From: Defluviitaleaceae bacterium
Lineage (GTDB): Bacteria; Bacillota; Clostridia; Lachnospirales; WQUN01
DNA: 64,000 nucleotides
Assembly: GCA_009780315.1 (NCBI GenBank)
Contig: WRAH01000011.1
Coordinates: 1 to 64,000, forward strand
Direction: 5' to 3'
Shown here: positions 1-64,000 of the stretch, piece after piece
How positions within the stretch are numbered: position 1 is the stretch's first letter
Layout: the number at the start of each line of letters is the position of its first letter
Program-made: the position numbers and the translations under genes
Notes under the pieces: generated by a model
Databases searched by the model: none
Seen by the model: the letters and a program-made list of their open reading frames with translations, nothing else
What the model was told of the DNA's origin: nothing

Positions 1-43
1 GAGGGCAAAGAAATTTAAAGGGGGGTTAAAAAAAACTTTGCCA

Positions 44-198
44 TCACCTTACGCGCCTTGGAAATTTTAAAATATCAAAAAATAACATACACCATATGCC
101 AAAATACAACACTCAAAAATCCTACCCCATTGAAATGTGGGTGGAAAAATGATAAACTGTGCCTGTAGTGGCGGTGAAAATCCGTGGGCGTAAGGTGA
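44..198. repeat. 11-bp inverted repeat in the leading non-coding stretch
   Basis: TCACCTTACGC at 44-54 is the exact reverse complement of GCGTAAGGTGA at 188-198. If both arms lie on one transcript they could close a fold of about 155 nt. No protein-coding potential is apparent in 1-533. Function unknown; chance is possible in AT-rich DNA. Confidence 0.4.
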
Positions 199-303
199 GT
201 GTTGTCATCCTTGCGTTCGCTATGTGGGCTTGGAACACCACATAGTCACTACTCCCCTATTAGAAAAATAGAAGTGAGAACATTCTACTTGATTCGTCAA
301 GAA
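120..303 (+). ncRNA. Candidate structured RNA (weakly 6S-like)
   Basis: This non-coding segment is less AT-rich than its flanks. It can form a hairpin CTATGTGG/CCACATAG (about 219-246), with GCGTTCGC just before it and GGCTTGGAAC in the loop. A further hairpin CTTGA-ttcg-TCAAG sits at about 288-301, and a strong terminator follows. The TTCG and CTTGGAAC strings recall the open bubble of 6S RNA, but a full rod-shaped fold with paired ends was not found. The identity is a guess. Confidence 0.25.
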
Positions 304-335
304 AATGCAACCAAAATTTTGCTTTGTCTCTAAAA

Positions 336-400
336 AACGAACACCCTCTGATAATTATCCTTGGTGAAATACACCAAAGTGATATCAGGGGGCGTTTGTT
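336..400 (+). terminator. Intrinsic terminator after the candidate RNA
   Basis: AACGAACACCCTCTGATA on the left pairs with TATCAGGGGGCGTTTGTT on the right, with an inner CTTGGTG/CACCAAAG hairpin, and the right arm runs into a T-rich stretch. The long imperfect stem supports an upstream transcript in 1-335. Confidence 0.6.
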
Positions 401-487
401 TTATTCCAAATTTTTTTCGTTAAAAAATGCAAACCAAATTTTTATATGACATTTTCCTAACAGGTGCAGTAGATTTATTCATTCTCA

Positions 488-515
488 CCAAAGTCTATGT
501 TAGACTGGCTTTGGT
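488..515 (+). promoter_or_regulatory. 5' UTR hairpin before the secreted-protein gene
   Basis: ACCAAA (488-493) pairs with TTTGGT (510-515), and AGTCTA pairs with TAGACT inside it, giving a compact hairpin about 10 nt before the AGAGG ribosome binding site at 525-530. It could affect translation or mRNA stability; no known riboswitch consensus was recognised. Confidence 0.4.
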
Positions 516-539
516 AAAAAATATGAGAGGAATGTGAAC

Positions 540-2156
540 ATGTTTAAACGCTTTATTGCTATTGCACTATCAACAATGCTTTTAGGTGCAAGTGTTGTGA
601 TTGCAGAAGAAAAACCAGCAGAAATACAATCAGAAAACCATGCAGGTGTATATGCATCTGGATTTGAGGTTTTTCCTGATATATTTGAAGAACCCCCTGT
701 TTTTGATGATGTTATAGACCAGATTTATTTCAACATCTTCCGTGATGGGTTTGAATTTATCCGCCAAAACAGCGTACCCATTCACCAAGTCATAACCTAT
801 GGTCATTTTGAAATGGAAGTGATTTCGTCCATTGCCCTTGCTTCACGGCAATTTGCCCACCAAAACTGGCTGACTGATGATTGGTTTACGATTGACCTTG
901 ACACAGGGTATTTCTCCATCAATGAAGATGCAGAATATGAAATAATAGATATGCTGGGTGTAGATGTGCGTACGTTTTTTAGCTTGCGAGATGTGACAGG
1001 GGAAGTGCAGCTTGACTGGAGTACGATGATAAACCTTGGTGAAGATTTTGATAGAATGCACTTTATATTTGACCCTGTAATGGCGCGTGCAGGTTTTGGG
1101 AACGTAAGTTTTGTACACTTTGATGTAGACACAGGTACAGCATACTTTTTAGCAAGCCATTCTGCGTCTGCTATGGAAGGGCAGAATGTTATTGTAGATT
1201 TTGCAGTGTCCAGTATCCTTGCAAATAATCAACGCAATACAGAAGAAATAGCCATTGATTTTATAGAAATTCTGGCAAATCACGAGGCTACTTTTATCTT
1301 AGAGGATGACGGCAGGGAGATTATGCAAAGAGGTGAGCTGGATATTTACCTCTTTGAAGATATTTATTTAACCAATATTGCAGTAAGGGATAATTTTCTG
1401 CACATTCAAACATCTGAACCAATGAATGTATGGCATGAAGAAGGACGCTGGGCGCATGTGCAATTATTCAACCCTGCTGTGGAAATGCCCGATTTAGAAG
1501 CACTTTTTGAAAATGTAGATTGGGAAACAGTTGATGAAGATTTTTGGGCAGAAATTGATGCCATGTGGCGTGGACGGTATCCTCAAAGCCTGTTTAGTTC
1601 TGATGTGACTGAATGGGAAATGATTACACGGGCAGTCCAGGACATACCATTTGAGCAACCTGAATCGCGCATCATCGAGCATGTTTTCTACTTTGAAGAT
1701 ATGAACGTCTTGGCAGATTTAGTTTTTGAAGGGGTGTTGTCTTACTTTGCATTTTCTCAAAATGTAGATTTAAGCATTGATGAATTTGAGCTTCCTGTTA
1801 TCAATTTTATGACAGCATTTGAAGATATTGAAATTGAAATTGATGGGGACACTTATTTAATCAGTAACCTTCGCGCAAGCTTGACAGAAATAAGTTTCGC
1901 ATTGGATGGGGATGGTATGATTTTTTACCGCCTTAGGGATGTAAACCCACATGTTAGTTTGCAGGATTATATTACAATCCATCTCGTTTATGCAGAAGGG
2001 CCAGATGAATTTATTTCATGGAGTGGCGGCATGGGTTTTAGTCGTGATGAATATGGTGCGATAAATGATTTGACTGTAAGTTTTGGCGGAAGTTTTATTT
2101 TTATAGAAAATCTCGTTGGTCTTTATATCAATGGCGTATTTGTGAGTGTAAAGTAA
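540..2156 (+). CDS. Secreted acidic protein of unknown function
   Basis: Predicted exported protein of 538 aa. The N-terminus has a short basic region (MFKR), a hydrophobic core (residues 5-20) and a likely signal peptidase I site near VIA-EE. The mature part is very acidic, rich in Asp, Glu, Phe and Trp, and looks beta-rich; no catalytic motif or named domain was recognised. A GTG at 534 is also in frame, but the ATG at 540 is better placed (about 9 nt) after AGAGG at 525-530. The gene stands alone between a leader hairpin and a terminator at 2172-2209, so it is probably monocistronic. The composition would suit a cell-surface protein, but nothing in the sequence shows its role. Confidence 0.8.
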   Translation: MFKRFIAIALSTMLLGASVVIAEEKPAEIQSENHAGVYASGFEVFPDIFEEPPVFDDVIDQIYFNIFRDGFEFIRQNSVPIHQVITYGHFEMEVISSIALASRQFAHQNWLTDDWFTIDLDTGYFSINEDAEYEIIDMLGVDVRTFFSLRDVTGEVQLDWSTMINLGEDFDRMHFIFDPVMARAGFGNVSFVHFDVDTGTAYFLASHSASAMEGQNVIVDFAVSSILANNQRNTEEIAIDFIEILANHEATFILEDDGREIMQRGELDIYLFEDIYLTNIAVRDNFLHIQTSEPMNVWHEEGRWAHVQLFNPAVEMPDLEALFENVDWETVDEDFWAEIDAMWRGRYPQSLFSSDVTEWEMITRAVQDIPFEQPESRIIEHVFYFEDMNVLADLVFEGVLSYFAFSQNVDLSIDEFELPVINFMTAFEDIEIEIDGDTYLISNLRASLTEISFALDGDGMIFYRLRDVNPHVSLQDYITIHLVYAEGPDEFISWSGGMGFSRDEYGAINDLTVSFGGSFIFIENLVGLYINGVFVSVK

Positions 2157-2171
2157 TGAGTCCACTGGGAA

Positions 2172-2209
2172 GGAGCATTCTATTTCAGGGAGATAGAATG
2201 CTCTTTTTT
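2172..2209 (+). terminator. Intrinsic terminator after the secreted-protein gene
   Basis: GAGCATTCTAT pairs with ATAGAATGCTC and is followed by TTTTTT. It separates the preceding gene from the YibE/F gene and makes a TTG start at 2208 for that gene unlikely, since that codon lies in the T-tract. Confidence 0.85.
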
Positions 2210-2234
2210 GTTGATAAGGAGGTTAAGTAAAATA

Positions 2235-3434
2235 GTGGAAACGAAAGATTATAAATCATACATTTTTATTTTGGTGCTTTCTGCACTCTTTCTCTTTGTG
2301 GGGAATTTTATTGCTACACGAGGCTTAGAAGATTCGGGGCAAGATGATTTTGCGTCTTCTTTTATGCAGGCACGCGTTGTGGAGATTATAGAAACTAGAG
2401 AGATTGTCACCCAAATAAGCCCAGATTTTTCTCTTACAGATGTTTCTGTTGAGTTTGTGGCACGTATCACAACCCGTGGAGACAATCGCGGAGATATTGT
2501 GACTGCAACACACTTGCAAAGAGGGCAAGCACTTGTGCAGGAACGTCAAGTTGAAGTAGGTGATAGGGTTATTTTGTTTTACGACACATTTGGTGATGTT
2601 TATTTTTTAGCAACCCATGTGCGCATACATTATGTCGCTATTTTAAGTGGTGTATTTTTCTTGCTTATTCTGGTTTTTGGGCGTAGGCAGGGTGTGAGTT
2701 CTATTATTGCCCTCATGTCTATTATATTGGCTGTTTTGTTTGTGTTTATCCCCGCGGTGCTGAATGGGCGCAATATTTATATTGCTACTTTTGTTATTTG
2801 TTTATATGCCATACTAACCACCCTTTTGGTGGTGGTTGGGCCAACAAAAAAAGCACTCGCCTCTGTATTAGGTTGTCTTGGCGGGGTGCTTTTTGCGAGT
2901 ATTATTATGACCATTATGAATGCAGTTATGGGGCTTACGGGTTATTTGGATACTGAATCTACACATCTTTTACTGTTGGATAATCCAGTGAATTTACGTG
3001 CAATTATTTTTGCAGGGGTTATCATTGGTGCGGTGGGTTCGATTATTGACATTGCCATCACGATATCGTCCAGCATATGGGAAGTGAAAAGCTGCGGAAG
3101 AAATCATAGTTTTAAAAGCTTAATGTCCGCAGGGCTTAATGTGGGACGGGATTTGATGGGTGCGCAAATTAACACACTCATTATGGCTTATGTCGGAAGT
3201 TCCCTTACGTTTATTTTGCTTACTGTAGCCCATTCCACATCTTTGATGATACTTTTTAATGCAGAAATTGTACTGGTTGAGTTGCTTCGCGCCATTGTTG
3301 GCAGTATGGGCATGTTGCTGGTGATTCCGTTGACGGCAATGTTTTCAGGCTGGATATTTAACATGCCAAGTAATGATATTGACGATATCATGTGTGCCTA
3401 TGAGTCAGAAGACGAAGGGAAACCTGAAAGCTAG
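2235..3434 (+). CDS. YibE/F-family multi-pass membrane protein
   Basis: Matches the YibE/F-like family of bacterial integral membrane proteins, whose biochemical role is not established. The 399-aa chain has an N-terminal membrane anchor, an external segment of about 90 residues with a beta-rich part (VGDRVILFYD), then seven or so hydrophobic segments. A longer frame opens at TTG 2208 inside the terminator T-tract; the GTG at 2235 after AAGGAGG (2216-2222) is the more credible start. The gene ends at a hairpin shared with the convergent Lon-like gene, so it appears monocistronic. Confidence 0.85.
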   Translation: METKDYKSYIFILVLSALFLFVGNFIATRGLEDSGQDDFASSFMQARVVEIIETREIVTQISPDFSLTDVSVEFVARITTRGDNRGDIVTATHLQRGQALVQERQVEVGDRVILFYDTFGDVYFLATHVRIHYVAILSGVFFLLILVFGRRQGVSSIIALMSIILAVLFVFIPAVLNGRNIYIATFVICLYAILTTLLVVVGPTKKALASVLGCLGGVLFASIIMTIMNAVMGLTGYLDTESTHLLLLDNPVNLRAIIFAGVIIGAVGSIIDIAITISSSIWEVKSCGRNHSFKSLMSAGLNVGRDLMGAQINTLIMAYVGSSLTFILLTVAHSTSLMILFNAEIVLVELLRAIVGSMGMLLVIPLTAMFSGWIFNMPSNDIDDIMCAYESEDEGKPES

Positions 3435-3470
3435 GGCGTATTCCCATTGTGGGAACACGCCCTAGCTTTA
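3431..3470. terminator. Bidirectional terminator between convergent genes
   Basis: CTAGGGCGT-a-TTCCC pairs with GGGAA-c-ACGCCCTAG around an ATTGT loop (3431-3465). It overlaps the yibE/F-type stop codon and lies just beyond the stop of the minus-strand Lon-like gene. T-tracts are modest on both sides. Confidence 0.65.
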
Positions 3471-5837
3471 TTCCTTCATTGCCTTGCGGTGGTAAGACCG
3501 TAATTTTCTAAAAACTTTTCCGTGAATTGTATTGGGCGGGTAGGGGTGTTCTCCCGCAGGAAGCTCCATAAGAATTTCCATACCCTCATTGACATGGGCA
3601 ATGGCATAGATATGAAACTTGCCTTTTTTTACAGCTTCAATGACTTCATCTTTTAGCACTAAATCGCGGACATTGCGGGTAGGGATGATTACACCTTGGG
3701 TTCCTGTGAGTCCGCGCTTTTTACATAGGTCAAAAAAGCCTTCTATTTTGTAAGTTGCACCGCCTATGGGTTGAATTTCACCATGCTGATTCATACTGCC
3801 TGTGATGGCAATATCTTGACGGATGGGTAAACCTGTTAGTGCAGAAATAATGGCAAATAATTCAGTGGAAGACGCGCTGTCACCGTCTACACCGCTGTAG
3901 TTTTGCTCAAAGCAAATACGGCAGCTTAATGAAAGAGGGAAGTCTTGGGCGTAGGTTTGCCCAAGGTATCCGATAAGAATTTGAACGCCTTTGTCGTGAA
4001 TTTCTCCTGACAATTCGGCTTCTTTTTCAATGTTTACGATACCTGCTTTACCCATGTATGCAGTTGCCGTGATACGTGACGGCTTGGCAAAAACATGGTC
4101 GCCTGTATCCAGTACTGCAAGCCCATTGATTTGCCCGACTTTTACACCGTCAGTGGATATCATGACGCTATCTTCTTCAATCATTTCCGATAATTTTTCT
4201 TCATACATATTTAAACGATATTCACGTTTGGTTATTGCTTGGATGACATATTTGGCAGTGACTGTTTCTGCCTTGTCTATTTTTGCCCAGCCTACTGCTT
4301 CCATCAAAATTTCTGATAGATTATTAAAGCGGGTGGTGAGACGGTCTTGGCGTTCGGCCAGACGGGTGGCATACTCAATGACACGCCCTATGGCACTGGA
4401 ATCGAAGGGGAGGGCAGTGGCTTCTTTTGTATACTTATTCACAAACTTTACGATTTCCGTCATGTTTTGGTCATTGAGGTGCATTTCATAATCAAAATCC
4501 ACACGGATTTTAAATAGCTTTTCAAAGTAATCATCATATTGGGTGAGAATGTTGTAGTAATAACCGCCGCCAATGATGATAATTTTTACTTTTAAGGGGA
4601 TTGGCTCAGGCTTGATACCGCTGACAGCAACCCCTGTTGTATACTCACGCAAGGGTTCTGTAATAATTTCTTCTGTAATCAAGCTTCGGCGGAGGGTTTC
4701 CCATGCATGGGGGCTGCCCAAAATATCTTGGGCTTGCAAAATTAAATATCCACCATTGGCTTTATGCAAAAGCCCTGGTTTAATCTTCATAAAATCTGTA
4801 GATAAATTGCCGTATTCATTGTCATACTCCACTTCACCTACAAGATTAGAATAGGTGGGATTATAGTCAATGATAACAGGTGCGCCTTCTAAATGGCTGT
4901 TGTCTGTGATTAAATTGATTTTATACCGTGTTAAATTGTCTTCGGTGCTTTTTTTGCTATACCACGGCATGATGGATTGTATGGCATCTTCCTCTTCAGA
5001 TTCTTCGGCAACGAAATCTGCCATGTTTTCTAAAATGTCTTCTTTTACGGCTTTGAGATAGTGAAGCAATACAGGTTCTTTTGCAAATTCTTCTATAATA
5101 TCGTTCATGTGATAACCTACGACAAAAAGCCCTACAGAATAGTCGAGATTTTCTACTTCTTTTTTTGTAACTTTTTCATGTTCTTTTATTTCGCGCAAAG
5201 CTTCGGCAGCGCGTATTTGGATGGCTTCGGATTTTTTTGTAATGACATCCCGCTGCGCTTGGGTCAGGGATTCAAATTGCTCTTCGGTAATGACTTCGCC
5301 GTCAACAATGGGCATGAAAAATATACCGCTGTTAGAGTTTTTAACTTCAAAGTCCTGCTTGCGTGCCTCTTCTGACATTTGTTTTATAATTTCATCTTGC
5401 TTGTTTTTTAGTACGCTTACAATTTCATTTTTGCGGTTTTCATATTCCTTATCTGAAAAAATGCGGGGAAGCTCTGTACTTAAACGGCTGATAAGCTCGT
5501 TCATTTCTTCTTGCAGACGCTTGCCTGTACCTGCCGGCACAGATAAAAGCTTGGGAATTTTAGGATTTTCAAAATTGTATACATAACATAAATCGGGCGG
5601 GATAGGTTCGGTTACAGCTTCTTCTTTTGCAAATTTTTGTGCAAAAGTGGTTCGCCCTGTACCTGTTGCACCGCAGATGTAAATATGATATCCGCCATCT
5701 TTCATTAAAAGCCCAAATTTAAGGGCTTCTGCCGCACGGTTTTGCCCAATGATACCCATTGGGGTAGAATCTGTTGTATCTATTTTTTGAGGTTTAGCAA
5801 AATATTTTAATGCTTTCCAAGATAATTTATTGGTCAA
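3468..5837 (-). CDS. Lon-like ATP-dependent protease (AAA_32 plus Lon_C type)
   Basis: Single-chain AAA+ protease of about 789 aa, cytosolic, related to the LonB-like group rather than the classical Lon with its large N-domain. A Walker A GATGTGRT lies near residue 60. The C-terminal Lon protease domain carries the Ser nucleophile in DGDSASSTE and the partner Lys in GGATYKIEGF, the Ser-Lys dyad arrangement. An ATG at 5855 is in frame, but GGAGG lies inside that extension. The TTG at 5837-5835 is correctly spaced and overlaps the TGA of rimI as TTGA, so TTG is the preferred start. It is the last gene of the asnB-tsaE-tsaB-rimI block. Its substrates are not evident. Confidence 0.9.
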   Translation of the reverse strand: MTNKLSWKALKYFAKPQKIDTTDSTPMGIIGQNRAAEALKFGLLMKDGGYHIYICGATGTGRTTFAQKFAKEEAVTEPIPPDLCYVYNFENPKIPKLLSVPAGTGKRLQEEMNELISRLSTELPRIFSDKEYENRKNEIVSVLKNKQDEIIKQMSEEARKQDFEVKNSNSGIFFMPIVDGEVITEEQFESLTQAQRDVITKKSEAIQIRAAEALREIKEHEKVTKKEVENLDYSVGLFVVGYHMNDIIEEFAKEPVLLHYLKAVKEDILENMADFVAEESEEEDAIQSIMPWYSKKSTEDNLTRYKINLITDNSHLEGAPVIIDYNPTYSNLVGEVEYDNEYGNLSTDFMKIKPGLLHKANGGYLILQAQDILGSPHAWETLRRSLITEEIITEPLREYTTGVAVSGIKPEPIPLKVKIIIIGGGYYYNILTQYDDYFEKLFKIRVDFDYEMHLNDQNMTEIVKFVNKYTKEATALPFDSSAIGRVIEYATRLAERQDRLTTRFNNLSEILMEAVGWAKIDKAETVTAKYVIQAITKREYRLNMYEEKLSEMIEEDSVMISTDGVKVGQINGLAVLDTGDHVFAKPSRITATAYMGKAGIVNIEKEAELSGEIHDKGVQILIGYLGQTYAQDFPLSLSCRICFEQNYSGVDGDSASSTELFAIISALTGLPIRQDIAITGSMNQHGEIQPIGGATYKIEGFFDLCKKRGLTGTQGVIIPTRNVRDLVLKDEVIEAVKKGKFHIYAIAHVNEGMEILMELPAGEHPYPPNTIHGKVFRKLRSYHRKAMKE

Positions 5838-6286
5838 CTCAAGACCTCCATCCACATGACTATTCCATCTTCGTTAGGGTGTACATAATATCCGCGCCGT
5901 ACACCTGCACTTGCAAACCCGTATTTTTCATATAGGGTGATTGCCGCTAGGTTACTTTCCCGTACTTCAAGGGTGAGGGCTGTCATTTTTAAACGGCGGG
6001 CTTCGTGAATTAAACCATCCATCAGAAGCGACCCAACCCCTTGATTTTTGTGCGCGGAGGATACCGCTATATTACTTATATGCCCCTCATCAATAATGTG
6101 ACGCATTGAGCCATAACCAATCACACCATGGTGTTGATTGATTGCCACAAGGAAAATAGAATGGGGCTCGCTTATTTCGTATAAAATTGAATCTTTTGAC
6201 CATGGGTCGGGGAATGCTTCATTTTCAATTTTATAAATTGTATCAAGATGATGAGGGGTGGCTCGGATTATTTTTGTCTTTGTCAT
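5834..6286 (-). CDS. rimI: Ribosomal protein S18-alanine N-acetyltransferase RimI
   Basis: GNAT-fold protein of 150 aa. In RimI the reaction is transfer of acetyl from acetyl-CoA to the N-terminal Ala of ribosomal protein S18. Visible features are the HxxxIxxIExxxFPxPWS-type start of the family, the acetyl-CoA loop around QNQGVGSLL (read here as KNQGVGSLL), and the late LYEKYGF motif. The start overlaps the tsaB stop by 4 nt, and the stop overlaps the start of the Lon-like gene. The tsaE-tsaB-rimI order is the common bacterial arrangement and supports the assignment over a generic GNAT. Confidence 0.92.
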   Translation of the reverse strand: MTKTKIIRATPHHLDTIYKIENEAFPDPWSKDSILYEISEPHSIFLVAINQHHGVIGYGSMRHIIDEGHISNIAVSSAHKNQGVGSLLMDGLIHEARRLKMTALTLEVRESNLAAITLYEKYGFASAGVRRGYYVHPNEDGIVMWMEVLS

Positions 6287-7026
6287 TGCTGTTTTGCTTT
6301 CTCACGCACTGCTTGGGGCGCACGTACATAAATCATATCTACTGGGTCAGAAAAGTCATGACCTTTTTTAATTTTTTCTAATGCACATAGCCCAACAGAG
6401 GCGGCGCGTACATGATTATTGTGCAAGGGTGCGATGAAAGCGCGAGGAAATGCCTTTAGCAGTTCATTTGTATTTGCCGTTGCGCCGTCTCCTATAAAAA
6501 AAAGATTAAGCCCATCGTCAAGGGTACTAGATTGACAGTGGGTATATAAATATTGAATAAAGTCTTCAATGGCCATCGCCATAGGTTCAGACCCATGACC
6601 AATATGACCTTTTATTAAATCTCGCATATATACTGCCCCGTAAACTTGTCCGCGCCGTGCATCCAGCAGGGGTACAATCAACGCCGCACCACCCATGTAT
6701 GCTGTATTGTATGCCAGTCCATCCAGTGTCGGAACAGGTATGGTTTTTATATTCAAGGCTTTTGCCATCCCAAGTGCTGTGGATGCGCCAATTCTAAGCC
6801 CTGTAAAAGACCCTGGCCCACATGTGTAGGCAATGTAGTCAATGGCTTCTGGTTCAAGGCGTGTTAATTTAAAAAGTTGGTCTATGCCTGTCATAAGAAT
6901 TTCTGAATGTGTCCACATTTTTTCGCCTGTGCGGGCATTTAATGCCATTTCGCCAATCGTTATGTATTCATTAACAATGGCGGCACTTGCATGTTGTCCA
7001 GATGTATCTATGGCTAAAATTTTCAT
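6283..7026 (-). CDS. tsaB: tRNA t6A37 biosynthesis protein TsaB
   Basis: ASKHA-fold protein of 247 aa that partners TsaD and TsaE in making the threonylcarbamoyladenosine modification at A37 of ANN-decoding tRNAs. The N-terminus MKILAIDTSG is the phosphate-1 motif of the family, and YTCGPGSFTGLRIGA is the characteristic TsaB block. TsaB lacks the metal-binding His pair of TsaD and acts as a scaffold. Its start overlaps the tsaE stop by 4 nt, indicating translational coupling. Length is normal for the family. tsaD is not in the window. Confidence 0.95.
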   Translation of the reverse strand: MKILAIDTSGQHASAAIVNEYITIGEMALNARTGEKMWTHSEILMTGIDQLFKLTRLEPEAIDYIAYTCGPGSFTGLRIGASTALGMAKALNIKTIPVPTLDGLAYNTAYMGGAALIVPLLDARRGQVYGAVYMRDLIKGHIGHGSEPMAMAIEDFIQYLYTHCQSSTLDDGLNLFFIGDGATANTNELLKAFPRAFIAPLHNNHVRAASVGLCALEKIKKGHDFSDPVDMIYVRAPQAVREKAKQQ

Positions 7027-7439
7027 TTTGTCACCTTAATTTTTCTACTGTCTTCACCACTGGCTGTAATTTCAATCCAAATCACATTGTCGCCAAAAGA
7101 GTCCTCTGCCCGTTCGGGCCACTCTACAAGAGACACGCCGTCGGCATATAAATAATCTTCATAGCCGATACTTTCCAAGTCTGACTGCCCGCCTTCAAGC
7201 CTGTATAAATCAAAATGATAAAAGGGCAGTATTCCGCCTTCATAAATGTTCATCAGGGTAAATGTGGGGCTAGTAACCCGCCCACTATATCCAAGCCCTC
7301 GTGCCATACCTCGGGCAAACACAGTTTTGCCTGCGCCAAGTTCACCACTAAGACAAAAAATATCACCTGATTTTGCATTTTTTCCAAATTCAAACCCTAA
7401 ATCCTCTGTTACCGATGGGGAATCGGATTCATATACCAT
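7023..7439 (-). CDS. tsaE: tRNA t6A37 biosynthesis ATPase TsaE
   Basis: P-loop ATPase of 138 aa that drives the TsaBDE complex in t6A synthesis. The Walker A is GELGAGKTVF (about residues 32-41), followed by the family signature TSPTFTLMNIY and the HFDLYRLE block. The C-terminal VEWPER segment is also typical. It lies about 15 nt after asnB and overlaps tsaB by 4 nt, in one minus-strand operon. Confidence 0.95.
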   Translation of the reverse strand: MVYESDSPSVTEDLGFEFGKNAKSGDIFCLSGELGAGKTVFARGMARGLGYSGRVTSPTFTLMNIYEGGILPFYHFDLYRLEGGQSDLESIGYEDYLYADGVSLVEWPERAEDSFGDNVIWIEITASGEDSRKIKVTK

Positions 7440-7454
7440 TATAAAATACCACCT

Positions 7455-9275
7455 TTAAGACGGGAAAAATTCTAAATGCCAAAGTAAAAACATAAAGACT
7501 GCCCAAATTTTACGGCTATTATCTTGTTCACCGCGATAATGCTCGTCCAATACAGTCACCAATTCATCTGTATTAAAATATTGTGTTGCAACACTTCCAA
7601 TGAAATGGGTCTTTATGATATTGTAATACTTTTCCTCACGCAACCAAATACGAATAGGCACGGGAAAACCCAGCTTGCGTCTGTTGGCGGTTTCCTCTGG
7701 CAAATGGGCAAAAGCCGCTTTTCTAAATGCAAGTTTCGTACCCTTTTTACTGACACGGTGTTTCAAAGGCAGCCGCGAAGCCACGCGAAAAACCTCCTTA
7801 TCAAGAAAAGGTACACGTACTTCTAAGCAATGAGCCATGCTCATTTTGTCAGCTTTTAATAAAATATCCCCTACAAGCCATAAATGAACGTCTAAATATT
7901 GCATTTTTGTTATATCATCTTCGTGTTTGACTTGATTATAAAATGGGCGGGTGATATCCATGGGTTCTTGGATGGCTTCAAATTTTAATATTTTTGCCCG
8001 TTCTTCAGATGAAAAAATATTTGCCCCGCCAATGTAGCGTTCTTCAATGGATTTTGCCCCGCGTAAGATGAATCCGCGTCCCTTTGTGCCTTTAGGCAAA
8101 CGCTTTGCCAAACTTGCCAGCCATTCCCGTAATGAAAGGGGCAGTTTTGCATAATACTTTAAAGAAATGGGTTCTTTATAAATATTGTACCCGCCAAAAA
8201 GTTCATCTGCACCTTCACCAGACAGTGCAACTTTAACATGCTTTGCCGCTTCACGGCTGACAAAATAAAATGCAACGGCGGCAGGGTCTGCAAGGGGTTC
8301 ATCCATATGATATTGTACTTTAGGCAAGATATCCCAATATTCTTCGGTGGTTATGACCTTAGAAATATTTTCTGCCCCGATGTAGTTAGATAGTGCTTTA
8401 GCATATCCAATTTCATTATAATTTTCATAATCAAAACCTACTGTAAATGTCTTTTTTCCGCCAAATCGTGCAGATGTATAACTAGAGTCTACTCCGCCTG
8501 ACAAAAATGAGCCAACTTCAACATCACTAATCATATGTTTTGCAATAGAATCATCTACAGCATGACTAATGTGCTGTACCGCATCATCAAGACTTATTTC
8601 ACTAGGGGTGAAGATATGAGAATTATAGCGCGAAACAGTAAGTTCCCCTTTTTCCCATGTTAAAAAATGCCCCGGCGGCAATTTATAAACCCCTTTAAAG
8701 AAAGTTTCTGTAAGCACAGAGTATTGGAAAGTTAAGTACTGGGCCAAGGCTTCATGATTGACAGTTGGGGTAAAGTTAGGGTGGGGGAGAAAAGATTTAA
8801 TTTCTGACCCAAAAATTAGCCCCCCTTCTGTACGGGTGTAATAAAATGGCTTTATACCAAAAGGGTCACGGGCGCAAAAAAGCTTGTCCCCATGAATATC
8901 ATAAATAGCAAAAGCAAACATTCCGCGCAATTGAGACAGCATTCCCGTGCCAAATTCTTCATACAAGTGTATCAAGGTTTCTGTGTCTGCATGGGTTACA
9001 AATACATGCCCCCGCGCTTCAAGCATGGTGCGCAGTTCTTTGTAATTGTATATTTCTCCATTGAAGGTAAGTACAATACTTTTATCTTTGTTGTAAAAAG
9101 GCTGCGCACCGTCTTCAAGACCAATAATGGATAATCTGCGAAAGCCTAAATTCATTTTTTCGCCAAGATAAACCCCGGCAGAATCTGGTCCGCGATGGAT
9201 AATTTTGTCTATCATTAAGTTTAAAACGGCTTCTCGGTCAAAATCGCCGCTGGAAAATCCGCAAAATCCACACAT
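7455..9275 (-). CDS. asnB: Asparagine synthase (glutamine-hydrolysing)
   Basis: Class II amidotransferase of 606 aa that makes asparagine from aspartate, ATP and glutamine. Cys2 (MCGFCGF) is the glutaminase nucleophile exposed after Met removal; the N-terminal glutaminase domain spans about residues 2-190. The synthase domain has the PP-loop SGGVDSSY near residue 258 and the GEGADELFGGY motif near 345. The ribosome binding site is GAGGTG. It is the first gene of the minus-strand operon leading into tsaE and is divergent from cheV across about 110 bp. Confidence 0.93.
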   Translation of the reverse strand: MCGFCGFSSGDFDREAVLNLMIDKIIHRGPDSAGVYLGEKMNLGFRRLSIIGLEDGAQPFYNKDKSIVLTFNGEIYNYKELRTMLEARGHVFVTHADTETLIHLYEEFGTGMLSQLRGMFAFAIYDIHGDKLFCARDPFGIKPFYYTRTEGGLIFGSEIKSFLPHPNFTPTVNHEALAQYLTFQYSVLTETFFKGVYKLPPGHFLTWEKGELTVSRYNSHIFTPSEISLDDAVQHISHAVDDSIAKHMISDVEVGSFLSGGVDSSYTSARFGGKKTFTVGFDYENYNEIGYAKALSNYIGAENISKVITTEEYWDILPKVQYHMDEPLADPAAVAFYFVSREAAKHVKVALSGEGADELFGGYNIYKEPISLKYYAKLPLSLREWLASLAKRLPKGTKGRGFILRGAKSIEERYIGGANIFSSEERAKILKFEAIQEPMDITRPFYNQVKHEDDITKMQYLDVHLWLVGDILLKADKMSMAHCLEVRVPFLDKEVFRVASRLPLKHRVSKKGTKLAFRKAAFAHLPEETANRRKLGFPVPIRIWLREEKYYNIIKTHFIGSVATQYFNTDELVTVLDEHYRGEQDNSRKIWAVFMFLLWHLEFFPS

Positions 9276-9388
9276 AAAAACACCTCGAAGTTAAATTTAT
9301 CATAATATTAAGACTTTGTCACTTTGCCTATTTTCTTTTTTTGTGGTTGTGATATAATGTGTACTAGAACGAAATGGGAGGTACAACC
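9276..9388 (+). promoter_or_regulatory. cheV promoter in the asnB-cheV divergent region
   Basis: TGATATAAT at 9350-9358 is an extended -10 (TGnTATAAT); the -35 region is weak. A start near 9365 gives a short leader with GGGAGG at about 9375-9381 before the ATG at 9389. The asnB promoter must lie in the same interval on the other strand but was not pinpointed. Confidence 0.55.
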
Positions 9389-10306
9389 ATGGTTGGTAGC
9401 AAAAGAGTAACAGAACTCATTGAAAGTGAACAAACTTTACAATTGATGGAATTTATGATTGCAGGGGGACATTTTGGAATCAACGTGGCTAAAGTCAACG
9501 AAATTATGAAATACAGCCAGCATCCAGTCACGCCTATGCCCAACTCAAACCCCTTTGTTGAAGGGATTATCCGCCCTCGCACAGACACTATGACAGTGAT
9601 AAACTTGGCGGCATACATGGGATTGCCCCCGTCTTCTGACGAGCAACGGGACATTTTAATTATTACCCAAATAAACAACCTTAAAACCGCGTTTCACGTA
9701 CACGGAGTTGAGGCAATAAATGTTGTAAAAATGTCGGATATTGAAAAGCCAGACTCTACAATTTATGGCGGCGAAGATGGCATGGCAACAGGTGTTGCCA
9801 AATACAATGATAAACTCATTACCATTATTGACTTTGAAAAAATCCTTTTCGACATTAGCCCGCACATGGGTTTTTCACCAAACGATATCGAACAGTTAGG
9901 TTCAAGAGTTCGTTCAGACAAACCTATTTTAGTTGCAGAAGACTCACCGCTTCTGGAGCGTCTCATTCTATCGTCTTTGGAAAAAGCAGGATATTCTAAT
10001 ATCACATGTGCATCCAATGGACAAGAAGCTTGGAATCTTATTGAAGGATACAAGAAAACAGGTCAAGACATTTCAGAACATTTGTGTGCAGTCATTACAG
10101 ATATTGAAATGCCCATGATGGATGGCCACAGACTGCTCCGTCTCATTAAAGAAGACCCAAGCACTAACAAGGTTCCAGTCATTGTATTCTCTTCCTTGAT
10201 AACAGAAGAGATGCGTACAATAGGCGAAACATTAGGTTCAGTTGCGAACATTTCAAAGCCGGAAATCGCTAACCTTGTGACCATTCTTGACGAGCATATT
10301 TTATAA
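9389..10306 (+). CDS. cheV: Chemotaxis protein CheV (CheW domain plus receiver)
   Basis: Coupling protein of chemotaxis that links receptors to CheA and is modulated by phosphorylation. The CheW-like domain occupies about residues 10-160 (EFMIAGGHFGINVAKVNEI; GIIRPRTDTMTVINLA). A CheY-like receiver follows from about residue 175, with acidic residues in LVAEDSP, the phospho-acceptor Asp in AVITDIEMP and the Lys in NISKPE. A longer frame begins at 9374, but GGAGG lies inside it; ATG 9389 has proper spacing. The gene is 4 nt before the SNF2-type helicase gene. It implies a motile organism, in agreement with the flhA-type gene at the window end. Confidence 0.93.
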   Translation: MVGSKRVTELIESEQTLQLMEFMIAGGHFGINVAKVNEIMKYSQHPVTPMPNSNPFVEGIIRPRTDTMTVINLAAYMGLPPSSDEQRDILIITQINNLKTAFHVHGVEAINVVKMSDIEKPDSTIYGGEDGMATGVAKYNDKLITIIDFEKILFDISPHMGFSPNDIEQLGSRVRSDKPILVAEDSPLLERLILSSLEKAGYSNITCASNGQEAWNLIEGYKKTGQDISEHLCAVITDIEMPMMDGHRLLRLIKEDPSTNKVPVIVFSSLITEEMRTIGETLGSVANISKPEIANLVTILDEHIL

Positions 10307-10310
10307 ATAA

Positions 10311-13300
10311 ATGAAAGCAACGATTACAAAAGGTGCAATTTTAAGCCTAAGTTCAAATGCTGATGTTTTTGAGCGCGGAGAACGGTATTATAGAGACGGA
10401 AAACTACTTTCCTTTAATGAAGTAGACGGCGAAGATGGAAATTTAGTTATTCGTGCCAGTGTTGAAGGCAATTATAAAAATTATGAAGTATCATTAAAGC
10501 TAGATGACGCAGGTGCGTTGTCTAGCTTTTCATGTTCTTGTGAAAGTCATAGTATCTGGCGTGGGGCATGTAAACATGTTGTTGCTGTGCTTTTTGCATA
10601 CATAGAAGGACATGCTCGTATGTTTTCTGCGGAAAAAATGCGTCGCCATGTCCATGACCTTACAAATAATTTGGAAAGAATCATATATGACGGCATTGAT
10701 GAATCTTTTGCTCTGCCCTCTCAAGCTGTAGAAGGCCCTTTATTAAAATTTATACCTGTCATTCATGTGAATGGTCAACGGGGCGTTTATCTGACTTTTA
10801 CAGTAGGCTATGGGCGTATGTATGTTGTAAAAAGTATATCCAGCTTTGTAAAAAGCATTAAAAATGCTGAAACAGTGACTTATGGGCAAGGGCTTGCTTT
10901 TGTCCATCGCCGTGAATTGTTTGACGAAGTCTCCCAGCAATTGATTGATTTTGTCTCTCACGAAGATGATATGTATTTGGAGATAAGTAAACGGTTGAGT
11001 CGTCAGTTTCAATTTGCACATCATCCCCTTGTAACCAGAGAACTTAGTTTGACACAACGCAATATAGATTCGTTTTTTAATATTTTTATTGGTCAACAAC
11101 TAGAATGTGATTCAGAGTTTGGTCAACATCTTCAACTAATAGACGGGTATCCACCTTGTCATTTAAAGGTACGCCATCTTCCTGCCGGAACGGTCGTTGA
11201 AGCCGCCCCCTTTCCCCATTATGCTTTGGTTGGAGATAAATACCACTATGTTATTGCCGAAGGTGGATTATATCGTTTGCCAAAGGCAGATGGTATGCTG
11301 TTAGGCGCATTATTAAAAGCCATTGACGATACCCACACAAGGGAAATTTTAATCAGCGGGAACGACCAACACCGCTTCTTGGTTGCCATTTTACCGCAAT
11401 TTAGCAAAATGGGTCTTGTGGAAGATGTAGACGGCGATGTACCCACAGGTGAAGTCGTAAAACTAAGTGCAAGAATGTACTTTGATGCTGAAGGCAAAGA
11501 TGTTATAGGGCGATTAGAGTATCATTATGGTGATTTTGTTATTGATGCAATGGATGCTTCAACAGGAGAAAATGCAGATTTTATACGTGATATCGTCGTA
11601 GAATATACCTTGCGTCGCCGCTTAACTGCTGTTGGATTTTTTGAAGATAACTTAAAAAAAGTTTTTCGTATTGTTGGCAATGATTTAATTTATGCCTTCT
11701 TACATCCAAGCGAACTATTCCCCCCAGGCATAGAAACATTGCGGGATGTTGCAGATGTTTTTGTTAGCGAAGACTTGCAAAAAAAGACCATCCGCGCACA
11801 ATCTCCTAAAATTGGTTTGAGACTCACAGGGGATTTATTAAAAGTATCGTTGGAAGACTCGGGCTATGATATTGGTGAGCTTTTAGAAGCACTCGAAGCT
11901 TACCGCACACGCAAAAAGTTTTTCCGTTTAAAAGACGGCAGATTCTTGTCACTTAACGATGAAAATATTACTGCCGCCGCAGGGTTTTTAGATGCTTTAG
12001 ACATCACTAGAAAAGAAATAAAGGGGAAATCTGCAAATATTCCAGCCTATCGTGCATTATATGTAGATGAATTAACCCGTTCAGACACCATGATTTCTAC
12101 ACATACCTTGAAACGTGACGAGGCGTTTGAAAGCTTACTATCTCACTTTCAAGATAATACAGCTTTGGGTTTTAAAGTGCCAAAGGGACTTGTAAACATC
12201 CTGCGTAAATATCAAAAAACAGGGTATATTTGGCTTAAAACCTTATCCCATTACGGTTTTGGGGGAATTTTAGCAGATGATATGGGGCTTGGCAAAACAT
12301 TGCAAATTATCGCTTTGCTTGCCAGTGAACGCAAGCAAAACATACGTTCAATCGTTATTGCACCAACATCTTTGCTGTATAACTGGGAAAATGAATTTAT
12401 AAAATTTGCACCACAGTTAACCACTCAAGTGATTTCTGGTTTTCCTGAAAAACGGCGTGAACTTTTGAAAACCTCAGATGTAGATGTTTTTATTACAACA
12501 TATGACATGCTAAAGCGAGACTTTGATTACTATAGGGATATTGAGTTTGCATACATTATTGCTGACGAAGCACAAAATATCAAAAACCCTAGCACTCAAG
12601 CGTCTAAGAGCATAAAAGCACTCAAAGGCCGTGTGCGTTTTGCACTTACAGGTACACCCATTGAAAATACACTGACAGAACTTTGGTCGATTTTTGACTT
12701 TATTATGCCGGGGTATTTATATACAGCACATAAATTTGGAAAAGCTTATGAAACCCCCATTATAAAGCATGGCAATACTCAAGTGGCGGCAAAACTTCGC
12801 CAGCAAATCGCACCATTTGTTTTGCGTCGAATCAAAGAAAATGTACTCAAAGAACTGCCTGAAAAAACGGAAACTACACTTCCGGCAGAATTAAATCCCG
12901 AGCAGAAAAAAATATATCAAGCAAATTTATTAGAAGCCATTGGTGCGCTGGATGATATGGTTGCCAATGATTCTTTTACAGATAATCGAATGCGTATGCT
13001 TGCAAGACTAACACGTTTACGGCAAATCTGTTGCCATCCTGCTTTGTTTTTAGATGAATATGAAGGGGGAAGCGGTAAACTTACCCTAACACTTGAAACA
13101 ATCCAACTTGCACTAGATTCTAAACATCGGGTACTGTTATTTTCTCAATTTACAGGAATGCTTGGGCTGATTCAAAAAGCTTTAGATTCCGCAGAAATAA
13201 CCCAAAGAAATGGTGAACCTGCGACGTATTTCTATCTTGATGGTGCGACAAAAGCAAAAGAGCGGATGGAGATGACAGAGCGGTTTAATGCAGGTGAAAA

Positions 13301-13604
13301 AGATATTTTTCTTATTTCTTTAAAAGCCGGCGGTACAGGGTTAAATCTTACGGGTGCAGATGTGGTCATTCACTATGACCCATGGTGGAATCCTTCTGTA
13401 ATGGAACAGGCTGCTGACCGCGCCCACAGATATGGGCAAAAAAATACTGTGCAAGTATTTAACATTGTGGCAAAGGATACAATTGAAGAAAGAATTATGG
13501 CATTACAAGAAAAAAAGCGTGGTTTAATCGACTCGGTCATTATCGAAGGGGGTAGCTTTATAAACCTTCTTAGTGCAGAAGAAGTTAGAAAATTATTTTC
13601 ATAA
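10311..13604 (+). CDS. SWIM zinc-finger SNF2-family helicase/ATPase
   Basis: Large protein (1097 aa) of the bacterial SNF2 group. An N-terminal SWIM zinc finger has CSC at about residues 74-76 and CKH near 90. A long middle region resembles the SNF2-associated domain. The C-terminal two-domain ATPase has Walker A DDMGLGKT (about 655-662), DEAQ in IIADEAQNIKN (about 750), and motif VI QAADRAHRYGQ (about 1033). The family translocates on double-stranded DNA; the cellular role of this subgroup is poorly defined, and RapA-like or repair functions are only possibilities. It begins 4 nt after cheV without a clear ribosome binding site of its own, suggesting coupled translation. Confidence 0.9.
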   Translation: MKATITKGAILSLSSNADVFERGERYYRDGKLLSFNEVDGEDGNLVIRASVEGNYKNYEVSLKLDDAGALSSFSCSCESHSIWRGACKHVVAVLFAYIEGHARMFSAEKMRRHVHDLTNNLERIIYDGIDESFALPSQAVEGPLLKFIPVIHVNGQRGVYLTFTVGYGRMYVVKSISSFVKSIKNAETVTYGQGLAFVHRRELFDEVSQQLIDFVSHEDDMYLEISKRLSRQFQFAHHPLVTRELSLTQRNIDSFFNIFIGQQLECDSEFGQHLQLIDGYPPCHLKVRHLPAGTVVEAAPFPHYALVGDKYHYVIAEGGLYRLPKADGMLLGALLKAIDDTHTREILISGNDQHRFLVAILPQFSKMGLVEDVDGDVPTGEVVKLSARMYFDAEGKDVIGRLEYHYGDFVIDAMDASTGENADFIRDIVVEYTLRRRLTAVGFFEDNLKKVFRIVGNDLIYAFLHPSELFPPGIETLRDVADVFVSEDLQKKTIRAQSPKIGLRLTGDLLKVSLEDSGYDIGELLEALEAYRTRKKFFRLKDGRFLSLNDENITAAAGFLDALDITRKEIKGKSANIPAYRALYVDELTRSDTMISTHTLKRDEAFESLLSHFQDNTALGFKVPKGLVNILRKYQKTGYIWLKTLSHYGFGGILADDMGLGKTLQIIALLASERKQNIRSIVIAPTSLLYNWENEFIKFAPQLTTQVISGFPEKRRELLKTSDVDVFITTYDMLKRDFDYYRDIEFAYIIADEAQNIKNPSTQASKSIKALKGRVRFALTGTPIENTLTELWSIFDFIMPGYLYTAHKFGKAYETPIIKHGNTQVAAKLRQQIAPFVLRRIKENVLKELPEKTETTLPAELNPEQKKIYQANLLEAIGALDDMVANDSFTDNRMRMLARLTRLRQICCHPALFLDEYEGGSGKLTLTLETIQLALDSKHRVLLFSQFTGMLGLIQKALDSAEITQRNGEPATYFYLDGATKAKERMEMTERFNAGEKDIFLISLKAGGTGLNLTGADVVIHYDPWWNPSVMEQAADRAHRYGQKNTVQVFNIVAKDTIEERIMALQEKKRGLIDSVIIEGGSFINLLSAEEVRKLFS

Positions 13605-13620
13605 AAAGGGGTTTTGACAT

Positions 13621-14364
13621 ATGTATACAAAATCTGACTTGCTACAGCACTTATTTGAGTTGGGAATAAACGCCAATGGAGTATTAAAGGTTCATATTTC
13701 CTATAAATCTATTGGAGAAGTTGATGGACGGGGCGATACGGTTTTAGATGCCCTTGTTGAGTACATGGGTGCGGGTTTGTTGGTGCTACCAAGCCATACT
13801 TGGGATAATGTGAGGGCGGCAAATCCAGTCATGGATGTTTTGCATACGCCTAGCTGTGTTGGTGCGCTAACAGAGCTTTTTCGTAAAAGAGAAGGTGTAT
13901 ATCGTTCCCTTCATCCTACACACTCTGTTGCGGCAATAGGCATAGGGGCTGAAGACTTTGTTTTGGGTGATGAATGTTTTGATACGCCTTGTGCAAAAAA
14001 TGGCTCATATTATAAGCTGTGGGAACGTGATGCCCAAGTCCTTCTGATTGGTGTTAATTTTTCCCGCAATACAATAATCCATGGCTTTGAAGAGTGGGAA
14101 AATGTTGCAGTGCTTGAACAGGAAAAATCGGACTATTATGTAATCAATCATAAAGGCGGCAGACTGTACACACCCCAGTACCGTCATGCCGCCCCATTAG
14201 GTTCAGAAACTTTTACAAAACTTGAATCACCTGCAATGATTCAGGATATTCTGCATATGGGATGTTTTGGCGATGCAACAACACGTTTAATGAATGCAAA
14301 GCCATTGCGTACCCTCACTGCGGAACTTTTGAAAGACGACCCAAATTATTTATTAAAATATTAA
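13621..14364 (+). CDS. AAC(3)-family N-acetyltransferase
   Basis: Member of the antibiotic NAT (aminoglycoside 3-N-acetyltransferase) fold family, 247 aa, likely cytosolic and acetyl-CoA dependent. Visible family features are VHISYKSIG near residue 24, the LPSHTWD block and the LHPTHSVAAIG motif containing the catalytic-type His. AAGGGG precedes the ATG. Many chromosomal members do not acetylate aminoglycosides, so a resistance role should not be assumed. It ends in a 4-nt overlap with the convergent hemolysin III gene. Confidence 0.85.
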   Translation: MYTKSDLLQHLFELGINANGVLKVHISYKSIGEVDGRGDTVLDALVEYMGAGLLVLPSHTWDNVRAANPVMDVLHTPSCVGALTELFRKREGVYRSLHPTHSVAAIGIGAEDFVLGDECFDTPCAKNGSYYKLWERDAQVLLIGVNFSRNTIIHGFEEWENVAVLEQEKSDYYVINHKGGRLYTPQYRHAAPLGSETFTKLESPAMIQDILHMGCFGDATTRLMNAKPLRTLTAELLKDDPNYLLKY

Positions 14365-15050
14365 AGGGGCATAACAAAAGTAGCGATGGCTACAGAATGT
14401 AAAATAGAAGCTGTGTTGACAAATAAGTGAAAAATTGAGTGCATATATTTCTTTTTTTTGCCTACAGCATAGAAAATCACCCCAAGGGTATAAAGTCCGC
14501 CGCCGATGAGTATGAGTACAAAAAAAGGTACACCAAGCACTTCAATTAAGCGGTTCACCCGAAAGATAGCCGCCCAACCCATGCCTAAATAGCATATGAG
14601 TGCGAAGGGCATAAATTTTCTGCGGTCAATGGCGGTCAGTATCACACCAATAATCGCAAGCCCCCACAAGACACCAAACATAACCCATGCATCTACAGGA
14701 AACTCCACACGAAACTGTGTTAATAAAATAGGTGTATACGTCCCCGCGATGAGTATATAAATTGTACAGTGGTCTAAAACACGGAACACTTTTTTGGGTA
14801 GCCCAATTTTAAGCCCATGATAAATACTTGACATTGTAAAAAGCAAAATCACAGAAAATCCGTAAATGATACCGCTTATGATTCCCATAACATTATTGTG
14901 CAAACCTGCCACAATGACACATGCTAAAAGTGCCACAAGACCCAGTGCGCCGCCTACAATGTGTGTAATCATATTAAAGCGTTCTTCGCCAATTGTGTAA
15001 TTTGGTAATTCTAATTTTGATTGTTTTTTCATTGAGACAGCGTTATCCAC
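14361..15050 (-). CDS. Hemolysin III family membrane protein (PAQR/YqfA-like)
   Basis: Seven-helix integral membrane protein of 229 aa of the HlyIII/PAQR superfamily. Diagnostic pieces are EERFNMITHIVGGALG at the N-terminal side, SSIYHGLK, the DHCTIYILIAGTYTP block and the C-terminal HSIFHLFV, whose His residues belong to the zinc-binding set of the fold. The start is GTG at 15050, sharing its first base with the deoC TAG stop, so translation is coupled to deoC. Despite the name, haemolytic activity is not established for most members. Confidence 0.88.
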   Translation of the reverse strand: MDNAVSMKKQSKLELPNYTIGEERFNMITHIVGGALGLVALLACVIVAGLHNNVMGIISGIIYGFSVILLFTMSSIYHGLKIGLPKKVFRVLDHCTIYILIAGTYTPILLTQFRVEFPVDAWVMFGVLWGLAIIGVILTAIDRRKFMPFALICYLGMGWAAIFRVNRLIEVLGVPFFVLILIGGGLYTLGVIFYAVGKKKKYMHSIFHLFVNTASILHSVAIATFVMPL

Positions 15051-15715
15051 TAATATCCACTACCTTCTAAACCCTGCACAAGTTTTACAATTCTGCTGGT
15101 TCCAAGTCTATCTGCGCCTAGCTCTACAAAGCGCGCACCGTCTTCAAGGGTGGTGATACCCCCGGCCGCTTTCACTTTTACATGAGGAGCTACATTTTTG
15201 CGCATAAGCGCAACGTCTTCAAAAGTTGCACCGCCGCCTGCAAATCCTGTAGATGTCTTGATATAGTCTGCACCAGACTCGCTTACAATGCCGCATAAGG
15301 TTATTTTTTCTTCCTGTGTCAGATGTGCAGTTTCAATGATAACCTTCAAGATATATCCTTCACATGCGGCACGCACTGCTTTAATGTCTTTAAGTACATA
15401 ATCAAAATCTTTTTCTTTTACACGCCCGATATCGATGACCATATCAATTTCTGTCGCGCCTTGTTTTATTGCAATTTCTGTCTCGTAAGCTTTTGCTTCA
15501 CTGCTCATGTAACCATTTGGAAAGCCTACAACCGTACAGACAGGAATTTTGCCTGAAAGTTGCGCCACACAAAATTCAACCCGCGATGGGGGTACACAAA
15601 CGCTTGCCACTGCATACTCTGCGGCTTCTTTACAAAGTTGAGTATAATCTTCTGCCGTGGCAGTAACCCCAAGTAGTGTATGGTCTACTTTTGCTAAAAG
15701 TGTTTTGTTGTCCAT
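15050..15715 (-). CDS. deoC: Deoxyribose-phosphate aldolase
   Basis: Class I aldolase, about 221 aa, cleaving 2-deoxyribose 5-phosphate to glyceraldehyde 3-phosphate and acetaldehyde in deoxynucleoside catabolism. The Schiff-base Lys is in GADYIKTSTGF; the second active Lys lies in VKVKAAGGI, and DHTLL near the start is typical. Two in-frame ATGs occur; the downstream one at 15715 has correct spacing to AGGAGG, while the one at 15721 almost touches it. It forms an operon with the hemolysin III gene. Confidence 0.95.
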   Translation of the reverse strand: MDNKTLLAKVDHTLLGVTATAEDYTQLCKEAAEYAVASVCVPPSRVEFCVAQLSGKIPVCTVVGFPNGYMSSEAKAYETEIAIKQGATEIDMVIDIGRVKEKDFDYVLKDIKAVRAACEGYILKVIIETAHLTQEEKITLCGIVSESGADYIKTSTGFAGGGATFEDVALMRKNVAPHVKVKAAGGITTLEDGARFVELGADRLGTSRIVKLVQGLEGSGY

Positions 15716-15952
15716 ATTCATTCCTCCTACAATGCTATAGAATAGTCATGTTTTAATGATAAAGTCAAGGTTTTTTTGCAACTGTCATTTCTTACAAGTC
15801 AATGACAAAATGGTGTTTAAGTGCAAGATAATTTATGAATTCTAGTTAAATTTAACAAAATCTATTGACGTATGGCGTATAAACTCTTAGAATATGTCCG
15901 TTAGGAAATCGTTACACGTAAAATTTTGCAACAAAAGAAAGGGCGTGAGTCT
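15716..15952 (+). promoter_or_regulatory. Promoter and palindrome upstream of the uronate operon
   Basis: A near-consensus sigma-A promoter TTGACG (15865-15870), 17-bp spacer, TAGAAT (15888-15893) faces uxaB. A perfect 12-bp palindrome GTTAAATTTAAC lies at 15845-15856, nine bases before the -35. The placement suits an operator or activator site for the operon, perhaps for the LacI-type protein encoded at 27490, but it does not look like a classical LacI-family operator. Confidence 0.6.
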
Positions 15953-17413
15953 GTGCAGAATGCTAATAATCCATTTGCAACAAATGAAAAGGTTTTGCAG
16001 TTTGGTGAGGGTAATTTTCTAAGAGCCTTTGTTGATTGTTTTATTGATGAGCTAAATGAAAAAAATATGTTCAATGGCAAAGTTGTTATTGTACAGCCCA
16101 TTGCACAAGGCTTGGCTGATGTACTTAATGAACAAGGTGGAAAATACACAGTTATTTTACGTGGTTTAGAAAATAGTGAACCCACCGTTCGTAAACGTCA
16201 AGTCACGAGTATAAGCCGCGCCATAAATCCATACACTAATTTTAGCGAATATATGGTGAATATACGTAACCCACAACTACGGTATGTCATATCAAATACG
16301 ACTGAAGCCGGAATCGCTTTTGTAGAAACAGATAAACTCACACAAGAGCCACCCAGTAGTTTTCCTGCAAAAGTTACAGTGCTGCTGTACGAACGATTTA
16401 AATTTTTTAAAGGAAATAAAAACAGAGGACTTATCTTTATTCCTTGTGAGCTTATTGACAACAATGGTACAGAATTAAAGAATATTGTTCTGCGGTATGC
16501 AAATATGTGGCGTTTACCCCAAGCATTTATAGATTGGGTAAAAGAATCTAATCACTTTACAAACACGCTGGTTGACAGAATTGTAACAGGTTATCCAGTA
16601 GATGAGATTGAAGCTTTAACAGAAACATTAGGATATAAAGATAAGTTGCTTGTAGCCGGTGAGATTTTCCACTTTTTTGCTATTGAAGCCAGTCAAGTTG
16701 CCGCGGCAGAGTTGCGCAAAGATATGCCTTTTGATAAAGCAGGGTTAAATGTCGTACTAACGGATGATGTGAAGCCATTTAAACTGCGCAAAGTTCGTAT
16801 TTTAAACGGTGCGCACACAATGTCTGTTTTAGCGGCATATCTATGCGGCATTGAAACAGTGGGTGACATGATGAAAGACCCTCTCTTTATGGATTTCCTT
16901 AAAAAAGGTATTTATAACGAGATTATTCCCACAATTTTAAAAATTGAATCACGTCTTGAATCCGAAGACTTAAATTCTTTTGCGGCATCAGTTTTTGATA
17001 GATTTGCAAACCCATATATTAAACATTACTTGTTGAGTATTGCACTAAATTCTGTGTCAAAGTTTACTGCGCGGGTATTGCCTACTATTTTGGAGTATCA
17101 TAACCATCACAATACTCTTCCACAAGTGCTTATGTTATCTTTTGCTGCATTATTAGCATTTTACAAGCACAAAGACAAAACTTCAGATGATGCTCATGTA
17201 TTGGAATTTTTTAATGCAGAATGGGAACATGTTGCTTCTGGTGGGCAAAATATTCACCAGTTTGTCAATAATGTTTGTGCAAAATCTCAGTTTTGGGGGA
17301 CAAACTTAGCAAACATTTCAGGTTTTTGTGACTCGGTTGCTTTGCACTTAGTAAACATCGAAACCATTGGAATGAGAAAGACTATAGAAAATTTGCTTGG
17401 AGCGAATGCATGA
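15953..17413 (+). CDS. uxaB: Tagaturonate reductase (altronate oxidoreductase)
   Basis: NAD-dependent enzyme of about 486 aa of the mannitol/altronate dehydrogenase family, reducing D-tagaturonate to D-altronate in galacturonate breakdown. The N-terminal Rossmann part begins with VLQFGEGNFLRAFVD, the family start motif, and the C-terminal domain has KVRILNGAHTM with the catalytic Lys region. A TTG at 15926 opens the frame, but GTG 15953 follows a GAAAGGGCG-type ribosome binding site at better distance. The stop overlaps the uxaA ATG as ATGA. Uronate isomerase (uxaC) is not in the window. Confidence 0.92.
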   Translation: MQNANNPFATNEKVLQFGEGNFLRAFVDCFIDELNEKNMFNGKVVIVQPIAQGLADVLNEQGGKYTVILRGLENSEPTVRKRQVTSISRAINPYTNFSEYMVNIRNPQLRYVISNTTEAGIAFVETDKLTQEPPSSFPAKVTVLLYERFKFFKGNKNRGLIFIPCELIDNNGTELKNIVLRYANMWRLPQAFIDWVKESNHFTNTLVDRIVTGYPVDEIEALTETLGYKDKLLVAGEIFHFFAIEASQVAAAELRKDMPFDKAGLNVVLTDDVKPFKLRKVRILNGAHTMSVLAAYLCGIETVGDMMKDPLFMDFLKKGIYNEIIPTILKIESRLESEDLNSFAASVFDRFANPYIKHYLLSIALNSVSKFTARVLPTILEYHNHHNTLPQVLMLSFAALLAFYKHKDKTSDDAHVLEFFNAEWEHVASGGQNIHQFVNNVCAKSQFWGTNLANISGFCDSVALHLVNIETIGMRKTIENLLGANA

Positions 17414-18897
17414 TACAAACTTCCACTGCAATAAAAATAAATAGCAGAGATAATGTGGCAGTTGCCCTCGTGGAAATAAAGGCGGGGGATGTAGTTTTAG
17501 ATATTACTGCTGTTGAGACAATTCCTGCGGGGCATAAGATTGCACTTGAGCCAATTGATTCAGGCAAAAATGTGCTTAAATATGGGTATCCAATTGGTCA
17601 TGCGACTTGCGATATTCAACTAGGCGCGCATGTGCATACCCATAACTTAAAAACAAATTTGAGCGGCATTGAAGCATATGCATATAATCCAGTGTCTTTT
17701 GAACAACCGTCTGTACTTGAGCGTACTTTCCAAGGTTATAAACGTGCTGACGGGCAAGTAGGTATTCGTAATGAAATTTGGATTGTTAACACCGTAGGAT
17801 GTGTGAATAAAATTGCAGAAAAGCTTGCAGTAGAAGCAACATCTGCATATAAGCATGACAATATTGACGGAATATATACTTTTGTTCATCCGTATGGATG
17901 TTCTCAATTAGGTCATGACCATACATTGACCCAGCAAATTTTAGCTGGAATGGTCAACCATCCAAATGCCGCAGGTGTTTTGGTTTTAGGGCTTGGTTGC
18001 GAAAATAATCTAATTTCTGATTTTAAAGGTATTCTAGGCGAATATGACCCCCAGCGGGTAAAATTTCTCAATACTCAAGATGTAAATGATGAAGTTGCCG
18101 AAGGGCTTAAAATCATCAAAGAACTTGTTGACTATGGGTCTACATTCCATAGGGAATCTATTTCTGTTGGAAAATTGATTTTTGGGCTTAAATGCGGCGG
18201 TTCAGATGGACTAAGCGGCATAACTGCAAATGCACTGGTTGGAAGCCTCACAGATACAGTCACATCTCATGGTGGTACATGCATTTTAACTGAAGTACCT
18301 GAAATGTTTGGAGCAGAAACTTTGCTGATGGAACGCTCTCTCAATGAAGGAATTTTCGACAAAACAGTACGGTTAATCAATGATTTTAAAGGTTATTTTA
18401 TCCGTCATGGACAAGAGATTTATGAAAATCCTTCCCCAGGAAATAAAGAAGGGGGAATTTCTACCTTAGAAGAAAAATCATTAGGTTGTACGCAAAAAGG
18501 TGGAAACAGCCATGTGGTAGATGTTTTAGACTATGGCGAAACTGTCAAACATTCGGGGCTTAATCTACTTCAAGGGCCAGGTAACGACATTGTGGCAGTG
18601 ACAAATCTTATGGCGGCAGGCGCGCATATTATTCTTTTCACCACAGGTAGAGGTACACCACTGGGCGCACCGGTGCCCACCGTCAAAATTTCCAGCAATA
18701 CAACTTTGGCAACAAGCAAGCCCCATTGGATTGATTTCAATGCTGGAGTAATGGTGGATGAAAATGCTACAAGCCTAAGTGAACTTACTGACACATTTCT
18801 TTCCTATCTTATTCGTGTAGCTGAAGGTGAACTGACGCAAAATGAAAAAAACGGCTATCGTGAAATTTCAATTTTTAAAGACGGGGTAACACTGTAG
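17410..18897 (+). CDS. uxaA: Altronate dehydratase
   Basis: Iron-dependent dehydratase of 495 aa converting D-altronate to 2-keto-3-deoxygluconate. The first 90 residues form the SAF-type domain and the remainder is the UxaA/GarD core with HPYGCSQLGHDH, LGLGCE, GLKCGGSDGLSG and the late GRGTPLGAP block. It is full length with both domains fused. Translationally coupled to uxaB by a 4-nt overlap. Confidence 0.94.
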   Translation: MIQTSTAIKINSRDNVAVALVEIKAGDVVLDITAVETIPAGHKIALEPIDSGKNVLKYGYPIGHATCDIQLGAHVHTHNLKTNLSGIEAYAYNPVSFEQPSVLERTFQGYKRADGQVGIRNEIWIVNTVGCVNKIAEKLAVEATSAYKHDNIDGIYTFVHPYGCSQLGHDHTLTQQILAGMVNHPNAAGVLVLGLGCENNLISDFKGILGEYDPQRVKFLNTQDVNDEVAEGLKIIKELVDYGSTFHRESISVGKLIFGLKCGGSDGLSGITANALVGSLTDTVTSHGGTCILTEVPEMFGAETLLMERSLNEGIFDKTVRLINDFKGYFIRHGQEIYENPSPGNKEGGISTLEEKSLGCTQKGGNSHVVDVLDYGETVKHSGLNLLQGPGNDIVAVTNLMAAGAHIILFTTGRGTPLGAPVPTVKISSNTTLATSKPHWIDFNAGVMVDENATSLSELTDTFLSYLIRVAEGELTQNEKNGYREISIFKDGVTL

Positions 18898-18903
18898 TGT
18901 TAC
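18886..18903 (+). repeat. Perfect 8-2-8 inverted repeat over the uxaA stop codon
   Basis: GTAACACT and AGTGTTAC flank GT, with the uxaA TAG inside. A further AACACT copy follows at 18906-18911. The position, between uxaA and the abundant-type solute-binding protein gene, suits an mRNA-stabilising hairpin or an internal operator. There is no T-tract, so it is not a normal terminator. Confidence 0.5.
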
Positions 18904-18942
18904 AAAACACTGCATTAAACATAAAAAAAGGAGAAAAAAAGC

Positions 18943-20373
18943 ATGAAAAAAATCGTATTACTCGTGAGCATTCTAATGTTTGCTCTAGTGGCTTTTGCCG
19001 CATGTAACAACGACCCAGAACCAGAACAACCAGTGGTGGAAGCACCAGTAGAGACTCCACCACCAGCTCAAACTGATGAGCCACCAGCAACAGACCAGAC
19101 AGAAGAAGCAGAACAACTTGCATGGACACCCAATGAAATTGGACCAACAATGATGCGTGTAGCATGGTGGGGCGGAGATGCACGTCACAATGCAGTGAAC
19201 GCAGCACTTGAACTCTTCATGGACCGTTATCCACACATCATGATTCAACCAGAATATGGTGCATTTGGTGGATACCTTGATACTCTTCAATTGCAAATGG
19301 CAGCACAAGACGAGCCAGACCTGTTTTTGTCTAACTATGCTTGGGTACATGCACTCGGCAGCGGTAATAATGCTTTTGCAAATTTGAATGATTTTGCACA
19401 CATTATTGACCTTGACGAATGGTCACCTGCACTTCGTGCATTTACCACAACAGCTGATGGCGAACTTGCTGGTGTACCCCATGGTATTACAGGCCGCGTA
19501 ATCATCTATAATCAAGAATTGCTTGCAGCCCATGGCAGAACGTCTTTCCCTGCAACATTTGACGAATGGGTTGAATGGGGTATTGAAGTTGCAGAAGGTA
19601 ACTTAGCCATTGACGCTGGTGACAATACCTATGCTTTCTTCCCAGTTGGCCCAGAAACCATGGATATTGTAGTGCTTACAATGATTTACAATCACTTTAA
19701 TACAAACCTTCAAGCCAATGGTCAAATTTTGCCAACCATCGACCAAGTTGAATATGTATTTAATGTGCTTGGACGTATGATTGAAACAGGTACACTTCCT
19801 ACACTTGACCAACAAGAAGGCGTAACCGATATCTTCACACCAGTTTGGATGAGCCAACGTGGTGGTGCGTCATTCGCTTGGGTAGGTAATATTTTCATGG
19901 AAGGCGGCGCATTTGGTGACAATAGCCAAGAAGATGGAATCATTGAAGGTCTTGGCGTTGCGTTGCTTCCAGCTGTTGAAGCAGGCGGAACCAGACATTC
20001 TATGCAACGTCCTTCTCTAGTACACGCTATTTCAAGAAACACAGATAATCCTTACCTTGCAGCATACCTTCTTAACTTCCTCTATACAGATGAAGAAGCA
20101 CTATCTATCCTGGGTAATGCATTTGGTATTCCTCTCAGTGAAACAGCTGCTTATGTATTTGAGCGTGACGGCGGTTCATGGGGATTACAAGCAGAAGGTT
20201 TTGCACTACTTGAAGCAAACCAAGGCACAATGTGTCCACTGTTTGAAGACCCAAATCTTCGCCCACACCGCGTAGCTGCTATTGAAGCATTCCGTGCAGG
20301 TACAGCGAATGCCCGTGAAGCCGCTACAAGATGGGTAGAAGACCAACAATATTCACTTTCACAAATGCAATAA
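18943..20373 (+). CDS. Sugar ABC transporter substrate-binding lipoprotein
   Basis: Family 1 extracellular solute-binding lipoprotein of 476 aa. The signal peptide ends in a lipobox (AFAAC, Cys about residue 21), followed by a Pro/Glu/Thr-rich linker to about residue 65 that lifts the binding domain from the membrane. The mature domain has the usual family pattern (MRVAWWGGDARHNAVNAALE). With the two permeases downstream it forms an importer whose cargo, from the operon content, is probably oligogalacturonides or rhamnogalacturonan fragments; the ligand is inferred. Codon use and GC look slightly higher than the neighbours, as is common for highly expressed genes. Confidence 0.9.
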   Translation: MKKIVLLVSILMFALVAFAACNNDPEPEQPVVEAPVETPPPAQTDEPPATDQTEEAEQLAWTPNEIGPTMMRVAWWGGDARHNAVNAALELFMDRYPHIMIQPEYGAFGGYLDTLQLQMAAQDEPDLFLSNYAWVHALGSGNNAFANLNDFAHIIDLDEWSPALRAFTTTADGELAGVPHGITGRVIIYNQELLAAHGRTSFPATFDEWVEWGIEVAEGNLAIDAGDNTYAFFPVGPETMDIVVLTMIYNHFNTNLQANGQILPTIDQVEYVFNVLGRMIETGTLPTLDQQEGVTDIFTPVWMSQRGGASFAWVGNIFMEGGAFGDNSQEDGIIEGLGVALLPAVEAGGTRHSMQRPSLVHAISRNTDNPYLAAYLLNFLYTDEEALSILGNAFGIPLSETAAYVFERDGGSWGLQAEGFALLEANQGTMCPLFEDPNLRPHRVAAIEAFRAGTANAREAATRWVEDQQYSLSQMQ

Positions 20374-20409
20374 GTAAAAAATTAATTTTTTTGAATTAGG
20401 GGTGGCCAT

Positions 20410-21312
20410 ATGGCACGGAAAAAGAAGTTTAATAAATCCGCACTAACACCTTACTTGCTGCTGTTGCCATGGTTTTTTGGCATAGGGCTGTTTAGGTTAT
20501 ATCCCATGGTTGCATCGTTTTGGTATAGTCTGCACGATGTAGATATTATACAAGACACAATGGAATGGCGTGGTTTTGCCCATTACCAAACCCTTTTGTT
20601 TGGTGACGGCCCAACCAATGCACATTTTTGGGATTCTGTTTGGGCTACCCTAAGATATGTAATTTTTGGTACACCTGCTGTTTTAGTTACAGCATTCTTT
20701 GTTGCATTTATTTTGAACTTTAAATTAAAGGGTGTAAATCTCTTTAGAACAGCCTACTACATTCCCTCCATTTTGGGAGGGAATGTAGCTGTGGCTCTGG
20801 TATGGCGTCAACTTTTTGCAGGAAATGGGCCCATCAATGCTGTACTTGGTATTTTTGGTTTAGAGTCCGTTGCTTGGCTGACTAACCCAACATTTGCACC
20901 TTTTGTGTTGGTATTGCTTTCTGCATGGCAGTTTGGTTCAGTGATGTTAATTTTCCTTGCTGCATTGCAAAATGTTTCACCTAGTTTATATGAAGCCGCT
21001 TCTATTGACGGTGCGAAAAAAGTAAGGCAGTTATTTTCAATTACACTGCCCATTATTACTCCGGTTCTTTTGTTTAATTCTGTTAACGTATTACTTAGGC
21101 ATTTCCAAGAGTTTAACGCGGCAATGCTTATCACACAACGGGGGCCAACCCGTGCTACAGACTTTATGAATATTTTGATTTATGACTTCGCCTTTTTAAG
21201 AAGACAATTTGGTATGGCATCTGCAATGACTTGGATGTTGCTTGCCGCCATTGGCTTACTCACTTTGATTTTGTTTTTCTCATCCAAGCATTGGGTGCAT
21301 TATAACGATTAG
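20410..21312 (+). CDS. Sugar ABC transporter permease (MalF/LplB type)
   Basis: Inner-membrane component of 300 aa with six predicted helices and the ABC-permease coupling motif EAASIDGAKKVRQLFSITLP, which docks with the ATPase. ATG 20410 follows AGGGGTGG. It pairs with the second permease 12 nt downstream. No ATPase gene is present in the operon, implying use of a shared MsmX/UgpC-type ATPase encoded elsewhere, as is known for many Firmicutes sugar importers. Confidence 0.93.
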   Translation: MARKKKFNKSALTPYLLLLPWFFGIGLFRLYPMVASFWYSLHDVDIIQDTMEWRGFAHYQTLLFGDGPTNAHFWDSVWATLRYVIFGTPAVLVTAFFVAFILNFKLKGVNLFRTAYYIPSILGGNVAVALVWRQLFAGNGPINAVLGIFGLESVAWLTNPTFAPFVLVLLSAWQFGSVMLIFLAALQNVSPSLYEAASIDGAKKVRQLFSITLPIITPVLLFNSVNVLLRHFQEFNAAMLITQRGPTRATDFMNILIYDFAFLRRQFGMASAMTWMLLAAIGLLTLILFFSSKHWVHYND

Positions 21313-21324
21313 GAGGCGAGTCGA

Positions 21325-22176
21325 ATGACTAAAAAAGCACAAATTAACGCGACATTGCGTTATATTATTCTAATTGCTGTAGGGCTTATACTGATATATC
21401 CCTTATTGTGGATGATTGGCTCTTCATTTAAAGAAAATGAGCATATATTTGGTAGCCTTGCAATTTTGCCGCCTGCTGGATATTGGCGTTTTGACCATTT
21501 CAGCAATGCATGGCAACTTTCTACTACGCGAACCATGATATTTTATTATATGAACACACTAAGATTCTTAATTCCTCGTGTGGTTGGTACAGTTGTATCT
21601 TGTACACTGGTTGCATTTGCAATTGGCAGATTTAATTTTCCAGGGAAAAAGATTTTCTTTACGCTAGTGCTGGCTACCATGCTTATGCCGGAGCTTGCTT
21701 TCCGTATTCCAATTTTTCTTTTGTACAATGACCTTGGACTTGTGAATACCTTTGCAGCATTGTATATTCATGATTTCTTTGGGGTAAATTCTTTCTTTGT
21801 ATTCATGATTATTCAGTTTATGAGAACAATTCCTCGTGAACTTGACGAGGCTAGTAAAATTGACGGTTGCGGGCCTTTACGCACGTTGTTTTATGTATTA
21901 GTCCCTGTGCTAAGACCCATTATTATTACAGTTGGGCTTCTAACATTTATGTGGGGTATGAATGATTTACAAGGCCCACTCATTTTCTTACATTCCCCAG
22001 TCAATAATGTACTGGCTCAAGGGCTTTCTAATTTGATTCAAGTATATGAAGAAGTGCCTCAATTTGGGCGTAGTTTTGCGGCGGCACTTATGGGCTTGCT
22101 TCCAACCATTGCAATTTTCTTCACATGTAGCAGATACTTTGTAGAGGGCGTAACTCAGTCCGGCGGTAAGGAGTAG
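21325..22176 (+). CDS. Sugar ABC transporter permease (MalG/YtcP type)
   Basis: Second permease of the importer, 283 aa, six predicted helices, with the coupling motif ELDEASKIDGCGPLRTLFYV near residue 172. AGGAGG precedes the ATG. It lies between the first permease and a small membrane protein gene that begins 4 nt after its stop, so all are likely on one mRNA. Confidence 0.93.
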   Translation: MTKKAQINATLRYIILIAVGLILIYPLLWMIGSSFKENEHIFGSLAILPPAGYWRFDHFSNAWQLSTTRTMIFYYMNTLRFLIPRVVGTVVSCTLVAFAIGRFNFPGKKIFFTLVLATMLMPELAFRIPIFLLYNDLGLVNTFAALYIHDFFGVNSFFVFMIIQFMRTIPRELDEASKIDGCGPLRTLFYVLVPVLRPIIITVGLLTFMWGMNDLQGPLIFLHSPVNNVLAQGLSNLIQVYEEVPQFGRSFAAALMGLLPTIAIFFTCSRYFVEGVTQSGGKE

Positions 22177-22179
22177 ACT

Positions 22180-22722
22180 ATGGATCAACGACTTGTAAAA
22201 CCTATTTTTTGGCCTATGCTTATTGTTTCCAGCGTCTTCTTGGCAGCATTTATGTTTTTTCTTATAGGCGGTATGATAAATAGCCGTGGAGAAGATTATT
22301 TTATTGCTGGGCTTATTGGCATTGTATTTTTCTTAGCTGCAAGAACGGTGCAAAAGAATGTAGTAGAACCATCAACACTTGCCACAGGGCTTATGTTTAT
22401 TGTTCCAGCTGTTGTAGGGCTTTGTATTATCTTAATGCACTATCAACTGATGGCTATTGACTTTGAAGCTTTTGCTGTACACAGAATGCCCCTTTTAGGT
22501 GACTTACAGTATTTGCAAAATGGAATAGGTCATATTTTCAGCTATTTAAGCCATGTTCAAACAATTTCTGGATATGATTTTCCTGTGCCTGAAGAATTGT
22601 TGAGCGCGTTCTATTTATCTGGCGGTATTATTGCTGCTGTAGTATTTGTTGTGGTGCAGTGTGTTACATGCTTCTTGCTTTTTGTAGGTACTAAACCTGA
22701 AAAGAAAGACCACAGACATTAA
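22180..22722 (+). CDS. Small multi-pass membrane protein of unknown function
   Basis: 180-aa protein with about four hydrophobic segments (residues 10-30, 40-55, 65-85, 145-172) and a charged C-terminal tail. No family was recognised. It follows the permease gene by 3 nt with AAGGAG upstream, and precedes an RDD protein, so it is probably made with the importer. It might be an accessory membrane factor; there is no direct support for that. Confidence 0.75.
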   Translation: MDQRLVKPIFWPMLIVSSVFLAAFMFFLIGGMINSRGEDYFIAGLIGIVFFLAARTVQKNVVEPSTLATGLMFIVPAVVGLCIILMHYQLMAIDFEAFAVHRMPLLGDLQYLQNGIGHIFSYLSHVQTISGYDFPVPEELLSAFYLSGGIIAAVVFVVVQCVTCFLLFVGTKPEKKDHRH

Positions 22723-22753
22723 AAGGCTTACGCCACTAAGGGAAGTGTGACTA

Positions 22754-23152
22754 ATGCTGATTATAAAAAGATTGATGGCAAATATGGTAGACATTGCTGT
22801 TTTCCTAGCCCTTATCCTTTTATTCTTCATGGTTATACTTCCTTTTTTTGATGATTTTTTACGTCCTGATGGGGAGTATTTAAGCTTGCCTATCGCAGGG
22901 GTAGTACTTGTCCTTGTACTTTTAATCAATTTTGCAGTGCAATATCCTTTTATGGTGATTAACCAGACGATTGGCAAAGCCTTTTTTGGTTTACGTATTG
23001 TTTCTACAAATAATAACCGTCCAATGACTTTTTGGATTGTTTTTCAACGAGAATTATTCGCCAAAGTTTTTACCATGTATTTAATGGCGATACCTGTGAT
23101 TTTTGGTAGACAAGGGCAACATGATGTTGCCTGTGAAACGGAAGTGGTGTAA
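22754..23152 (+). CDS. RDD-family membrane protein
   Basis: 132-aa membrane protein of the RDD family: LMANMVDIAVF matches the N-terminal motif, and QTIGKAFFGLRIVS is the mid-protein signature. Three hydrophobic segments are visible. RDD proteins have ill-defined roles; some have been linked to Na+/H+ exchange. Its place inside a pectin operon is unusual. AAGGGAAG precedes the ATG; GH28 follows immediately. Confidence 0.8.
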   Translation: MLIIKRLMANMVDIAVFLALILLFFMVILPFFDDFLRPDGEYLSLPIAGVVLVLVLLINFAVQYPFMVINQTIGKAFFGLRIVSTNNNRPMTFWIVFQRELFAKVFTMYLMAIPVIFGRQGQHDVACETEVV

Positions 23153-23155
23153 TTG

Positions 23156-24679
23156 ATGAAAATAAACATGCTGAAAGTGACTGCTTTCGGCTTTATTTTT
23201 GAATTGGATAGTTGTTCATGTTATTTTGCTGAAAATCTGAATATTTATCTTAACGGACAATTTTATATGACAATGAACACAAATGTATGTAGCTTACTAT
23301 CATTAAAAAGTGATACGGCTTATGAGGTGCTTATTAAAGGACTGAATGAAGATATTATTTTTAGTGTAAGGACTTTGAAACCTGACTTTGTAATCAATGT
23401 CAAAGACTATAACGCTACTGGTAATGGGGTCGCGTGTGATACCTCTGCAATCAATATGGCAATTTATACTGCACCTGTTGGCTCAATTGTTTATATCCCC
23501 CCAGGGAAATATCTCGTTGACCAAGTTTTGTTAAAAAGCGGCGTGGATATTTATTTAGAACGAGGCGCGGTTATCTGTCAAAGTACGAACCGTCAAAAAC
23601 TGGCTGTTTTAAAAGGCTATCAAAAAAATTATGACCATAGTGATACGACTATCAATGCATCTTGGGAAGGTCATCCATTGGACTGTTACGCTAGTCTGAT
23701 TTATGGCAAAGACGTGGAGAATATACACATCTTTGGTGAGGGCGTTATTGACGGAAATGGGGACATCGGTGGATTTTGGCAAAATCCAAAAGTGAAAAAT
23801 ATTGCATTCCGTCCAAAAAATATTTTCCTTGTCCACTGCAAAAATATTGAAATCAGCGGAATCACGTCAATGAACAGTGCATCATGGAATATTCACCCAT
23901 TTTACTGTGATGATGTGATTTTAAGATGTCTAAAGGTTGAAAGTATTGAAGACTCACCAAATACTGACGGCATTAACCCGGAAAGTTGCCATAATGTAGA
24001 TATTATTGGTTGTCATTTCAGTGTTGGAGATGATTGCATTGCTATAAAAGCAGGTAAGTATTACATGAGTACTGCTCACTTGCGTCCTACGCGGAATGTA
24101 AATATCCGTCAGTGCTTTATGGAAAAAGGGCATGGCGGGGTGGTTATTGGTTCAGAAATGAGTTGTGGTGTATATAATACTTCCGTTTCTCACTGCCTTT
24201 TCCGTGAAACTGACCGTGGGCTTCGTATCAAAACCCGCCGTGGACGGGGTAAAGAAGCCATTATAGATGGTATTACATTTCAAAATGTTAAAATGGAGCG
24301 GGTAAAACATTGTTTTGTGGTTAATATGTTTTACAATTGTGACCCAGATGGTAAGAGCGATTATGTACGAAGCAAAGCATTTCGCATAAGGGATGAAATG
24401 ACACCTACAATAAAAAACATGTCATTAAGCAAAATCATAGCAGAAGAAATCACAGGAAGCGCGATATTTATTTATGGCTTACCGGAAAGTCAAGTGACAG
24501 GTGTGGAAGTAAACAGTAGTACGTTCTCATTTGCTGACGACTCACAACGTGTCCACGAATGTCCAGCCATGATGGATGATTTTGAAATAATAAATGACTT
24601 AGGTATTTATATAAAAAATGCAGAAAACATGTGTATAGAAAATAATCATATTATTGGGAGGGCAATATGCAAATATTAG
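23156..24679 (+). CDS. Glycoside hydrolase family 28 (polygalacturonase-like), cytoplasmic
   Basis: Right-handed beta-helix hydrolase of 507 aa acting on galacturonan or rhamnogalacturonan chains. GH28 signatures are visible in order: SPNTDGIN (about residue 268), GDDCIAIKAG (about 292), GHGGVVIGSEM (about 322) and RGLRIKTRRGRG (about 356), supplying the catalytic Asp residues, the His and the RIK substrate site. An N-terminal segment of about 80 residues looks like a small beta domain. There is no signal peptide, so it should act on imported oligosaccharides inside the cell. ATG 23156 is chosen over the TTG three bases earlier. The end overlaps the GH105 gene by 13 nt. Confidence 0.92.
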   Translation: MKINMLKVTAFGFIFELDSCSCYFAENLNIYLNGQFYMTMNTNVCSLLSLKSDTAYEVLIKGLNEDIIFSVRTLKPDFVINVKDYNATGNGVACDTSAINMAIYTAPVGSIVYIPPGKYLVDQVLLKSGVDIYLERGAVICQSTNRQKLAVLKGYQKNYDHSDTTINASWEGHPLDCYASLIYGKDVENIHIFGEGVIDGNGDIGGFWQNPKVKNIAFRPKNIFLVHCKNIEISGITSMNSASWNIHPFYCDDVILRCLKVESIEDSPNTDGINPESCHNVDIIGCHFSVGDDCIAIKAGKYYMSTAHLRPTRNVNIRQCFMEKGHGGVVIGSEMSCGVYNTSVSHCLFRETDRGLRIKTRRGRGKEAIIDGITFQNVKMERVKHCFVVNMFYNCDPDGKSDYVRSKAFRIRDEMTPTIKNMSLSKIIAEEITGSAIFIYGLPESQVTGVEVNSSTFSFADDSQRVHECPAMMDDFEIINDLGIYIKNAENMCIENNHIIGRAICKY

Positions 24680-25824
24680 AATTTGTAGATGGATTATTAG
24701 CAACATCAACGCCGGCTACACCTGCTTGGAATGTAGAATTTACCTCATCAGGCAAAGCACCAAAGTGGAATTATATTGATGGTTGTATGATGAAAGCAAT
24801 CATGGATTTATTTCATGCTACAGGCAATATGAAATATTTTGATTTTGTGAAACAGTACATTGACTTTTATGTAGATGAAGATGGGAAAATTCTTGGTTTT
24901 GAGGTGGAAGAATATAATTGTGATAATATTAACATGGGCAAAGTGCTGTTTGACTTGTATCATGCCACCAAGGAAGAAAAATATAAAAAAGCCATTGAGC
25001 TTCAATATGTTCAGTTGGAAACCCACCCAAGGGTAAATGTGGGCAACTTTTGGCATAAAAAAATCTACCCAAACCAAATATGGTTAGATGGTTTGTACAT
25101 GGTTCAACCGCTTTTTATGGAATATGATATGTTATTTAATCAACGCAAAAACTATAAAGATTCTTTTAATCAATTTAAAAATGTTTACGAAATCATGCGT
25201 GACCCTGTAACGGGGCTTTATTTCCATGGCTATGACGAGTCTCGGGAAATATTTTGGGCAGATAAGACAACAGGGTTAAGCCTTAATTTTTGGACACGTT
25301 CTATTGGATGGTTTGCAATGGCACTGGTGGATACCGCAGAAAAACTTGACGAGCAGTTTTTCCATGAATATGAAACTTTGCAAAAATATCTAAAGGAACT
25401 TTTAGATGGGGTAATGAAATTTCAAGACCCCAAAACCAAACTGTTTTATCAAGTCACTAACATGGGGGAACGTGATGGCAATTATCTGGAAACTAGTGGT
25501 TCTGCGGCTATTGCCTATGCTTTGATGAAGGGCGCACGGCTTGGATACATTCCTTCATATTATTACGACCAAGGCAAAGAAATTTTTGATGCAATCGTTG
25601 CCCACAAGTTAGTGATGTCTGAAAATGAATTTGTGCTTAAAGATGTATGTCTTGTGGCAGGGCTTGGCGGAATGCCTGGTCATGGTGACTATAAATTGCG
25701 TGATGGCACATATGAATATTATATCTCCGAGCCACGGGTGAACAATGACGCTAAAGGACTTGCACCCTTTTTGTTCTCATATGCGGAGATAGTAAGACAT
25801 GAGCAGAAAGGTGAAAATACATGA
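24667..25824 (+). CDS. Glycoside hydrolase family 105 (unsaturated uronyl hydrolase)
   Basis: (alpha/alpha)6-barrel enzyme of 385 aa related to YteR/YesR, removing the unsaturated uronic acid from the end of lyase-generated pectin disaccharides. The general-acid Asp is probably in WLDGLYMVQPLF near residue 142; other family blocks are FWTRSIGWFAMAL and the LETSGSAAIAYALMKG segment. No signal peptide, hence cytosolic. Its product, 4-deoxy-5-ketouronate, feeds the kduI and kduD genes downstream. It overlaps the GH28 gene and ends in a 4-nt overlap with the next gene. Confidence 0.9.
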   Translation: MQILEFVDGLLATSTPATPAWNVEFTSSGKAPKWNYIDGCMMKAIMDLFHATGNMKYFDFVKQYIDFYVDEDGKILGFEVEEYNCDNINMGKVLFDLYHATKEEKYKKAIELQYVQLETHPRVNVGNFWHKKIYPNQIWLDGLYMVQPLFMEYDMLFNQRKNYKDSFNQFKNVYEIMRDPVTGLYFHGYDESREIFWADKTTGLSLNFWTRSIGWFAMALVDTAEKLDEQFFHEYETLQKYLKELLDGVMKFQDPKTKLFYQVTNMGERDGNYLETSGSAAIAYALMKGARLGYIPSYYYDQGKEIFDAIVAHKLVMSENEFVLKDVCLVAGLGGMPGHGDYKLRDGTYEYYISEPRVNNDAKGLAPFLFSYAEIVRHEQKGENT

Positions 25825-26639
25825 AAATTGGAGTAAGAGCCCATGATTTTGGGCGGCAATCAGCCAAATCATTGGCGGGAAATATTAAAAACGCAGGGTT
25901 TGAATGTACACAGCTTGCCCCTGCCAAGGCAATTGAAGGGATTAACAGCTTCGCAGATATTACTGAACGTCATCTGGAGATTATTCAAGAGGTTTTTGAT
26001 AAAGCAGATTTAGAAATAACCGTTTTAGGCTGTTACATCGAGCCATCACTCATAGACAATGAAGAACGTCTAAAGCATGTAGAAATTTTTAGAAATAATA
26101 TTGTATATGCGAAACAGTTAAACATTCCCATTGTTGGCACAGAAACGACCCATATGGATATTAACGCACCGACAGACTATCGAGAAAAGGTTTATCAATT
26201 GTTAAAAGACAGCGTACTTCGTATGGTCGAAATGGCTGAAAGGGAAAATGTATGGATAGGCATTGAGCCTGTCGCAGAACATACCCTCAATACCCCTGAA
26301 CTTGCCCGCCGTTTACTGGATGAAGTGGGTTCTAAGCAATTAAAAATTATCTTCGACCCCCTCAACTTGGTTCTGCCCAGTACAATCAATCAGCAAGATG
26401 AAATTTACGCAAAAACCATTGCGCTTCTAGGGGAAGAAGTCGTAGCCATGCATATTAAGGATACAGTTATTGAAAACAATGAAAAAACATGGCGTAATAT
26501 TGGCGCAGGTGTGATCAATTATAAGCCAATCATCAATTGGTTAAAACAAAGCAAGCCTAATATGCGCCTACTGCGTGAAGGCGTAGCCATGGACAGTTAC
26601 AAAAAAGATTTGGAAGTCATGAAACAACTCATAAAATAA
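25821..26639 (+). CDS. Sugar phosphate isomerase/epimerase (TIM barrel)
   Basis: 272-aa protein of the xylose isomerase-like TIM-barrel (AP_endonuc_2) family. Metal-ligand type residues appear in VGTETTHMD, WIGIEPVAEH, KIIFDPLNLV and VVAMHIKD, followed by RNIGAGVINY. The exact substrate cannot be read from sequence. In this position, between GH105 and kduI, it may interconvert a uronate-derived keto-sugar. ATGA overlap with the GH105 gene. Confidence 0.85.
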   Translation: MKIGVRAHDFGRQSAKSLAGNIKNAGFECTQLAPAKAIEGINSFADITERHLEIIQEVFDKADLEITVLGCYIEPSLIDNEERLKHVEIFRNNIVYAKQLNIPIVGTETTHMDINAPTDYREKVYQLLKDSVLRMVEMAERENVWIGIEPVAEHTLNTPELARRLLDEVGSKQLKIIFDPLNLVLPSTINQQDEIYAKTIALLGEEVVAMHIKDTVIENNEKTWRNIGAGVINYKPIINWLKQSKPNMRLLREGVAMDSYKKDLEVMKQLIK

Positions 26640-26652
26640 AGGAGCAATGAAA

Positions 26653-27489
26653 ATGAAACTAGGGATTAGGTATTCAAACCATCCAGAAGATGTAAAAAAG
26701 TACACCACAGAAGATTTGCGCCGTCATTTCCTTATTGAGGAAGTTTTTATCGCTGATGAAGCCAATCTGACGTACTCCCACATTGACCGTATTATCGTTG
26801 GCGGAATCATACCTGTAAAAAAAACGCTAACATTAACCGCAGGCAAAGAAATGGGCGTTGATACATTTTTTGAACGCCGTGAAGGTGGAATAATTAACAT
26901 TGGCGGTAAGGGAATGATTACCATTGACGGCAAAGCCTATGACATGGATTTTCAAGATGGTTTATACATTGGCATGGGTATAAAAGACATTGAATTTACT
27001 GCAAAAGACGCTGCCAATCCGCCAAAATTTTATTTTAATTCTGCACCAGCACATCATGCATACCCAACAACGCTCATTACACTGGAAGCCGCAAAGAAAG
27101 TACACCTTGGTAGTGATGAAACATCAAATAAACGTACAATCAATCAATATGTACATCCTGATGTGGTAAAATCATGCCAGCTAGTCATGGGTATGACTAT
27201 TTTAGCCACAGGCAGTGTGTGGAATACCATGCCAAGCCACACTCACGAGCGTCGTATGGAAGCGTATTTTTATTTTGATATGGATGCAGAAACTCGAGTC
27301 ATCCACCTTATGGGTGAGCCTTCTGAGACGCGTCACATCGTTATGAGTAATGAGGAAGCTGTACTATCTCCAAGCTGGTCTATTCATTCTGGTGTGGGCA
27401 CAGGTCGTTATACATTTATTTGGGGAATGTGCGGCGAAAATATCACCTTTACAGACATGGACCATATTGCTATGGGTGATTTGAAATAA
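26653..27489 (+). CDS. kduI: 5-dehydro-4-deoxy-D-glucuronate isomerase
   Basis: Cupin-type isomerase of about 278 aa converting 4-deoxy-L-threo-5-hexosulose uronate to 2,5-diketo-3-deoxygluconate. The zinc site is visible as MPSHTHERRMEAYFYFDM (HxH..E pattern), and the family block FNSAPAHHAYPTTLI lies before it. Two in-frame ATGs occur six bases apart; the second (26653) has 8-nt spacing to AAAGGAG. It is followed at once by the LacI-type gene. Confidence 0.93.
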   Translation: MKLGIRYSNHPEDVKKYTTEDLRRHFLIEEVFIADEANLTYSHIDRIIVGGIIPVKKTLTLTAGKEMGVDTFFERREGGIINIGGKGMITIDGKAYDMDFQDGLYIGMGIKDIEFTAKDAANPPKFYFNSAPAHHAYPTTLITLEAAKKVHLGSDETSNKRTINQYVHPDVVKSCQLVMGMTILATGSVWNTMPSHTHERRMEAYFYFDMDAETRVIHLMGEPSETRHIVMSNEEAVLSPSWSIHSGVGTGRYTFIWGMCGENITFTDMDHIAMGDLK

Positions 27490-28527
27490 ATGAATCCTGC
27501 CACGATTGAAAGTGTTTCTCAACAGGCAGGTGTCAGTAAAACCACAGTTTCCCGTTACTTAAATGGGAAGTTTGAACACATGTCAGCAAAAACAAAAGCG
27601 CGTATTAAAGAGACAATTGAAGCACTGGATTATCAACCCAATCTTATTGCCCGAAGTTTGAAGTTGAAAAAAACAGGGTTAATTGGTGTCATCGTTCCTG
27701 ATATCATAAATCCTGTGACAGTAAATCTTGTCAAAGGCGTGATTGACCACTGTACCCAAGAAGGCTATCAAGTTGTAATTGCGTCTAGTGACGAACAGTC
27801 AGACAAGGAAAAAGAATATGTATTGTCCATGTTAAATCGTAAAGTTGAAGGCTTAATCGTAAATATTGCAGATTATAACAATTACGATCTATTAAAGACT
27901 TTAACTGAACGGGGTGAAAAAATTGTCTTAGCCGACCGTACAATTTGCGATTCCATTTTAGACATGGTCACAACAGATAATTACAATATGACACGCACTG
28001 TTGTTAAAGCACTATATGAAAAAGGTTATGAAGCTGTAGGTTTTTTTTCACCAGAGCTGCTTAAAAGCAATGTGCGCTTAACACGCTATAATGCTTTTCT
28101 AGATGAATCAGCGGGAAAATTAGCATATTTGCTTCACAATGAGAACGAATATAAAAAGGCTATTCAAGACTTTTTAAGTAAAACTCAAGGAAAAAAAGCT
28201 GCTATTTTCGCATCAACACCAATGTCTTTGCTGAATGTAGTGAGTGGAATCCATGAACTGAATTTAAAAACACCAGAAGACATTGGTATTTGTGGATATG
28301 ATAATTTACCGTGGACAAAACTTGTAGGCGGTGGCATATCTGTAGTGGAGCAACCCCTTTATGAAGTAGGTTGGGAAAGTGCAAAAATCCTAATCGACCG
28401 CATAAAAAATGGAATAGATAATCCTGTAAAATATGTAGAATTAAAATCAAAACTCATTTTAAGAAATTCAACTGGAGATAATGTGACTGTCAATCAGTCG
28501 TGGAAGGAGATTATTAAAAATGACTAA
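27490..28527 (+). CDS. LacI-family transcriptional regulator (KdgR-like)
   Basis: 345-aa repressor-type protein. The HTH covers residues 4-25 (TIESVSQQAGVSKTTVSRYLN), the hinge helix LIARSLK follows, and the periplasmic-binding-like effector domain starts at GLIGVIVPDI. The operon position between kduI and kduD suggests that it senses a uronate intermediate, probably 2-keto-3-deoxygluconate, and controls this operon; effector and site are inferred. The gene begins directly after the kduI stop with no separate ribosome binding site and overlaps kduD by 8 nt. Confidence 0.92.
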   Translation: MNPATIESVSQQAGVSKTTVSRYLNGKFEHMSAKTKARIKETIEALDYQPNLIARSLKLKKTGLIGVIVPDIINPVTVNLVKGVIDHCTQEGYQVVIASSDEQSDKEKEYVLSMLNRKVEGLIVNIADYNNYDLLKTLTERGEKIVLADRTICDSILDMVTTDNYNMTRTVVKALYEKGYEAVGFFSPELLKSNVRLTRYNAFLDESAGKLAYLLHNENEYKKAIQDFLSKTQGKKAAIFASTPMSLLNVVSGIHELNLKTPEDIGICGYDNLPWTKLVGGGISVVEQPLYEVGWESAKILIDRIKNGIDNPVKYVELKSKLILRNSTGDNVTVNQSWKEIIKND

Positions 28528-29314
28528 CTTTCGTTTAGACGGAAAAATTGCACTGGTAACAGGTGCGTCTTATGGTATCGGTTTTGCAATGGCCTCAGCA
28601 CTTGCGTCAGCAGGTGCAACCATTGTGTTTAATGACATCAATCAAGAACTGGTAGACAAGGGACTTGCAGATTACAAAGCCGCAGGCATTACTGCACATG
28701 GATATGTTTGTAATGTAACAGATGAAGCTGCGGTGATTGAAATGGAAAAGAAAATTAAAGCAGATGTTGGTATCGTTGATATTTTGGTAAACAATGCAGG
28801 CATAATCAAACGGGCACCTATGCTTGAAATGTCTGTAGAAGATTTCCGTACGGTGATTGATATTGACTTAAATGGCCCATTCATTATGGCAAAATCCTTC
28901 ATTCCAAGTATGATTGAAAAAGGGCATGGTAAAATTATTAACATCTGCTCTATGACAAGTGAGCTTGGACGTGAAACCATTGCAGGTTATGCTTCTGCAA
29001 AAGGCGGCTTAAAAATGCTGACCAAAAATATTTGTGCAGAGTTTGGTGACAGGAACATCCAGTGCAATGGTATTGGCCCTGGGTATATTGCAACACCGCA
29101 AACTGCACCCCTTCGTGAAAAAACACCAGAAGGAAACCCACATCCATTTGATACTTTTATTGTGAATAAAACCCCAGCGGCCCGTTGGGGTACTCCAGAA
29201 GACTTGGCTGGGCCAGCGATTTTTCTAGCATCTGATGCTTCAAATTTTGTCAATGGTCATATTCTTTATGTAGACGGTGGAATGCTTGCCACTATAGGAA
29301 AAGTACCGAGTTAA
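28520..29314 (+). CDS. kduD: 2-dehydro-3-deoxy-D-gluconate 5-dehydrogenase (SDR)
   Basis: Short-chain dehydrogenase of 264 aa. The cofactor motif is TGASYGIGFAMA (residues 14-25), then NNAG near 91, the catalytic Ser in NICSMTSELG, and the YASAKGG dyad (Tyr-x-x-x-Lys). With kduI it completes conversion of the unsaturated uronate to 2-keto-3-deoxygluconate. A gluconate 5-dehydrogenase activity is an alternative, since the two subgroups are close. Last gene of the operon, followed by a strong terminator. Confidence 0.88.
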   Translation: MTNFRLDGKIALVTGASYGIGFAMASALASAGATIVFNDINQELVDKGLADYKAAGITAHGYVCNVTDEAAVIEMEKKIKADVGIVDILVNNAGIIKRAPMLEMSVEDFRTVIDIDLNGPFIMAKSFIPSMIEKGHGKIINICSMTSELGRETIAGYASAKGGLKMLTKNICAEFGDRNIQCNGIGPGYIATPQTAPLREKTPEGNPHPFDTFIVNKTPAARWGTPEDLAGPAIFLASDASNFVNGHILYVDGGMLATIGKVPS

Positions 29315-29319
29315 GACAA

Positions 29320-29374
29320 GAGAAATAAAAAAAACTGACGCTATATTTTAATGTGCGTCAGTTTTTTATTTCTC
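29320..29374. terminator. Bidirectional terminator between kduD and rpe
   Basis: AAAAAACTGACGC (ending 29341) pairs with GCGTCAGTTTTTT (from 29355), and the flanking GAGAAAT/ATTTCTC extends the stem. It has A and T tracts for both directions and overlaps the end of rpe. Confidence 0.9.
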
Positions 29375-29999
29375 GAATAACATCTTCAGGATTTTGACGG
29401 AAAAGTGCCGAACCAAGTACGAAATTTGTAACGCCCATTGGTACAAAGCGGCGTATAAGTTCTGGGTTGATACCGCCATCTACAGCTAAAGAAAATTTAT
29501 ATTCTGTTGCCAGCTTACCAAGGGTTGCTATTTTATCTACAGTGGATTCCATAAACTTTTGTCCGCCAAAACCAGGGTTCACTGTCATAATGAGTATGTG
29601 TCCACAAAGGGGAAGCAATGCTTTTATTGATTCTACAGATGTTTCTGGATTGATGGCAATTCCTGCTGTTGCACCTGTTTCACGAATCAATTGAAGGGTT
29701 TTTGTACAATGACTATCTGCTTCTGGATGAATCGTAATGATTTCCGACCCAAGTTCGCGAAAAAGTTTTATATGCTTTGCAGGGTTACGAATCATTAAAT
29801 GCGTGTCCATAGGAATATTAGTATGTTCACGTACAGTTTTGAAAATTTCCGTCCCTAAACCAAAGTTTGGCACAAAATCGCCATCCATGACATCCATGTG
29901 AAAATAATCTACGCCTGCTAATGTTAACCGCTTAATTTCACCTGCCAAATTGCCATGATTGGCACATAAAAGACTTGGAAGAATTTTTATAACACTCAT
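29358..29999 (-). CDS. rpe: Ribulose-phosphate 3-epimerase
   Basis: TIM-barrel enzyme of 213 aa interconverting ribulose 5-phosphate and xylulose 5-phosphate. Metal and catalytic residues are visible in LPSLLCANHGNL, HMDVMDGDFVPN, THLMI, MTVNPGFGGQKF and VDGGIN. AGAGGTG precedes the ATG. It is divergent from rpiB; the two pentose-phosphate enzymes beside the uronate operon may be jointly controlled. Confidence 0.95.
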   Translation of the reverse strand: MSVIKILPSLLCANHGNLAGEIKRLTLAGVDYFHMDVMDGDFVPNFGLGTEIFKTVREHTNIPMDTHLMIRNPAKHIKLFRELGSEIITIHPEADSHCTKTLQLIRETGATAGIAINPETSVESIKALLPLCGHILIMTVNPGFGGQKFMESTVDKIATLGKLATEYKFSLAVDGGINPELIRRFVPMGVTNFVLGSALFRQNPEDVIREIKN

Positions 30000-30125
30000 G
30001 ATACACCTCTTCTAAAGAACAATTACTATATATACTATAGCATGATTACAAAAAAAATTGTATACTCTTTTCAAAAGAGTGTAAATAAAATGACTGTTTT
30101 AATGTCATGAAAGGAACATTTTAAA
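30000..30125. promoter_or_regulatory. Divergent rpe/rpiB control region with 17-bp palindrome
   Basis: A perfect palindrome ACTCTTTT-C-AAAAGAGT occupies 30064-30080 in the middle of the divergent spacer; TATACT-like -10 strings lie on both sides. A second inverted repeat ATGAC/GTCAT lies at 30090-30108 close to rpiB. These fit operator sites controlling one or both genes. The cognate regulator is unknown. Confidence 0.5.
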
Positions 30126-30572
30126 ATGAAAATTGTAATAAGTAATGACCATGCAGCAATTCCTTTTAAAGAGGAAATTTTATCACATTTGTATGAACGC
30201 GATAATGTAGAAGTCGTTGACCTAGGTGCAAGTATAAAATCAGATATGGAGTATCCAGATTATGCACTTGAAACGGCTAAAAAAGTAGCGGCTGGCGAAT
30301 TTGATGTGGGTATTTTATTATGTGGAACTGGTGTAGGTATGAGTATTGCTGCCAATAAAGTGTGTGGAATACGTGCAGTCGTATGTTCTGACCCATATTC
30401 GGCAAAACTTTCACGTCAGCATAATAATGCAAATATCTTGTGCATAGGCGCAAGGGTAGTTGGAGCTGAACTAGGTAAGACCATAGTTGATGCTTTTATA
30501 AATGCAACATTTGAAGGCGGACGACATCAGTTGCGTGTAGAAAAAATAATGGCAATAGAAAAAAATCGCTAA
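30126..30572 (+). CDS. rpiB: Ribose 5-phosphate isomerase B
   Basis: RpiB/LacA/LacB family, 148 aa. Family motifs are ISNDHAAIPFKEEI at the N-terminus, DVGILLCGTGVGMSIAANKV with the active-site Cys, and NNANILCIGARVVG. It interconverts ribose 5-phosphate and ribulose 5-phosphate; RpiB can also act on allose 6-phosphate in some bacteria. AAAGGAAC precedes the ATG. It is followed by a terminator, so it is probably monocistronic. Confidence 0.93.
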   Translation: MKIVISNDHAAIPFKEEILSHLYERDNVEVVDLGASIKSDMEYPDYALETAKKVAAGEFDVGILLCGTGVGMSIAANKVCGIRAVVCSDPYSAKLSRQHNNANILCIGARVVGAELGKTIVDAFINATFEGGRHQLRVEKIMAIEKNR

Positions 30573-30597
30573 CAAATTTTGTTTAGCGTTTTTTTTT
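30560..30597 (+). terminator. Intrinsic terminator after rpiB
   Basis: CGCTAACAAA pairs with TTTGTTTAGCG and is followed by nine T residues. The left arm includes the end of rpiB. Confidence 0.85.
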
Positions 30598-30653
30598 GAG
30601 AAATTTTTGAGAATTGCATAAGATAATAGGATTGAACAAAGGCGGTGTAAGCA

Positions 30654-31322
30654 GTGAAAATTTTAATTGTTGATGATGAAAAGGGTATTGTTGCTGTATT
30701 AAAAAATTTTTTTGAAATGCAAGGTGCGCAAGTGTTTACTGCACTCAATGGCAATGAGGCTTTGAGTAAAATTTCTAATCAGCCAGATATTATTCTTCTT
30801 GATGTAAACATGCCTGAAATGGACGGTTTAACCTTATGTCAACGTATACGCGAGCATATTTCCTGTCCAATATTGTTTTTAACTGCAAGAATTGAAACGG
30901 TTGATAAAATAAAAGGTTTTGATGCAGGTGCAGATGATTATATTGTAAAACCCTTCGACCTTGACGAATTGGGTGCAAGAGTGCAGGCACATGTGAGAAG
31001 AGAAGGACGAAAGCAAGCACAAACAACTTTACGATTTTTCGGAGAAATGTCTATAAATTATTCAAAACATGAAGTGCAGATTGGAGACAAAAATATTTCT
31101 CTGTCAAAAAAAGAATTTGATATTGTTTCGTTACTTTCCGTCAACAACGGTCAAGTTTTTGACCGAGAAAGAATTTATGATATTGCATGGGGCATAGACG
31201 GGGAAGGCGGAAGCAATACCATTATGGAGCATATCCGAAAAATAAGAGTAAAGTTTGCTTCTGTAACACCCCATAATTACATTGAAACTGTTTGGGGAGT
31301 GGGCTATAAATGGAATGGTTAA
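30654..31322 (+). CDS. OmpR-family response regulator
   Basis: Two-component DNA-binding regulator of 222 aa. The receiver domain has the acidic pair in IVDDEKG, the phospho-acceptor Asp in IILLDVNMPEMDG (about residue 50), Thr in LFLTAR and Lys in IVKPFD. A winged-helix output domain fills residues 128-222. The start is GTG at 30654. It overlaps the sensor kinase gene by 13 nt and heads a five-gene unit with a lipoprotein and an ABC transporter, which it presumably controls. Confidence 0.93.
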   Translation: MKILIVDDEKGIVAVLKNFFEMQGAQVFTALNGNEALSKISNQPDIILLDVNMPEMDGLTLCQRIREHISCPILFLTARIETVDKIKGFDAGADDYIVKPFDLDELGARVQAHVRREGRKQAQTTLRFFGEMSINYSKHEVQIGDKNISLSKKEFDIVSLLSVNNGQVFDRERIYDIAWGIDGEGGSNTIMEHIRKIRVKFASVTPHNYIETVWGVGYKWNG

Positions 31323-32371
31323 ATCAGATGAGTTTAAGAAAATCTCTGTCTATCATCCTAATAACATTTATGTTTGCAGGGTTAATGTTGTATTTTTTAG
31401 CGATGTTTATTATTGACGGCACGTCGCCCATTTGCACATGTGAACATTGTAGTACCGCGGCACTCAGTTACTTCAATTTAATAGTACCCTTCATCCTTTC
31501 TGCAAGTATGCCGATGGCTGGTGTTGCATTATTTTATAAAATTAAGTTAAGAACCCCGCTTTTACAACTGAAAATAGGCACAAAGCGCATTACTGAAAAT
31601 GATTTAGATTTTTCTATTCAATACAAGTCTAATGATGAACTGGGTAAACTTTGCAAATCATTTGAATCTATGAGGATAGAACTTTTAAAAAGTAATCGGG
31701 AATTATGGCAACAAATGGAGGAGCGCAAGCGGCTGAATGCAGCTTTTGCTCATGATTTAAGAAATCCTGTTACAGTGTTAAAAGGCTCTGCTGCTATACT
31801 ACAAAAAGGAATTGAGAAAGGAGATATAAAAAATGCAGAAGAAAATATTAACTTAATACAGCAGTATTCAGCAAGAATAGAAAACTATATTCAAGCGATG
31901 ACAAGCATACAAAAACTAGAAGAAATTGTGCTTGTGCCAAAGGAAACACACTGGGCTATCCTTACAAAAGAATTAAAGTGTAGTTTAAGTATCCTATGTA
32001 CAACCAAGGAAATAGTGTTCTTATGCAACGGTGAAAACAATCTCATACATGTAGATAGATATATGATTCAAGATGTGACTGAAAATTTAGTCAGCAATGC
32101 TATTCGGTATGCGAAAAATAAAATCATTGTAGATATGTCTTGTGATAATGAAAAAATTACAATGAGCGTACTTGATGATGGTGATGGTTTTTCTCCTGCA
32201 ATTCTTAAAAAAGGAATTGCACCATTTTTGCGGGATGATAATGCCGAGCCAAAAGACAACTTTGGCATAGGTCTTTACGTGTGTGATTTGCTTTGTAGAA
32301 AGCATGGTGGATTTTTGCTTTTAGAAAATTATTCTAACGGAGCAAAGGTAACAGCAAAATTTTATTTTTAA
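31310..32371 (+). CDS. Sensor histidine kinase with extracytoplasmic Cys cluster
   Basis: Membrane sensor of 353 aa. Two helices (about residues 12-34 and 52-76) flank a short external loop of about 20 residues containing PICTCEHCS, a C-x-C-x-x-C arrangement with an internal His. A HAMP-like linker follows, then HisKA with phospho-acceptor His in AFAHDLRNPVT (about 149), and HATPase_c with NLVSNAIRYA, DDGDGFS and GIGLYVCD. The loop is too small for a folded ligand domain, so metal or thiol-redox sensing by the Cys cluster is a reasonable inference. Partner of the regulator upstream. Confidence 0.9.
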   Translation: MEWLNQMSLRKSLSIILITFMFAGLMLYFLAMFIIDGTSPICTCEHCSTAALSYFNLIVPFILSASMPMAGVALFYKIKLRTPLLQLKIGTKRITENDLDFSIQYKSNDELGKLCKSFESMRIELLKSNRELWQQMEERKRLNAAFAHDLRNPVTVLKGSAAILQKGIEKGDIKNAEENINLIQQYSARIENYIQAMTSIQKLEEIVLVPKETHWAILTKELKCSLSILCTTKEIVFLCNGENNLIHVDRYMIQDVTENLVSNAIRYAKNKIIVDMSCDNEKITMSVLDDGDGFSPAILKKGIAPFLRDDNAEPKDNFGIGLYVCDLLCRKHGGFLLLENYSNGAKVTAKFYF

Positions 32372-32393
32372 GATATATTAAGGAGGCGTTACT

Positions 32394-32762
32394 ATGAAAA
32401 ACGCAAAAAAAATTATTGTTTTATGTATTGCACTGGCTTTTGTCCTTACTGCTTGCGGAGGTGCTACCCAAGGGGCAAACAATCCTTATGGCGGCACTTT
32501 TGATATTGAACAAATTGAACATGCACCCCATTTATATGTTGGGCAAATAACCCTTATTGGTATTGTGGGTGATAGTGAAACACAAGATTTTTCTTTACAA
32601 ACCAGTGAGGGCACTTTTCATGTGCTTGTTGACTATCGTGGTTCTCAATCACTTCCGCAGTTTGGTGAAGAGATTATAGTTGAAGGCGAACTGAGAACAA
32701 ACCGACCATGCTGTGGACCAGGATTTACAATAAGGTCTATCCAATTTGAAAGGGTGAATTAG
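32394..32762 (+). CDS. Small lipoprotein, OB-fold-like, with Cys pair
   Basis: 122-aa lipoprotein with lipobox LTAC (Cys about residue 20). The mature part of about 100 residues has the strand pattern of an OB-fold (YVGQITLIGIVGD, TFHVLVDYRG, EEIIVEGELR) and a Cys-Cys pair in NRPCCGPGF near the C-terminus. No family assignment is certain. Translation starts after AGGAGGCG. It lies between the sensor kinase and the permease and is probably a surface partner of the transporter, possibly for metal or thiol chemistry. Confidence 0.75.
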   Translation: MKNAKKIIVLCIALAFVLTACGGATQGANNPYGGTFDIEQIEHAPHLYVGQITLIGIVGDSETQDFSLQTSEGTFHVLVDYRGSQSLPQFGEEIIVEGELRTNRPCCGPGFTIRSIQFERVN

Positions 32763-32768
32763 TGGATT

Positions 32769-33935
32769 ATGAATATTTTAAAACTTGTATCAAAAAATTT
32801 ACTTAGGCGTAGAGGAAGATTTATATTTACGCTTTTGGGTATAACCATAGGCATGGCATCATTTGTTGCACTTCTATCTTTAGGGGATAATTTACGGGCA
32901 GAAGTTTCCCAGCAAGCAGAAGATTTAGGCGCAGACATTATTGTGATGGGCAGAATTGATTGTCCATTTGTGAATCGTGCTGTGTTGGCAGGAGAGCAAT
33001 TGCCAGAGTCAATTCCAAGGGAGATTGTTGGGCAAATTGCTGCAATTGATGGCATTACTGCTTCTATACCCTATCTTACCCTTGGCGCGTCTATACAGGG
33101 TATTCCCATTACACTTGTGGGTATTTTATCTGATGATATGAAGGCACACAGGGAATGGAATATTGAATCCGGTGCATTTTTTGCCGATGAAAATGCACTT
33201 TCTGTAGTCGTAGGTTCTGGGCTTGTGCCAAGATTTAATTTAGAAGTAGGCGGTATGTTGCCCTTCCGTGGACAGGATTTTCCTATCGCGGCAATTTTAC
33301 AAGAGACAAACAGTAATGATGATATATCTGTTTTCATGCCCTTGAATGTCGCACAAGAAGTTTTTGGGCTGGACGATTATGTATCATTTATAGCAGTTAC
33401 GGTTGATGATGTCACGCACACAGAGCGATATATCGCCGCAATTATGGATGTTGCAAATTTATCTGTTTCAACCAATGAAGAACTGCTCAGTTCAGTTTTA
33501 CTTATTCTAGGTTCACTAGATATGACTTTACAGCTTATTTCTGGTGTTGCTTTAATTGCCGCGGCTTTTGGCATAATCAATACCATGATGACCGCAATTT
33601 ATGAACGCCGCCGCGAAATTGGTATTTTGCGTGCAACAGGATGTAAACGTGGTATGATTTTCCAAGTATTCATTTTAGAATCTGGGTTATACGGTTTGCT
33701 TGGCGGTCTTACTGGTTTTGCCGTTGGGTTTATCGTGTCACGGGTTGCCGCACCACTTGTTCAACAGAATGAATTTGTTTCTATACTAGGTAATCCTGAT
33801 ACTGCGGTAGTATTTTCTCTTCCTTTATTATTAACCATTATTGGGCTTTCTGTTGGTATTTCCATAGTGTCTGGATTTTATCCAGCTTGGAAAGCTTCAA
33901 AATTAACACCGATGGAGGCGATTAGAAATGTCTAA
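32769..33935 (+). CDS. FtsX/MacB-type ABC transporter permease
   Basis: 388-aa permease with the MacB topology: one N-terminal helix, a large external domain (about residues 45-250), then three helices in the FtsX core at the C-terminus (TAIYERRREIGILRATGCKRGMIF is the typical coupling region). Just after the first helix it has GADIIVMGRIDCPFVNR, with a single conserved-looking Cys; permeases next to some bacterial iron/metal uptake modules have a comparable G-C-P element there, from memory. A short gap after the lipoprotein gene and an 8-nt overlap with the ATPase show one operon. Confidence 0.88.
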   Translation: MNILKLVSKNLLRRRGRFIFTLLGITIGMASFVALLSLGDNLRAEVSQQAEDLGADIIVMGRIDCPFVNRAVLAGEQLPESIPREIVGQIAAIDGITASIPYLTLGASIQGIPITLVGILSDDMKAHREWNIESGAFFADENALSVVVGSGLVPRFNLEVGGMLPFRGQDFPIAAILQETNSNDDISVFMPLNVAQEVFGLDDYVSFIAVTVDDVTHTERYIAAIMDVANLSVSTNEELLSSVLLILGSLDMTLQLISGVALIAAAFGIINTMMTAIYERRREIGILRATGCKRGMIFQVFILESGLYGLLGGLTGFAVGFIVSRVAAPLVQQNEFVSILGNPDTAVVFSLPLLLTIIGLSVGISIVSGFYPAWKASKLTPMEAIRNV

Positions 33936-34596
33936 GTGGGCAATTCAAACGGAAAATTTGGAAAAAGTATATGGTAGTGGTACGAAAACACATGCGCTAA
34001 AAGGTGTAAGTTTACAAATTCCAAAGGGTTCATTCAGTTGTATCATTGGGCCGTCTGGGCATGGAAAAAGCACCCTTTTACAACTCATTGGCGGATTGGA
34101 CAGGCAAACGGGCGGGCGGATTTTCATTGATGGGATAGATATATCTTCATTAAATGATAACAAGCTTTCAGAGGTGAGGGGAGAGAAAATTGGATTTGTT
34201 TTTCAATCCTTTAACTTGCTAGAAAATTTGACTGCCTTGGAGAATATTCAAACAGCAATGATGTTTGCTAAAAAAGAGAAAAGTGTATTGAGTAAACGGG
34301 CATTAGCGTTGTTGGCATTGGTTGGATTAACTGATAAAGCCAATGCGAAACCGTCGGAGCTTTCTGGCGGGCAATTGCAAAGAGTGGCGATTGCACGGTC
34401 ACTTGCAAATGACCCGCCAATATTGTTAATGGATGAACCCACAGGAAATTTAGATTCTCAATCGGAACATGATGTGATGGTGCATATCAAAAATATTCAC
34501 AAATCAGGGAAAACTATTGTATTTGTTACCCATAGCCATGAAATTGCTTCACAGGCAGAGTTGTTGTTTGAAATACGTGATGGTCAATTAAAATAA
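33928..34596 (+). CDS. ABC transporter ATPase (MacB/LolD type)
   Basis: 222-aa ATPase partner of the FtsX-type permease. Walker A GPSGHGKST (about 43-51), Q-loop FQSFNL, signature LSGGQLQRVAIARSL, Walker B ILLMDEPTG and the H-loop VTHSHE are all intact. The MacB-like type extrudes or mechanically transmits across the membrane rather than importing sugars. Last gene of the five-gene unit; its end overlaps the convergent ytaF-like gene by 9 nt. Confidence 0.93.
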   Translation: MSKWAIQTENLEKVYGSGTKTHALKGVSLQIPKGSFSCIIGPSGHGKSTLLQLIGGLDRQTGGRIFIDGIDISSLNDNKLSEVRGEKIGFVFQSFNLLENLTALENIQTAMMFAKKEKSVLSKRALALLALVGLTDKANAKPSELSGGQLQRVAIARSLANDPPILLMDEPTGNLDSQSEHDVMVHIKNIHKSGKTIVFVTHSHEIASQAELLFEIRDGQLK

Positions 34597-35220
34597 CTGG
34601 CTAATGGCTAAACCTATAAGCACTATGCCAGCAACCCATGAAATATTAAAGGGAATTTTATCTGCAAGCTTATGCCCAAGCCGTCTGCCAAGCACCAATG
34701 CTGCAAAATTTATTATCAGTGACCATGTTAGTAGTGCCCATGGATTAACCCCTGCCAATGCGGCGGCAAAGCCCACGGCCATCCCATCAAGGGAAATAGA
34801 CACTGCCAAAGCAACAGCCTCCGCTGGAGATAATCGTGCAGACGCGTCCACATCCGCAATTTCTGGGTCAGCATACATTCGTAAAACAAAACGAACATCA
34901 AAGATTGAAAATTTAAAAGCTTTATCAATTCCCGTGTGTTTACGAATAAGTGACTTTACGATGCCATCTAAAAGTTTGATAAGCCCGATAGTCAATAAAA
35001 CGATAAAAGCAATGCCCTCAGCAAAATTTTCTGGTAAATGCGGCTTTAGCCAGTGTCCAAGAAACATTGCAATGCCAACGGTTGCACAGCAAATAAAATT
35101 GATGATGTGTGCAGATAATGCAGGGATTCGTATTTTTTTGCTTCCATATGCAAATCCAGCTGCAAAAGCGTCTATTGACAAGCTGGATGCAAGTATGGCG
35201 GCTTCTATTATTGCGAACAA
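34588..35220 (-). CDS. ytaF: YtaF/MntP-like membrane protein
   Basis: Six-helix membrane protein of about 210 aa. The paired motifs SSLSIDAFAAGFAYGSKK near the start and AVSISLDGMAVGFAAAL in the second half are the repeat signature of the MntP/YtaF family. YtaF is annotated as a sporulation membrane protein in bacilli, while MntP exports manganese; the N-terminal helix sequence and length resemble YtaF more. A frame opens at ATG 35259, but a GAAAAGGG site lies inside it and places the start at TTG 35220. It is divergent from a GNAT gene. Confidence 0.8.
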   Translation of the reverse strand: MFAIIEAAILASSLSIDAFAAGFAYGSKKIRIPALSAHIINFICCATVGIAMFLGHWLKPHLPENFAEGIAFIVLLTIGLIKLLDGIVKSLIRKHTGIDKAFKFSIFDVRFVLRMYADPEIADVDASARLSPAEAVALAVSISLDGMAVGFAAALAGVNPWALLTWSLIINFAALVLGRRLGHKLADKIPFNISWVAGIVLIGLAISQLF

Positions 35221-35298
35221 ATATATCACACCCTTTTCTACAATAATGTATGTAGACATGGGTGTTTTTGTGATATAGTAAAAGTAAGGGGTGATTTC
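35221..35298 (+). promoter_or_regulatory. Divergent ytaF/GNAT promoter region
   Basis: TGATATAGT at 35271-35279 is an extended -10 facing the GNAT gene. ATATCACA (35223-35230) and TGTGATAT (35269-35276) form an 8-bp inverted repeat spanning the region, so one regulator might act on both directions. Confidence 0.45.
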
Positions 35299-35832
35299 AT
35301 GGTTAGAATAGAAACTGATAGACTTATATTGCGTGATTATGTAGAATCCGATTTAAACGAAATGCATCGTTTATGGTCAGACAAAAAAACAATGTACTAT
35401 TTGGACGATATTTGGACAACAACTATTGAAGAAAGTGCTGAATACCTTAGAAATGGTATAAATAACACAGATGGGCATTATTTTTGTATTTGTGAAAAAC
35501 CTAACGATAAGTTTATAGGTAGTGTTGGATACTCTATTATTAATATGACACCTTTGGGAAAAGTAGTGCATTTAGGGTATATGTTATTGCCAGAATATCA
35601 TGGGTGTGGATATATGACAGAAGCCACAAAAAAAGTCATTGAATTTGCTTTCACAGAAGACAATTGCATTCGCATAAATACTGGTTGTCATAAAGAAAAT
35701 GAAGGAAGCCGAAAAGTCTTAGATAAAGTAGGTTTTAGAAAAGAAGGCGAACGGATAAAAGCTGTATATCATGATGGCATTATGAAAGACCGCTTAGAAT
35801 ACGCCATAAATAAGGATGAGTTTGTCCAATGA
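35299..35832 (+). CDS. GNAT-family N-acetyltransferase
   Basis: 177-aa acetyl-CoA-dependent acetyltransferase of the RimJ/RimL-like acetyltransf_3 group: ETDRLILRDYVESDL at the start, LLPEYHGCGYMTEA for the acetyl-CoA loop and the terminal SRKVLDKVGFRKEG block. Substrate cannot be read. AAGGGGTG precedes the ATG. ATGA overlap with the next gene. Confidence 0.88.
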   Translation: MVRIETDRLILRDYVESDLNEMHRLWSDKKTMYYLDDIWTTTIEESAEYLRNGINNTDGHYFCICEKPNDKFIGSVGYSIINMTPLGKVVHLGYMLLPEYHGCGYMTEATKKVIEFAFTEDNCIRINTGCHKENEGSRKVLDKVGFRKEGERIKAVYHDGIMKDRLEYAINKDEFVQ

Positions 35833-36278
35833 GAAAGATATTGATTGACGCAGATGGTTGCCCTGTGGTTGATATTACCATTAAATTAGCAACGCAGTTT
35901 AAAATCAAGTGTATAATCATTTGTGATACATCTCATATTTTTGAAAAAGTGGGTGCGCAAACAATCACTGTCTCTAAAGGAAGTGACAGTGTAGACTTTG
36001 CACTTGTAAACATGGTAAAAAAAGGTGATATTGTCGTCACTCAAGATTATGGTTTGGCGGCCATGTGCCTAGCCCGCAAATCCGTTCCAATAAGCCAAAA
36101 CGGTATGATTTACACGAATGATAATATTGACTCACTACTTATGCAACGCTACACTGCAAAAAAAATCCGCATGGCTGGCGGAAAATTTGGTAAAGGTGCT
36201 TCCAAAAGAAAATCAGGGCAGAATATAGTTTTTGAAGCAGAATTAAAAAAATTATTGGAGGAAAGTTATGATATTTAG
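35829..36278 (+). CDS. YaiI/YqxD family protein (UPF0178)
   Basis: 149-aa protein with the family start ILIDADGCPVVD, a mid-block KGDIVVTQDYGLA and the tail KRKSGQNIVFEAELKKLL. The fold is PIN-like, with conserved acidic residues (DADG, TQD) that could hold metal, but activity is not established. It overlaps the GNAT gene by 4 nt and the RidA gene by 11 nt. Confidence 0.88.
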   Translation: MRKILIDADGCPVVDITIKLATQFKIKCIIICDTSHIFEKVGAQTITVSKGSDSVDFALVNMVKKGDIVVTQDYGLAAMCLARKSVPISQNGMIYTNDNIDSLLMQRYTAKKIRMAGGKFGKGASKRKSGQNIVFEAELKKLLEESYDI

Positions 36279-36648
36279 AAACCCAGATACTATTCACGCG
36301 CCTTTGGCTGGTTATAGCCATCAAGCAGAAATAAGTGGTGATGCAAAGTGGCTCATTATGTCTGCTCAAATAGGAATGGATAAAAATAAAACCATTCCAG
36401 ATGATGTGTATAGCCAAATAGAACTTGCGTTTGATAATATAGCACTCAATTTAAAGGCATCAGGGATGGAAATAAAAAATTTAGCTAAACTGGTCTTTTA
36501 TTTCGTAGGGTCTCATGATATTGAAAAAAGGCGTAATCTTATCAGTAAAAGATTAGGCGTGCATCAGCCTTGTATGACTGTAATTTATGTTGCAGGACTA
36601 GCCAGCCCAGCTTTGAAGGTTGAAATTGACGCATGGGCTTGCATGTGA
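36268..36648 (+). CDS. RidA-family protein
   Basis: 126-aa protein of the RidA/YjgF/YER057c family. Segments LIMSAQIGMD, QIELAFDNIALNLKASGMEIKNLAKLVFYF and LASPALKVEIDAWA match the trimeric fold. Classical RidA hydrolyses reactive enamine/imine intermediates using an Arg in the C-terminal part; here that zone reads GLASPALKVEID without an obvious Arg, so canonical deaminase activity is uncertain. The start overlaps the YaiI-type gene. Confidence 0.85.
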   Translation: MIFRNPDTIHAPLAGYSHQAEISGDAKWLIMSAQIGMDKNKTIPDDVYSQIELAFDNIALNLKASGMEIKNLAKLVFYFVGSHDIEKRRNLISKRLGVHQPCMTVIYVAGLASPALKVEIDAWACM

Positions 36649-36661
36649 AGGAGAAGATGAG

Positions 36662-37228
36662 ATGGATAGAAATTGGGATATTTTGATTATAGGCGGAGCA
36701 TCGGGTGCTGGTAAAACAAGTATTAGCCGACCACTTTCTAAATTGTATGGTGTTGACCTTGTGAGAGTAGATGACTTTCAAATATTGTTAGAGAAAATGA
36801 CAACACCAGAGTCCTGCCCGGCAATACATTATTGGGACACACATCCTAACTGGCGTGAAGAAGGAATAGATGCGGCGGTTAATCGCTTAATTGATGTTGG
36901 ACAAGTATTGATGGCGGGATTAACCGCAGTAATCAACGACCATATTGAAGAAAATATACCTATGATTCTTGAAGGTGATTTTATTCTTCCTCAATTATCA
37001 GCTTCCTTCAACCATTCACGTGTTAAAAGCATTTTTGTTCATGAGCCTTCAAAAGAGCAAATATTGCAAAATTATCTTGCCCGTGAAGGAGCGTTTCAGC
37101 AACATAGAGCAGATATAAGTCATGCATATGGAAACTGGTTGGCAGAAAATTGTGCAAAATATGGCATTCAAGTGATTGAACCTCGCCCATGGGATAGTGT
37201 TCTTGTAAGAATCATAGAATCTTTTTGA
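36662..37228 (+). CDS. P-loop kinase-like protein
   Basis: 188-aa protein with Walker A GGASGAGKTS near residue 11, followed by RPLSKLYG and VRVDDFQ, resembling 2-phosphoglycerate-kinase-like and other small-molecule kinase P-loop proteins. A later ARxxxF-type lid (LAREGAFQQHR) is visible. Substrate unknown. ATG 36662 follows GAAGGAG; a longer frame overlapping the RidA gene begins at 36620 but has no ribosome binding site. Last of a four-gene plus-strand run. Confidence 0.8.
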   Translation: MDRNWDILIIGGASGAGKTSISRPLSKLYGVDLVRVDDFQILLEKMTTPESCPAIHYWDTHPNWREEGIDAAVNRLIDVGQVLMAGLTAVINDHIEENIPMILEGDFILPQLSASFNHSRVKSIFVHEPSKEQILQNYLAREGAFQQHRADISHAYGNWLAENCAKYGIQVIEPRPWDSVLVRIIESF

Positions 37229-37382
37229 TGGATAATCGTAAAATTTTCCTATCTCCTTTGAATCTCTCCCTGTGGACGAACGTGGGTGTTAATGGTTAAA
37301 AAGTACTAAGATTGCGGCTAACTTCATTCGCTGTTGTTGCGAGGGAATGAATAAAACTAGTAAAGTTGAACGAGGGGTTTAC

Positions 37383-39845
37383 ATGAATACCATGAACAAC
37401 ATTATGTTAGAGAGAAGTGGTCTTCTTCGCATATTTAAGGGACTTGAAAAATATAAAGTAGTAGTTGTAAGCGCACCTGCGGGCTATGGTAAAACGGTAG
37501 CTGTAACGCAATGGTTGAGTAAAGATGACCGTGCTAATGCCATTTGCTACACAGATGAGTACGATAATATTCTTTCCTATTTCTGTAGACGCTTTTGTAC
37601 TGCACTTCGTGATTGCCAACCACAAAACCAAACGCTTATTGATATTATTTCTCATGAGTTTTTTCAAAACGCTCCTGACGAGTTTTCTTTACGTGCTATC
37701 TCTGCTCTTTCCGAGAAAGAGCAGGCGGTACTTGTTATAGACGATTTACACCTTATTCATAACGATGCAATCTTGAAACTTCTGCTTGTTTTCATTAAGC
37801 GTTTGCCAGAGAATTTTCAAGTTGTTTTGATTAGCCGTCACGATTTGCCGCATGATCTTTCTGAATTATGGCTGAAAGGTCAGATTGGTCGTGTCAATGC
37901 AGAACAGCTACTATTTAACAATAAGGACATAATGGCTCTCTACAAAAAGCGGGGCGGTCAAATCACAAATAAGCAAGCCGAAAAGATTAGCAGGCAGACT
38001 CATGGTTGGGCAATTGGGATTAACGCTTATTTATTATCCAATGGCGATTTGTCCGAACAAGTATATAATTATTTGGAGGACTTCATTCAGATAAATATAT
38101 GGGAAAAGTGGGACAAAAAAACACGCAACTTTATGATTTGTACAGCAAACTTGCGTGAGCTAGTTCCTTCTTTGTGTGAAGCATTAACAGGCTTAGATAA
38201 CAGCGATAAATTTCTCAAAGAGCTTGTGCAAAAAGGAGCTTTCATTACTCGATTACAAAGAGGGGCTTACCGCTATCACCATCTATTTCAACAATTTCTT
38301 ATGCAAATGGCTGGGGAGCGTGGCGAGGAATTTCTACAGTCCCTTGTAGAAAAAGAAGGATATTGGTATTTATCACAAAATGATTTCTATAACGCCATTG
38401 ATTGCTTTATCCGATGCAAAAACTACGATGGCATAATGAAGTGCAATGATTTATTGACTATTTCTGACCATAATCTTTTTTCTATCGAAAGGCTCTTGCC
38501 CATAATAAAGCACCCCGAAGTGGTTGCTTCTGCCGAAAAATATCCACAGCTAACCTTTCTAATGGCTTTGTTTGCTTTCGCAGAAGGGCAAGCTGAAACT
38601 GCAACTTCATTTATGGATATATTTTACGACAAATGCTCTGAGTATGCTTATAGTATTTTTTATATGAGACTGTTTGATTTTCGTATATCATTAAGCCAGA
38701 TTTTAAGTTGTATTAGCAAACCACTTACGAAGTTTGAGTATCTCATTCCAAACTGGACTGTATCCTTTCATATGCCGCTTCTCCACCGTGGAATAGTTGA
38801 CTTTTCAGAGATAGCCATTGGTGATGCATCTGAAAACATGAAAGATTTAATATTGAAGGTTGGTGGCTGGTTGTCGGGCGAAGTAACCTCTATGTCTGCA
38901 AGCACAATAATTGCAGGGCTGTACTATGAGCAAGGACAATTAGAAAAGGCTCATGAATATGCTTTGAAAGCAATCGTAGAGATAAAAAATCACTTTACGT
39001 CAGAATCAAAATTCTGTGCTATATCTACATTGGTGTATGTGTTAGATGCACTTGGGGAGACAAATGAAGCAACCACGGTTATAGGGTCTATATCAACAAT
39101 GATTGAAGCAGATAGAGCCTATCATCTGAGCAATAACTTTAATGCACTTATTATGCGTCGCAATCTTACTGCGGTCGATAAGAAGAATATGGAAGGCTGG
39201 ATTAAAACACAAATCATAGATAGCCCAACTTTATGGCGCATGTATAATGACTTTACCACATGCAGAGTTTTTATAGCGATTGGGAAATATGATTCTGCCC
39301 TTATTTTACTAAGGAAAGTGCTGAAAATTGCTAATGCTTACAATAGGGTATTGGATATTATTGAAGCACAGATTTTGATGGCGGTTGCTTACTGGATAAA
39401 GAAACGAAGATTTCAAAATGAAGCGTTTGAGTGTTTGGAAAATGCAGTTCGTGGGGCTTACCCTTATGGATATGTACAAATGTTTATAAATGAAGGTTCT
39501 ACCCTTGCTAGTATGCTGTATAAACTAAAAAAGCGTATTGAGCTACATGGGGGCGAGGATGAAAAATTTATCAGCTTTATCAAAATGCTATATTTTGAAA
39601 CCAGAGACAATATAAATGATGGGCTAACAAACGAATCAGAAAAAGTTTCCTTAAAATTTACAGATAAGCAAAAAGAGGTAATGTTTTTGCTTTGTGAGGG
39701 TAAAAGCTACAGGGAAATCGCCAACACTTTAGGAATAAAACAGACAACGCTCCGCTCTCGTATCGAACTGATTTATAGTAAGCTAGAGGTATCAAACGTA
39801 ATAGATGCGGTATCAAAGGCAAAAGCAATGGGTTTGTTAAAATAA
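37383..39845 (+). CDS. MalT-like LuxR-family transcriptional activator
   Basis: Large STAND-type regulator of about 820 aa. The N-terminal NTPase has Walker A APAGYGKTVA near residue 32 and Walker B AVLVIDDLHLI near 118, followed by a winged region and a helical TPR-like sensor region (about residues 330-730). The C-terminal LuxR HTH is KQKEVMFLLCEGKSYREIA, then LGIKQTTLRSRIELIYSKL. MalT itself binds ATP and an inducer and activates promoters lacking a good -35. ATG 37383 is chosen because GAGGGG sits 7 nt before it, inside the longer frame opening at 37347. Two nearby promoters share an identical block and spacing and are likely targets. The effector is unknown. Confidence 0.9.
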   Translation: MNTMNNIMLERSGLLRIFKGLEKYKVVVVSAPAGYGKTVAVTQWLSKDDRANAICYTDEYDNILSYFCRRFCTALRDCQPQNQTLIDIISHEFFQNAPDEFSLRAISALSEKEQAVLVIDDLHLIHNDAILKLLLVFIKRLPENFQVVLISRHDLPHDLSELWLKGQIGRVNAEQLLFNNKDIMALYKKRGGQITNKQAEKISRQTHGWAIGINAYLLSNGDLSEQVYNYLEDFIQINIWEKWDKKTRNFMICTANLRELVPSLCEALTGLDNSDKFLKELVQKGAFITRLQRGAYRYHHLFQQFLMQMAGERGEEFLQSLVEKEGYWYLSQNDFYNAIDCFIRCKNYDGIMKCNDLLTISDHNLFSIERLLPIIKHPEVVASAEKYPQLTFLMALFAFAEGQAETATSFMDIFYDKCSEYAYSIFYMRLFDFRISLSQILSCISKPLTKFEYLIPNWTVSFHMPLLHRGIVDFSEIAIGDASENMKDLILKVGGWLSGEVTSMSASTIIAGLYYEQGQLEKAHEYALKAIVEIKNHFTSESKFCAISTLVYVLDALGETNEATTVIGSISTMIEADRAYHLSNNFNALIMRRNLTAVDKKNMEGWIKTQIIDSPTLWRMYNDFTTCRVFIAIGKYDSALILLRKVLKIANAYNRVLDIIEAQILMAVAYWIKKRRFQNEAFECLENAVRGAYPYGYVQMFINEGSTLASMLYKLKKRIELHGGEDEKFISFIKMLYFETRDNINDGLTNESEKVSLKFTDKQKEVMFLLCEGKSYREIANTLGIKQTTLRSRIELIYSKLEVSNVIDAVSKAKAMGLLK

Positions 39846-39862
39846 TTAAAATGGCAACAAAG

Positions 39863-39899
39863 AAGTGTCTGCTGTAAATAAAGTGGACGCTTTTTTTAT
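39863..39899 (+). terminator. Probable terminator after the MalT-like gene
   Basis: AGTGTC (39864-39869) pairs with GACGCT (39886-39891) allowing a G-T pair, followed by seven T residues. The stem is short but the T-tract is good. Confidence 0.5.
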
Positions 39900-39932
39900 T
39901 ACCATTTTTACCATATGAAATATTTTTTTGAT

Positions 39933-39989
39933 TTCATAAAATATACCCTCATGATGCTACTAGTAGACTATTGGTCTCTATGCTAGAAT
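39933..39989 (+). promoter_or_regulatory. Candidate MalT-like-dependent promoter, copy 1
   Basis: TTCATAAAATATACCCTC at 39933-39950 is identical to a block at 44284-44301. In both places TATGCTA follows after exactly 28 bases (here 39979-39985), giving an extended -10 TGCTAGAAT with no good -35. About 22 of the 35 bases from the end of the block through the -10 also match. The GAGGGTAT on the other strand loosely recalls a MalT box. It drives the YdcF-type gene. Assignment to the LuxR protein next door is inferred. Confidence 0.6.
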
Positions 39990-40214
39990 TGATATGTGTA
40001 TGCTATCACTCCATTTATTTTGTACATAGTAGATAAAAAAACAAAGGAAAAAAACTCCAAAGTGTCCAAAGAAAACATAAAAAATTGCAAAGGGGTTTGA
40101 CAAAATGGAAGCGATGCAAATGATGAATTTAGCTATCTAACCAGTGAAGTTGTGATTACAGAGCTATAAAATCAACATCAAGTAAAAATCTTTATATATG
40201 GATGAGGTACTAAG
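39990..40214 (+). other. Long leader with possible coding remnant before the YdcF-type gene
   Basis: The 5' leader of the YdcF-type gene is about 220 nt. Within it 40111-40170 can be read as a short open stretch ending SYLTSEVVITEL-stop, without a start codon or ribosome binding site, which looks like a decayed gene end. No terminator or known riboswitch was recognised here. Confidence 0.25.
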
Positions 40215-41282
40215 ATGCCGCCTTTATGGTTTGTGTTTATGACACCACTCTTTTTTGTTTTATTCATTTTTTCATATAGAATCAATAAAATGAGCCTTAT
40301 GCCAAGCTTTATGTTGAGTCTATTTTTCTTGTCAATTGTAGTAAGCATAATAAATTATCTATACCCCTATGTTTTTGATGGAGGAAATCTAGCACCGAGA
40401 ATTTTACTTATACTCATACTTATACCATTTGCTCTGATTGCACAATTAGGAGTATATGCCTTGATTGTCTTGCTACTCATAAATGCACGTACTGTACTAA
40501 AAAGAGAAAGAAAATCACTTGCTAATGGGCTGACTTTTATATTGGCACTTTGTTTGGTCTTTTATTTGATTATGACACATTTGGTAGAGGTAATTGAACT
40601 TCCTGCACAAATATCAATTTTGATTCGTTCACAAATATCAACTTTGATTCGTTCTGTATATTTGTTAATATTTTCTTGTTTTATTCATGTAACACATTAC
40701 ATTATGGCAATGATTCTATGTCAATTTTCACGACCAAAACTAAATCAGCAATATATTATCGTACACGGGAGTGGGTTAAATGATGGAAACGTTACGCCAT
40801 TGCTTGCTTGCCGCGTTGACAAAGCAATCAAGTTCTACAACAAACAAAAAGCGGTGAATAAAGCACCTAAGATAATTCTTTCAGGTGGACAAGGGTCGGA
40901 TGAATCAAGAACCGAAGCCGAAGCAATGATGGAATATGCCTGCTCAAAAGGTGTGCCTAGAGACGATATTATACTAGAGGCGAAATCGGAAACAACCCTA
41001 CAAAACATGATATTTTCTAAAGATATAATGGATAAGCACTCTGAAAACAATCCGTATAACTGCATTTTTGTGACAAGTAACTACCACCTTTTACGCACAG
41101 GGATGTACGCAAGAAGTGTAGGGTTAAACATTGATGGCATCGGTTCAAAAACGGCACTTTATTATTTGCCTAACGCCTTTATTCGCGAATATATTGCTTA
41201 TGTTGTTATGTATAAAAAACGTTATATTATACTGATTTCTATTGCATTTTTACTTGCGTTTACCATTTTGCAAGGTAGATAA
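40215..41282 (+). CDS. YdcF/SanA-like membrane protein (DUF218)
   Basis: 355-aa protein with about five hydrophobic helices in residues 1-175 and a final helix near 335-350, enclosing a DUF218 domain (about 178-330). That domain shows the family blocks YIIVHGSGLNDG, KIILSGGQGSDESRTEAEAM, SETTLQNMIFSKDIM and TSNYHLLRTGMYARSVGL. Family members such as SanA and YdcF are tied to envelope integrity; biochemical activity is not settled. GATGAGG precedes the ATG. Downstream lies mobile-element debris, so it is probably transcribed alone. Confidence 0.87.
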   Translation: MPPLWFVFMTPLFFVLFIFSYRINKMSLMPSFMLSLFFLSIVVSIINYLYPYVFDGGNLAPRILLILILIPFALIAQLGVYALIVLLLINARTVLKRERKSLANGLTFILALCLVFYLIMTHLVEVIELPAQISILIRSQISTLIRSVYLLIFSCFIHVTHYIMAMILCQFSRPKLNQQYIIVHGSGLNDGNVTPLLACRVDKAIKFYNKQKAVNKAPKIILSGGQGSDESRTEAEAMMEYACSKGVPRDDIILEAKSETTLQNMIFSKDIMDKHSENNPYNCIFVTSNYHLLRTGMYARSVGLNIDGIGSKTALYYLPNAFIREYIAYVVMYKKRYIILISIAFLLAFTILQGR

Positions 41283-41418
41283 TTTTACATAAGCTTATAG
41301 TTATTTCACATGTCTCCAGAATACCAAACAAAATCTGATGACGTTTGTCTGAATGTGGTTTGTAGTGGGCGAGATAAAGTTAACTGCAATTAAAGAAAAT
41401 GAAGTAAAAGAAGCGTCG

Positions 41419-41502
41419 AGGGCATAAAAAAGCTATTATTGCTATGGTGTTTCTTGCTTCGCAAGGCTATGACGTGTCTCCTATCACCAAAATCGCTGGA
41501 TA
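41419..41502 (+). pseudogene. Possible remnant of an IS110-type transposase end
   Basis: After a stop codon, the stretch reads KKRRGHKKAIIAMVFLASQGYDV and ends at TAA. KRRGHKKAIIA resembles the late conserved region of IS110/IS116-type transposases, while the rest does not follow the family well. No start, upstream domain or ends of an element were found. Weak evidence. Confidence 0.3.
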
Positions 41503-41761
41503 ATTTGTTTTTTGGGGTCTAACGTCAGGTAGCTTTTTTTGTGTGCAAATTTATACCGTGGTGCTTTCACACTTTAATCTCATTCAATAACAATCATCTA
41601 TTTCATAACATAATTTGACTTTCCACCCCAACCACCGAGCAAGCCCATAAATACAGTGTTTCCGTCTTGCAAATCTCGCCTTTGCCTTTTGTTTTGGTCT
41701 TTATTTGGTCAAGATTTCGTAGTTGGGGTTAGTCATATCTTCCACAGTTTACAGTAAACTA
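41503..41761. other. Non-coding debris between mobile-element remnants
   Basis: No gene, terminator with T-tract or known RNA was recognised here. The stretch lies between the possible transposase tail and the integrase tail and is presumably decayed mobile DNA. Confidence 0.4.
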
Positions 41762-41863
41762 TCACAAGTCAATCACGTTTGCTATTGCTTCCATTGCTCT
41801 TGTCTGTGCGCCGTTGAAAGCGTGGGAGTAAATCGAAAGAGTAGTTGCGCTGGCATTAAAGTG
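41762..41863 (-). pseudogene. C-terminal remnant of a tyrosine recombinase/integrase
   Basis: Read on the minus strand in another frame from the MFS gene, the DNA encodes RHFNASATTLSIYSHAFNG, then AQTRAMEAIANVIDL and a stop. This matches the end of Tn916/phage-type integrases, including the H near the motif LGHSxxxTTLxIYSHxF and the catalytic Tyr in IYSH. Nothing of the rest of the integrase is present; the MFS coding end runs into it. It marks an old integration or recombination junction. Confidence 0.65.
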
Positions 41864-43112
41864 TCGGAATGAACTCCTTTTCGACGATTTTTGCATTCAA
41901 AGCAATGATGATAGACATAATGCCTAAAATAATCAGTGCAACTCCGGGGGTTGTTGCAAATACGCTAAAGAGGATGCCGTGAAGAAAATCTCCAAGTGCA
42001 AACCCCAAAACACTAGACGAGATGGCAAGTCCCATGACTTTGCCCATAACATGCTGTGGTGTCTTTTCTCCTAAAAAGGAAAAGTATATAACAGAGTACA
42101 TAGTTAAGAATAATTGTGTTATAAAGAAACATGCAATCAATAAGATAAAACTCACTGCTTGACTCTCAAAAAACATCATGAGCATTCCTGTTATAGTGAT
42201 TATGAAACTTGGTATGAATAGTATTGTCCTGCTTGTACGGTGGCTTGCTTTTCCTTTTAGCATAGGTAAAAGGATTGCTGCCAATGTTCCACCAAACACC
42301 ACAAATCCTTGAGCAAGCCCAATCATATGCTCAGACATTTCCAAATAAGTAACCATTAAAGTTGGCACAGTAATTGTCATGCTAGTAATTACGGTAATAG
42401 CAAGGAAAAAAACAACGAAAATCATTTTTCCGACACTTCTGTTTTCCTTTGTTACAAAAATAATGCCACCTTTAATGTCCCCTAAAAGACCTGCAATAGG
42501 GTTGCCCTTATTTCCTGTTTGGCTGTCAGCCTGTTTCGGTTTGGGTATGCTAACAAAGATGTTAATTACTGATGCCAACACATAAAGAGCGGTAATGGCG
42601 ATTAAAAGTTCGGTTAAGCCACCGTTTTGCAATATAAAGCCACCGAGTATAGGTGCGCCTATTGATGAGATGTTCGTCAGCAAAACTGTAACCGAATTTG
42701 CCTTAACTAATTTATCTACAGGAACTAAAAAGGGGATAGACGCTTCTGACGTAGGCGAGATAAGGCTTTCAAACATAGAAACAAACATCATGATTAGCAA
42801 AATGACTATGACAATATGATTGGCAGGGTTAATAATGAAATAAATCGAAACGACGATTGCCGAAAGTAAATTCATGATTGCCAATATTTTTTTCTTGCTA
42901 AATTTATCGGTGAACGCACCGCCGATTGGGGAGAGAATAATTAGGGGTAGTGCCGATAGCGATAATACCATTCCCATTAAAGTAGGGTTGCCTGTTTCTA
43001 TTAAGATATAGAGTGGTAAAGCAAACCTAATTAGTGTTTTTGCGATTAGTTGCAGTTCTAAAGCAAGTACGAATGTTAGAAAATTTTTGTTCCATATGCT
43101 GTTGTGGTTCAT
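41856..43112 (-). CDS. MFS efflux transporter, macrolide-efflux-like
   Basis: Predicted 12-helix exporter of 418 aa of the MFS_3/Mef-like group. Motif A appears as GGAFTDKFSKKKIL (about residues 52-65), and the N-terminus NKNFLTFVLALELQLIAKTL fits the family. Export of a macrolide or related drug is plausible; the substrate is not proven by sequence. A longer open frame begins at 43235, but AAAGGAG just before ATG 43112 marks the real start, and the extra part overlaps an attenuator hairpin. The end is fused to integrase debris. The cargo-gene setting and attenuator indicate horizontal acquisition. Confidence 0.87.
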   Translation of the reverse strand: MNHNSIWNKNFLTFVLALELQLIAKTLIRFALPLYILIETGNPTLMGMVLSLSALPLIILSPIGGAFTDKFSKKKILAIMNLLSAIVVSIYFIINPANHIVIVILLIMMFVSMFESLISPTSEASIPFLVPVDKLVKANSVTVLLTNISSIGAPILGGFILQNGGLTELLIAITALYVLASVINIFVSIPKPKQADSQTGNKGNPIAGLLGDIKGGIIFVTKENRSVGKMIFVVFFLAITVITSMTITVPTLMVTYLEMSEHMIGLAQGFVVFGGTLAAILLPMLKGKASHRTSRTILFIPSFIITITGMLMMFFESQAVSFILLIACFFITQLFLTMYSVIYFSFLGEKTPQHVMGKVMGLAISSSVLGFALGDFLHGILFSVFATTPGVALIILGIMSIIIALNAKIVEKEFIPTL

Positions 43113-43164
43113 CGTTGTTTTTCTCCTTTTTTTACTGTCATATTTTGCATTGATTTTCCACAAC

Positions 43165-43235
43165 AAAAAAAGCTGTGGAAAGTGTTTTCCACAGCTTAAA
43201 AGCCAGTTGTCCTGTGAAAAACAAAAAACAATCAT
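43165..43235 (-). promoter_or_regulatory. Transcription attenuator and leader peptide before the MFS gene
   Basis: On the minus strand AAGCTGTGGAAA (43197-43186) pairs with TTTCCACAGCTT (43181-43170), followed by TTTTTTT: an intrinsic terminator about 55 nt before the MFS start. A leader reading frame begins at ATG 43235 (MIVFCFSQDNWLLSCGK...) and runs through this hairpin. Another hairpin ACCTG/CAGGT lies just upstream. The layout matches ribosome-stalling attenuators of macrolide and tetracycline resistance genes, so induction by a ribosome-targeting drug is inferred. Confidence 0.65.
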
Positions 43236-43321
43236 TTAATACACAACAACAAGACCTGAACTAGCAACAGGTTCTCTTGTTATTATGCTGTTAATGATTA
43301 TTTGCGTTTTCCACGTTTCAC

Positions 43322-43435
43322 TTACATTGCTGATTGTGCAATATCAAATGCGCCGGACTTAACCAACTCCTCTATTTCAATATAGTCGCATTGTATACTA
43401 ATTTTAGTTGTTTTGTCAAATTGGATGTGTAATTT
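43322..43435 (-). pseudogene. Short coding remnant upstream of the MFS leader
   Basis: An open stretch of 37 codons without a start reads HIQFDKTTKISIQ, then CDYIEIEELVKSGAF and ends QSAM-stop. It looks like the C-terminal tail of a lost gene; no family was recognised. The MFS promoter lies within it. Confidence 0.35.
43392..43419 (-). promoter_or_regulatory. Promoter of the MFS efflux gene
   Basis: On the minus strand TTGACA (43419-43414) is a consensus -35, followed after 16 bases by TATACA (43397-43392), or after 18 by TACAAT. Transcription would start near 43385 and produce a leader of about 270 nt containing the attenuator. Confidence 0.6.
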
Positions 43436-43537
43436 CTATTCCCCCACAATGTATGGCAGGTTTGCGTTTTCAGTAAATACACAAACTCAGGCGTTGGAAT
43501 GCTAAAGCACCCCCATTCCGTCAACTGCCCCACGCTT

Positions 43538-43556
43538 GGGTTTCGCCCAAACCCAT
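43538..43556. repeat. GGGTTT/AAACCC hairpin just after the MobC-like gene
   Basis: GGGTTT and AAACCC flank CGCCC (plus-strand reading), a perfect 6-bp stem with a 5-base loop, a few bases beyond the MobC-like stop. It could be part of a transfer origin or a weak terminator; there is no T-tract. Confidence 0.35.
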
Positions 43557-43561
43557 ATTAT

Positions 43562-43906
43562 TTATTCGCAAACCTCAACGCCTCTCGAAATCAATCCACG
43601 CACCATATCCCAATTTTCAGCCATTGTAGTCCTTATGCTCTCCACATCAGCAGTGTAAGCCGTACCGTCCATGTTATCAACGTGTCGTAATATCTTCTTG
43701 ATATTCACATCAATTTTCTGCAATTCTGCGGAAAGACTTTTAATCTCAGTGCAGTCCACGTTGACGATATACCCCTTTGTAGCCATTTGTCGTGCATACT
43801 CTCGAAAATTAGTCATGCTGATAGAGCGTATTTTTTCTTGAATAAATGCCTTTTCCTCTGCGGTTACTCGGAAAATAATTTGAATATTACGTTTACGATT
43901 TTCCAT
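43562..43906 (-). CDS. MobC-like plasmid/ICE mobilisation protein
   Basis: 114-aa protein resembling the relaxosome accessory MobC proteins of mobilisable elements in Firmicutes: a ribbon-helix-helix start (IQIIFRVTAEEKAFIQEKI), then MTNFREYARQMATKGYIVNVD and a helical tail with QKIDVNIKKILRHVDN. MobC helps the relaxase at the transfer origin. No relaxase gene follows, so it is a leftover of an integrative or mobilisable element. Upstream lie GGATA repeats. Confidence 0.75.
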   Translation of the reverse strand: MENRKRNIQIIFRVTAEEKAFIQEKIRSISMTNFREYARQMATKGYIVNVDCTEIKSLSAELQKIDVNIKKILRHVDNMDGTAYTADVESIRTTMAENWDMVRGLISRGVEVCE

Positions 43907-43924
43907 GTTTTTTTAACCCTTTCC

Positions 43925-44012
43925 ATTCCTATCCTATTCCAAAACCCTAAAACGTCTACATTGGAAAACCACAGGGGAATAAAGGATAGGATAGGATAAG
44001 ATAAAATAGGGT
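43925..44012. repeat. GGATA repeats and inverted repeat upstream of the MobC-like gene
   Basis: Three tandem GGATA units and decayed copies fill 43984-44012. TCCTATCCTATTCC at 43927-43940 is an inverted copy, giving a possible stem with the GGATAGGA region. Such sites upstream of mobC may be a transfer origin or a binding site for the RHH protein. Function inferred from position. Confidence 0.45.
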
Positions 44013-44283
44013 TTATATAGTAAGTATTTAATATATTAAGTCTTTTATTAAGTTATTTATTGCAGGTTGTTTTCCTACATGGGATTTCCCGATGCAGAAA
44101 GATTCCATATCGGATTTTAAGATTGTGGCACTTAGTAAGTTACTGAAATTTGCCTGTTATGGCTTGTGATTGCTTGTAGTTGCGTTGCGGAAATGCTGTG
44201 ATAGTGGGGGTTGTAGTTACTTGCTGTGAGTTAGTGGAAGTTGTCAACAGTCTTTATAAAATGAAAAAAATATTTTTCTCGAC
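44013..44283. other. Non-coding interval before the hydrolase promoter
   Basis: AT-rich at the left (44030-44060), then a more even stretch. No credible gene, terminator or RNA element was recognised. It probably contains the junction between mobile DNA and the hydrolase transcription unit. Confidence 0.4.
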
Positions 44284-44340
44284 TTCATAAAATATACCCT
44301 CTTAATGCTCTTATTGAATGATTGTCTTTTATGCTATCGT
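44284..44340 (+). promoter_or_regulatory. Candidate MalT-like-dependent promoter, copy 2
   Basis: TTCATAAAATATACCCTC at 44284-44301 repeats the block at 39933 exactly, with TATGCTA again 28 bases later (44330-44336) as an extended -10 (TGCTATCGT). No good -35 is present. It leads to the hydrolase lipoprotein gene with a leader of about 70 nt. Probably bound by the LuxR/MalT-like protein encoded at 37383. Confidence 0.6.
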
Positions 44341-44409
44341 AAATGAAATGCAATGAGTTGGAGATTTTTATTGGTACGCTTAACTTATAATTTCAAGGAG
44401 GATATTATA

Positions 44410-46080
44410 GTGAAAGGATTTTTTGCGTTATTATCAATCCTACTATTCGTAGCAGGCTTTACTGCCTGCGGCAGAAATGATGAAGAGACTAGTGTACCAA
44501 TACAAACGCTGGCTACAAGCAACATGGAATTTGCCTTAGCAAATGCCTCTAATATTACCGTGCATAGCTTTAGCTTAGGTACATACGGGCTTGGAGGCAT
44601 TTATTGGAATCCAGTTACCAACGAGTATATACCCACCGACATCCCAGCTCCTCTTGACGGAATTATAGCTGTTCCCGAAGGGTATGGGGCACATCCGCTA
44701 GTTGTGATTTTGCACGGAAACGTAGAGACAGATGATATAACCGACAGAGTGTATGCAGGGTTTGACTACTTAGTGCAGCAGCTTGCCGCAGAAGGTTATG
44801 TTGCAGTTAGTTTTAACATCATGGTTGATTTCGCTTTCGACGTTGAGATAGACGGCAGAACGATAACTGGTGAGTCTATAATGCATGATTGGGCATATAG
44901 TCTTTTAAATGAGCATTTAGAAGCTTTAAGTATGGCAAATGAGGGGTTAGAAACAGCCCATGGGCTTGATTTAACAGGGCGTATATTGATGAATCAAATT
45001 CATATGATTGGTCATTCAAGGGGTGGCATGATTGCAGATGCGTTCTACAGACATGACAGAGATGCAGGTATAGAGCGCATCCGCTCCATCACCCGCCTTG
45101 GAACGACAATAAACATTTTTGACTATCCTTATAATCACCCAAATATCCCAATTTCTATTTTAATGGCTGAACTTGACGGTGAGATTCTTACACTTGATGG
45201 ACAGATTGTTTTTGATGAAATTTTACAGCAATCTATCAATACTTCATTTGCTCAAATAACTTATTTGCAAGGGGCAAACCACGCTTTTTTCAATCGGTTT
45301 TTTGAAAATGACGACAGAGTATTTATAGTGGAAGAATTTGCAGATTTCTTTCTAAGACACCAAGATATTTGGTTAACAAGAGAAGAACAAGAGGCATTTG
45401 TAAAACACTATATAGCCGCTTTCTTATCTGTTGTAGCACAAGGCAATACACCCTTTTCAACTTTTGACCCAAGTGTGGCGCAGCCTACGACTATGTTTGG
45501 ATTTCCTGTCAGGGCATCTACTTACTTTCCTTCTGCTGAAAATATTGGAATCGCACAATTGCAAGGGTTAGGAAATGCAACTGTAGAAGCGTATGTGCAA
45601 AGATGGGGTAGCGGTGAATTGTTTTTTCACCCTATTTCCTTCATTGGGCAAGATGTGAGACATTTTACTTCCATCCGTTGGACAAGTACAGATGGCTCTG
45701 TTGCTGTAACACCACAAACAACTGATTTTTCAGGACACCAAGCTTTATCAATCTATGTAGCAGTGGATAGTTCTAACGAATTAAACCCTCAAGGTCAACC
45801 GCAATCTTTTAGCCTTGTATTGACAGATACATCAGGTACTGCACAAATCATCATCATCCCACCTGAAACAGGTGCGCTGTATTTCCACATCGGAGAAGAA
45901 GTCCCCGCTGGTGATATATTAAACTTTCCCACATGGAGAGGGTTTATGCCTGTTAGTGAATTGCGTGTACCTCTTTCATATTTTACGGATGTAAATTTGA
46001 ATGACATCGCAAGTATTACATTGCAGTTTGACCAAACATTATCTGGTGCAATCATGTTAGGAGAGGTATTTCTTAAATAA
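44410..46080 (+). CDS. Alpha/beta-hydrolase lipoprotein
   Basis: 556-aa predicted lipoprotein. The start is GTG 44410 after AAGGAGG, giving the signal peptide MKGFFALLSILLFVAGF and a lipobox GFTAC. The hydrolase domain (about residues 65-350) shows the oxyanion strand VVILHGNVE, the nucleophile elbow GHSRGG, the acid in ILMAELDGEI and the His in LQGANHAFF, a complete catalytic triad. The C-terminal 200 residues are beta-rich and may be a binding domain. Substrate unknown (ester, peptide or polysaccharide ester). A longer frame begins at 44353 but lacks the lipoprotein signal at its N-terminus. Confidence 0.85.
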   Translation: MKGFFALLSILLFVAGFTACGRNDEETSVPIQTLATSNMEFALANASNITVHSFSLGTYGLGGIYWNPVTNEYIPTDIPAPLDGIIAVPEGYGAHPLVVILHGNVETDDITDRVYAGFDYLVQQLAAEGYVAVSFNIMVDFAFDVEIDGRTITGESIMHDWAYSLLNEHLEALSMANEGLETAHGLDLTGRILMNQIHMIGHSRGGMIADAFYRHDRDAGIERIRSITRLGTTINIFDYPYNHPNIPISILMAELDGEILTLDGQIVFDEILQQSINTSFAQITYLQGANHAFFNRFFENDDRVFIVEEFADFFLRHQDIWLTREEQEAFVKHYIAAFLSVVAQGNTPFSTFDPSVAQPTTMFGFPVRASTYFPSAENIGIAQLQGLGNATVEAYVQRWGSGELFFHPISFIGQDVRHFTSIRWTSTDGSVAVTPQTTDFSGHQALSIYVAVDSSNELNPQGQPQSFSLVLTDTSGTAQIIIIPPETGALYFHIGEEVPAGDILNFPTWRGFMPVSELRVPLSYFTDVNLNDIASITLQFDQTLSGAIMLGEVFLK

Positions 46081-46154
46081 TTATTATGTGATTACAGACA
46101 TGCTGGGCAAATTTAGTTTGGTAGGATGTAAATTATAAATTACAGGAGTTCTTT

Positions 46155-49067
46155 ATGAGATATTTAAGTTCTGGAAAAGGTTAGATAGCTGGATTTGTGC
46201 TGATAATTATTTTGCCAATCATTATGACAATAATCAGCGGATTAAGCATTACAACGGTGAATAACCAGTATATATATGTGCTTGATTTTCCATATGTCAG
46301 ATCCCTTATTTTAAGCGACATAGAAGTTAATATGATGGACGCACGCCGTTCCATGGCTAGGGCTTCGATGTATGCCAGTGACCTTGATGACCAAGGTTTT
46401 ATAAGACAATTTGAAATTGATATACACGCAGACCATGTTCACAATCTAAGCTTGGAAGCAGCATTGCTCCTTAGCCAATTTAGGGAATCATTATTAGCTG
46501 ACCCGCTAATGAACTCGGAAAATGCTCATATTCAAATGCTTAGAGTTGACATGCTTGAAGCAACGATTAACCGATACTACAGCTATATTGAAGATGCTAT
46601 GGCTGAGGCACGGTTAGGCGACACTGATAGTGCAATAATCATAATGCGTAGAGGGATGAACACAGCAGAAGAAGCTTACGAACACTTTATTTATTTAATG
46701 CAATCAACGGATGAGTATATATATGATATTAGAAGCCGCCTAACTGGTATAGCTCAAAATACAATTACTACGCTCACAATCACTGCTGTAATCGGAGTTA
46801 TCATTATGCTATTGCTTGCATTTGGTGTTTATAGAATCATTGCAGCAGAGTTTAGAGAAGAGAATAAACGACTGAAATTCATGTTCGATAATATGCCTAT
46901 TATGGTCACTATAATAGATTCTAATATAAGTGTCGTTGATTGCAATGATGAAGTATTAAAGAAACTGAAACTATCTGATAAAAAAGAGTATATCAACAGT
47001 TTTTCAAAGTATTTTTCTGAATTTCAAGAGAATGGTAAGCCATCTAAAGAAAAGGTAATAGAAAATATTAGGGAAGCCTTTACGAAAAAATCAATGGGCT
47101 TTGAGTGGTTACACAAAGATGCGAATGACAACATACTACCAGTAGAAGTGTATGGCGTGACCACTTTATACAAAGGCAAGAAAGTGCTAGTTGCATATTC
47201 AATTGATATAACACGCATAAAGGAATCCCAAAAAGAACACATGGAGCATCAACGCAAAGCTATCATTGCAGAAGAGAACAATCAGGCAAAGACACGCTTT
47301 TTAGCAACCATGAGCCACGAGATACGCACACCACTTACAGCAATATTGGGGATTTCAGAAATTCAGTTGCAAAATCAAAGCTTGAATATTGAAGTGGAGG
47401 AAGCATTTCTTAAAATCAATGATTCCGCTGACATATTATTGAAAATTATAAACGATATACTTGATATATCAAAAATTGAGGCAGGCAAAATGGAGCTTAT
47501 CACTGTACGATATGAAGTTGCCAGCCTTGTCACAGATACTATCCAGATTCACTTAGTTTACTTAGGCAGTAAACGTATTCAATTTGAAGTCAATGCAGAT
47601 GAAAACATGCCAGCATATCTATTGGGTGATGACCTGCGTTTGAAGCAAATCATCAATAATCTTCTTTCTAATGCTTTTAAATATACCAAACAAGGCAAAG
47701 TTGCCTTTTGCATGTCTTTCGATAACTTGGACAGTGATAGTGAAGATACTGTGAGCCTGATAATAAAAGTGTCTGACACAGGTATAGGTATGAGCAAACA
47801 CCAACTTGAAGCGTTGGATGGCGATTACGTCCGTTTCCACGAAGAAGCTGACCGATTTACAGGTGGCACAGGGCTGGGTCTGTCCATTGTATATAAAATG
47901 ATTAAACTTATGAACGGCAAGATAGATATAGAAAGTGAAGTGGGCATTGGTACTACTGTGACATTGCATATACCTCAAAAGGTTTCTGGTACAGAAAAGC
48001 TTGGCTATGAAACTGCCGAAAATTTCCGCAGATTTGATGAAAACACATTGTCTAAAAGAAGAAAGTTGGACTTTGTGCCAGAGCCTATGCCGTATGGCTC
48101 TGTGCTAGTCGTTGATGATATTGATACGAACCTTTATGTTGCCAAGGGGCTTATGAATTTTTATAACTTGAATATTGAAACGGCTGACAGCGGATATAAA
48201 GCCATTGAAAAAGTAAAAGAAGGTAGGGTATATGACATTATATTTATGGATCACATGATGCCTAGCCTAAACGGCATAGAAACCACCAAGATAATACGGA
48301 GTCTTGGATATAACGAGCCTATCGTTGCCCTTACCGCCAATGCACTTATAGGGCAAGCTGAAGAATTTATTAAAAACAGATTTGACGGATTTATTTCTAA
48401 ACCCATACAAAGTGCGTACTTAAATGCCATACTTAATAAATTTATCCGAGATAAACAGCCGCAGGAGGTATTGGAGAGGGCTAGAGCAGAGGCTTCAATT
48501 AAAAACGATAAATCATTAGCAAAAAATAAAGGTATGGATGATTTTTTGAGAAGTTCAGAGCTTTATGACACGGCATACAAAGATTTTGTACGCACTCAAA
48601 AAAATGCAATGAGTGATTTGCTTAATGCCATAGATTCAAACGACATTAAAACTGCACATCACATTGCACATACGCTAAAGGGAATAGCTGGAATTATTCA
48701 CGAAAATGTTTTTGAAACACTTGCGAGGAAAGTGGAAAATGCACTTCGGAATGGAAATATGCCAACGGAAATAAACGAACTAAGCAACGAGTTTGAAAAG
48801 GTATTAGAAAAAATTGAGTTACAACTACAGGTTGAAACAAAGCCTAAAGTCACAGTATCCATTTCGGATATAGACAGGGCGGAAATAGCTGTACTTTTTG
48901 ACAAACTGAAGGAACTCCTTGAATCAAAACGGGGTGCGGCTATTAACATGATAGACGAGCTTTTTAACATTCCTCAAACAGAGGATTTAATAACCCACAT
49001 TGAGGATTTAGCATTTGATCTCGCACTGGAGAGTCTAAGTCAATTAAGAAAAACATTGGAGGTATAG
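46155..49067 (+). CDS. Hybrid sensor histidine kinase with an in-frame TAG near the start
   Basis: Hybrid kinase of about 956 aa if started at GTG 46197. Order: helix, external helical domain (about 30-185), second helix (about 187-210), PAS-like domain (220-340), HisKA with ATMSHEIRTPLTA, HATPase_c with NNLLSNAFKY, DTGIGMS and GGTGLGLSIV, receiver with phospho-Asp in IIFMDHMMPSLNG, and an HPt domain with AHTLKGIAGII. A good ribosome binding site (ACAGGAG) and ATG lie at 46155 in the same frame, but codon 10 is TAG (46182-46184), interrupting MRYLSSGKG-stop-IAGFVLII. GTG 46197 has no clear ribosome binding site and cuts into the first helix. Thus either a recent nonsense mutation or an internal start. 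Domains downstream are intact. Confidence 0.75.
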
Positions 49068-49071
49068 ACCT

Positions 49072-49980
49072 ATGGCAGAACAACGAAGCATTTTAATAGT
49101 AGATGATACGCCTATGCAACTTAAAACATTGAGTAAAATGCTTTCATCTCAGTATGATGTGATATTAGCTCAAGGTGGAGAAGAAGGACTTAAATTAGCT
49201 TATGAAAACAATATTGATTTAATGTTGCTTGACTTAAATATGCCTGACTTATCAGGATTTGAAGTGTTATCCCACTTGAAAGCGTCCGAAAAAACAAAAG
49301 ACATCCCTGTTATTTTTATCACAGGTAGCGAATCCTATGAGGATGAGTTAGAAGCACTTTTACTTGGAGCGATTGATTTTATACGCAAACCTTTTGTTAA
49401 CGCAATTGTAAATTTACGGGTTGAGTTGCACATGAGATTGATTGAACAAATGAGGATTATCGAAAGGCACAGCCTTATTGATGGGCTTACAGGTGCGAAC
49501 AATCGCCGATGTTTCGATAAGGTTATTGAAAGAGAATGGCGTCGTGCTTTACGTGAAAAAGAATGGATTAGTATGTTATTTATAGACATAGATAAATTCA
49601 AAGTGTTTAACGATACGTATGGTCACTTAAATGGTGATGCTTGCTTGAAAGCTGTTGTAGACACTATGCAACATGTCGTCAAGCGTGGAGGTGACCATGT
49701 ATTCCGATGGGGTGGTGAAGAGTTTGCTGTTCTCTTGCCAAATACAGCTATCGAGGGAGCGATTATCGTAGCAGAAGAACTAAGAAAAGCAATCGCTGAA
49801 ACACCTATAAAATGCGATGACAAAAATACCTATGTGACAGTAAGTGTTGGTGTCGGAACTATCATCCCTGATAATCGAGATTATATAAAGGGGGTGGAAG
49901 TATTTTGTACAAAACTTGATAAAGCACTGTACCGAGCAAAAGAGAATGGGCGCAATCGTGTAGAACAAATCATCAAGTAG
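49072..49980 (+). CDS. Response regulator with diguanylate cyclase (GGDEF) domain
   Basis: 302-aa protein: receiver domain (1-125) with VDDTPMQL, phospho-Asp in LMLLDLNMPD and Lys in IRKPF; GGDEF domain (about 140-300) with the active GGEEF in FRWGGEEFAVLL. The product-inhibition I-site RGGD lies five residues before GGEEF. It should make cyclic di-GMP from GTP when phosphorylated. It begins 4 nt after the hybrid kinase, its likely phosphodonor through the HPt domain. Its stop overlaps the start frame of the next gene. Confidence 0.93.
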   Translation: MAEQRSILIVDDTPMQLKTLSKMLSSQYDVILAQGGEEGLKLAYENNIDLMLLDLNMPDLSGFEVLSHLKASEKTKDIPVIFITGSESYEDELEALLLGAIDFIRKPFVNAIVNLRVELHMRLIEQMRIIERHSLIDGLTGANNRRCFDKVIEREWRRALREKEWISMLFIDIDKFKVFNDTYGHLNGDACLKAVVDTMQHVVKRGGDHVFRWGGEEFAVLLPNTAIEGAIIVAEELRKAIAETPIKCDDKNTYVTVSVGVGTIIPDNRDYIKGVEVFCTKLDKALYRAKENGRNRVEQIIK

Positions 49981-50036
49981 TGATTGGAGATGGCAAGGAC
50001 TATATCATCTATAAAAAACAAGGAGGCGTTTCAATT

Positions 50037-51788
50037 ATGAAATTCAAAAAAATTATTCCAGCAGTTTTAGTATGCATTATGGTACTGTCTTTTATGCAAC
50101 CAATTAGTGCAATGGCTAATTATGCAGATGAGCAAAGTGTGGAAGCCACTAATGAAGCAGTGCTGCCACCCCAAGTTGTATTTATGAATGACCGTAACCA
50201 AAACTGGATTGATGACCTTAATCAATTTAAAGACGCAATACTTTCAAACCATCCACGTTTTTGGGATGAACAGGTAATTTTTATTCCAAGAGGGCTTGGT
50301 TCTGATGAAGCTGTTTTTATGGCTTGGAATGAACATCCTGTAAACATTGCTATTAGTGAAGCTTTTATAGCGCATATGGACGAGCTAATTTATTCTGTGC
50401 CAACCGCCAGCGACTTTGAGATTATGACAGGTATTCGTCAAGCCGTAGCACTTTTGGCAGATGGACATTTTAATCTGCATTGGCCTACGGCATTTGATTA
50501 TTATGGTGTACCTTTTGAATTTAGATGGTTTGGTTCTGTACTTGATGGTGGTTTTTATCTAATTGAAACAATCGAAGAACACGCTGTATATCTAAACAGT
50601 CGCCTAACGTACATAGACCAAACATCAATGGTTTATGTAATGGATGCTTTTTCTACTATAATGTCCCTTGAAAATATTTATGGTGCAATGGCATATATGC
50701 CAAGTGAACTTATAAACCCCACTACTTTGCACGCTTTAGGGCTTGCTCATAATGGTCTTACAACTTTTACATTTCAAAGCGCAAGTGGCGAGCAACATGA
50801 TGTCGTCATAGACCACCGCACACTTGTCCATGTCCCGCTGGATGTTGAAGCGCTGATAGCAAATGCACCAGACGATGCTGACTTTTATGACATTTTTCCT
50901 GAAATTGAGTCGGTAGAGTTTATCCACGGCAGAAACGAAGGCGAGCTGCCACCATTCTTACAATATTTGGGCAAAAATTTCTTTGAAGTTTTAGAAGATG
51001 GTATTCTATACATCAGGCTAGAAGCAATGATAGCTGTTGACAGTTGGGATGTTGTATTTGACGAAGATGGAAACGCTGTGATATCTCATGACGAAGACAA
51101 TTTTACTATAATACCCGCCGAAGATGTTATGTACTATTCGGCTTTATTCCAAGATATAGAATATATGGTTGTTGTGCGTCCAGAAGGCTTTGCAGTGCCT
51201 GATGATATGGTTGACGAGGAAGAAATCCATGATTTTCGTAGATTTAGTTGGGTTACAAATCCTATCATTGTAGAGCTTATTGAGTCAGGCGAAGTGACAT
51301 CTGTTATTGTGGACTTTAGGGGTAATTCAGGTGGCGACCCAGGTATGTTTTACGGCTTATTCAACTTTTTAGGCACAGCCTTGCCAGAAGGTCGATTGTT
51401 TACATTCTTTGACCAAGGCTCGTTCTCGGCTGCAACGATGGCACCCAACTACCTTGAATATTTTGGAGCAATCAGTCTTGGTATGCCTTTATCACAAAAT
51501 GTGATTTTTCATGGCTTTGGTGGCGGTGTAAATGAAGATATTGTAAGCCACCACGAACTTAGACATTCAGGGATTTTTCTATCAATACCCGATGCACTAT
51601 CTCATATAGATGAACCGTGGGCAAGGATAGACCTTTTGGGTATCACTTTAGAAAGTTTTATAGAAATGTTCCCTCTCATAGAATTTTATACGATACGCCC
51701 AGATATTCAAATCTATCACACAATCGAGCATTGGATTAACAACTATGACCCTTTACTTAGTCATGTAAGGGAATTGTTAGCATCTTAA
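50037..51788 (+). CDS. Exported S41-like (C-terminal processing peptidase-type) protein
   Basis: 583-aa exported protein. The signal peptide MKFKKIIPAVLVCIMVLSF ends near ISAMA-NY. In the C-terminal half, VTSVIVDFRGNSGGDPGMFY matches the S41 peptidase strand-turn motif, and DQGSFSAATMAPNYLEYF is the position of the family nucleophile Ser. Other S41 elements are weak, so activity is not assured. No PDZ domain was seen. ATG 50037 follows AAGGAGG; an upstream GTG at 49980 is less likely. Cotranscribed with the kinase and cyclase genes. Confidence 0.75.
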   Translation: MKFKKIIPAVLVCIMVLSFMQPISAMANYADEQSVEATNEAVLPPQVVFMNDRNQNWIDDLNQFKDAILSNHPRFWDEQVIFIPRGLGSDEAVFMAWNEHPVNIAISEAFIAHMDELIYSVPTASDFEIMTGIRQAVALLADGHFNLHWPTAFDYYGVPFEFRWFGSVLDGGFYLIETIEEHAVYLNSRLTYIDQTSMVYVMDAFSTIMSLENIYGAMAYMPSELINPTTLHALGLAHNGLTTFTFQSASGEQHDVVIDHRTLVHVPLDVEALIANAPDDADFYDIFPEIESVEFIHGRNEGELPPFLQYLGKNFFEVLEDGILYIRLEAMIAVDSWDVVFDEDGNAVISHDEDNFTIIPAEDVMYYSALFQDIEYMVVVRPEGFAVPDDMVDEEEIHDFRRFSWVTNPIIVELIESGEVTSVIVDFRGNSGGDPGMFYGLFNFLGTALPEGRLFTFFDQGSFSAATMAPNYLEYFGAISLGMPLSQNVIFHGFGGGVNEDIVSHHELRHSGIFLSIPDALSHIDEPWARIDLLGITLESFIEMFPLIEFYTIRPDIQIYHTIEHWINNYDPLLSHVRELLAS

Positions 51789-51851
51789 ATTCGTAAAAAT
51801 ATCTGCTTTTTTTAGAACAATCTAAGAAATGCTTACACGGTTATCTTAAAC

Positions 51852-51895
51852 AGTGTGACTTTACACTTGAATATTGAATAGATATATGTTATGAT
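51852..51895 (+). promoter_or_regulatory. Promoter for the metal-riboswitch transcript
   Basis: TTGAAT (51867-51872), a 17-base spacer and TATGAT (51890-51895) form a sigma-A-type promoter about 30 nt before the riboswitch. An inverted repeat AGTGT/ACACT (51852-51867) touches the -35 and might be an operator. Confidence 0.6.
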
Positions 51896-51924
51896 GCCTA
51901 CATGTTACAGACAACTAAATAATA

Positions 51925-52040
51925 CAAACTGAGCAGGCGATAAACCTTTTATGGGGTTTGTGGGGCTGGGCCACAATGTGGCAGTGGATACTATATGGCG
52001 TATCTGCGGGACAGAAATATGTTCCGTAGGTGCGCTTTTT
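51925..52040 (+). ncRNA. NiCo (czcD) riboswitch with terminator
   Basis: The stretch matches the czcD/NiCo riboswitch consensus: AACTGAGCAGGCGATAAACC at the start, GGGGCTGGGCC in the middle, and GTATCTGCGGGACAG at the end. GTATCTGCGGGAC can pair with GTTCCGTAGGTGCGC to form an intrinsic terminator followed by TTTTT (51998-52040). Ligand binding would hold the GGATAC/GTATCT stem and release the gene. Known ligands of the class are Co2+ and Ni2+, with Fe2+ also proposed. The CDF exporter gene follows, as usual for this class. Confidence 0.88.
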
Positions 52041-52109
52041 ATATACCATACGGAAGATGATTGTACTGTGCATAAAAATTCCCCATCATATTAAACGGAG
52101 GTTGTGTTT

Positions 52110-52991
52110 ATGGAAAAGTCAAATGAGCAAATTGCCTTGCGGGTAGCTCGCAACAGTATTATTATCAACGTAGGATTATCAGCATTTAAGTTGTTTGCTG
52201 GAATTTTTGGACAATCAGCAGCAATGGTTTCTGACGCTGTACATTCTATTACTGACCTTATTGGCACTGTAATCGCTATCATTGGTATCAAACTTGCAAA
52301 CAAGAAGCCGGACAAAGAACATCCATACGGACATGAGCGGTTTGAGAGTGTCGCTACCCTTGCGTTAGCCGCACTGATAGCCGTGGTTGGCATGGGCATT
52401 GGTTGGTCTGGTGTGCAAACGATTTTGTCTGGTGAGTATGAAGGAATAGCCATACCTGGTGTACTGGCTTTGGTGGCGGCAGTGGCTTCCATTGGCATAA
52501 AAGAAGCCGTGTTTTGGTATGTGCGCGCCACTGCAAAAAAAATTGATTCCAGCGCACTAATGGCAGACGCATGGCATAGCCGTGCAGACGGGCTATCATC
52601 TATTGGTAGTTTTATAGGCATTTTAGGGGCAAGAATGGGCTTTCCTATTCTTGATTCTGTGGCAGCGATTGTGATATGTGGGTTTATCTTAAAAACGGCT
52701 GTCACGATTACATTGGACGCTATCGGAAAAATGACAGATAGGGCATGTGATGATGAAACGGTTAACGCAATGCGCAAAGTGATTTTATCCCAAGAATCTG
52801 TTGAAGGCATTGACTTGTTAAGAACAAGAATTTTTGGGAATAGAATATTTGTTGATGTGGAAATTGCTGTAAATGCGTCACTTTCCTTTACCGAAGCCCA
52901 TAAAATATCCCATGATGTACATGACGAAATTGAGTCGCAATTTCCAAAGGTGAAACATTGCAAGGTACATGTAAACCCGATAGATAGCTAA
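52110..52991 (+). CDS. Cation diffusion facilitator (CDF) metal exporter
   Basis: 293-aa metal/proton antiporter with six helices. Transport-site motifs are SDAVHSITDLIGT in helix 2 and DAWHSRADGLSSIGS in helix 5; the C-terminal cytoplasmic domain (about 210-293) includes GIDLLRTRIFGNRIFVDVEIAV and ends with KHCKVHVNP. Under a NiCo riboswitch, it is expected to export Co2+, Ni2+ or Fe2+ rather than only Zn2+. ATG 52110 is 8 nt after GGAGG; a GTG six bases earlier is too close. Confidence 0.93.
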   Translation: MEKSNEQIALRVARNSIIINVGLSAFKLFAGIFGQSAAMVSDAVHSITDLIGTVIAIIGIKLANKKPDKEHPYGHERFESVATLALAALIAVVGMGIGWSGVQTILSGEYEGIAIPGVLALVAAVASIGIKEAVFWYVRATAKKIDSSALMADAWHSRADGLSSIGSFIGILGARMGFPILDSVAAIVICGFILKTAVTITLDAIGKMTDRACDDETVNAMRKVILSQESVEGIDLLRTRIFGNRIFVDVEIAVNASLSFTEAHKISHDVHDEIESQFPKVKHCKVHVNPIDS

Positions 52992-53004
52992 TTTTTTGCA
53001 AATG

Positions 53005-53013
53005 TGATATAAT
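53005..53013 (+). promoter_or_regulatory. Extended -10 promoter of the small basic protein gene
   Basis: TGATATAAT is a perfect extended -10. Transcription would begin near 53020, almost at the GGAGG site (53021-53025), leaving a leader of about 15 nt. Confidence 0.55.
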
Positions 53014-53034
53014 CCTCTGCGGAGGTGCTTTAAC

Positions 53035-53232
53035 ATGAAAAAGCAAAAGTACATCCCGCTGGAAAAACAGTCTAAGCGGGCGCAAAAGGAGTTTCATACA
53101 TCACAGCGCAGGGATTGGGGCCCATTTAGTCCAGTCACCCGAAAAGTGCCTAACAACAAAGTTTACAATCGTAAAAAATCCGAACAGTGGCAGTCATATG
53201 AGCCTCCGTTCGGATTTTTTGTATACATTTAG
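53035..53232 (+). CDS. Small basic protein, conserved-looking, unknown function
   Basis: 65-aa protein rich in Lys and Arg (MKKQKYIPLEKQSKRAQKEF...), without a signal peptide or membrane helix. It has its own promoter (53005-53013), a strong ribosome binding site GGAGG and a terminator, which argues for a real gene. A 13-bp terminator stem (53173-53220) lies within its last 20 codons and encodes the hydrophobic end PPFGFFVYI. RNA or ribosome binding is possible from composition but unproven. Confidence 0.65.
   Translation: MKKQKYIPLEKQSKRAQKEFHTSQRRDWGPFSPVTRKVPNNKVYNRKKSEQWQSYEPPFGFFVYI
53173..53220. terminator. Terminator inside the 3' end of the small basic protein gene
   Basis: AAAAAATCCGAAC (53173-53185) and GTTCGGATTTTTT (53208-53220) form a perfect 13-bp stem around a 22-base loop, with the T-tract inside the arm. 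It would stop transcription close to the stop codon at 53230, so some transcripts may lack a stop codon. Confidence 0.75.
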
Positions 53233-53249
53233 CACAAGACCAAATTTTG

Positions 53250-53258
53250 TGGTATAAT
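53250..53258 (+). promoter_or_regulatory. Extended -10 promoter of secDF
   Basis: TGGTATAAT has the extended -10 form about 40 nt before the secDF ribosome binding site (TTGGAGGA). The -35 is poor. Confidence 0.5.
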
Positions 53259-53300
53259 CCTTCGGGCAAATGCTTAGACATAAAATTGGAGGACTACTGA

Positions 53301-55490
53301 ATGAAGACAAAAAGCGCGGGAATTTTAGCGTTGATACTGCTGGCAACAGCAGGGCTTATCGTCATTAGTGCGATAGGCATAGGGTCAAATGGACTCTTTA
53401 GTATTGGCAACATCCCCCAAGGGCTTGATTTAATGGGTGGCGTGAGTATTTTGTATGAAGCAGACGTGGACAACCCATCTTCGGATGATATGGCTGCGGC
53501 ACAATCACTCATGCGTGGACGATTGGACGCACGAGGGTATACAGAAGCCAATGTGGCACAAGAAGGCCCGCGACAGTTGCGTGTGGATATTCCCGGTGTA
53601 GAAGATGCAGAAGCGGCTGTGGCTGAAATAGGTGCAACAGCCATGTTGCTGTTCATGGATAATGACGGCAATATTCTACTCACTGGTGCAGATGTGGCAC
53701 GTGCTGCAAGAATGATGGATGGGCCAGAAGTCGTTGTAAATATTAGTTTTACAAATGAAGGAACTGCACTTTTTGCAGAAGCCACAAGAAACAATTTAGG
53801 ACAGCCGATTCACATTTTAATGGACGGCGAACTCATTAGCTCACCCATGGTGAACAATGTGATTACTGATGGAAGTGCCGTCATATCTGGGCATTTTACA
53901 ATGGATTCTGCACAGCTTTTGGCGACACAAATTATGCAAGGCTCGTTGCCGTTTGGGCTAACTGTTGAAAGCATGAATCTTGTAGGCGCGCAACTAGGTG
54001 CAGATGCTTTACGTACCAGTATGATTGCAGGTGTCATAGGGTTACTTCTGGTGCTTATTTTCATGGCTGTATTTTATCGCACCATGGGACTTTGTGCCGA
54101 TTTGGCACTCATTATCTATGTAGCATTGGTATTGATTATTGTTTCTGGGTTGGGTATCACCCTAAGCTTACCGGGTATTGCTGGTTTAATTCTGTCCATT
54201 GGCATGGCTACCGACGCAAATATCGTTATTTTTGAGCGTATTCGTGAGGAAGTTGCCATGGGTAAAAGCTTACGCGCAGCAATGCGTACAGGGTATAAAC
54301 GGGCTTTGCCAGCCATTGTAGATAGTAATGTGACCACTCTGATTGCAGGCGGGGTACTTTTCTGGCTGGGAACAGGCCCAATTATGGGCTTTGCACAAAT
54401 GCTTATCATTGGTATTTTATTATCCATGTTCACATGCTTGGTTGTGACCCGCGTGATTACCGTTTGTCTAATGGATTTAGGTGTTATTAAGGCGCGTCAT
54501 ATTATGTCAAAGCAACAGCGTGAAGCTTTAGACACAGCACGTGCCGCAGGAAAATCTGAACCTGAAATGGATGTAGCGGCAAAGCCAATTGTGGAAAGAC
54601 GTAAAGTGTACTTTGCATTTTCTGCCGCCATCTTAGCCATTGGTCTTGCGGTTGGAATATTTAATAGTACGGCAGGCGAAAGAGGATTTTTTAACTTAGA
54701 CGTTGAATTTTCTGGCGGAACATCGTTTACAATAGATATTGGGCGGCCTTTTGAAAATAGCGAAATTGAAGAAATTGTACGAAATATCACAGGTGAATCT
54801 GCCCCTCAAGTGCAACAAATTTTGGGCGGTGGACATCAAGTGATGATTCGTACAACCCAAGTGGACGCAGAAGTTCGCCGTGCCCTGGTGGATAAACTGG
54901 CTGATTTTGCAGGGGTTGCGCCAGAAGATTTTACCTATGCCTATGCAGATGTTAGCCCCGCAGTGAGTGCAGCAATGCGACAGTCTGCAATTATTGCAAT
55001 CATTGTGGCGAGCCTTGGTATGCTTGTTTATATTTCCATCCGCTTCCGTGATGTGCGCAAGGGTGCAAGTGCAGTTTTAGCGCAAATTCATGATGCCTTT
55101 GTGGTGCTTGTGATTTATGCAGTCTTACGTATTCCCCTAAACTATGCGTTTATTGCGGTCATGCTAACGACACTGGGTTATTCTATCAATGCGACCATTA
55201 TCATTTTCGACCGTATCAGAGAAAACCGTGTGCGTATGCCCAAAGCCATTCCATCGGTGTTGATTAACACCAGTGTGACACAAACTTTGCGCCGTACATT
55301 ATTCTCAACCCTTTCATCCTTTGTTGCAGTATTTATGCTGTATGTCATTGGTGTCGCCGCCATTCGTGATTTCACCTTGCCAATCATGGTTGGTTTGTTA
55401 TTTGGTGCGTATTCATCTGTATGTTTATCTGGTTCAACATGGTATATGATGATTCGCGGCAAGAAGCAAGAAAAAGAGACAGCAGAATAA
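53301..55490 (+). CDS. secDF: Protein translocase subunit SecDF (fused)
   Basis: Fused SecD-SecF membrane protein of 729 aa that uses the proton gradient to complete export through SecYEG. SecD part: first helix, GLDLMGGVSILYEAD, external domain, then helices with LSIGMATDANIVIFERIREE. SecF part starts near residue 430 with FNLDVEFSGGTSFTIDIG and ends with TTLGYSINATIIIFDRIRENR. Paired Asp residues (TDANIVIFE; NATIIIFDR) match the conserved helix-4 elements. Twelve helices in all. TTGGAGGA precedes the ATG. Monocistronic by the terminator after it. Confidence 0.95.
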   Translation: MKTKSAGILALILLATAGLIVISAIGIGSNGLFSIGNIPQGLDLMGGVSILYEADVDNPSSDDMAAAQSLMRGRLDARGYTEANVAQEGPRQLRVDIPGVEDAEAAVAEIGATAMLLFMDNDGNILLTGADVARAARMMDGPEVVVNISFTNEGTALFAEATRNNLGQPIHILMDGELISSPMVNNVITDGSAVISGHFTMDSAQLLATQIMQGSLPFGLTVESMNLVGAQLGADALRTSMIAGVIGLLLVLIFMAVFYRTMGLCADLALIIYVALVLIIVSGLGITLSLPGIAGLILSIGMATDANIVIFERIREEVAMGKSLRAAMRTGYKRALPAIVDSNVTTLIAGGVLFWLGTGPIMGFAQMLIIGILLSMFTCLVVTRVITVCLMDLGVIKARHIMSKQQREALDTARAAGKSEPEMDVAAKPIVERRKVYFAFSAAILAIGLAVGIFNSTAGERGFFNLDVEFSGGTSFTIDIGRPFENSEIEEIVRNITGESAPQVQQILGGGHQVMIRTTQVDAEVRRALVDKLADFAGVAPEDFTYAYADVSPAVSAAMRQSAIIAIIVASLGMLVYISIRFRDVRKGASAVLAQIHDAFVVLVIYAVLRIPLNYAFIAVMLTTLGYSINATIIIFDRIRENRVRMPKAIPSVLINTSVTQTLRRTLFSTLSSFVAVFMLYVIGVAAIRDFTLPIMVGLLFGAYSSVCLSGSTWYMMIRGKKQEKETAE

Positions 55491-55507
55491 AGTATAAAAT
55501 GCATTTT

Positions 55508-55557
55508 AAAAGGATTGTTGCATACTGCTTTTGCAGTTTTGCAACAATCCTTTTTTT
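55508..55557 (+). terminator. Intrinsic terminator after secDF
   Basis: AAAAGGATTGTTGC pairs with GCAACAATCCTTTT and encloses a small ACTGC-tttt-GCAGT hairpin; seven T residues end it. Confidence 0.92.
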
Positions 55558-55596
55558 AAATTCTACAAAAAAAGACTTCCATTTTAACATGTTTTC

Positions 55597-55605
55597 TGCT
55601 ATGAT
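55597..55605 (+). promoter_or_regulatory. Promoter of the structured RNA leader
   Basis: TGCTATGAT is an extended -10 positioned so that transcription begins near 55612, directly before the folded RNA. No strong -35. Confidence 0.45.
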
Positions 55606-55611
55606 GATTTT

Positions 55612-55860
55612 GCGGAAACAATAAAAAAGCCGCGGGACTGATGATGCTTGAGACATCATCAGCTCATGCAAGGATGGGAAATTAGCCATCACACTACACA
55701 AACAGGTTAAACCTGCCACCGCGACGCTTGATTATACCATATTATATAAACATTTCAAATACACAAAAGTATAATCAAGGGGTTGGGAATGATTTTTTGT
55801 TGCGTGTGGTTGTAGTGTGATGGTGCTATCCTTGTGAGCTTCTTGTGTTTCCAGCTTTAA
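55612..55860 (+). ncRNA. Large structured RNA, no known class recognised
   Basis: Several pairings are visible. A hairpin TGATGATG/CATCATCA lies at 55639-55661. A long-range stem has three parts: AGCTCA/TGAGCT (55661-66 with 55835-40), CAAGGAT/ATCCTTG (55669-75 with 55828-34) and the 13-bp CCATCACACTACA/TGTAGTGTGATGG (55686-98 with 55811-23). Inside are a hairpin CAGGTT/AACCTG (55703-15) and CTTGATTATAC/GTATAATCAAG (55727-37 with 55769-79). CGCGG (55631-35) can pair with CCGCG (55719-23) as a pseudoknot. It has its own promoter and leads into a hairpin before a ClpP-like gene. No TPP, SAM, FMN, cobalamin, lysine, tmRNA, SRP or RNase P signature was found. Confidence 0.6.
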
Positions 55861-55882
55861 CAATGATAAAACCCCTCTGAAT

Positions 55883-55936
55883 AAAACTTCCATATACGGA
55901 TAAGAATAAATTAAAATCCGTATATGGGAGTTTTTT
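55883..55936 (+). promoter_or_regulatory. Terminator-like hairpin that masks a ribosome binding site
   Basis: AAAACTTCCATATACGGAT (55883-55901) pairs almost perfectly with ATCCGTATATGGGAGTTTT (55916-55934), followed by TT. The right arm contains GGGAG (55926-55930), the only good ribosome binding site for the gene starting at 55940. The hairpin could end transcription or block translation, and would be a natural expression platform for the RNA fold upstream. Confidence 0.65.
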
Positions 55937-55939
55937 ATT

Positions 55940-56653
55940 ATGAATACATGGACATTAGACCAAGAAGCACCGCCCCAAGAAGATGATGATTGTCAACAAT
56001 CTGCCCCCCAGCCTGAAATCATGCCAAAGCCTCAAACCACTAACCCACGGGGCGTGATTCAATTTCTAACCATCATAGGGCAGATTGAGGGGCATGTACT
56101 TTTGCCCCCAACCAATAAAGCCACAAAATACGAACATGTAATCCCTCAACTGGTGGCATGTGCCGAAAGCTCGGAAGTTGACGGGTTGCTTGTACTTTTA
56201 AACACCATGGGGGGAGATGTAGAAGCAGGGCTTGCCCTTGCGGAGCTGATTGCACACTTGGGAAAACCCACTGTGTCATTAGTCATTGGCGGTGGGCATT
56301 CCATTGGTGTTCCATTGGCTGTTTCCGCCCAATATTCATTTATTGCCCCCTCTGCAACCATGACCATCCACCCTGTAAGAATGAATGGTACAGTCGTTGG
56401 CGCACCTCAAACGTACGAATACTTTAACAAAACACAGGATAGGGTAGAGGACTTTGTTGTAAACCACTCAAGCGTAACCCGCAAACGATTGGCAAAACTG
56501 ATGATGGACACCCGAACCATGGCACAAGATGTAGGCACAATCCTTATTGGCGAGGAAGCCGTAAACGAAGGCATTATAGACGCTGTAGGCGGTTTACACT
56601 GTGCAATGGAAAAACTTTATGAAATGATAGGTAAAGAAACCTCTGATAAATGA
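55940..56653 (+). CDS. ClpP/TepA-like serine protease
   Basis: 237-aa protein of the ClpP superfamily, TepA/YmfB-like. An acidic, Gln/Pro-rich N-terminus (residues 1-35) precedes the fold. GLLVLLNTMGGDVEAGLALAELI is the oxyanion region, the nucleophile Ser is in IGGGHSIGVPLAVS (about 121), and the His in ATMTIHPVRMNG (about 144). TepA-type members are found in Gram-positive bacteria and have been tied to protein export and spore development; the role here is inferred. There is no signal peptide. Its start lies right after a masking hairpin, so expression is likely conditional. Confidence 0.87.
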   Translation: MNTWTLDQEAPPQEDDDCQQSAPQPEIMPKPQTTNPRGVIQFLTIIGQIEGHVLLPPTNKATKYEHVIPQLVACAESSEVDGLLVLLNTMGGDVEAGLALAELIAHLGKPTVSLVIGGGHSIGVPLAVSAQYSFIAPSATMTIHPVRMNGTVVGAPQTYEYFNKTQDRVEDFVVNHSSVTRKRLAKLMMDTRTMAQDVGTILIGEEAVNEGIIDAVGGLHCAMEKLYEMIGKETSDK

Positions 56654-56670
56654 CTATCGGAGGTTTTTTT
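56640..56670 (+). terminator. Intrinsic terminator after the ClpP-like gene
   Basis: CCTCTGATA pairs with TATCGGAGG around AATGAC, followed by seven T residues. The stem includes the stop codon. Confidence 0.88.
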
Positions 56671-56750
56671 ATGCTTGACAGGCAAAGTCAATATTGCTAA
56701 TATTTGTACATACTCAATGAATTAAGGTTCAGTGAAGCGGGGCGGATGAC

Positions 56751-57308
56751 ATGACATCAAGGCAGCAGCAAAAAGAAAAGCGCAGAGTTGAAATACTGGA
56801 AGCCGCACTGGATTTATTTATTTCCAAAGGCTTTAGTGAAACCACCATTAAAGATATTGCCCAAAAAGTAGATATGAGCATTGGGCTGATGTTCCATTAC
56901 TTCGAGTCTAAAGCTGCCTTGCGTGATGAGCTGATAAAAATAGGCGTAGAGACACCTGCCGCCTTGTCTAAACTGGATGGGACAGATTCTTTAAAATTTT
57001 TTGAAACCATTGCAACACACTATTTCACGATGATGCAACAAGATGCTTTCACTGCAAAAATGGTTGCATTCACAGCCCAAGCAACCAGTGCAAAAACCAT
57101 AGAACCTGCTATTCTTAAAAAAAGTATTTCAATCATAACCGATGGACAGCTTAGAGGGCAAATTCGCCCCGGCAATGCAGAAGCCATGGCAATTTTATTC
57201 TGGCAGAGCCTTTCAAGTGTGGCAACTTATATCGCATTTAACCCAAAAGCCCCCATACCAGAGCCAGAATGGATTATAGACTACTTAAAAAAATACAGGC
57301 TTCCGTAA
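56751..57308 (+). CDS. TetR/AcrR-family transcriptional regulator
   Basis: 185-aa regulator. The N-terminal HTH is clear (RRVEILEAALDLFISKGFSETTIKDIAQKVDMSIGLMFHYFESKAALRDEL); the effector-binding C-terminal domain is divergent, as usual. No adjacent exporter or enzyme shows its target; htpG follows about 70 bp later on the same strand and may or may not be controlled by it. A purine-rich GAAGCGGGGCGG lies before the ATG. Confidence 0.9.
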   Translation: MTSRQQQKEKRRVEILEAALDLFISKGFSETTIKDIAQKVDMSIGLMFHYFESKAALRDELIKIGVETPAALSKLDGTDSLKFFETIATHYFTMMQQDAFTAKMVAFTAQATSAKTIEPAILKKSISIITDGQLRGQIRPGNAEAMAILFWQSLSSVATYIAFNPKAPIPEPEWIIDYLKKYRLP

Positions 57309-57381
57309 AGACATTGACAACAAAGAAATTCCAGCTAAAATATTAAACGAGAAACTAATGGACTAGGAGTGATATTTACAC

Positions 57382-59295
57382 ATGGAAACAGGAAATTTAT
57401 CAATTCACAGTGAGAATATTTTGCCAATTATCAAAAAATGGCTGTATTCAGACATGGATATTTTCGCGCGGGAGTTAGTATCCAATGGCGCAGACGCAAT
57501 TACAAAGCTGAAAAAGCTAATAGACATGGGCGAAGCCAATCATATTTCCCCAGATGAAGCGTATGCCGTGCATGTATGGGTAGACAAAGCAAACAAACAA
57601 ATTATCTTTGAAGACAATGGTATTGGCATGACTGCCGATGAAATCAGAGAATATATCACCCAAATTGCATTTTCTGGTGCCAATGCATTTATGGAAAAAT
57701 ACAAAGACAAAACAGATACCGCCAATGAAATCATTGGTCACTTTGGGCTGGGTTTTTATTCGGCATTTATGGTTGCCGACAAAGTGCAAATAGACAGTCT
57801 TTCATTTAAAGAAGGCGAAAAAGCCGCCCGCTGGGTTTGTGATGGTGGTATTGAATACACCATGTCTGACAGTGACAAGGAAACCAGAGGCACAACCATT
57901 ACATTATACACAGGGGAAAGCGGGGAAGAATTTTTAGATGTATTTAAACTGCGTGCAACCTTGACCAAATACTGTGGCTTTGTATCCGTGCCGATTTTTG
58001 TAGACGAAATAAAAGCACCCGATTCAGAAGTTGACCCAGATGACGCTGATAAAACACCAGAGCCAATCAATGATACATCACCCTTGTGGCTAAAGTCTGC
58101 AAGTGAATGTACAGATGAGGAATATAAAGCCTTCTATCATAAAGTGTTTACAGATTATAATGAGCCGCTTTTCTGGATTCATTTAAACATGGACTATCCC
58201 TTCCGCTTAAAAGGTATTTTATACTTCCCCAAAATGAAGCACGACCTTGAATACATTGAAGGGCAAGTCAAACTGTTTAATAACCAAGTTTTTGTGGCAG
58301 ATAATATAAAAGAGGTCATTCCTGAATATTTGCTACTGCTCAAAGGTGTAATGGACTGTCCAGACTTGCCGTTAAATGTATCCCGTTCGTTCTTGCAAAA
58401 TGATTCAACAGTTAAAAAAATGTCAGGATATATTTCACGTAAAGTGGCAGATAAGCTCAACGGACTCTTTAAAAAAGACCGTGATGCTTATAATGGATAT
58501 TGGGATGATATCGCGCCATTCATCAAATATGGCTGTATAAAAGAACGTGAACTTTACGACAAGATTAAAGGAAGCGTTTTATACAAAACCACCGATGGCA
58601 AACATCAAACATTAGCAGAATTTACAGAGGCAAATGCCATTACAGAAGCTCCAAAAATTTCAGAAGAAGGGGGAACACCACCGCCACCGCCTAAAAAAAC
58701 TGTTTTTTATGTATCCAATGAGCAATTACAATCCCAATATATTCAAATGTTTAAAGACCAAAATTTAGCGGCGGTTTTACTCACTACAAACCTAGACACA
58801 CCATTTGTAAATTATCTGGAAATGTATGAGCCTGAAATTAAATTTACTCGCATTGACGCAGACATCACCGAAGCGTTAAAAGAAGGTCAAGCAGATACAC
58901 AGCCTGAAGGGTTGGAAGAAAATTTTCGTAAAATTTTAGCAGATGAAAAGCTGAAAGTTAGTGTTGAATCGCTTAAATCTGATGGTATTTCTTCTGTGAT
59001 TTTGCTTTCCGAGCAATCTCGGCGTATGCAGGAAATGTCTAAAATGTTCGGCGGCGGACAACTTCCACCAGGAATGTTTGAAGATGAAATCACACTGGTA
59101 CTCAATAAAAATCATTCCATGGTTAATTTATTGCTGGACATGCAATCAGATGAAACCCGCAAGGGAGATGTGGAGCTTATCGCAAAACATTTATTCGACC
59201 TTGCAATGCTAAGTCACAAACCTTTAGCCACAGAGCAAATGACAAACTTTATCAAGCGCAGTAATCAAATTCTTGAAATGGCAACACGAAAGTAA
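57382..59295 (+). CDS. htpG: Molecular chaperone HtpG (Hsp90)
   Basis: Hsp90 homologue of 637 aa. The N-terminal ATPase shows ELVSNGADAITKL (residue 30 region), DNGIGMTADEI and GHFGLGFYSAFMVAD of the GHKL fold; the middle domain has LPLNVSRSFLQND with the conserved Arg near 345; the C-terminal dimerisation domain follows. A Pro-rich GGTPPPPPKK insertion lies near 430. Cytosolic folding helper. ACTAGGAG precedes the ATG. Confidence 0.94.
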   Translation: METGNLSIHSENILPIIKKWLYSDMDIFARELVSNGADAITKLKKLIDMGEANHISPDEAYAVHVWVDKANKQIIFEDNGIGMTADEIREYITQIAFSGANAFMEKYKDKTDTANEIIGHFGLGFYSAFMVADKVQIDSLSFKEGEKAARWVCDGGIEYTMSDSDKETRGTTITLYTGESGEEFLDVFKLRATLTKYCGFVSVPIFVDEIKAPDSEVDPDDADKTPEPINDTSPLWLKSASECTDEEYKAFYHKVFTDYNEPLFWIHLNMDYPFRLKGILYFPKMKHDLEYIEGQVKLFNNQVFVADNIKEVIPEYLLLLKGVMDCPDLPLNVSRSFLQNDSTVKKMSGYISRKVADKLNGLFKKDRDAYNGYWDDIAPFIKYGCIKERELYDKIKGSVLYKTTDGKHQTLAEFTEANAITEAPKISEEGGTPPPPPKKTVFYVSNEQLQSQYIQMFKDQNLAAVLLTTNLDTPFVNYLEMYEPEIKFTRIDADITEALKEGQADTQPEGLEENFRKILADEKLKVSVESLKSDGISSVILLSEQSRRMQEMSKMFGGGQLPPGMFEDEITLVLNKNHSMVNLLLDMQSDETRKGDVELIAKHLFDLAMLSHKPLATEQMTNFIKRSNQILEMATRK

Positions 59296-59313
59296 ATCCA
59301 ATCAGTCAAAAAT

Positions 59314-59342
59314 AAAAACGAGCCAGCAATGGCTCGTTTTTA
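59314..59342 (+). terminator. Intrinsic terminator after htpG
   Basis: AAAAACGAGCCA pairs with TGGCTCGTTTTT around GCAA, a tight hairpin with T-tract. Confidence 0.92.
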
Positions 59343-59403
59343 TTTGACATTTTCTATTAAGTATGCTTGAATTTAATTTAATAAAGAAATGAGGGTGATA
59401 TAG

Positions 59404-60597
59404 ATGTTCTGTAGCAAATGTGGGCACAAATGTAATGATGGTGTGGCTTTTTGCGAAAAATGTGGTACAGGGCTTGTGTCTGTAGAGACTGTGACCGATG
59501 AAGCCCAGCCAGACAATGGCACACCGTTGGAAGTCACGACCGAAAAGTCGATTGAAGATACGCCTGTTCAGCCGACTTTAGCCAGTGGGGTTGATAATAA
59601 AAATGGCGGCGTGTTTGAAGTTGGCTCTGTCAAGCTAAGTGGGGTTGATGAGGATAAGTCTTTTATTGACCTTGGGGGCAATGTGATTGATGTCAAATGG
59701 ATTCTCATGGGGCTTTCAGGGGTACTGGCTTTGCTGTTTTTCCTTCCGCTTTTTCGTGTGGGCTGGTGGGCAAGTTTGCAAAGGATAAATGGGTTCACCG
59801 CTTTATTTGGGCGTGATGGTGCAAGAAGTTCCTTCCCTGCATTGTTTATCTTGCTTATTCCAATTTTGGTTGCATTGTTAGTTTACTTTAAACCACAAAT
59901 TGAAAAGCAAGTGCTATTTATTAAGGGCAACTTATTTATTGTCGTGGCAGTAGGGTATGCATTAGGGTTGATTACCCTATTTATTACAAGAAGTAGTGTG
60001 CGCGGGATATATAGTTTTGCAGGTGCAACAGTATTCTTTTGGCTTCTTGTGCTTGCTTACTTGGGTACAATTGCGATTACAACGCTGTTTATCCTATCAT
60101 CTAAAGGGATAGGCCTTAAAGTTGAACTGGGTGGAAATCAAGTGTCGGGAGTAAGCCCTGTTGGAATGCCAATGGGCGGCACATTGCCAATGGGTACGCC
60201 TTCCAATTATATTGGTGTACAACGTAATGGTGTTGTTGTCATTTTACTTTCTATTGTTACCTGCGGCATCTATGGCATTTATTTTCTGTATACAGTCATG
60301 GAGGATATTAACAAAGCATCAGGTGAACAGAGAATAAACAGCGTTGCCATGTTAATTGGTGGTATTTTATGCTTCCCTATCATGTGGGTCACACTTTATC
60401 AAGTTGATAAAAACCTTGCACGGCTTTCACGAGAAAATGGTACACATTATAAAGAAAATTTTATCTTATGGCTTTTGCTTAGTTTTGTAGGCGGAATAGG
60501 CTCTATTATTGCATATATTCAAATTTGCGAAGGTTTTAATCAAATTTGGATGAAGCGTGTACAAGATAATTCTAAAACTCCACCTGGGTTACAATAA
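59404..60597 (+). CDS. Zinc-ribbon membrane protein with DUF4234 domain
   Basis: 397-aa protein. A zinc ribbon opens the chain (CSKCGHKC...CEKCG, residues 3-20), then an acidic linker, four or so hydrophobic helices in 100-245, and a C-terminal DUF4234-like domain (about 275-385) with VVVILLSIVTCGIYGIYFLYT and NFILWLLLSFVGGIGSIIAY. Such proteins are common and uncharacterised in Clostridia. GAGGGTG precedes the ATG. The next gene starts 2 nt after its stop. Confidence 0.82.
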   Translation: MFCSKCGHKCNDGVAFCEKCGTGLVSVETVTDEAQPDNGTPLEVTTEKSIEDTPVQPTLASGVDNKNGGVFEVGSVKLSGVDEDKSFIDLGGNVIDVKWILMGLSGVLALLFFLPLFRVGWWASLQRINGFTALFGRDGARSSFPALFILLIPILVALLVYFKPQIEKQVLFIKGNLFIVVAVGYALGLITLFITRSSVRGIYSFAGATVFFWLLVLAYLGTIAITTLFILSSKGIGLKVELGGNQVSGVSPVGMPMGGTLPMGTPSNYIGVQRNGVVVILLSIVTCGIYGIYFLYTVMEDINKASGEQRINSVAMLIGGILCFPIMWVTLYQVDKNLARLSRENGTHYKENFILWLLLSFVGGIGSIIAYIQICEGFNQIWMKRVQDNSKTPPGLQ

Positions 60598-60598
60598 T

Positions 60599-61027
60599 AT
60601 GCACGGTAAGCCGCGCTTAAAAGGTTTAATCGTACTGTTTTTCGGTTTAACGGCTTGGGCGGTTGTATCTATTATTGGGGGGACATGGTGCTGGGTTCAA
60701 GGAACATTTGGTGTGCCTTGCCCTGGTTGCGGTTCAACACGGGCCGCCTTGGCTTTGCTTCAAGGCAATTTTAGAGAAGCCCTGACTTGGCACCCTTTGA
60801 TTATTCTTTCACTCATACTTTTGCCATATGTTGCAGTGCGTAGCTTATGGATAAAGCGCAAGCCTTTTACAAAAGCAGAGAAGTCTGTCATTTTAATTAG
60901 TACTGTAATCTTTATGGTGGTGTATGCGGTACGGATGATTTTATTTTTTCCCCATACCTATCCAATGGATATAAATGACATGGCAATTTTTCGCCAAAGT
61001 TTAAGATTACTAGGGGTTATCTATTGA
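60599..61027 (+). CDS. DUF2752 family membrane protein
   Basis: 142-aa membrane protein with the DUF2752 signature GVPCPGCGSTRAALALLQGN then FREALTWHPL, and three to four helices. The two Cys residues of CPGCG are the family hallmark; function is not known. ATG 60599 lies just after the DUF4234 stop; a longer frame from 60557 would overlap it. Often found beside DUF4234-type proteins, which supports a functional pair. Confidence 0.83.
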   Translation: MHGKPRLKGLIVLFFGLTAWAVVSIIGGTWCWVQGTFGVPCPGCGSTRAALALLQGNFREALTWHPLIILSLILLPYVAVRSLWIKRKPFTKAEKSVILISTVIFMVVYAVRMILFFPHTYPMDINDMAIFRQSLRLLGVIY

Positions 61028-61040
61028 GATAGCCCCTTTT
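61013..61040 (+). terminator. Weak terminator overlapping the DUF2752 stop
   Basis: GGGGTTATCT and AGATAGCCCC flank ATTG, followed by TTTT. The stem is strong but the T-tract is short, so read-through into the MFS gene is likely. Confidence 0.55.
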
Positions 61041-61058
61041 AAGGGAGATTTACTTCAA

Positions 61059-62288
61059 ATGAAAATATTTTATGGCTGGTTTATTGTTCTTGCAGGGTTT
61101 ATTATCACATTTGCTGGCATGGGTGTCGTCAACAGCATGAGCGGCCCTTTACTCGTGCCTATTACTGAGGAATTAGCATTTTCTCGGGGGGCGTTTACTT
61201 TTCACCGCACAATTTTATTTTTGCTGGGTGCATTATTTATGCCCTTGTATGGGCGGTTATTTGAACGGATTGGGGTAAAGAAAGTACTGCTCGTTTCTAC
61301 GGTTGCCGCGGCTATACTTATCTTTACCTTTGGTTTTGCCACAGAACTTTGGCATTTTTATGTGCTTGCAGCCATTAACAGTCTTGTCGTGAGCGGCCCA
61401 AGTTTTATGTCAGTTGGGTATATGATTAGCCGATGGTTTGATGCAAAGCGTGGGTTTGTTACAGGGCTTGCTTTTGCTGGATTTGGTGTAGGTACTACCA
61501 TTTTTATTCCTGTTGCCACATGGCTTGAAAGTATGATGGGTTGGCAGGCAGTGTATCATATTATTGGAATCATCGTGTTTGTTGTGGTGTTCCCTACAGT
61601 TTTATTTTTGGTTAAAGACAAACCAGAAGATATGGGACTAGAACCCTATCAGGGCAAAGCAGGTGTTGATAAACCTAAAAATCACCTTATCAATATAAGT
61701 TTTAAAGACGCAATGAAAACACCTATCTTTTGGATGTTGCTGATAGGATTCTTTTTGCTTGCGATTATGCAAGGCGCACCCAATTTTAATGCACAGGCAT
61801 ATTTAACAGACATTGGATATACACCAGATTTTGCTGCAATGGTTATGGTTGTATTAATGCTTGCCCATACATTAGGCTCACTGACTTTAGGCGGATTTTT
61901 TGATAAGTTTGGCATGATGGCAGGGGGATTATTCTTAGGCATTGCTTGCATTATCTTCCCAATGCTTGCTATTTTTGCAGAAATTCCTGTGTTCTTATGG
62001 CTATTTGCTTTGCTGTATGGCCCTGCAAGCTCTGGCTTTGTTCCTGTGGCACTGTTTGTTACCTTTTATTTTGGCGGAAAAGATTTCGCGCTTATTTTTA
62101 GCGTATTCAATATGGTTATGCAAATGGCAATGGCTATTTCAGGGCCTGTTTTGGCGGTAATTTATGACTTTTCGGGGAGTTACTTCTGGGGGTGGATAAT
62201 GCTTGCGGGCTTTGGTGTGGTGATTACCATTTGTTTGTCCGTAGCAAATTTTCTTAATAATAAACAATTGCATTGCGACAAAGTCTAA
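61059..62288 (+). CDS. MFS transporter (oxalate/formate- or monocarboxylate-like)
   Basis: 409-aa, 12-helix MFS protein. The loop 2-3 motif appears as GRLFERIGVKKVLL, and YGWFIVLAGFIITFAGMGVVNSM at the start resembles the OFA/monocarboxylate transporter group, as does MISRWFDAKRGFVTGLAFAGFGVG. An organic-acid substrate is likely but cannot be fixed. AAGGGAG precedes the ATG. The promoter of the flhA-type gene lies in its final codons and just after. Confidence 0.85.
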   Translation: MKIFYGWFIVLAGFIITFAGMGVVNSMSGPLLVPITEELAFSRGAFTFHRTILFLLGALFMPLYGRLFERIGVKKVLLVSTVAAAILIFTFGFATELWHFYVLAAINSLVVSGPSFMSVGYMISRWFDAKRGFVTGLAFAGFGVGTTIFIPVATWLESMMGWQAVYHIIGIIVFVVVFPTVLFLVKDKPEDMGLEPYQGKAGVDKPKNHLINISFKDAMKTPIFWMLLIGFFLLAIMQGAPNFNAQAYLTDIGYTPDFAAMVMVVLMLAHTLGSLTLGGFFDKFGMMAGGLFLGIACIIFPMLAIFAEIPVFLWLFALLYGPASSGFVPVALFVTFYFGGKDFALIFSVFNMVMQMAMAISGPVLAVIYDFSGSYFWGWIMLAGFGVVITICLSVANFLNNKQLHCDKV

Positions 62289-62301
62289 GATAGGATATAC
62301 T
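62273..62301 (+). promoter_or_regulatory. Promoter of the flhA-type gene
   Basis: TTGCGA (62273-62278), 17 bases, TATACT (62296-62301): a good sigma-A promoter overlapping the end of the MFS gene, with a predicted start near 62308. Confidence 0.55.
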
Positions 62302-62307
62302 ATAGTC

Positions 62308-62387
62308 AGTAATATATGTAAAATTGCAATAAGAGTGCGTGGGGGAACGCGCAACGGTAAGCCCCATCGGGAGTGTGGACACTTAAC
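62308..62387 (+). promoter_or_regulatory. Structured leader of the flhA-type gene
   Basis: The 80-nt leader contains GCGTgggggaACGC, GGGG/CCCC and CGGTaagccccatCGGG pairings and a GTG/CAC pair near the start codon. The GC-rich block at 62335-62380 contrasts with the AT-rich flanks. It does not match the cyclic di-GMP, preQ1, ZTP or THF riboswitch consensus as far as can be judged. Possible regulatory RNA. Confidence 0.35.
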
Positions 62388-64000
62388 ATGATGAGAAAAG
62401 AATCAATTATTGGTATCGGCATAGTGGCCATGGTTGTACTCATTGTAGTACCTGTGCCGCTATGGTTACTTGACTTACTGCTGATGATTGTTTTTGGGAT
62501 GGGCATGATTATTTTGCTCAATGCCTTATATGCCAGAGAAGCTTTGGAAATGTCAATGTTTCCATCAATGTTGCTTATTGTCACCTTGTTTAGGGCTGCT
62601 GTAAGCTTATCAACGACCCGTTCAATCCTTTTAAGAGGCGAAGCAGGACAAGTCATTGATGTTTTCGGTGAGGTTGTTGCCGGTGGTAATATGATTGTAG
62701 GTGGTATCCTATTTATCATCATTGTATTGGTAAACTTTTTAGTTATCACCAAGGGTTCTGAACGTGTTGCAGAAGTTACAGCGCGTTTTACTTTGGATGC
62801 AATGCCTGGTAAACAAATGGCAATTGATGCTGACCTTAACACAGGTATCATTAGCGAAGAAGAAGCAAAGGAACGCCGTCAAAAAATTCAAGATGAATCT
62901 AATTTCTATGGTGCAATGGACGGTGCTGTAAAATTTGTTAAAGGTGACGCAATTTTTAGTATCCTGCTTATTTTCGTAAACCTTGTTGGCGGCATTACAC
63001 TGGGTACAACAGGTATGGCAACAGGCGAATCTATGCCCATTGCTGAAGCGGCACAACTTTTCGCTTTGCTGACCATTGGTGATGGACTCGTATCTCAAAT
63101 TCCAGCGATACTCATTGCCCTTGCAACAGGTTTTATTGTTACAAAGGCTACGGTTAGCGAAGAAATTTCTGGTGCATTGGCTACGCAGTTGTTCAGACAG
63201 CCATTGGTACTCATGATAGGTGGCGGAGCTTTAGTTGTCCTTGGTATTTTTGCTAACTTGCCCCGCATATTCTTTATCCCAACAGGGATTGCAATGATGA
63301 TTATTGGTTTTAGAATGACCCGGCAAAAAACAATGGAAGCCATTGAAACAGAAATTACAACTGATGACATGGAAGTAGAAGAAATGCGCCGTCCAGATGA
63401 TATGGTACAGCTTATAGAAGTAGATATGATTCGTTTAAGCTTTGGCTATGGGCTAATCCCTCTTGTTGCGGCAGACCAAGGCGGTGACTTGCTTGAGCGT
63501 GTTGTAATGATTCGCAGAAATATTGTGTTGGAACTGGGTGCTATTATTCCGCAAATTCGTTTGCAAGATAATATAAAATTAAGCCCTAATCAATATGCTA
63601 TTTTTATAAAAGGTGTGGAAGTGGCAGGCGGCGAAATTATGTTTGACCACTATATGGCAATGAACTCTGGCTATGTAGAAGAGGAAATTGACGGCATTGA
63701 AACGATAGAGCCATTTGCTGGACTTCCCGCCATGTGGATATCAGAATCTCAACGAGAGCGTGCAGAAGCACTAGGTTATACAGTAGTAGACCCTCCTGCA
63801 ATCATTGCAACACACTTAACAGAAGTAATACGTCAGCATTTGCACGAGTTATTGTCTCGTCAAGATGTACAGAAGCTTATCAATCACGTAAAAGAATCTC
63901 ATTCTGTATTGGTGGATGAACTTGTACCAAAGTACCTTTCCATTGGTGAGGTGCAAAAAGTTTTAGCTAAATTGTTAAAAGAAGGCATTTCTATTAAAGA
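62388..64000 (+). CDS. flhA: FlhA-type flagellar export protein, 5' part (cut by window end)
   Basis: Open to the window edge with 537 codons present of an expected 680 or so. Starts at ATG 62388 or the adjacent 62391. The eight-helix membrane domain has VPVPLWLLDLLL, the FPSMLLIVTLFRAAVSLSTTRSILL block, and the highly conserved ARFTLDAMPGKQMAIDADLNTGII and FYGAMDGAVKFVKGDAI. The cytoplasmic domain starts near residue 330. FlhA forms the export gate of the flagellar type III system. A virulence type SctV is an alternative, but the organism and cheV favour the flagellum. Usual flagellar neighbours (flhB, flhF) are absent upstream. Confidence 0.9.
   Translation, partial: MMRKESIIGIGIVAMVVLIVVPVPLWLLDLLLMIVFGMGMIILLNALYAREALEMSMFPSMLLIVTLFRAAVSLSTTRSILLRGEAGQVIDVFGEVVAGGNMIVGGILFIIIVLVNFLVITKGSERVAEVTARFTLDAMPGKQMAIDADLNTGIISEEEAKERRQKIQDESNFYGAMDGAVKFVKGDAIFSILLIFVNLVGGITLGTTGMATGESMPIAEAAQLFALLTIGDGLVSQIPAILIALATGFIVTKATVSEEISGALATQLFRQPLVLMIGGGALVVLGIFANLPRIFFIPTGIAMMIIGFRMTRQKTMEAIETEITTDDMEVEEMRRPDDMVQLIEVDMIRLSFGYGLIPLVAADQGGDLLERVVMIRRNIVLELGAIIPQIRLQDNIKLSPNQYAIFIKGVEVAGGEIMFDHYMAMNSGYVEEEIDGIETIEPFAGLPAMWISESQRERAEALGYTVVDPPAIIATHLTEVIRQHLHELLSRQDVQKLINHVKESHSVLVDELVPKYLSIGEVQKVLAKLLKEGISIK

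Follow-up and report, generated by a model that had tools for sequence, protein, structure and literature searches.

An 18-bp block, TTCATAAAATATACCCTC, present in two identical copies on the forward strand of the window (the whole stretch of 64,000 nucleotides analysed here) at 39933-39950 and 44284-44301, probably forms the core of a class II operator recognised by the MalT-like (STAND/LAL-type) LuxR activator encoded next to it and by the paralogs of that activator. This operator very probably marks an undescribed regulon comprising the LuxR neighbourhood and a few distant promoters, with sensors and surface proteins as its predicted products. As a local regulon of a MalT/LAL-type regulator it would be of a known kind, while the operator and the small regulon themselves appear undescribed in the literature searched; no description of the operator was found in those open-licence papers. 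An earlier note on this DNA had proposed just such an undescribed, activator-dependent regulon of the adjacent LuxR protein, and the linkage of site and regulator gene, at the level of sequence, lends it strong support both genome-wide and across species.

Both copies of the block were recovered where they had first been reported, and a search of the window allowing three or fewer mismatches returned three matches where shuffles averaged 0.11; the third of them, with 3 mismatches at 7856, lies within a coding ORF. The TATGCTA described 28 bases after the block is exact in both promoters (39979-39985 and 44330-44336); the accompanying count of 22 agreeing bases in 35 also holds, but takes in the seven TATGCTA bases, and the 28-base spacer alone agrees at 15 of 28 positions. 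Compared base by base, the two loci keep above-background identity only from some 10 bp ahead of the block to some 10 bp past the -10, and the region common to both is the size of a promoter with its operator, not that of a duplicated segment.

The source genome of the window, a 2.9-Mb draft in 73 contigs, was searched with the pattern drawn from the two window promoters, which at three or fewer mismatches found four further copies (two on contig C37, one each on C59 and C4) against 0.02 expected, the reversed-pattern control giving 0 matches. A seventh site, again on C37, has a 27-base gap and was the one own-genome site misread by a 59-position matrix with rigid spacing. The seven sites, spread over four contigs, each score 50-58 bits against a profile built from all of them; these scores are circular, the profile being made from the same seven sites, whereas the gap down to the next best score in the genome, 14.6, is not. 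Two of the three C37 sites have ATCATGAsGTTCTTAAT in common, differing here from the C11 sites.

Two islands are conserved over the seven sites, a 25-bp core and an extended -10, with surroundings near background. The core has the asymmetric, A-rich consensus AAAATATACCCTCwTGATGCTCTTA, and its window copies are predicted from sequence pattern and profile at 39938..39962 and 44289..44313 (forward strand). The second island, TATGC-TAnnnT, begins 27-28 bases past the CTC of the core, the spacing varying by 1-2 bp, and reads as a probable extended -10 (TG-n-TAnnnT); on the forward strand of the window it takes the form TATGC-TAGAAT at 39979..39989 and TATGC-TATCGT at 44330..44340, conserved over all seven own-genome sites. 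So read, it moves the -10 hexamer five bases downstream of its first placement, to TGC-TAGAAT (39984-39989) and TGC-TATCGT (44335-44340), a revision also made because the final T of the shifted hexamer is invariant over the sites of the genome. Transcription would then start near 39997 and 44347, with the predicted operator extending from about -59 to about -35 relative to the start. No usable -35 element is present; the poor -35 that had been remarked upon is borne out by 2 of 6 consensus bases at the 17-bp spacer position in both promoters. An operator at about -59 to -35 occupies the usual seat of a class II activator, and the sequence has the features of such a promoter, namely an operator at a poor -35 (2 of 6), a gap of 26-28 bp and an extended -10. 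Some sites show a half-site repeat on the lower strand, with AAGAG at intervals of about 9 bp, which was judged too variable to claim. The MalT box GGGGAKGAGG was also rejected as a component of the operators, the best matches reaching 6-7 of 10 positions and being equalled by 39 of 500 column shuffles.

The regulator gene (37347..39845, forward strand) stops at 39845, leaving 87 bp to the first block, in keeping with the distance of about 90 bp originally estimated. Its 832-aa product combines an N-terminal STAND-type NTPase (PF13401 above cut-off, residues 37-167), a MalT-like TPR region (PF17874, E 8.4e-27) and a C-terminal GerE-type HTH (PF00196 above cut-off, residues 771-824), and the P-loop APAGYGKT is present in the translated regulator sequences. 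Judged by this architecture, the protein is of the MalT/LAL kind; identity as a MalT orthologue was excluded, the NCBIfam MalT equivalog giving 237.9 bits against a cut-off of 537. Three intact MalT-like LuxR genes are found in the genome, that of the window and paralogs on C4 (74% identical) and C37 (67% identical), and each is followed by a predicted operator, at a distance of 95-305 nt from where the coding match ends. A terminator-like hairpin with a T-run, located by folding, lies between the window regulator gene and operator (approximately 39858..39897, forward strand), and terminator-like hairpins stand at the corresponding place behind the paralogs on C4 and C37. Between paralogs, the HTH shares 79-81% identity, while the arm and TPR regions fall to 52-57% in the C37 protein, suggesting conserved DNA reading and diverging sensing; set against three intact paralogs, the seven own-genome sites allow no one-to-one pairing of paralog and site. 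On C34, a fourth LuxR paralog survives as a broken N-terminal fragment (L018:1-694), with a degenerate operator core, TAAATATACCATCACAATTTTAATC, beside it at the contig end, the best match of its locus.

For an out-of-sample test, LuxR homologues of relatives were gathered by protein similarity alone, and a two-part matrix trained on the window's genome only was run over both strands of 379 kb of LuxR-centred sequence. Exactly five matches scored at least 14 (genomes G001, G019, G100, G047 and G111), all five in the gap between a LuxR gene of the clade and its neighbour and oriented toward that neighbour; the LuxR homologues at these sites are 51-59% identical, and their hosts represent several genera and families of the order. 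For four of the five sites, all 200 shuffles of the site's own flank score lower, and the G047 site lies on the divergent side. The -10 reads TATGC-TAAAAT in G100 and TATGA-TAAAAT in G111, with gaps of 27 and 28, respectively; the operator half is weak in relatives other than G019 (at most 7 of about 33), the matches leaning on the -10. The exact core has three occurrences only in 38 family genomes, each directly after such a LuxR gene. The co-occurrence that the earlier note had proposed to look for in relatives was therefore seen in part, with site and LuxR gene paired in five species but about half of the other clade members lacking a site: none was found in the tested flank of the clade genes of G026, G035, G063 (two genes) and G092, so that part of the clade has probably altered its operator specificity, or else has its targets elsewhere. 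By the same criterion, no site was found for six LuxR proteins at 30-37% identity. The G019 protein, which has the best-kept site, does not have an HTH especially close to that of the window protein. The flank of a second G019 gene runs off its contig, as does that of the closest relative outside the genome, Defluviitaleaceae MAG Lab288P1bin92 (about 70%, 69-71% identity), whose contig ends inside the LuxR gene. Weak profile matches in other genomes were about as frequent as reversed-pattern controls, and six exact core matches in 392 genomes of the order occurred at about control frequency; neither set was counted as sites. Long GC-rich, tandem-like repeats separate the LuxR gene from the operator in G019 (L087:2590-2880).

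The first predicted target, a YdcF/DUF218 membrane protein (40215..41282, forward strand), would carry a leader of about 218 nt and matches PF02698 (E 1.2e-28), confirming the YdcF-type protein expected behind the first promoter. The second promoter precedes a 575-aa lipoprotein (44411..46080, forward strand), for which a GTG start at 44411 after AAGGAGG is preferred over the mechanical ORF start at 44353; formerly termed a hydrolase lipoprotein, it shows only weak alpha/beta-hydrolase similarity, to the Chlorophyllase family (PF07224) below the Pfam cut-off. The kinase and cyclase genes named alongside it were confirmed by domain search as a hybrid histidine kinase with HisKA, HATPase, receiver and Hpt domains (46197..49067, forward strand) and a response regulator with a GGDEF domain (49072..49980, forward strand; PF00072, PF00990). 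The supposed S41 protease at 49980..51788 (forward strand), on the other hand, has no Pfam, NCBIfam or PDB match, and is listed as a 602-aa ORF without a recognised domain in domain searches. It is the last gene before a terminator-like hairpin (51997..52036, forward strand; a 17-pair stem followed by a T-run), where the second transcription unit, comprising lipoprotein, hybrid kinase, response regulator-GGDEF protein and 602-aa ORF, would end. Leaders longer than 200 nt are seen in two predicted target transcripts (39997-40215, and L012 near 10440-10670 on the minus strand), and in each of them a plausible ribosome-binding site is followed by a very short ORF. On the opposite strand, a segment at 41856-43906, lying between the two promoters that carry operators, contains an MFS transporter gene and a NikA-like (mobilisation) gene; it is possibly a mobile insertion that split one cluster.

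Elsewhere in the genome, the predicted targets on C37 are a lipoprotein, a copper-amine-oxidase-N protein, a response regulator-HD-GYP protein, a 126-aa protein and further lipoproteins, and those on C4 are a thioredoxin-like lipoprotein (TlpA) with a 4Fe-4S membrane protein. Behind the C59 site lies a hydrogenase-like gene interrupted by internal stops, and after it come genes for an intact LytTR-type regulator and a kinase. The hydrogenase-like gene (L011:2217-3190, minus strand) resembles an iron-only hydrogenase with Fe-S domains; its in-frame stops, of at least two kinds, give it the look of a gene in decay. In the relatives, the sites precede a rubrerythrin gene (G019), a chemoreceptor gene (G001), two consecutive receptor genes of which the first is a chemoreceptor (G100), genes for an Fe-S protein and a chemoreceptor (G111), and a divergent chemoreceptor gene (G047). 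Homology links the sensor region of the window kinase with the sensor regions of the chemoreceptors beside the C37, G019, G111 and G047 regulators. The theme first suggested, envelope functions joined to cyclic di-GMP, covers part of the list, other sites lying ahead of redox lipoproteins, an HD-GYP cluster and the broken hydrogenase-like gene and, in relatives, of chemoreceptors, rubrerythrin and an Fe-S protein; sensing and surface redox proteins are the better description of the targets.

Linkage is not binding, and a real operator might be bound by another regulator, the LuxR genes being merely neighbours of regulon members; response regulators and kinases are also encoded nearby. We regard this as unlikely, however, since the LuxR gene is the only gene common to the linked loci in six genomes, while the target beside it changes (YdcF, TlpA lipoprotein, rubrerythrin, chemoreceptors, Fe-S protein), and known MalT sites occupy a comparable position, just ahead of the -35 (PMC7567727). 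Descent provides another account, in which the copies are remnants of duplicated promoter segments rather than products of selection for the regulator: the regulators are paralogous, so the linked copies at least may derive from one LuxR-operator unit, and an A-rich stretch just upstream of both window blocks is loosely similar. Conservation of two islands amid flanks and spacer at background makes this very improbable, as do the C59 and C37 copies that are not next to a LuxR stop, and the persistence of copies across genera and families. Little credence is likewise given to an alternative sigma factor promoter or a repressor operator. Two conserved islands at fixed spacing would also be expected from a sigma factor, but here the upstream island extends over 25 bp and stops where a -35 would start, leaving it too far upstream to make the usual contact with sigma. 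The -10 is compatible with an ordinary extended -10, and the spacing of the islands is not strictly fixed, shifting by 1-2 bp; the poor -35 suits activation better than repression.

If the element is an operator of the MalT-like LuxR activators, the TPR sensor region would take up a ligand, and the ligand-bound regulator should then occupy some 25 bp between roughly -59 and -35. From there it would bring in RNA polymerase at a promoter that lacks a -35 but has an extended -10, 26-28 bp downstream. The local layout of regulator gene, terminator-like hairpin, operator and neighbouring target is seen at all three regulator genes of the genome, further predicted operators lying at distant promoters. 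More speculatively, and with real doubt, a lineage of MalT-like receptors in uncultured gut Clostridia could form a modular sensory network. Its duplicated regulators would use one operator grammar, with sites drifting to local specialisation, and would turn on chemoreceptors, c-di-GMP enzymes, surface redox proteins and kinases whose sensor regions are related, such that intracellular ligand sensing retunes outside sensing.

In the maltose regulons of Escherichia coli and Klebsiella, the MalT binding site overlaps the -35 region of activator-dependent promoters (PMC7567727); the regulator described here has the same protein architecture and a predicted site near the -35, but differs in its equivalog score below cut-off, the lack of a convincing GGGGAKGAGG box and its non-maltose targets. 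The best described parallel is found in Actinoplanes sp. SE50/110, where a MalT-like LuxR gene lies inside the cluster that its product activates, through a motif that many promoters share and that overlaps their -35 (a palindrome, TCATCC-5-GGATGA, at 17 starts of one region), and where maltose metabolism genes are not regulated (PMC7567727). The logic of a local regulon is the same, although operator and targets differ, with an asymmetric, A-rich predicted operator of 25 bp here, at seven promoters on four contigs and with three paralogous regulators. The Streptomyces LAL regulators SCO0877 and SCO7173 are large ATP-binding LuxR-family proteins of a poorly studied family (PMC3282765). The present regulator is of the same large ATP-binding LuxR type, in a different phylum and with different targets. 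We know of no operator in common with the Streptomyces proteins.

For one MalT-like/LAL clade of this poorly studied family (PMC3282765), from uncultured Clostridia, the analysis supplies a predicted binding site, promoter architecture and target list, the predictions being directly testable on two short DNA fragments. If true, they would connect the sensing of an intracellular ligand with chemoreceptors, kinases, c-di-GMP turnover and surface lipoproteins, and would offer a promoter grammar for finding other regulons of the family in metagenomes. LuxR homologues at a greater distance (36% identity) have an element that is related and more palindromic, TATACCmCCATGGkkACTTT (CCCCATGGGG), just upstream on the divergent strand (L027 near 1459, L026 near 1400 and L042 near 1430, all minus strand), and in G011 the palindromic element stands upstream of a response regulator gene.

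What the first reader, a model, noticed from the sequence alone, without database searches (positions are those of the whole stretch)
55597..55936. Large folded RNA leader of no recognised class before a ClpP/TepA-like protease gene
A 26-bp long-range stem in three parts (6, 7 and 13 bp), three local hairpins and a possible pseudoknot (CGCGG with CCGCG) lie between an extended -10 promoter and a hairpin just before the start codon. The amount of pairing in AT-rich DNA is far above what is seen in neighbouring spacers. It may be a riboswitch-like element or an independent RNA.
Basis: partly seen in the sequence, partly recalled or inferred. Interest (0 to 1): 0.68.

Follow-up and report, generated by a model that had tools for sequence, protein, structure and literature searches.

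The report
Multicopy antisense RNA attenuator family
The folded stretch is one copy of a previously uncatalogued RNA switch, found in many copies in gut and other Bacillota bacteria, in which a small RNA made from the opposite strand probably turns off the neighbouring gene's message, much as plasmids control their copy number.

Summary
The strong fold is real, but the conserved RNA lies on the opposite strand. Window 55621-55731 (minus) encodes a ~110-nt RNA ("RNA-A": four-way junction P1-P4, own sigma70-like promoter, U-run). It is one of about 24 copies in this genome. Covariance models find it in 23 of 38 family members, 19 other Clostridia genomes of 390 and 5 further Bacillota genomes of 397. 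It covaries strongly and matches no Rfam family. On the opposite (plus) strand most loci have a second promoter just beyond RNA-A. It drives a leader that runs through the antisense of RNA-A, then a terminator hairpin B, then a gene. Recurrent genes are AbrB/MazE-fold, SymE, DUF6809-like and YpsA-SLOG. Near-identical copies differ mainly in the P3 and P4 loops (41% and 34% differences against 3% in the scaffold). This fits cis-antisense transcription attenuation, as in plasmids pT181 and pIP501, with loops acting as addresses. The mechanism is inferred. The window copy has lost hairpin B's U-run, so its own mode is less certain. It is not a riboswitch.

The parts
55621..55731 (-). RNA-A: ~110-nt four-way-junction antisense RNA (window copy)
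   Evidence: R1 E=5.0e-21, R3 E=5.8e-19; folds to the 4WJ at -44.8 kcal/mol, z -6.0
55629..55635 (-). P1 3' strand of RNA-A (pairs with 55719-55725), followed by the T-run at 55623-55628
   Evidence: P1 84 of 84 cells standard pairs in 12 copies, 17 of them G.U
55719..55725 (-). P1 5' strand of RNA-A
55703..55715 (-). P2 hairpin of RNA-A
55664..55702 (-). P3 hairpin of RNA-A (hypervariable terminal loop in the family)
55637..55663 (-). P4 hairpin of RNA-A (hypervariable terminal loop in the family)
55731..55736 (-). -10 (TATAAT) of the RNA-A promoter
   Evidence: read; class of site scored (RNA-A promoter mean 10.1 vs 3.85 shuffled, n=74)
55753..55758 (-). -35 (TTGAAA), 16-nt spacing
   Evidence: read
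55577..55605 (+). leader promoter: TTCCAT, 17 nt, TATGAT (weak in this copy)
   Evidence: this copy scores only 5.9; conserved position in relatives
55662..55675 (+). leader segment a (antisense of one P3 strand)
   Evidence: pairs with b' in the MFE fold
55685..55698 (+). leader segment a' (antisense of the other P3 strand)
   Evidence: pairs with b in the MFE fold
55811..55839 (+). hairpin B segments b (55811-55826) and b' (55827-55839); no U-run in this copy (degenerate attenuator)
55884..55935 (+). terminator-like hairpin whose 3' arm holds GGGAG ahead of the ATG
55940..56653 (+). ClpP/TepA-like protease gene (leader gene at this locus)
   Evidence: PF00574 E=3.3e-19
155..263 (+). second RNA-A family member in the window, at the contig end
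   Evidence: R2 E=4.1e-8; R3 E=1.2e-15

Best explanation
Each locus is a cis-antisense transcription-attenuation module. A leader mRNA starts just beyond the 3' end of RNA-A, runs through the full antisense of RNA-A (segments a and a' are antisense to P3), a spacer, hairpin B (b:b', an intrinsic terminator in most loci), and then into a gene. Left alone, a:b' and a':b can pair over a long range and pre-empt the terminator, so the gene is read. RNA-A, made constitutively from the other strand, meets the leader through its two exposed loops (P3, P4), sequesters a and a', and lets b:b' form, so transcription stops. Because the two RNAs are encoded on the same DNA, a changed loop stays matched in both; copies in one cell can diverge in their loops and stop repressing each other, which explains the hypervariable loops. 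Shown: RNA-A as a conserved structure, its strand, both promoters as sequence signals, the terminator in most loci, alternative pairings of similar energy, loop hypervariability. Inferred: expression, direction of the effect, kissing, termination. In the window copy and the AbrB-type loci of this genome hairpin B has no U-run, so control there may be translational (as in pSK41) or decayed.
For: Strand: DP structure score 17.1 vs 7.8; P1 84/84 paired with 17 G.U; G.U 146 vs A.C 34 in 1296 cells; L203 folds at -52.4 on the RNA-A strand and -25.8 on the other. Covariation: 28 of 36 pairs (A4) and 31 of 36 (A5) with changes on both sides; A5 score 0.518 vs 0.263, 0/500 shuffles. Promoters: RNA-A 99% of 74 above the shuffled 95th percentile; leader mean 7.75 vs 5.14 shuffled and 3.8-3.9 in control windows, 33% of 79 above the 95th percentile; outside the family leader 88% of 40. 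Terminator B: 44 of 69 loci with dG<=-10 and a U-run; outside the family 40 of 41 at dG<=-14 vs 6 of 41 shuffled and 8 of 40 control regions. Alternative folds within 0-9 kcal/mol in 47 leaders, 12 of which have >=20 a/b pairs in the MFE. In this genome a/a' fit their own B best in 15 of 15 loci tested (-39.0 vs -30.5, p 6e-5). Outside the family, own locus better in 29 of 41 (p 0.0096). Gene on the hairpin-B side reads leader-sense in 41 vs 14 (4 none, n=59). Loops: P3 41%, P4 34%, P2 loop 18%, scaffold 3.3%, spacer 6.2% differences over 33 close pairs. Precedent: pT181 pre-emptor and stem-loop IV (PMC5703833, passages), pIP501 (PMC4981023, passages).
Against: No expression data. In family genomes other than the window's, within-genome pairing of a/a' with its own B is no better than with other loci (11 of 22, p 0.84), as expected if the stems are nearly identical but giving no support. 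The MFE is the terminator form or otherwise not the long-range form in most leaders (35 of 47 have fewer than 20 cross pairs). The window copy lacks the U-run and has a weak leader promoter (score 5.9), and it is not among the 15 loci. For 14 of 59 loci the gene on the B side points the wrong way and 4 have none. A leader promoter was not found by the scan in some loci of genera g10 and g16 (e.g. L126, L130, L131, L056, L070).
Confidence: 0.68

Rival explanations
1. A family of trans-acting small RNAs: a common scaffold with two variable seed loops, each copy aimed at different distant mRNAs; the overlap with a leader is secondary.
For: Many paralogues with a conserved scaffold and variable loops; multicopy sRNA families such as FopS exist (PMC11697453, passages).
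Against: Conserved opposite-strand promoter and terminator hairpin B at fixed places; B shares the P3 sequence; leader-sense gene bias 41 vs 14. I did not search distant mRNAs for seed matches.
Confidence: 0.14
2. An RNA-guided mobile element: RNA-A is a bridge-RNA-like guide whose P3 and P4 loops read target and donor DNA, and the copies spread by recombination.
For: Two hypervariable loops in a fixed scaffold; dispersed, partly near-identical copies, many at contig ends.
Against: No recombinase gene recurs next to it; loops show no match to flanking DNA beyond other loci's flanks (8 tests, n=78, p 0.19-0.97 except P4 sense 0.044 and 0.059); RNA-A has its own internal promoter.
Confidence: 0.06
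3. A riboswitch-like leader on the plus strand that senses a ligand.
For: Strong plus-strand fold with two alternative pairings and a terminator.
Against: Conserved pairs are kept on the minus strand and broken as A.C on the plus strand; the conserved scaffold has its own promoter.
Confidence: 0.05
4. A selfish palindromic repeat (MITE/REP-like) without an RNA function; structure is only a by-product of inverted repeats.
For: Dispersed copies, inverted-repeat layout.
Against: Compensatory changes, strand-specific G.U bias, both promoters at fixed positions and spread over many Bacillota families.
Confidence: 0.03

Closest known systems
pT181 RNAI / repC leader attenuation (staphylococcal plasmids)
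   Same: Counter-transcribed RNA to the leader, terminator stem-loop whose 5' arm can instead pair with an upstream pre-emptor (PMC5703833, passages).
   Different: Chromosomal, up to ~24 copies per genome, four-way-junction antisense RNA, genes other than rep; no Rfam ctRNA match.
pIP501 RNAIII / repR attenuation
   Same: Antisense RNA of similar size (136 nt), attenuation in the leader, two loop pairs (the last from a title in the reference list of PMC4981023).
   Different: No copR/repR nearby in the loci examined; closed 4WJ scaffold; multicopy.
SymE/SymR (E. coli type I toxin-antitoxin)
   Same: cis-antisense RNA opposite an AbrB-fold/SymE gene (PMC1891008, passages); some loci here carry SymE (L201, PF08845 E=2.9e-12) or AbrB/MazE-fold genes.
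   Different: SymR's promoter lies inside the symE ORF and SymR acts on translation/mRNA; here RNA-A lies upstream of the gene, with a terminator in between, and partners are mixed.
pSK41 RNAI
   Same: Antisense RNA to a leader ~100 nt upstream of the start; RBS sequestration rather than termination (PMC5703833, passages), a possible model for copies without a U-run.
   Different: Sequence, structure and gene differ.
FopS paralogous sRNAs (Bacteroides)
   Same: Multicopy sRNA family in gut bacteria (14 members; PMC11697453, passages).
   Different: Trans-acting, little loop diversification, other phylum.
IS110 bridge RNA
   Same: Structured RNA with two programmable loops (PMC11208160 and PMC11208158, search listing and opening of abstracts only).
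   Different: No recombinase partner, no match of loops to flanks.

Membership tests
Plasmid-type antisense transcription attenuator (pT181/pIP501 kind) | Antisense RNA transcribed from its own promoter, complementary to the leader | tested here: met
   Promoter signal in 99% of 74 and 100% of 41 loci; transcript itself not observed
Plasmid-type antisense transcription attenuator (pT181/pIP501 kind) | Leader promoter upstream of the antisense region on the other strand | tested here: met
   Mean 7.75 vs 5.14 shuffled (33% above the 95th percentile, n=79) in the family, 88% of 40 outside; weak in the window copy (5.9)
Plasmid-type antisense transcription attenuator (pT181/pIP501 kind) | Intrinsic terminator between antisense region and gene | tested here: met
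   44 of 69 in the family, 40 of 41 outside at dG<=-14 vs 6 of 41 shuffled; not met by the window copy itself (no U-run)
Plasmid-type antisense transcription attenuator (pT181/pIP501 kind) | Pre-emptor: leader sequence that pairs with the terminator arm | tested here: met
   anti-P3:B duplex -37.8 vs -21.5 shuffled; own-locus fit 15 of 15 in this genome, 11 of 22 elsewhere in the family
Plasmid-type antisense transcription attenuator (pT181/pIP501 kind) | Antisense RNA causes termination in vivo or in vitro | not testable with these tools
   needs transcription assays
Plasmid-type antisense transcription attenuator (pT181/pIP501 kind) | Regulated gene is a replication initiator | tested here: not met
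   leader genes are AbrB-fold, SymE, DUF6809-like, YpsA and others
SymE/SymR type I toxin-antitoxin | SymE protein as partner | tested here: inconclusive
   L201 hits PF08845 above cutoff and 4 loci cluster together; the window genome has AbrB/MazE-fold proteins near cutoffs
SymE/SymR type I toxin-antitoxin | Antisense promoter inside the toxin ORF | tested here: not met
   RNA-A and its promoter lie in the leader, upstream of the start codon
Any Rfam 15 family | Score at or above gathering threshold | tested here: not met
   no RNA-A copy matched
IS110 bridge RNA | Recombinase gene adjacent and loops matching target/donor DNA | tested here: not met
Riboswitch | Conserved plus-strand aptamer | tested here: not met
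   conserved pairing is on the minus strand

The most novel reading that the evidence does not exclude
A chromosome-wide set of two dozen orthogonal antisense attenuators, each with its own pair of loop addresses that diversify much faster than the rest of the unit, carried by mobile accessory genes across Bacillota: an incompatibility-like self/non-self addressing system used by non-plasmid elements to silence themselves without silencing each other.
Probability: 0.4. Interest if true: 0.85.

Novelty: new variant of a known kind. Interest (0 to 1): 0.72.

Why it matters
Antisense attenuation is known mainly from plasmids. Here the same logic appears as a large chromosomal RNA family, absent from Rfam, shared by distant Bacillota and attached to toxin-like (SymE), AbrB-fold, YpsA-SLOG and DUF6809-like genes. 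The near-identical copies with different loops are a natural library of orthogonal RNA-RNA addresses, so questions about how kissing-loop specificity evolves, and about crosstalk between copies in one cell, become directly testable. It also gives an entry to unknown genes such as DUF6809.

Tried and rejected
Rejected: (1) riboswitch or other Rfam class, no match; weak sub-threshold hits were mostly microRNA, snoRNA and plastid models on hairpins, judged chance. (2) RNAalifold on the plus-strand alignment A1 found only the P2 hairpin; on the minus strand the structure appeared. (3) Loops as guides for flanking DNA: no signal. (4) Phage or plasmid origin: no match of the window element in phages or plasmids, none for L203 in plasmids or phages, none for L206 and L201 in plasmids; the single viral-contig pattern match is not a member by R3 at E<=1. 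(5) Pattern scan of genome contigs: 72 stretches, of which 43 in Defluviitaleaceae MAGs are true members by R2; a 44th (L145, Omnitrophota, E=0.001) is judged chance. (6) The weakest class and phylum hits (L231, L232, L233, E 3e-4 to 7e-4) did not fold as the 4WJ; they and L229, L245, L246 and L249 were left out. Rows dropped: L033 and L101 (degenerate or interrupted copies) and L046 (same locus as L139); L046/L139 remains as one of the 33 pairs. One search tested 15 of the 25 own-genome copies, because motif rules or contig ends excluded the rest, the window copy included. Papers: PMC5703833, PMC4981023, PMC11697453 and PMC1891008 read as passages only; PMC11208160 and PMC11208158 as search listing with the opening of the abstract only; searches for the element itself or close analogues gave no description of it.

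Full report
Window 55597-55936 folds far better than shuffled sequence on both strands, z -7.75 and -9.45. No Rfam family matches.

It is not a single-copy leader. A BLAST of the same genome gave 12 places. Aligning the copies showed a ~110-nt core with a sigma70-like promoter on the window's minus strand. In 12 copies the closing helix P1 is paired in 84 of 84 cells on the minus strand, 17 of them G.U. Those become A.C mismatches on the plus strand. A simple consensus fold scores 17.1 on the minus and 7.8 on the plus strand. In the larger alignment A4, 146 cells are G.U and 34 are A.C out of 1296.

Covariance models were built from 12 (R1), 36 (R2) and 38 (R3) sequences. On A4, 28 of 36 pairs have compensatory changes. 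On A5, which adds other Clostridia, 31 of 36 do, with a covariation score of 0.518 against 0.263 shuffled, 0 of 500. A4 and A5 are MAFFT alignments not fitted to the structure, though I chose the structures on them. R2 finds 24 copies at E<=4.1e-8 in this genome plus one at 0.0045. Family and order: 23 of 38 family members and 0 of 354 others in the order sample of 392. Class, with R3: 20 of 391 including this genome, the weakest three doubtful. Phylum, with R3: 6 of 398 including this genome. Named members from the pattern scan are Defluviitaleaceae MAGs; that these isolates come from termite guts is recalled, not shown by a call.

Architecture, in the orientation of RNA-A: promoter, P1-P2-P3-P4-P1', U-run. 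RNA-A is followed by a T-run in 59 of 79 loci. Upstream lies a spacer, then hairpin B, which on the opposite strand is an intrinsic terminator, and then a gene that mostly reads away (41 leader-sense, 14 opposite, 4 none of 59). On the opposite strand a second promoter ends a few bases beyond RNA-A's 3' end, typically TTGCAC-N18-TAGAAT. Its scores exceed shuffles (7.75 vs 5.14) and control windows (3.8-3.9) in the family, although only 33% of 79 pass the shuffled 95th percentile; outside the family 88% of 40 do. Hairpin B is a terminator in 44 of 69 family loci and 40 of 41 outside, against 6 of 41 shuffled and 8 of 40 control regions.

The duplex is -37.8 kcal/mol on average against -21.5 for shuffled sequence, and the two states of the leader lie within about 9 kcal/mol. 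In this genome, where the copies have diverged, each tested locus fits its own B better than the others (15 of 15). In the other family genomes it does not (11 of 22), probably because stems there are nearly identical. Outside the family the own locus is better in 29 of 41.

The most striking feature is the loops. Over 33 close pairs the P3 and P4 loops differ at 41% and 34% of columns, the P2 loop at 18%, the scaffold at 3.3% and the adjacent spacer at 6.2% (pairs are not independent, and one pair is one locus fetched twice). Loops do not match flanking DNA. In a cis-antisense pair a loop change is automatically matched in the target, so loops can drift or be driven apart. Plasmid antisense systems are the precedent for attenuation (PMC5703833 and PMC4981023, passages); that loop differences set specificity there is recalled.

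Leader genes: AbrB/MazE-fold proteins in 7 loci of this genome by sequence (of four tested with Pfam, three had a MazE or MraZ match at E<=0.001) and in several loci of other genera (e.g. L134, PF04014 30.0 bits; others by eye); YpsA-SLOG in G010 (PF06908) and by eye L037; a cluster of 14 DUF6809-like proteins (L209 25.1 bits, cutoff 27; L197 no Pfam match) and a cluster of 4 SymE-like proteins among 48 loci outside the family. SymE in E. coli is itself controlled by a cis-antisense RNA (PMC1891008, passages).

The window copy. RNA-A is intact. Hairpin B has lost its U-run and the leader promoter is weak. A terminator-like hairpin whose 3' arm contains GGGAG sits directly before the ClpP-like start codon. 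Whether ClpP is regulated here, by termination, by RBS masking or not at all, is open.

Conclusion. The best reading is a new, widely spread family of cis-antisense attenuation modules that works like pT181/pIP501 control but is chromosomal, multicopy and attached to accessory genes. Function remains to be shown by experiment.

Noticed in passing
window 51919-52016 (+): NiCo riboswitch (RF02683, 69.2 bits) ahead of a cation-efflux gene at 52104-52991.
   Followed up: no
window 155-263 (+): A second RNA-A copy of the recent subtype lies at the very end of the contig; many such copies sit at contig ends, so more copies were probably lost in assembly.
   Followed up: partly
L101 (WQRX01000024.1), around 3974-4077: An RNA-A copy whose homology stops inside P3, with a serine-recombinase-like ORF of 522 aa next to it: possibly an insertion using the hairpin as its site (the recombinase label is by eye).
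   Followed up: no
L206 3519-3602 (+): skipping-rope RNA (RF02924) about 900 nt from an RNA-A copy; function of both unknown.
   Followed up: no
L242 1827-1988 (-): CRISPR-DR2 repeats a few hundred bases from an RNA-A copy in a multi-copy genome.
   Followed up: no
L129 and L142: RNA-A copies in two different genomes lie at orthologous places beside an EF-G/TypA-like gene (label by eye), so some loci are old and stable.
   Followed up: no
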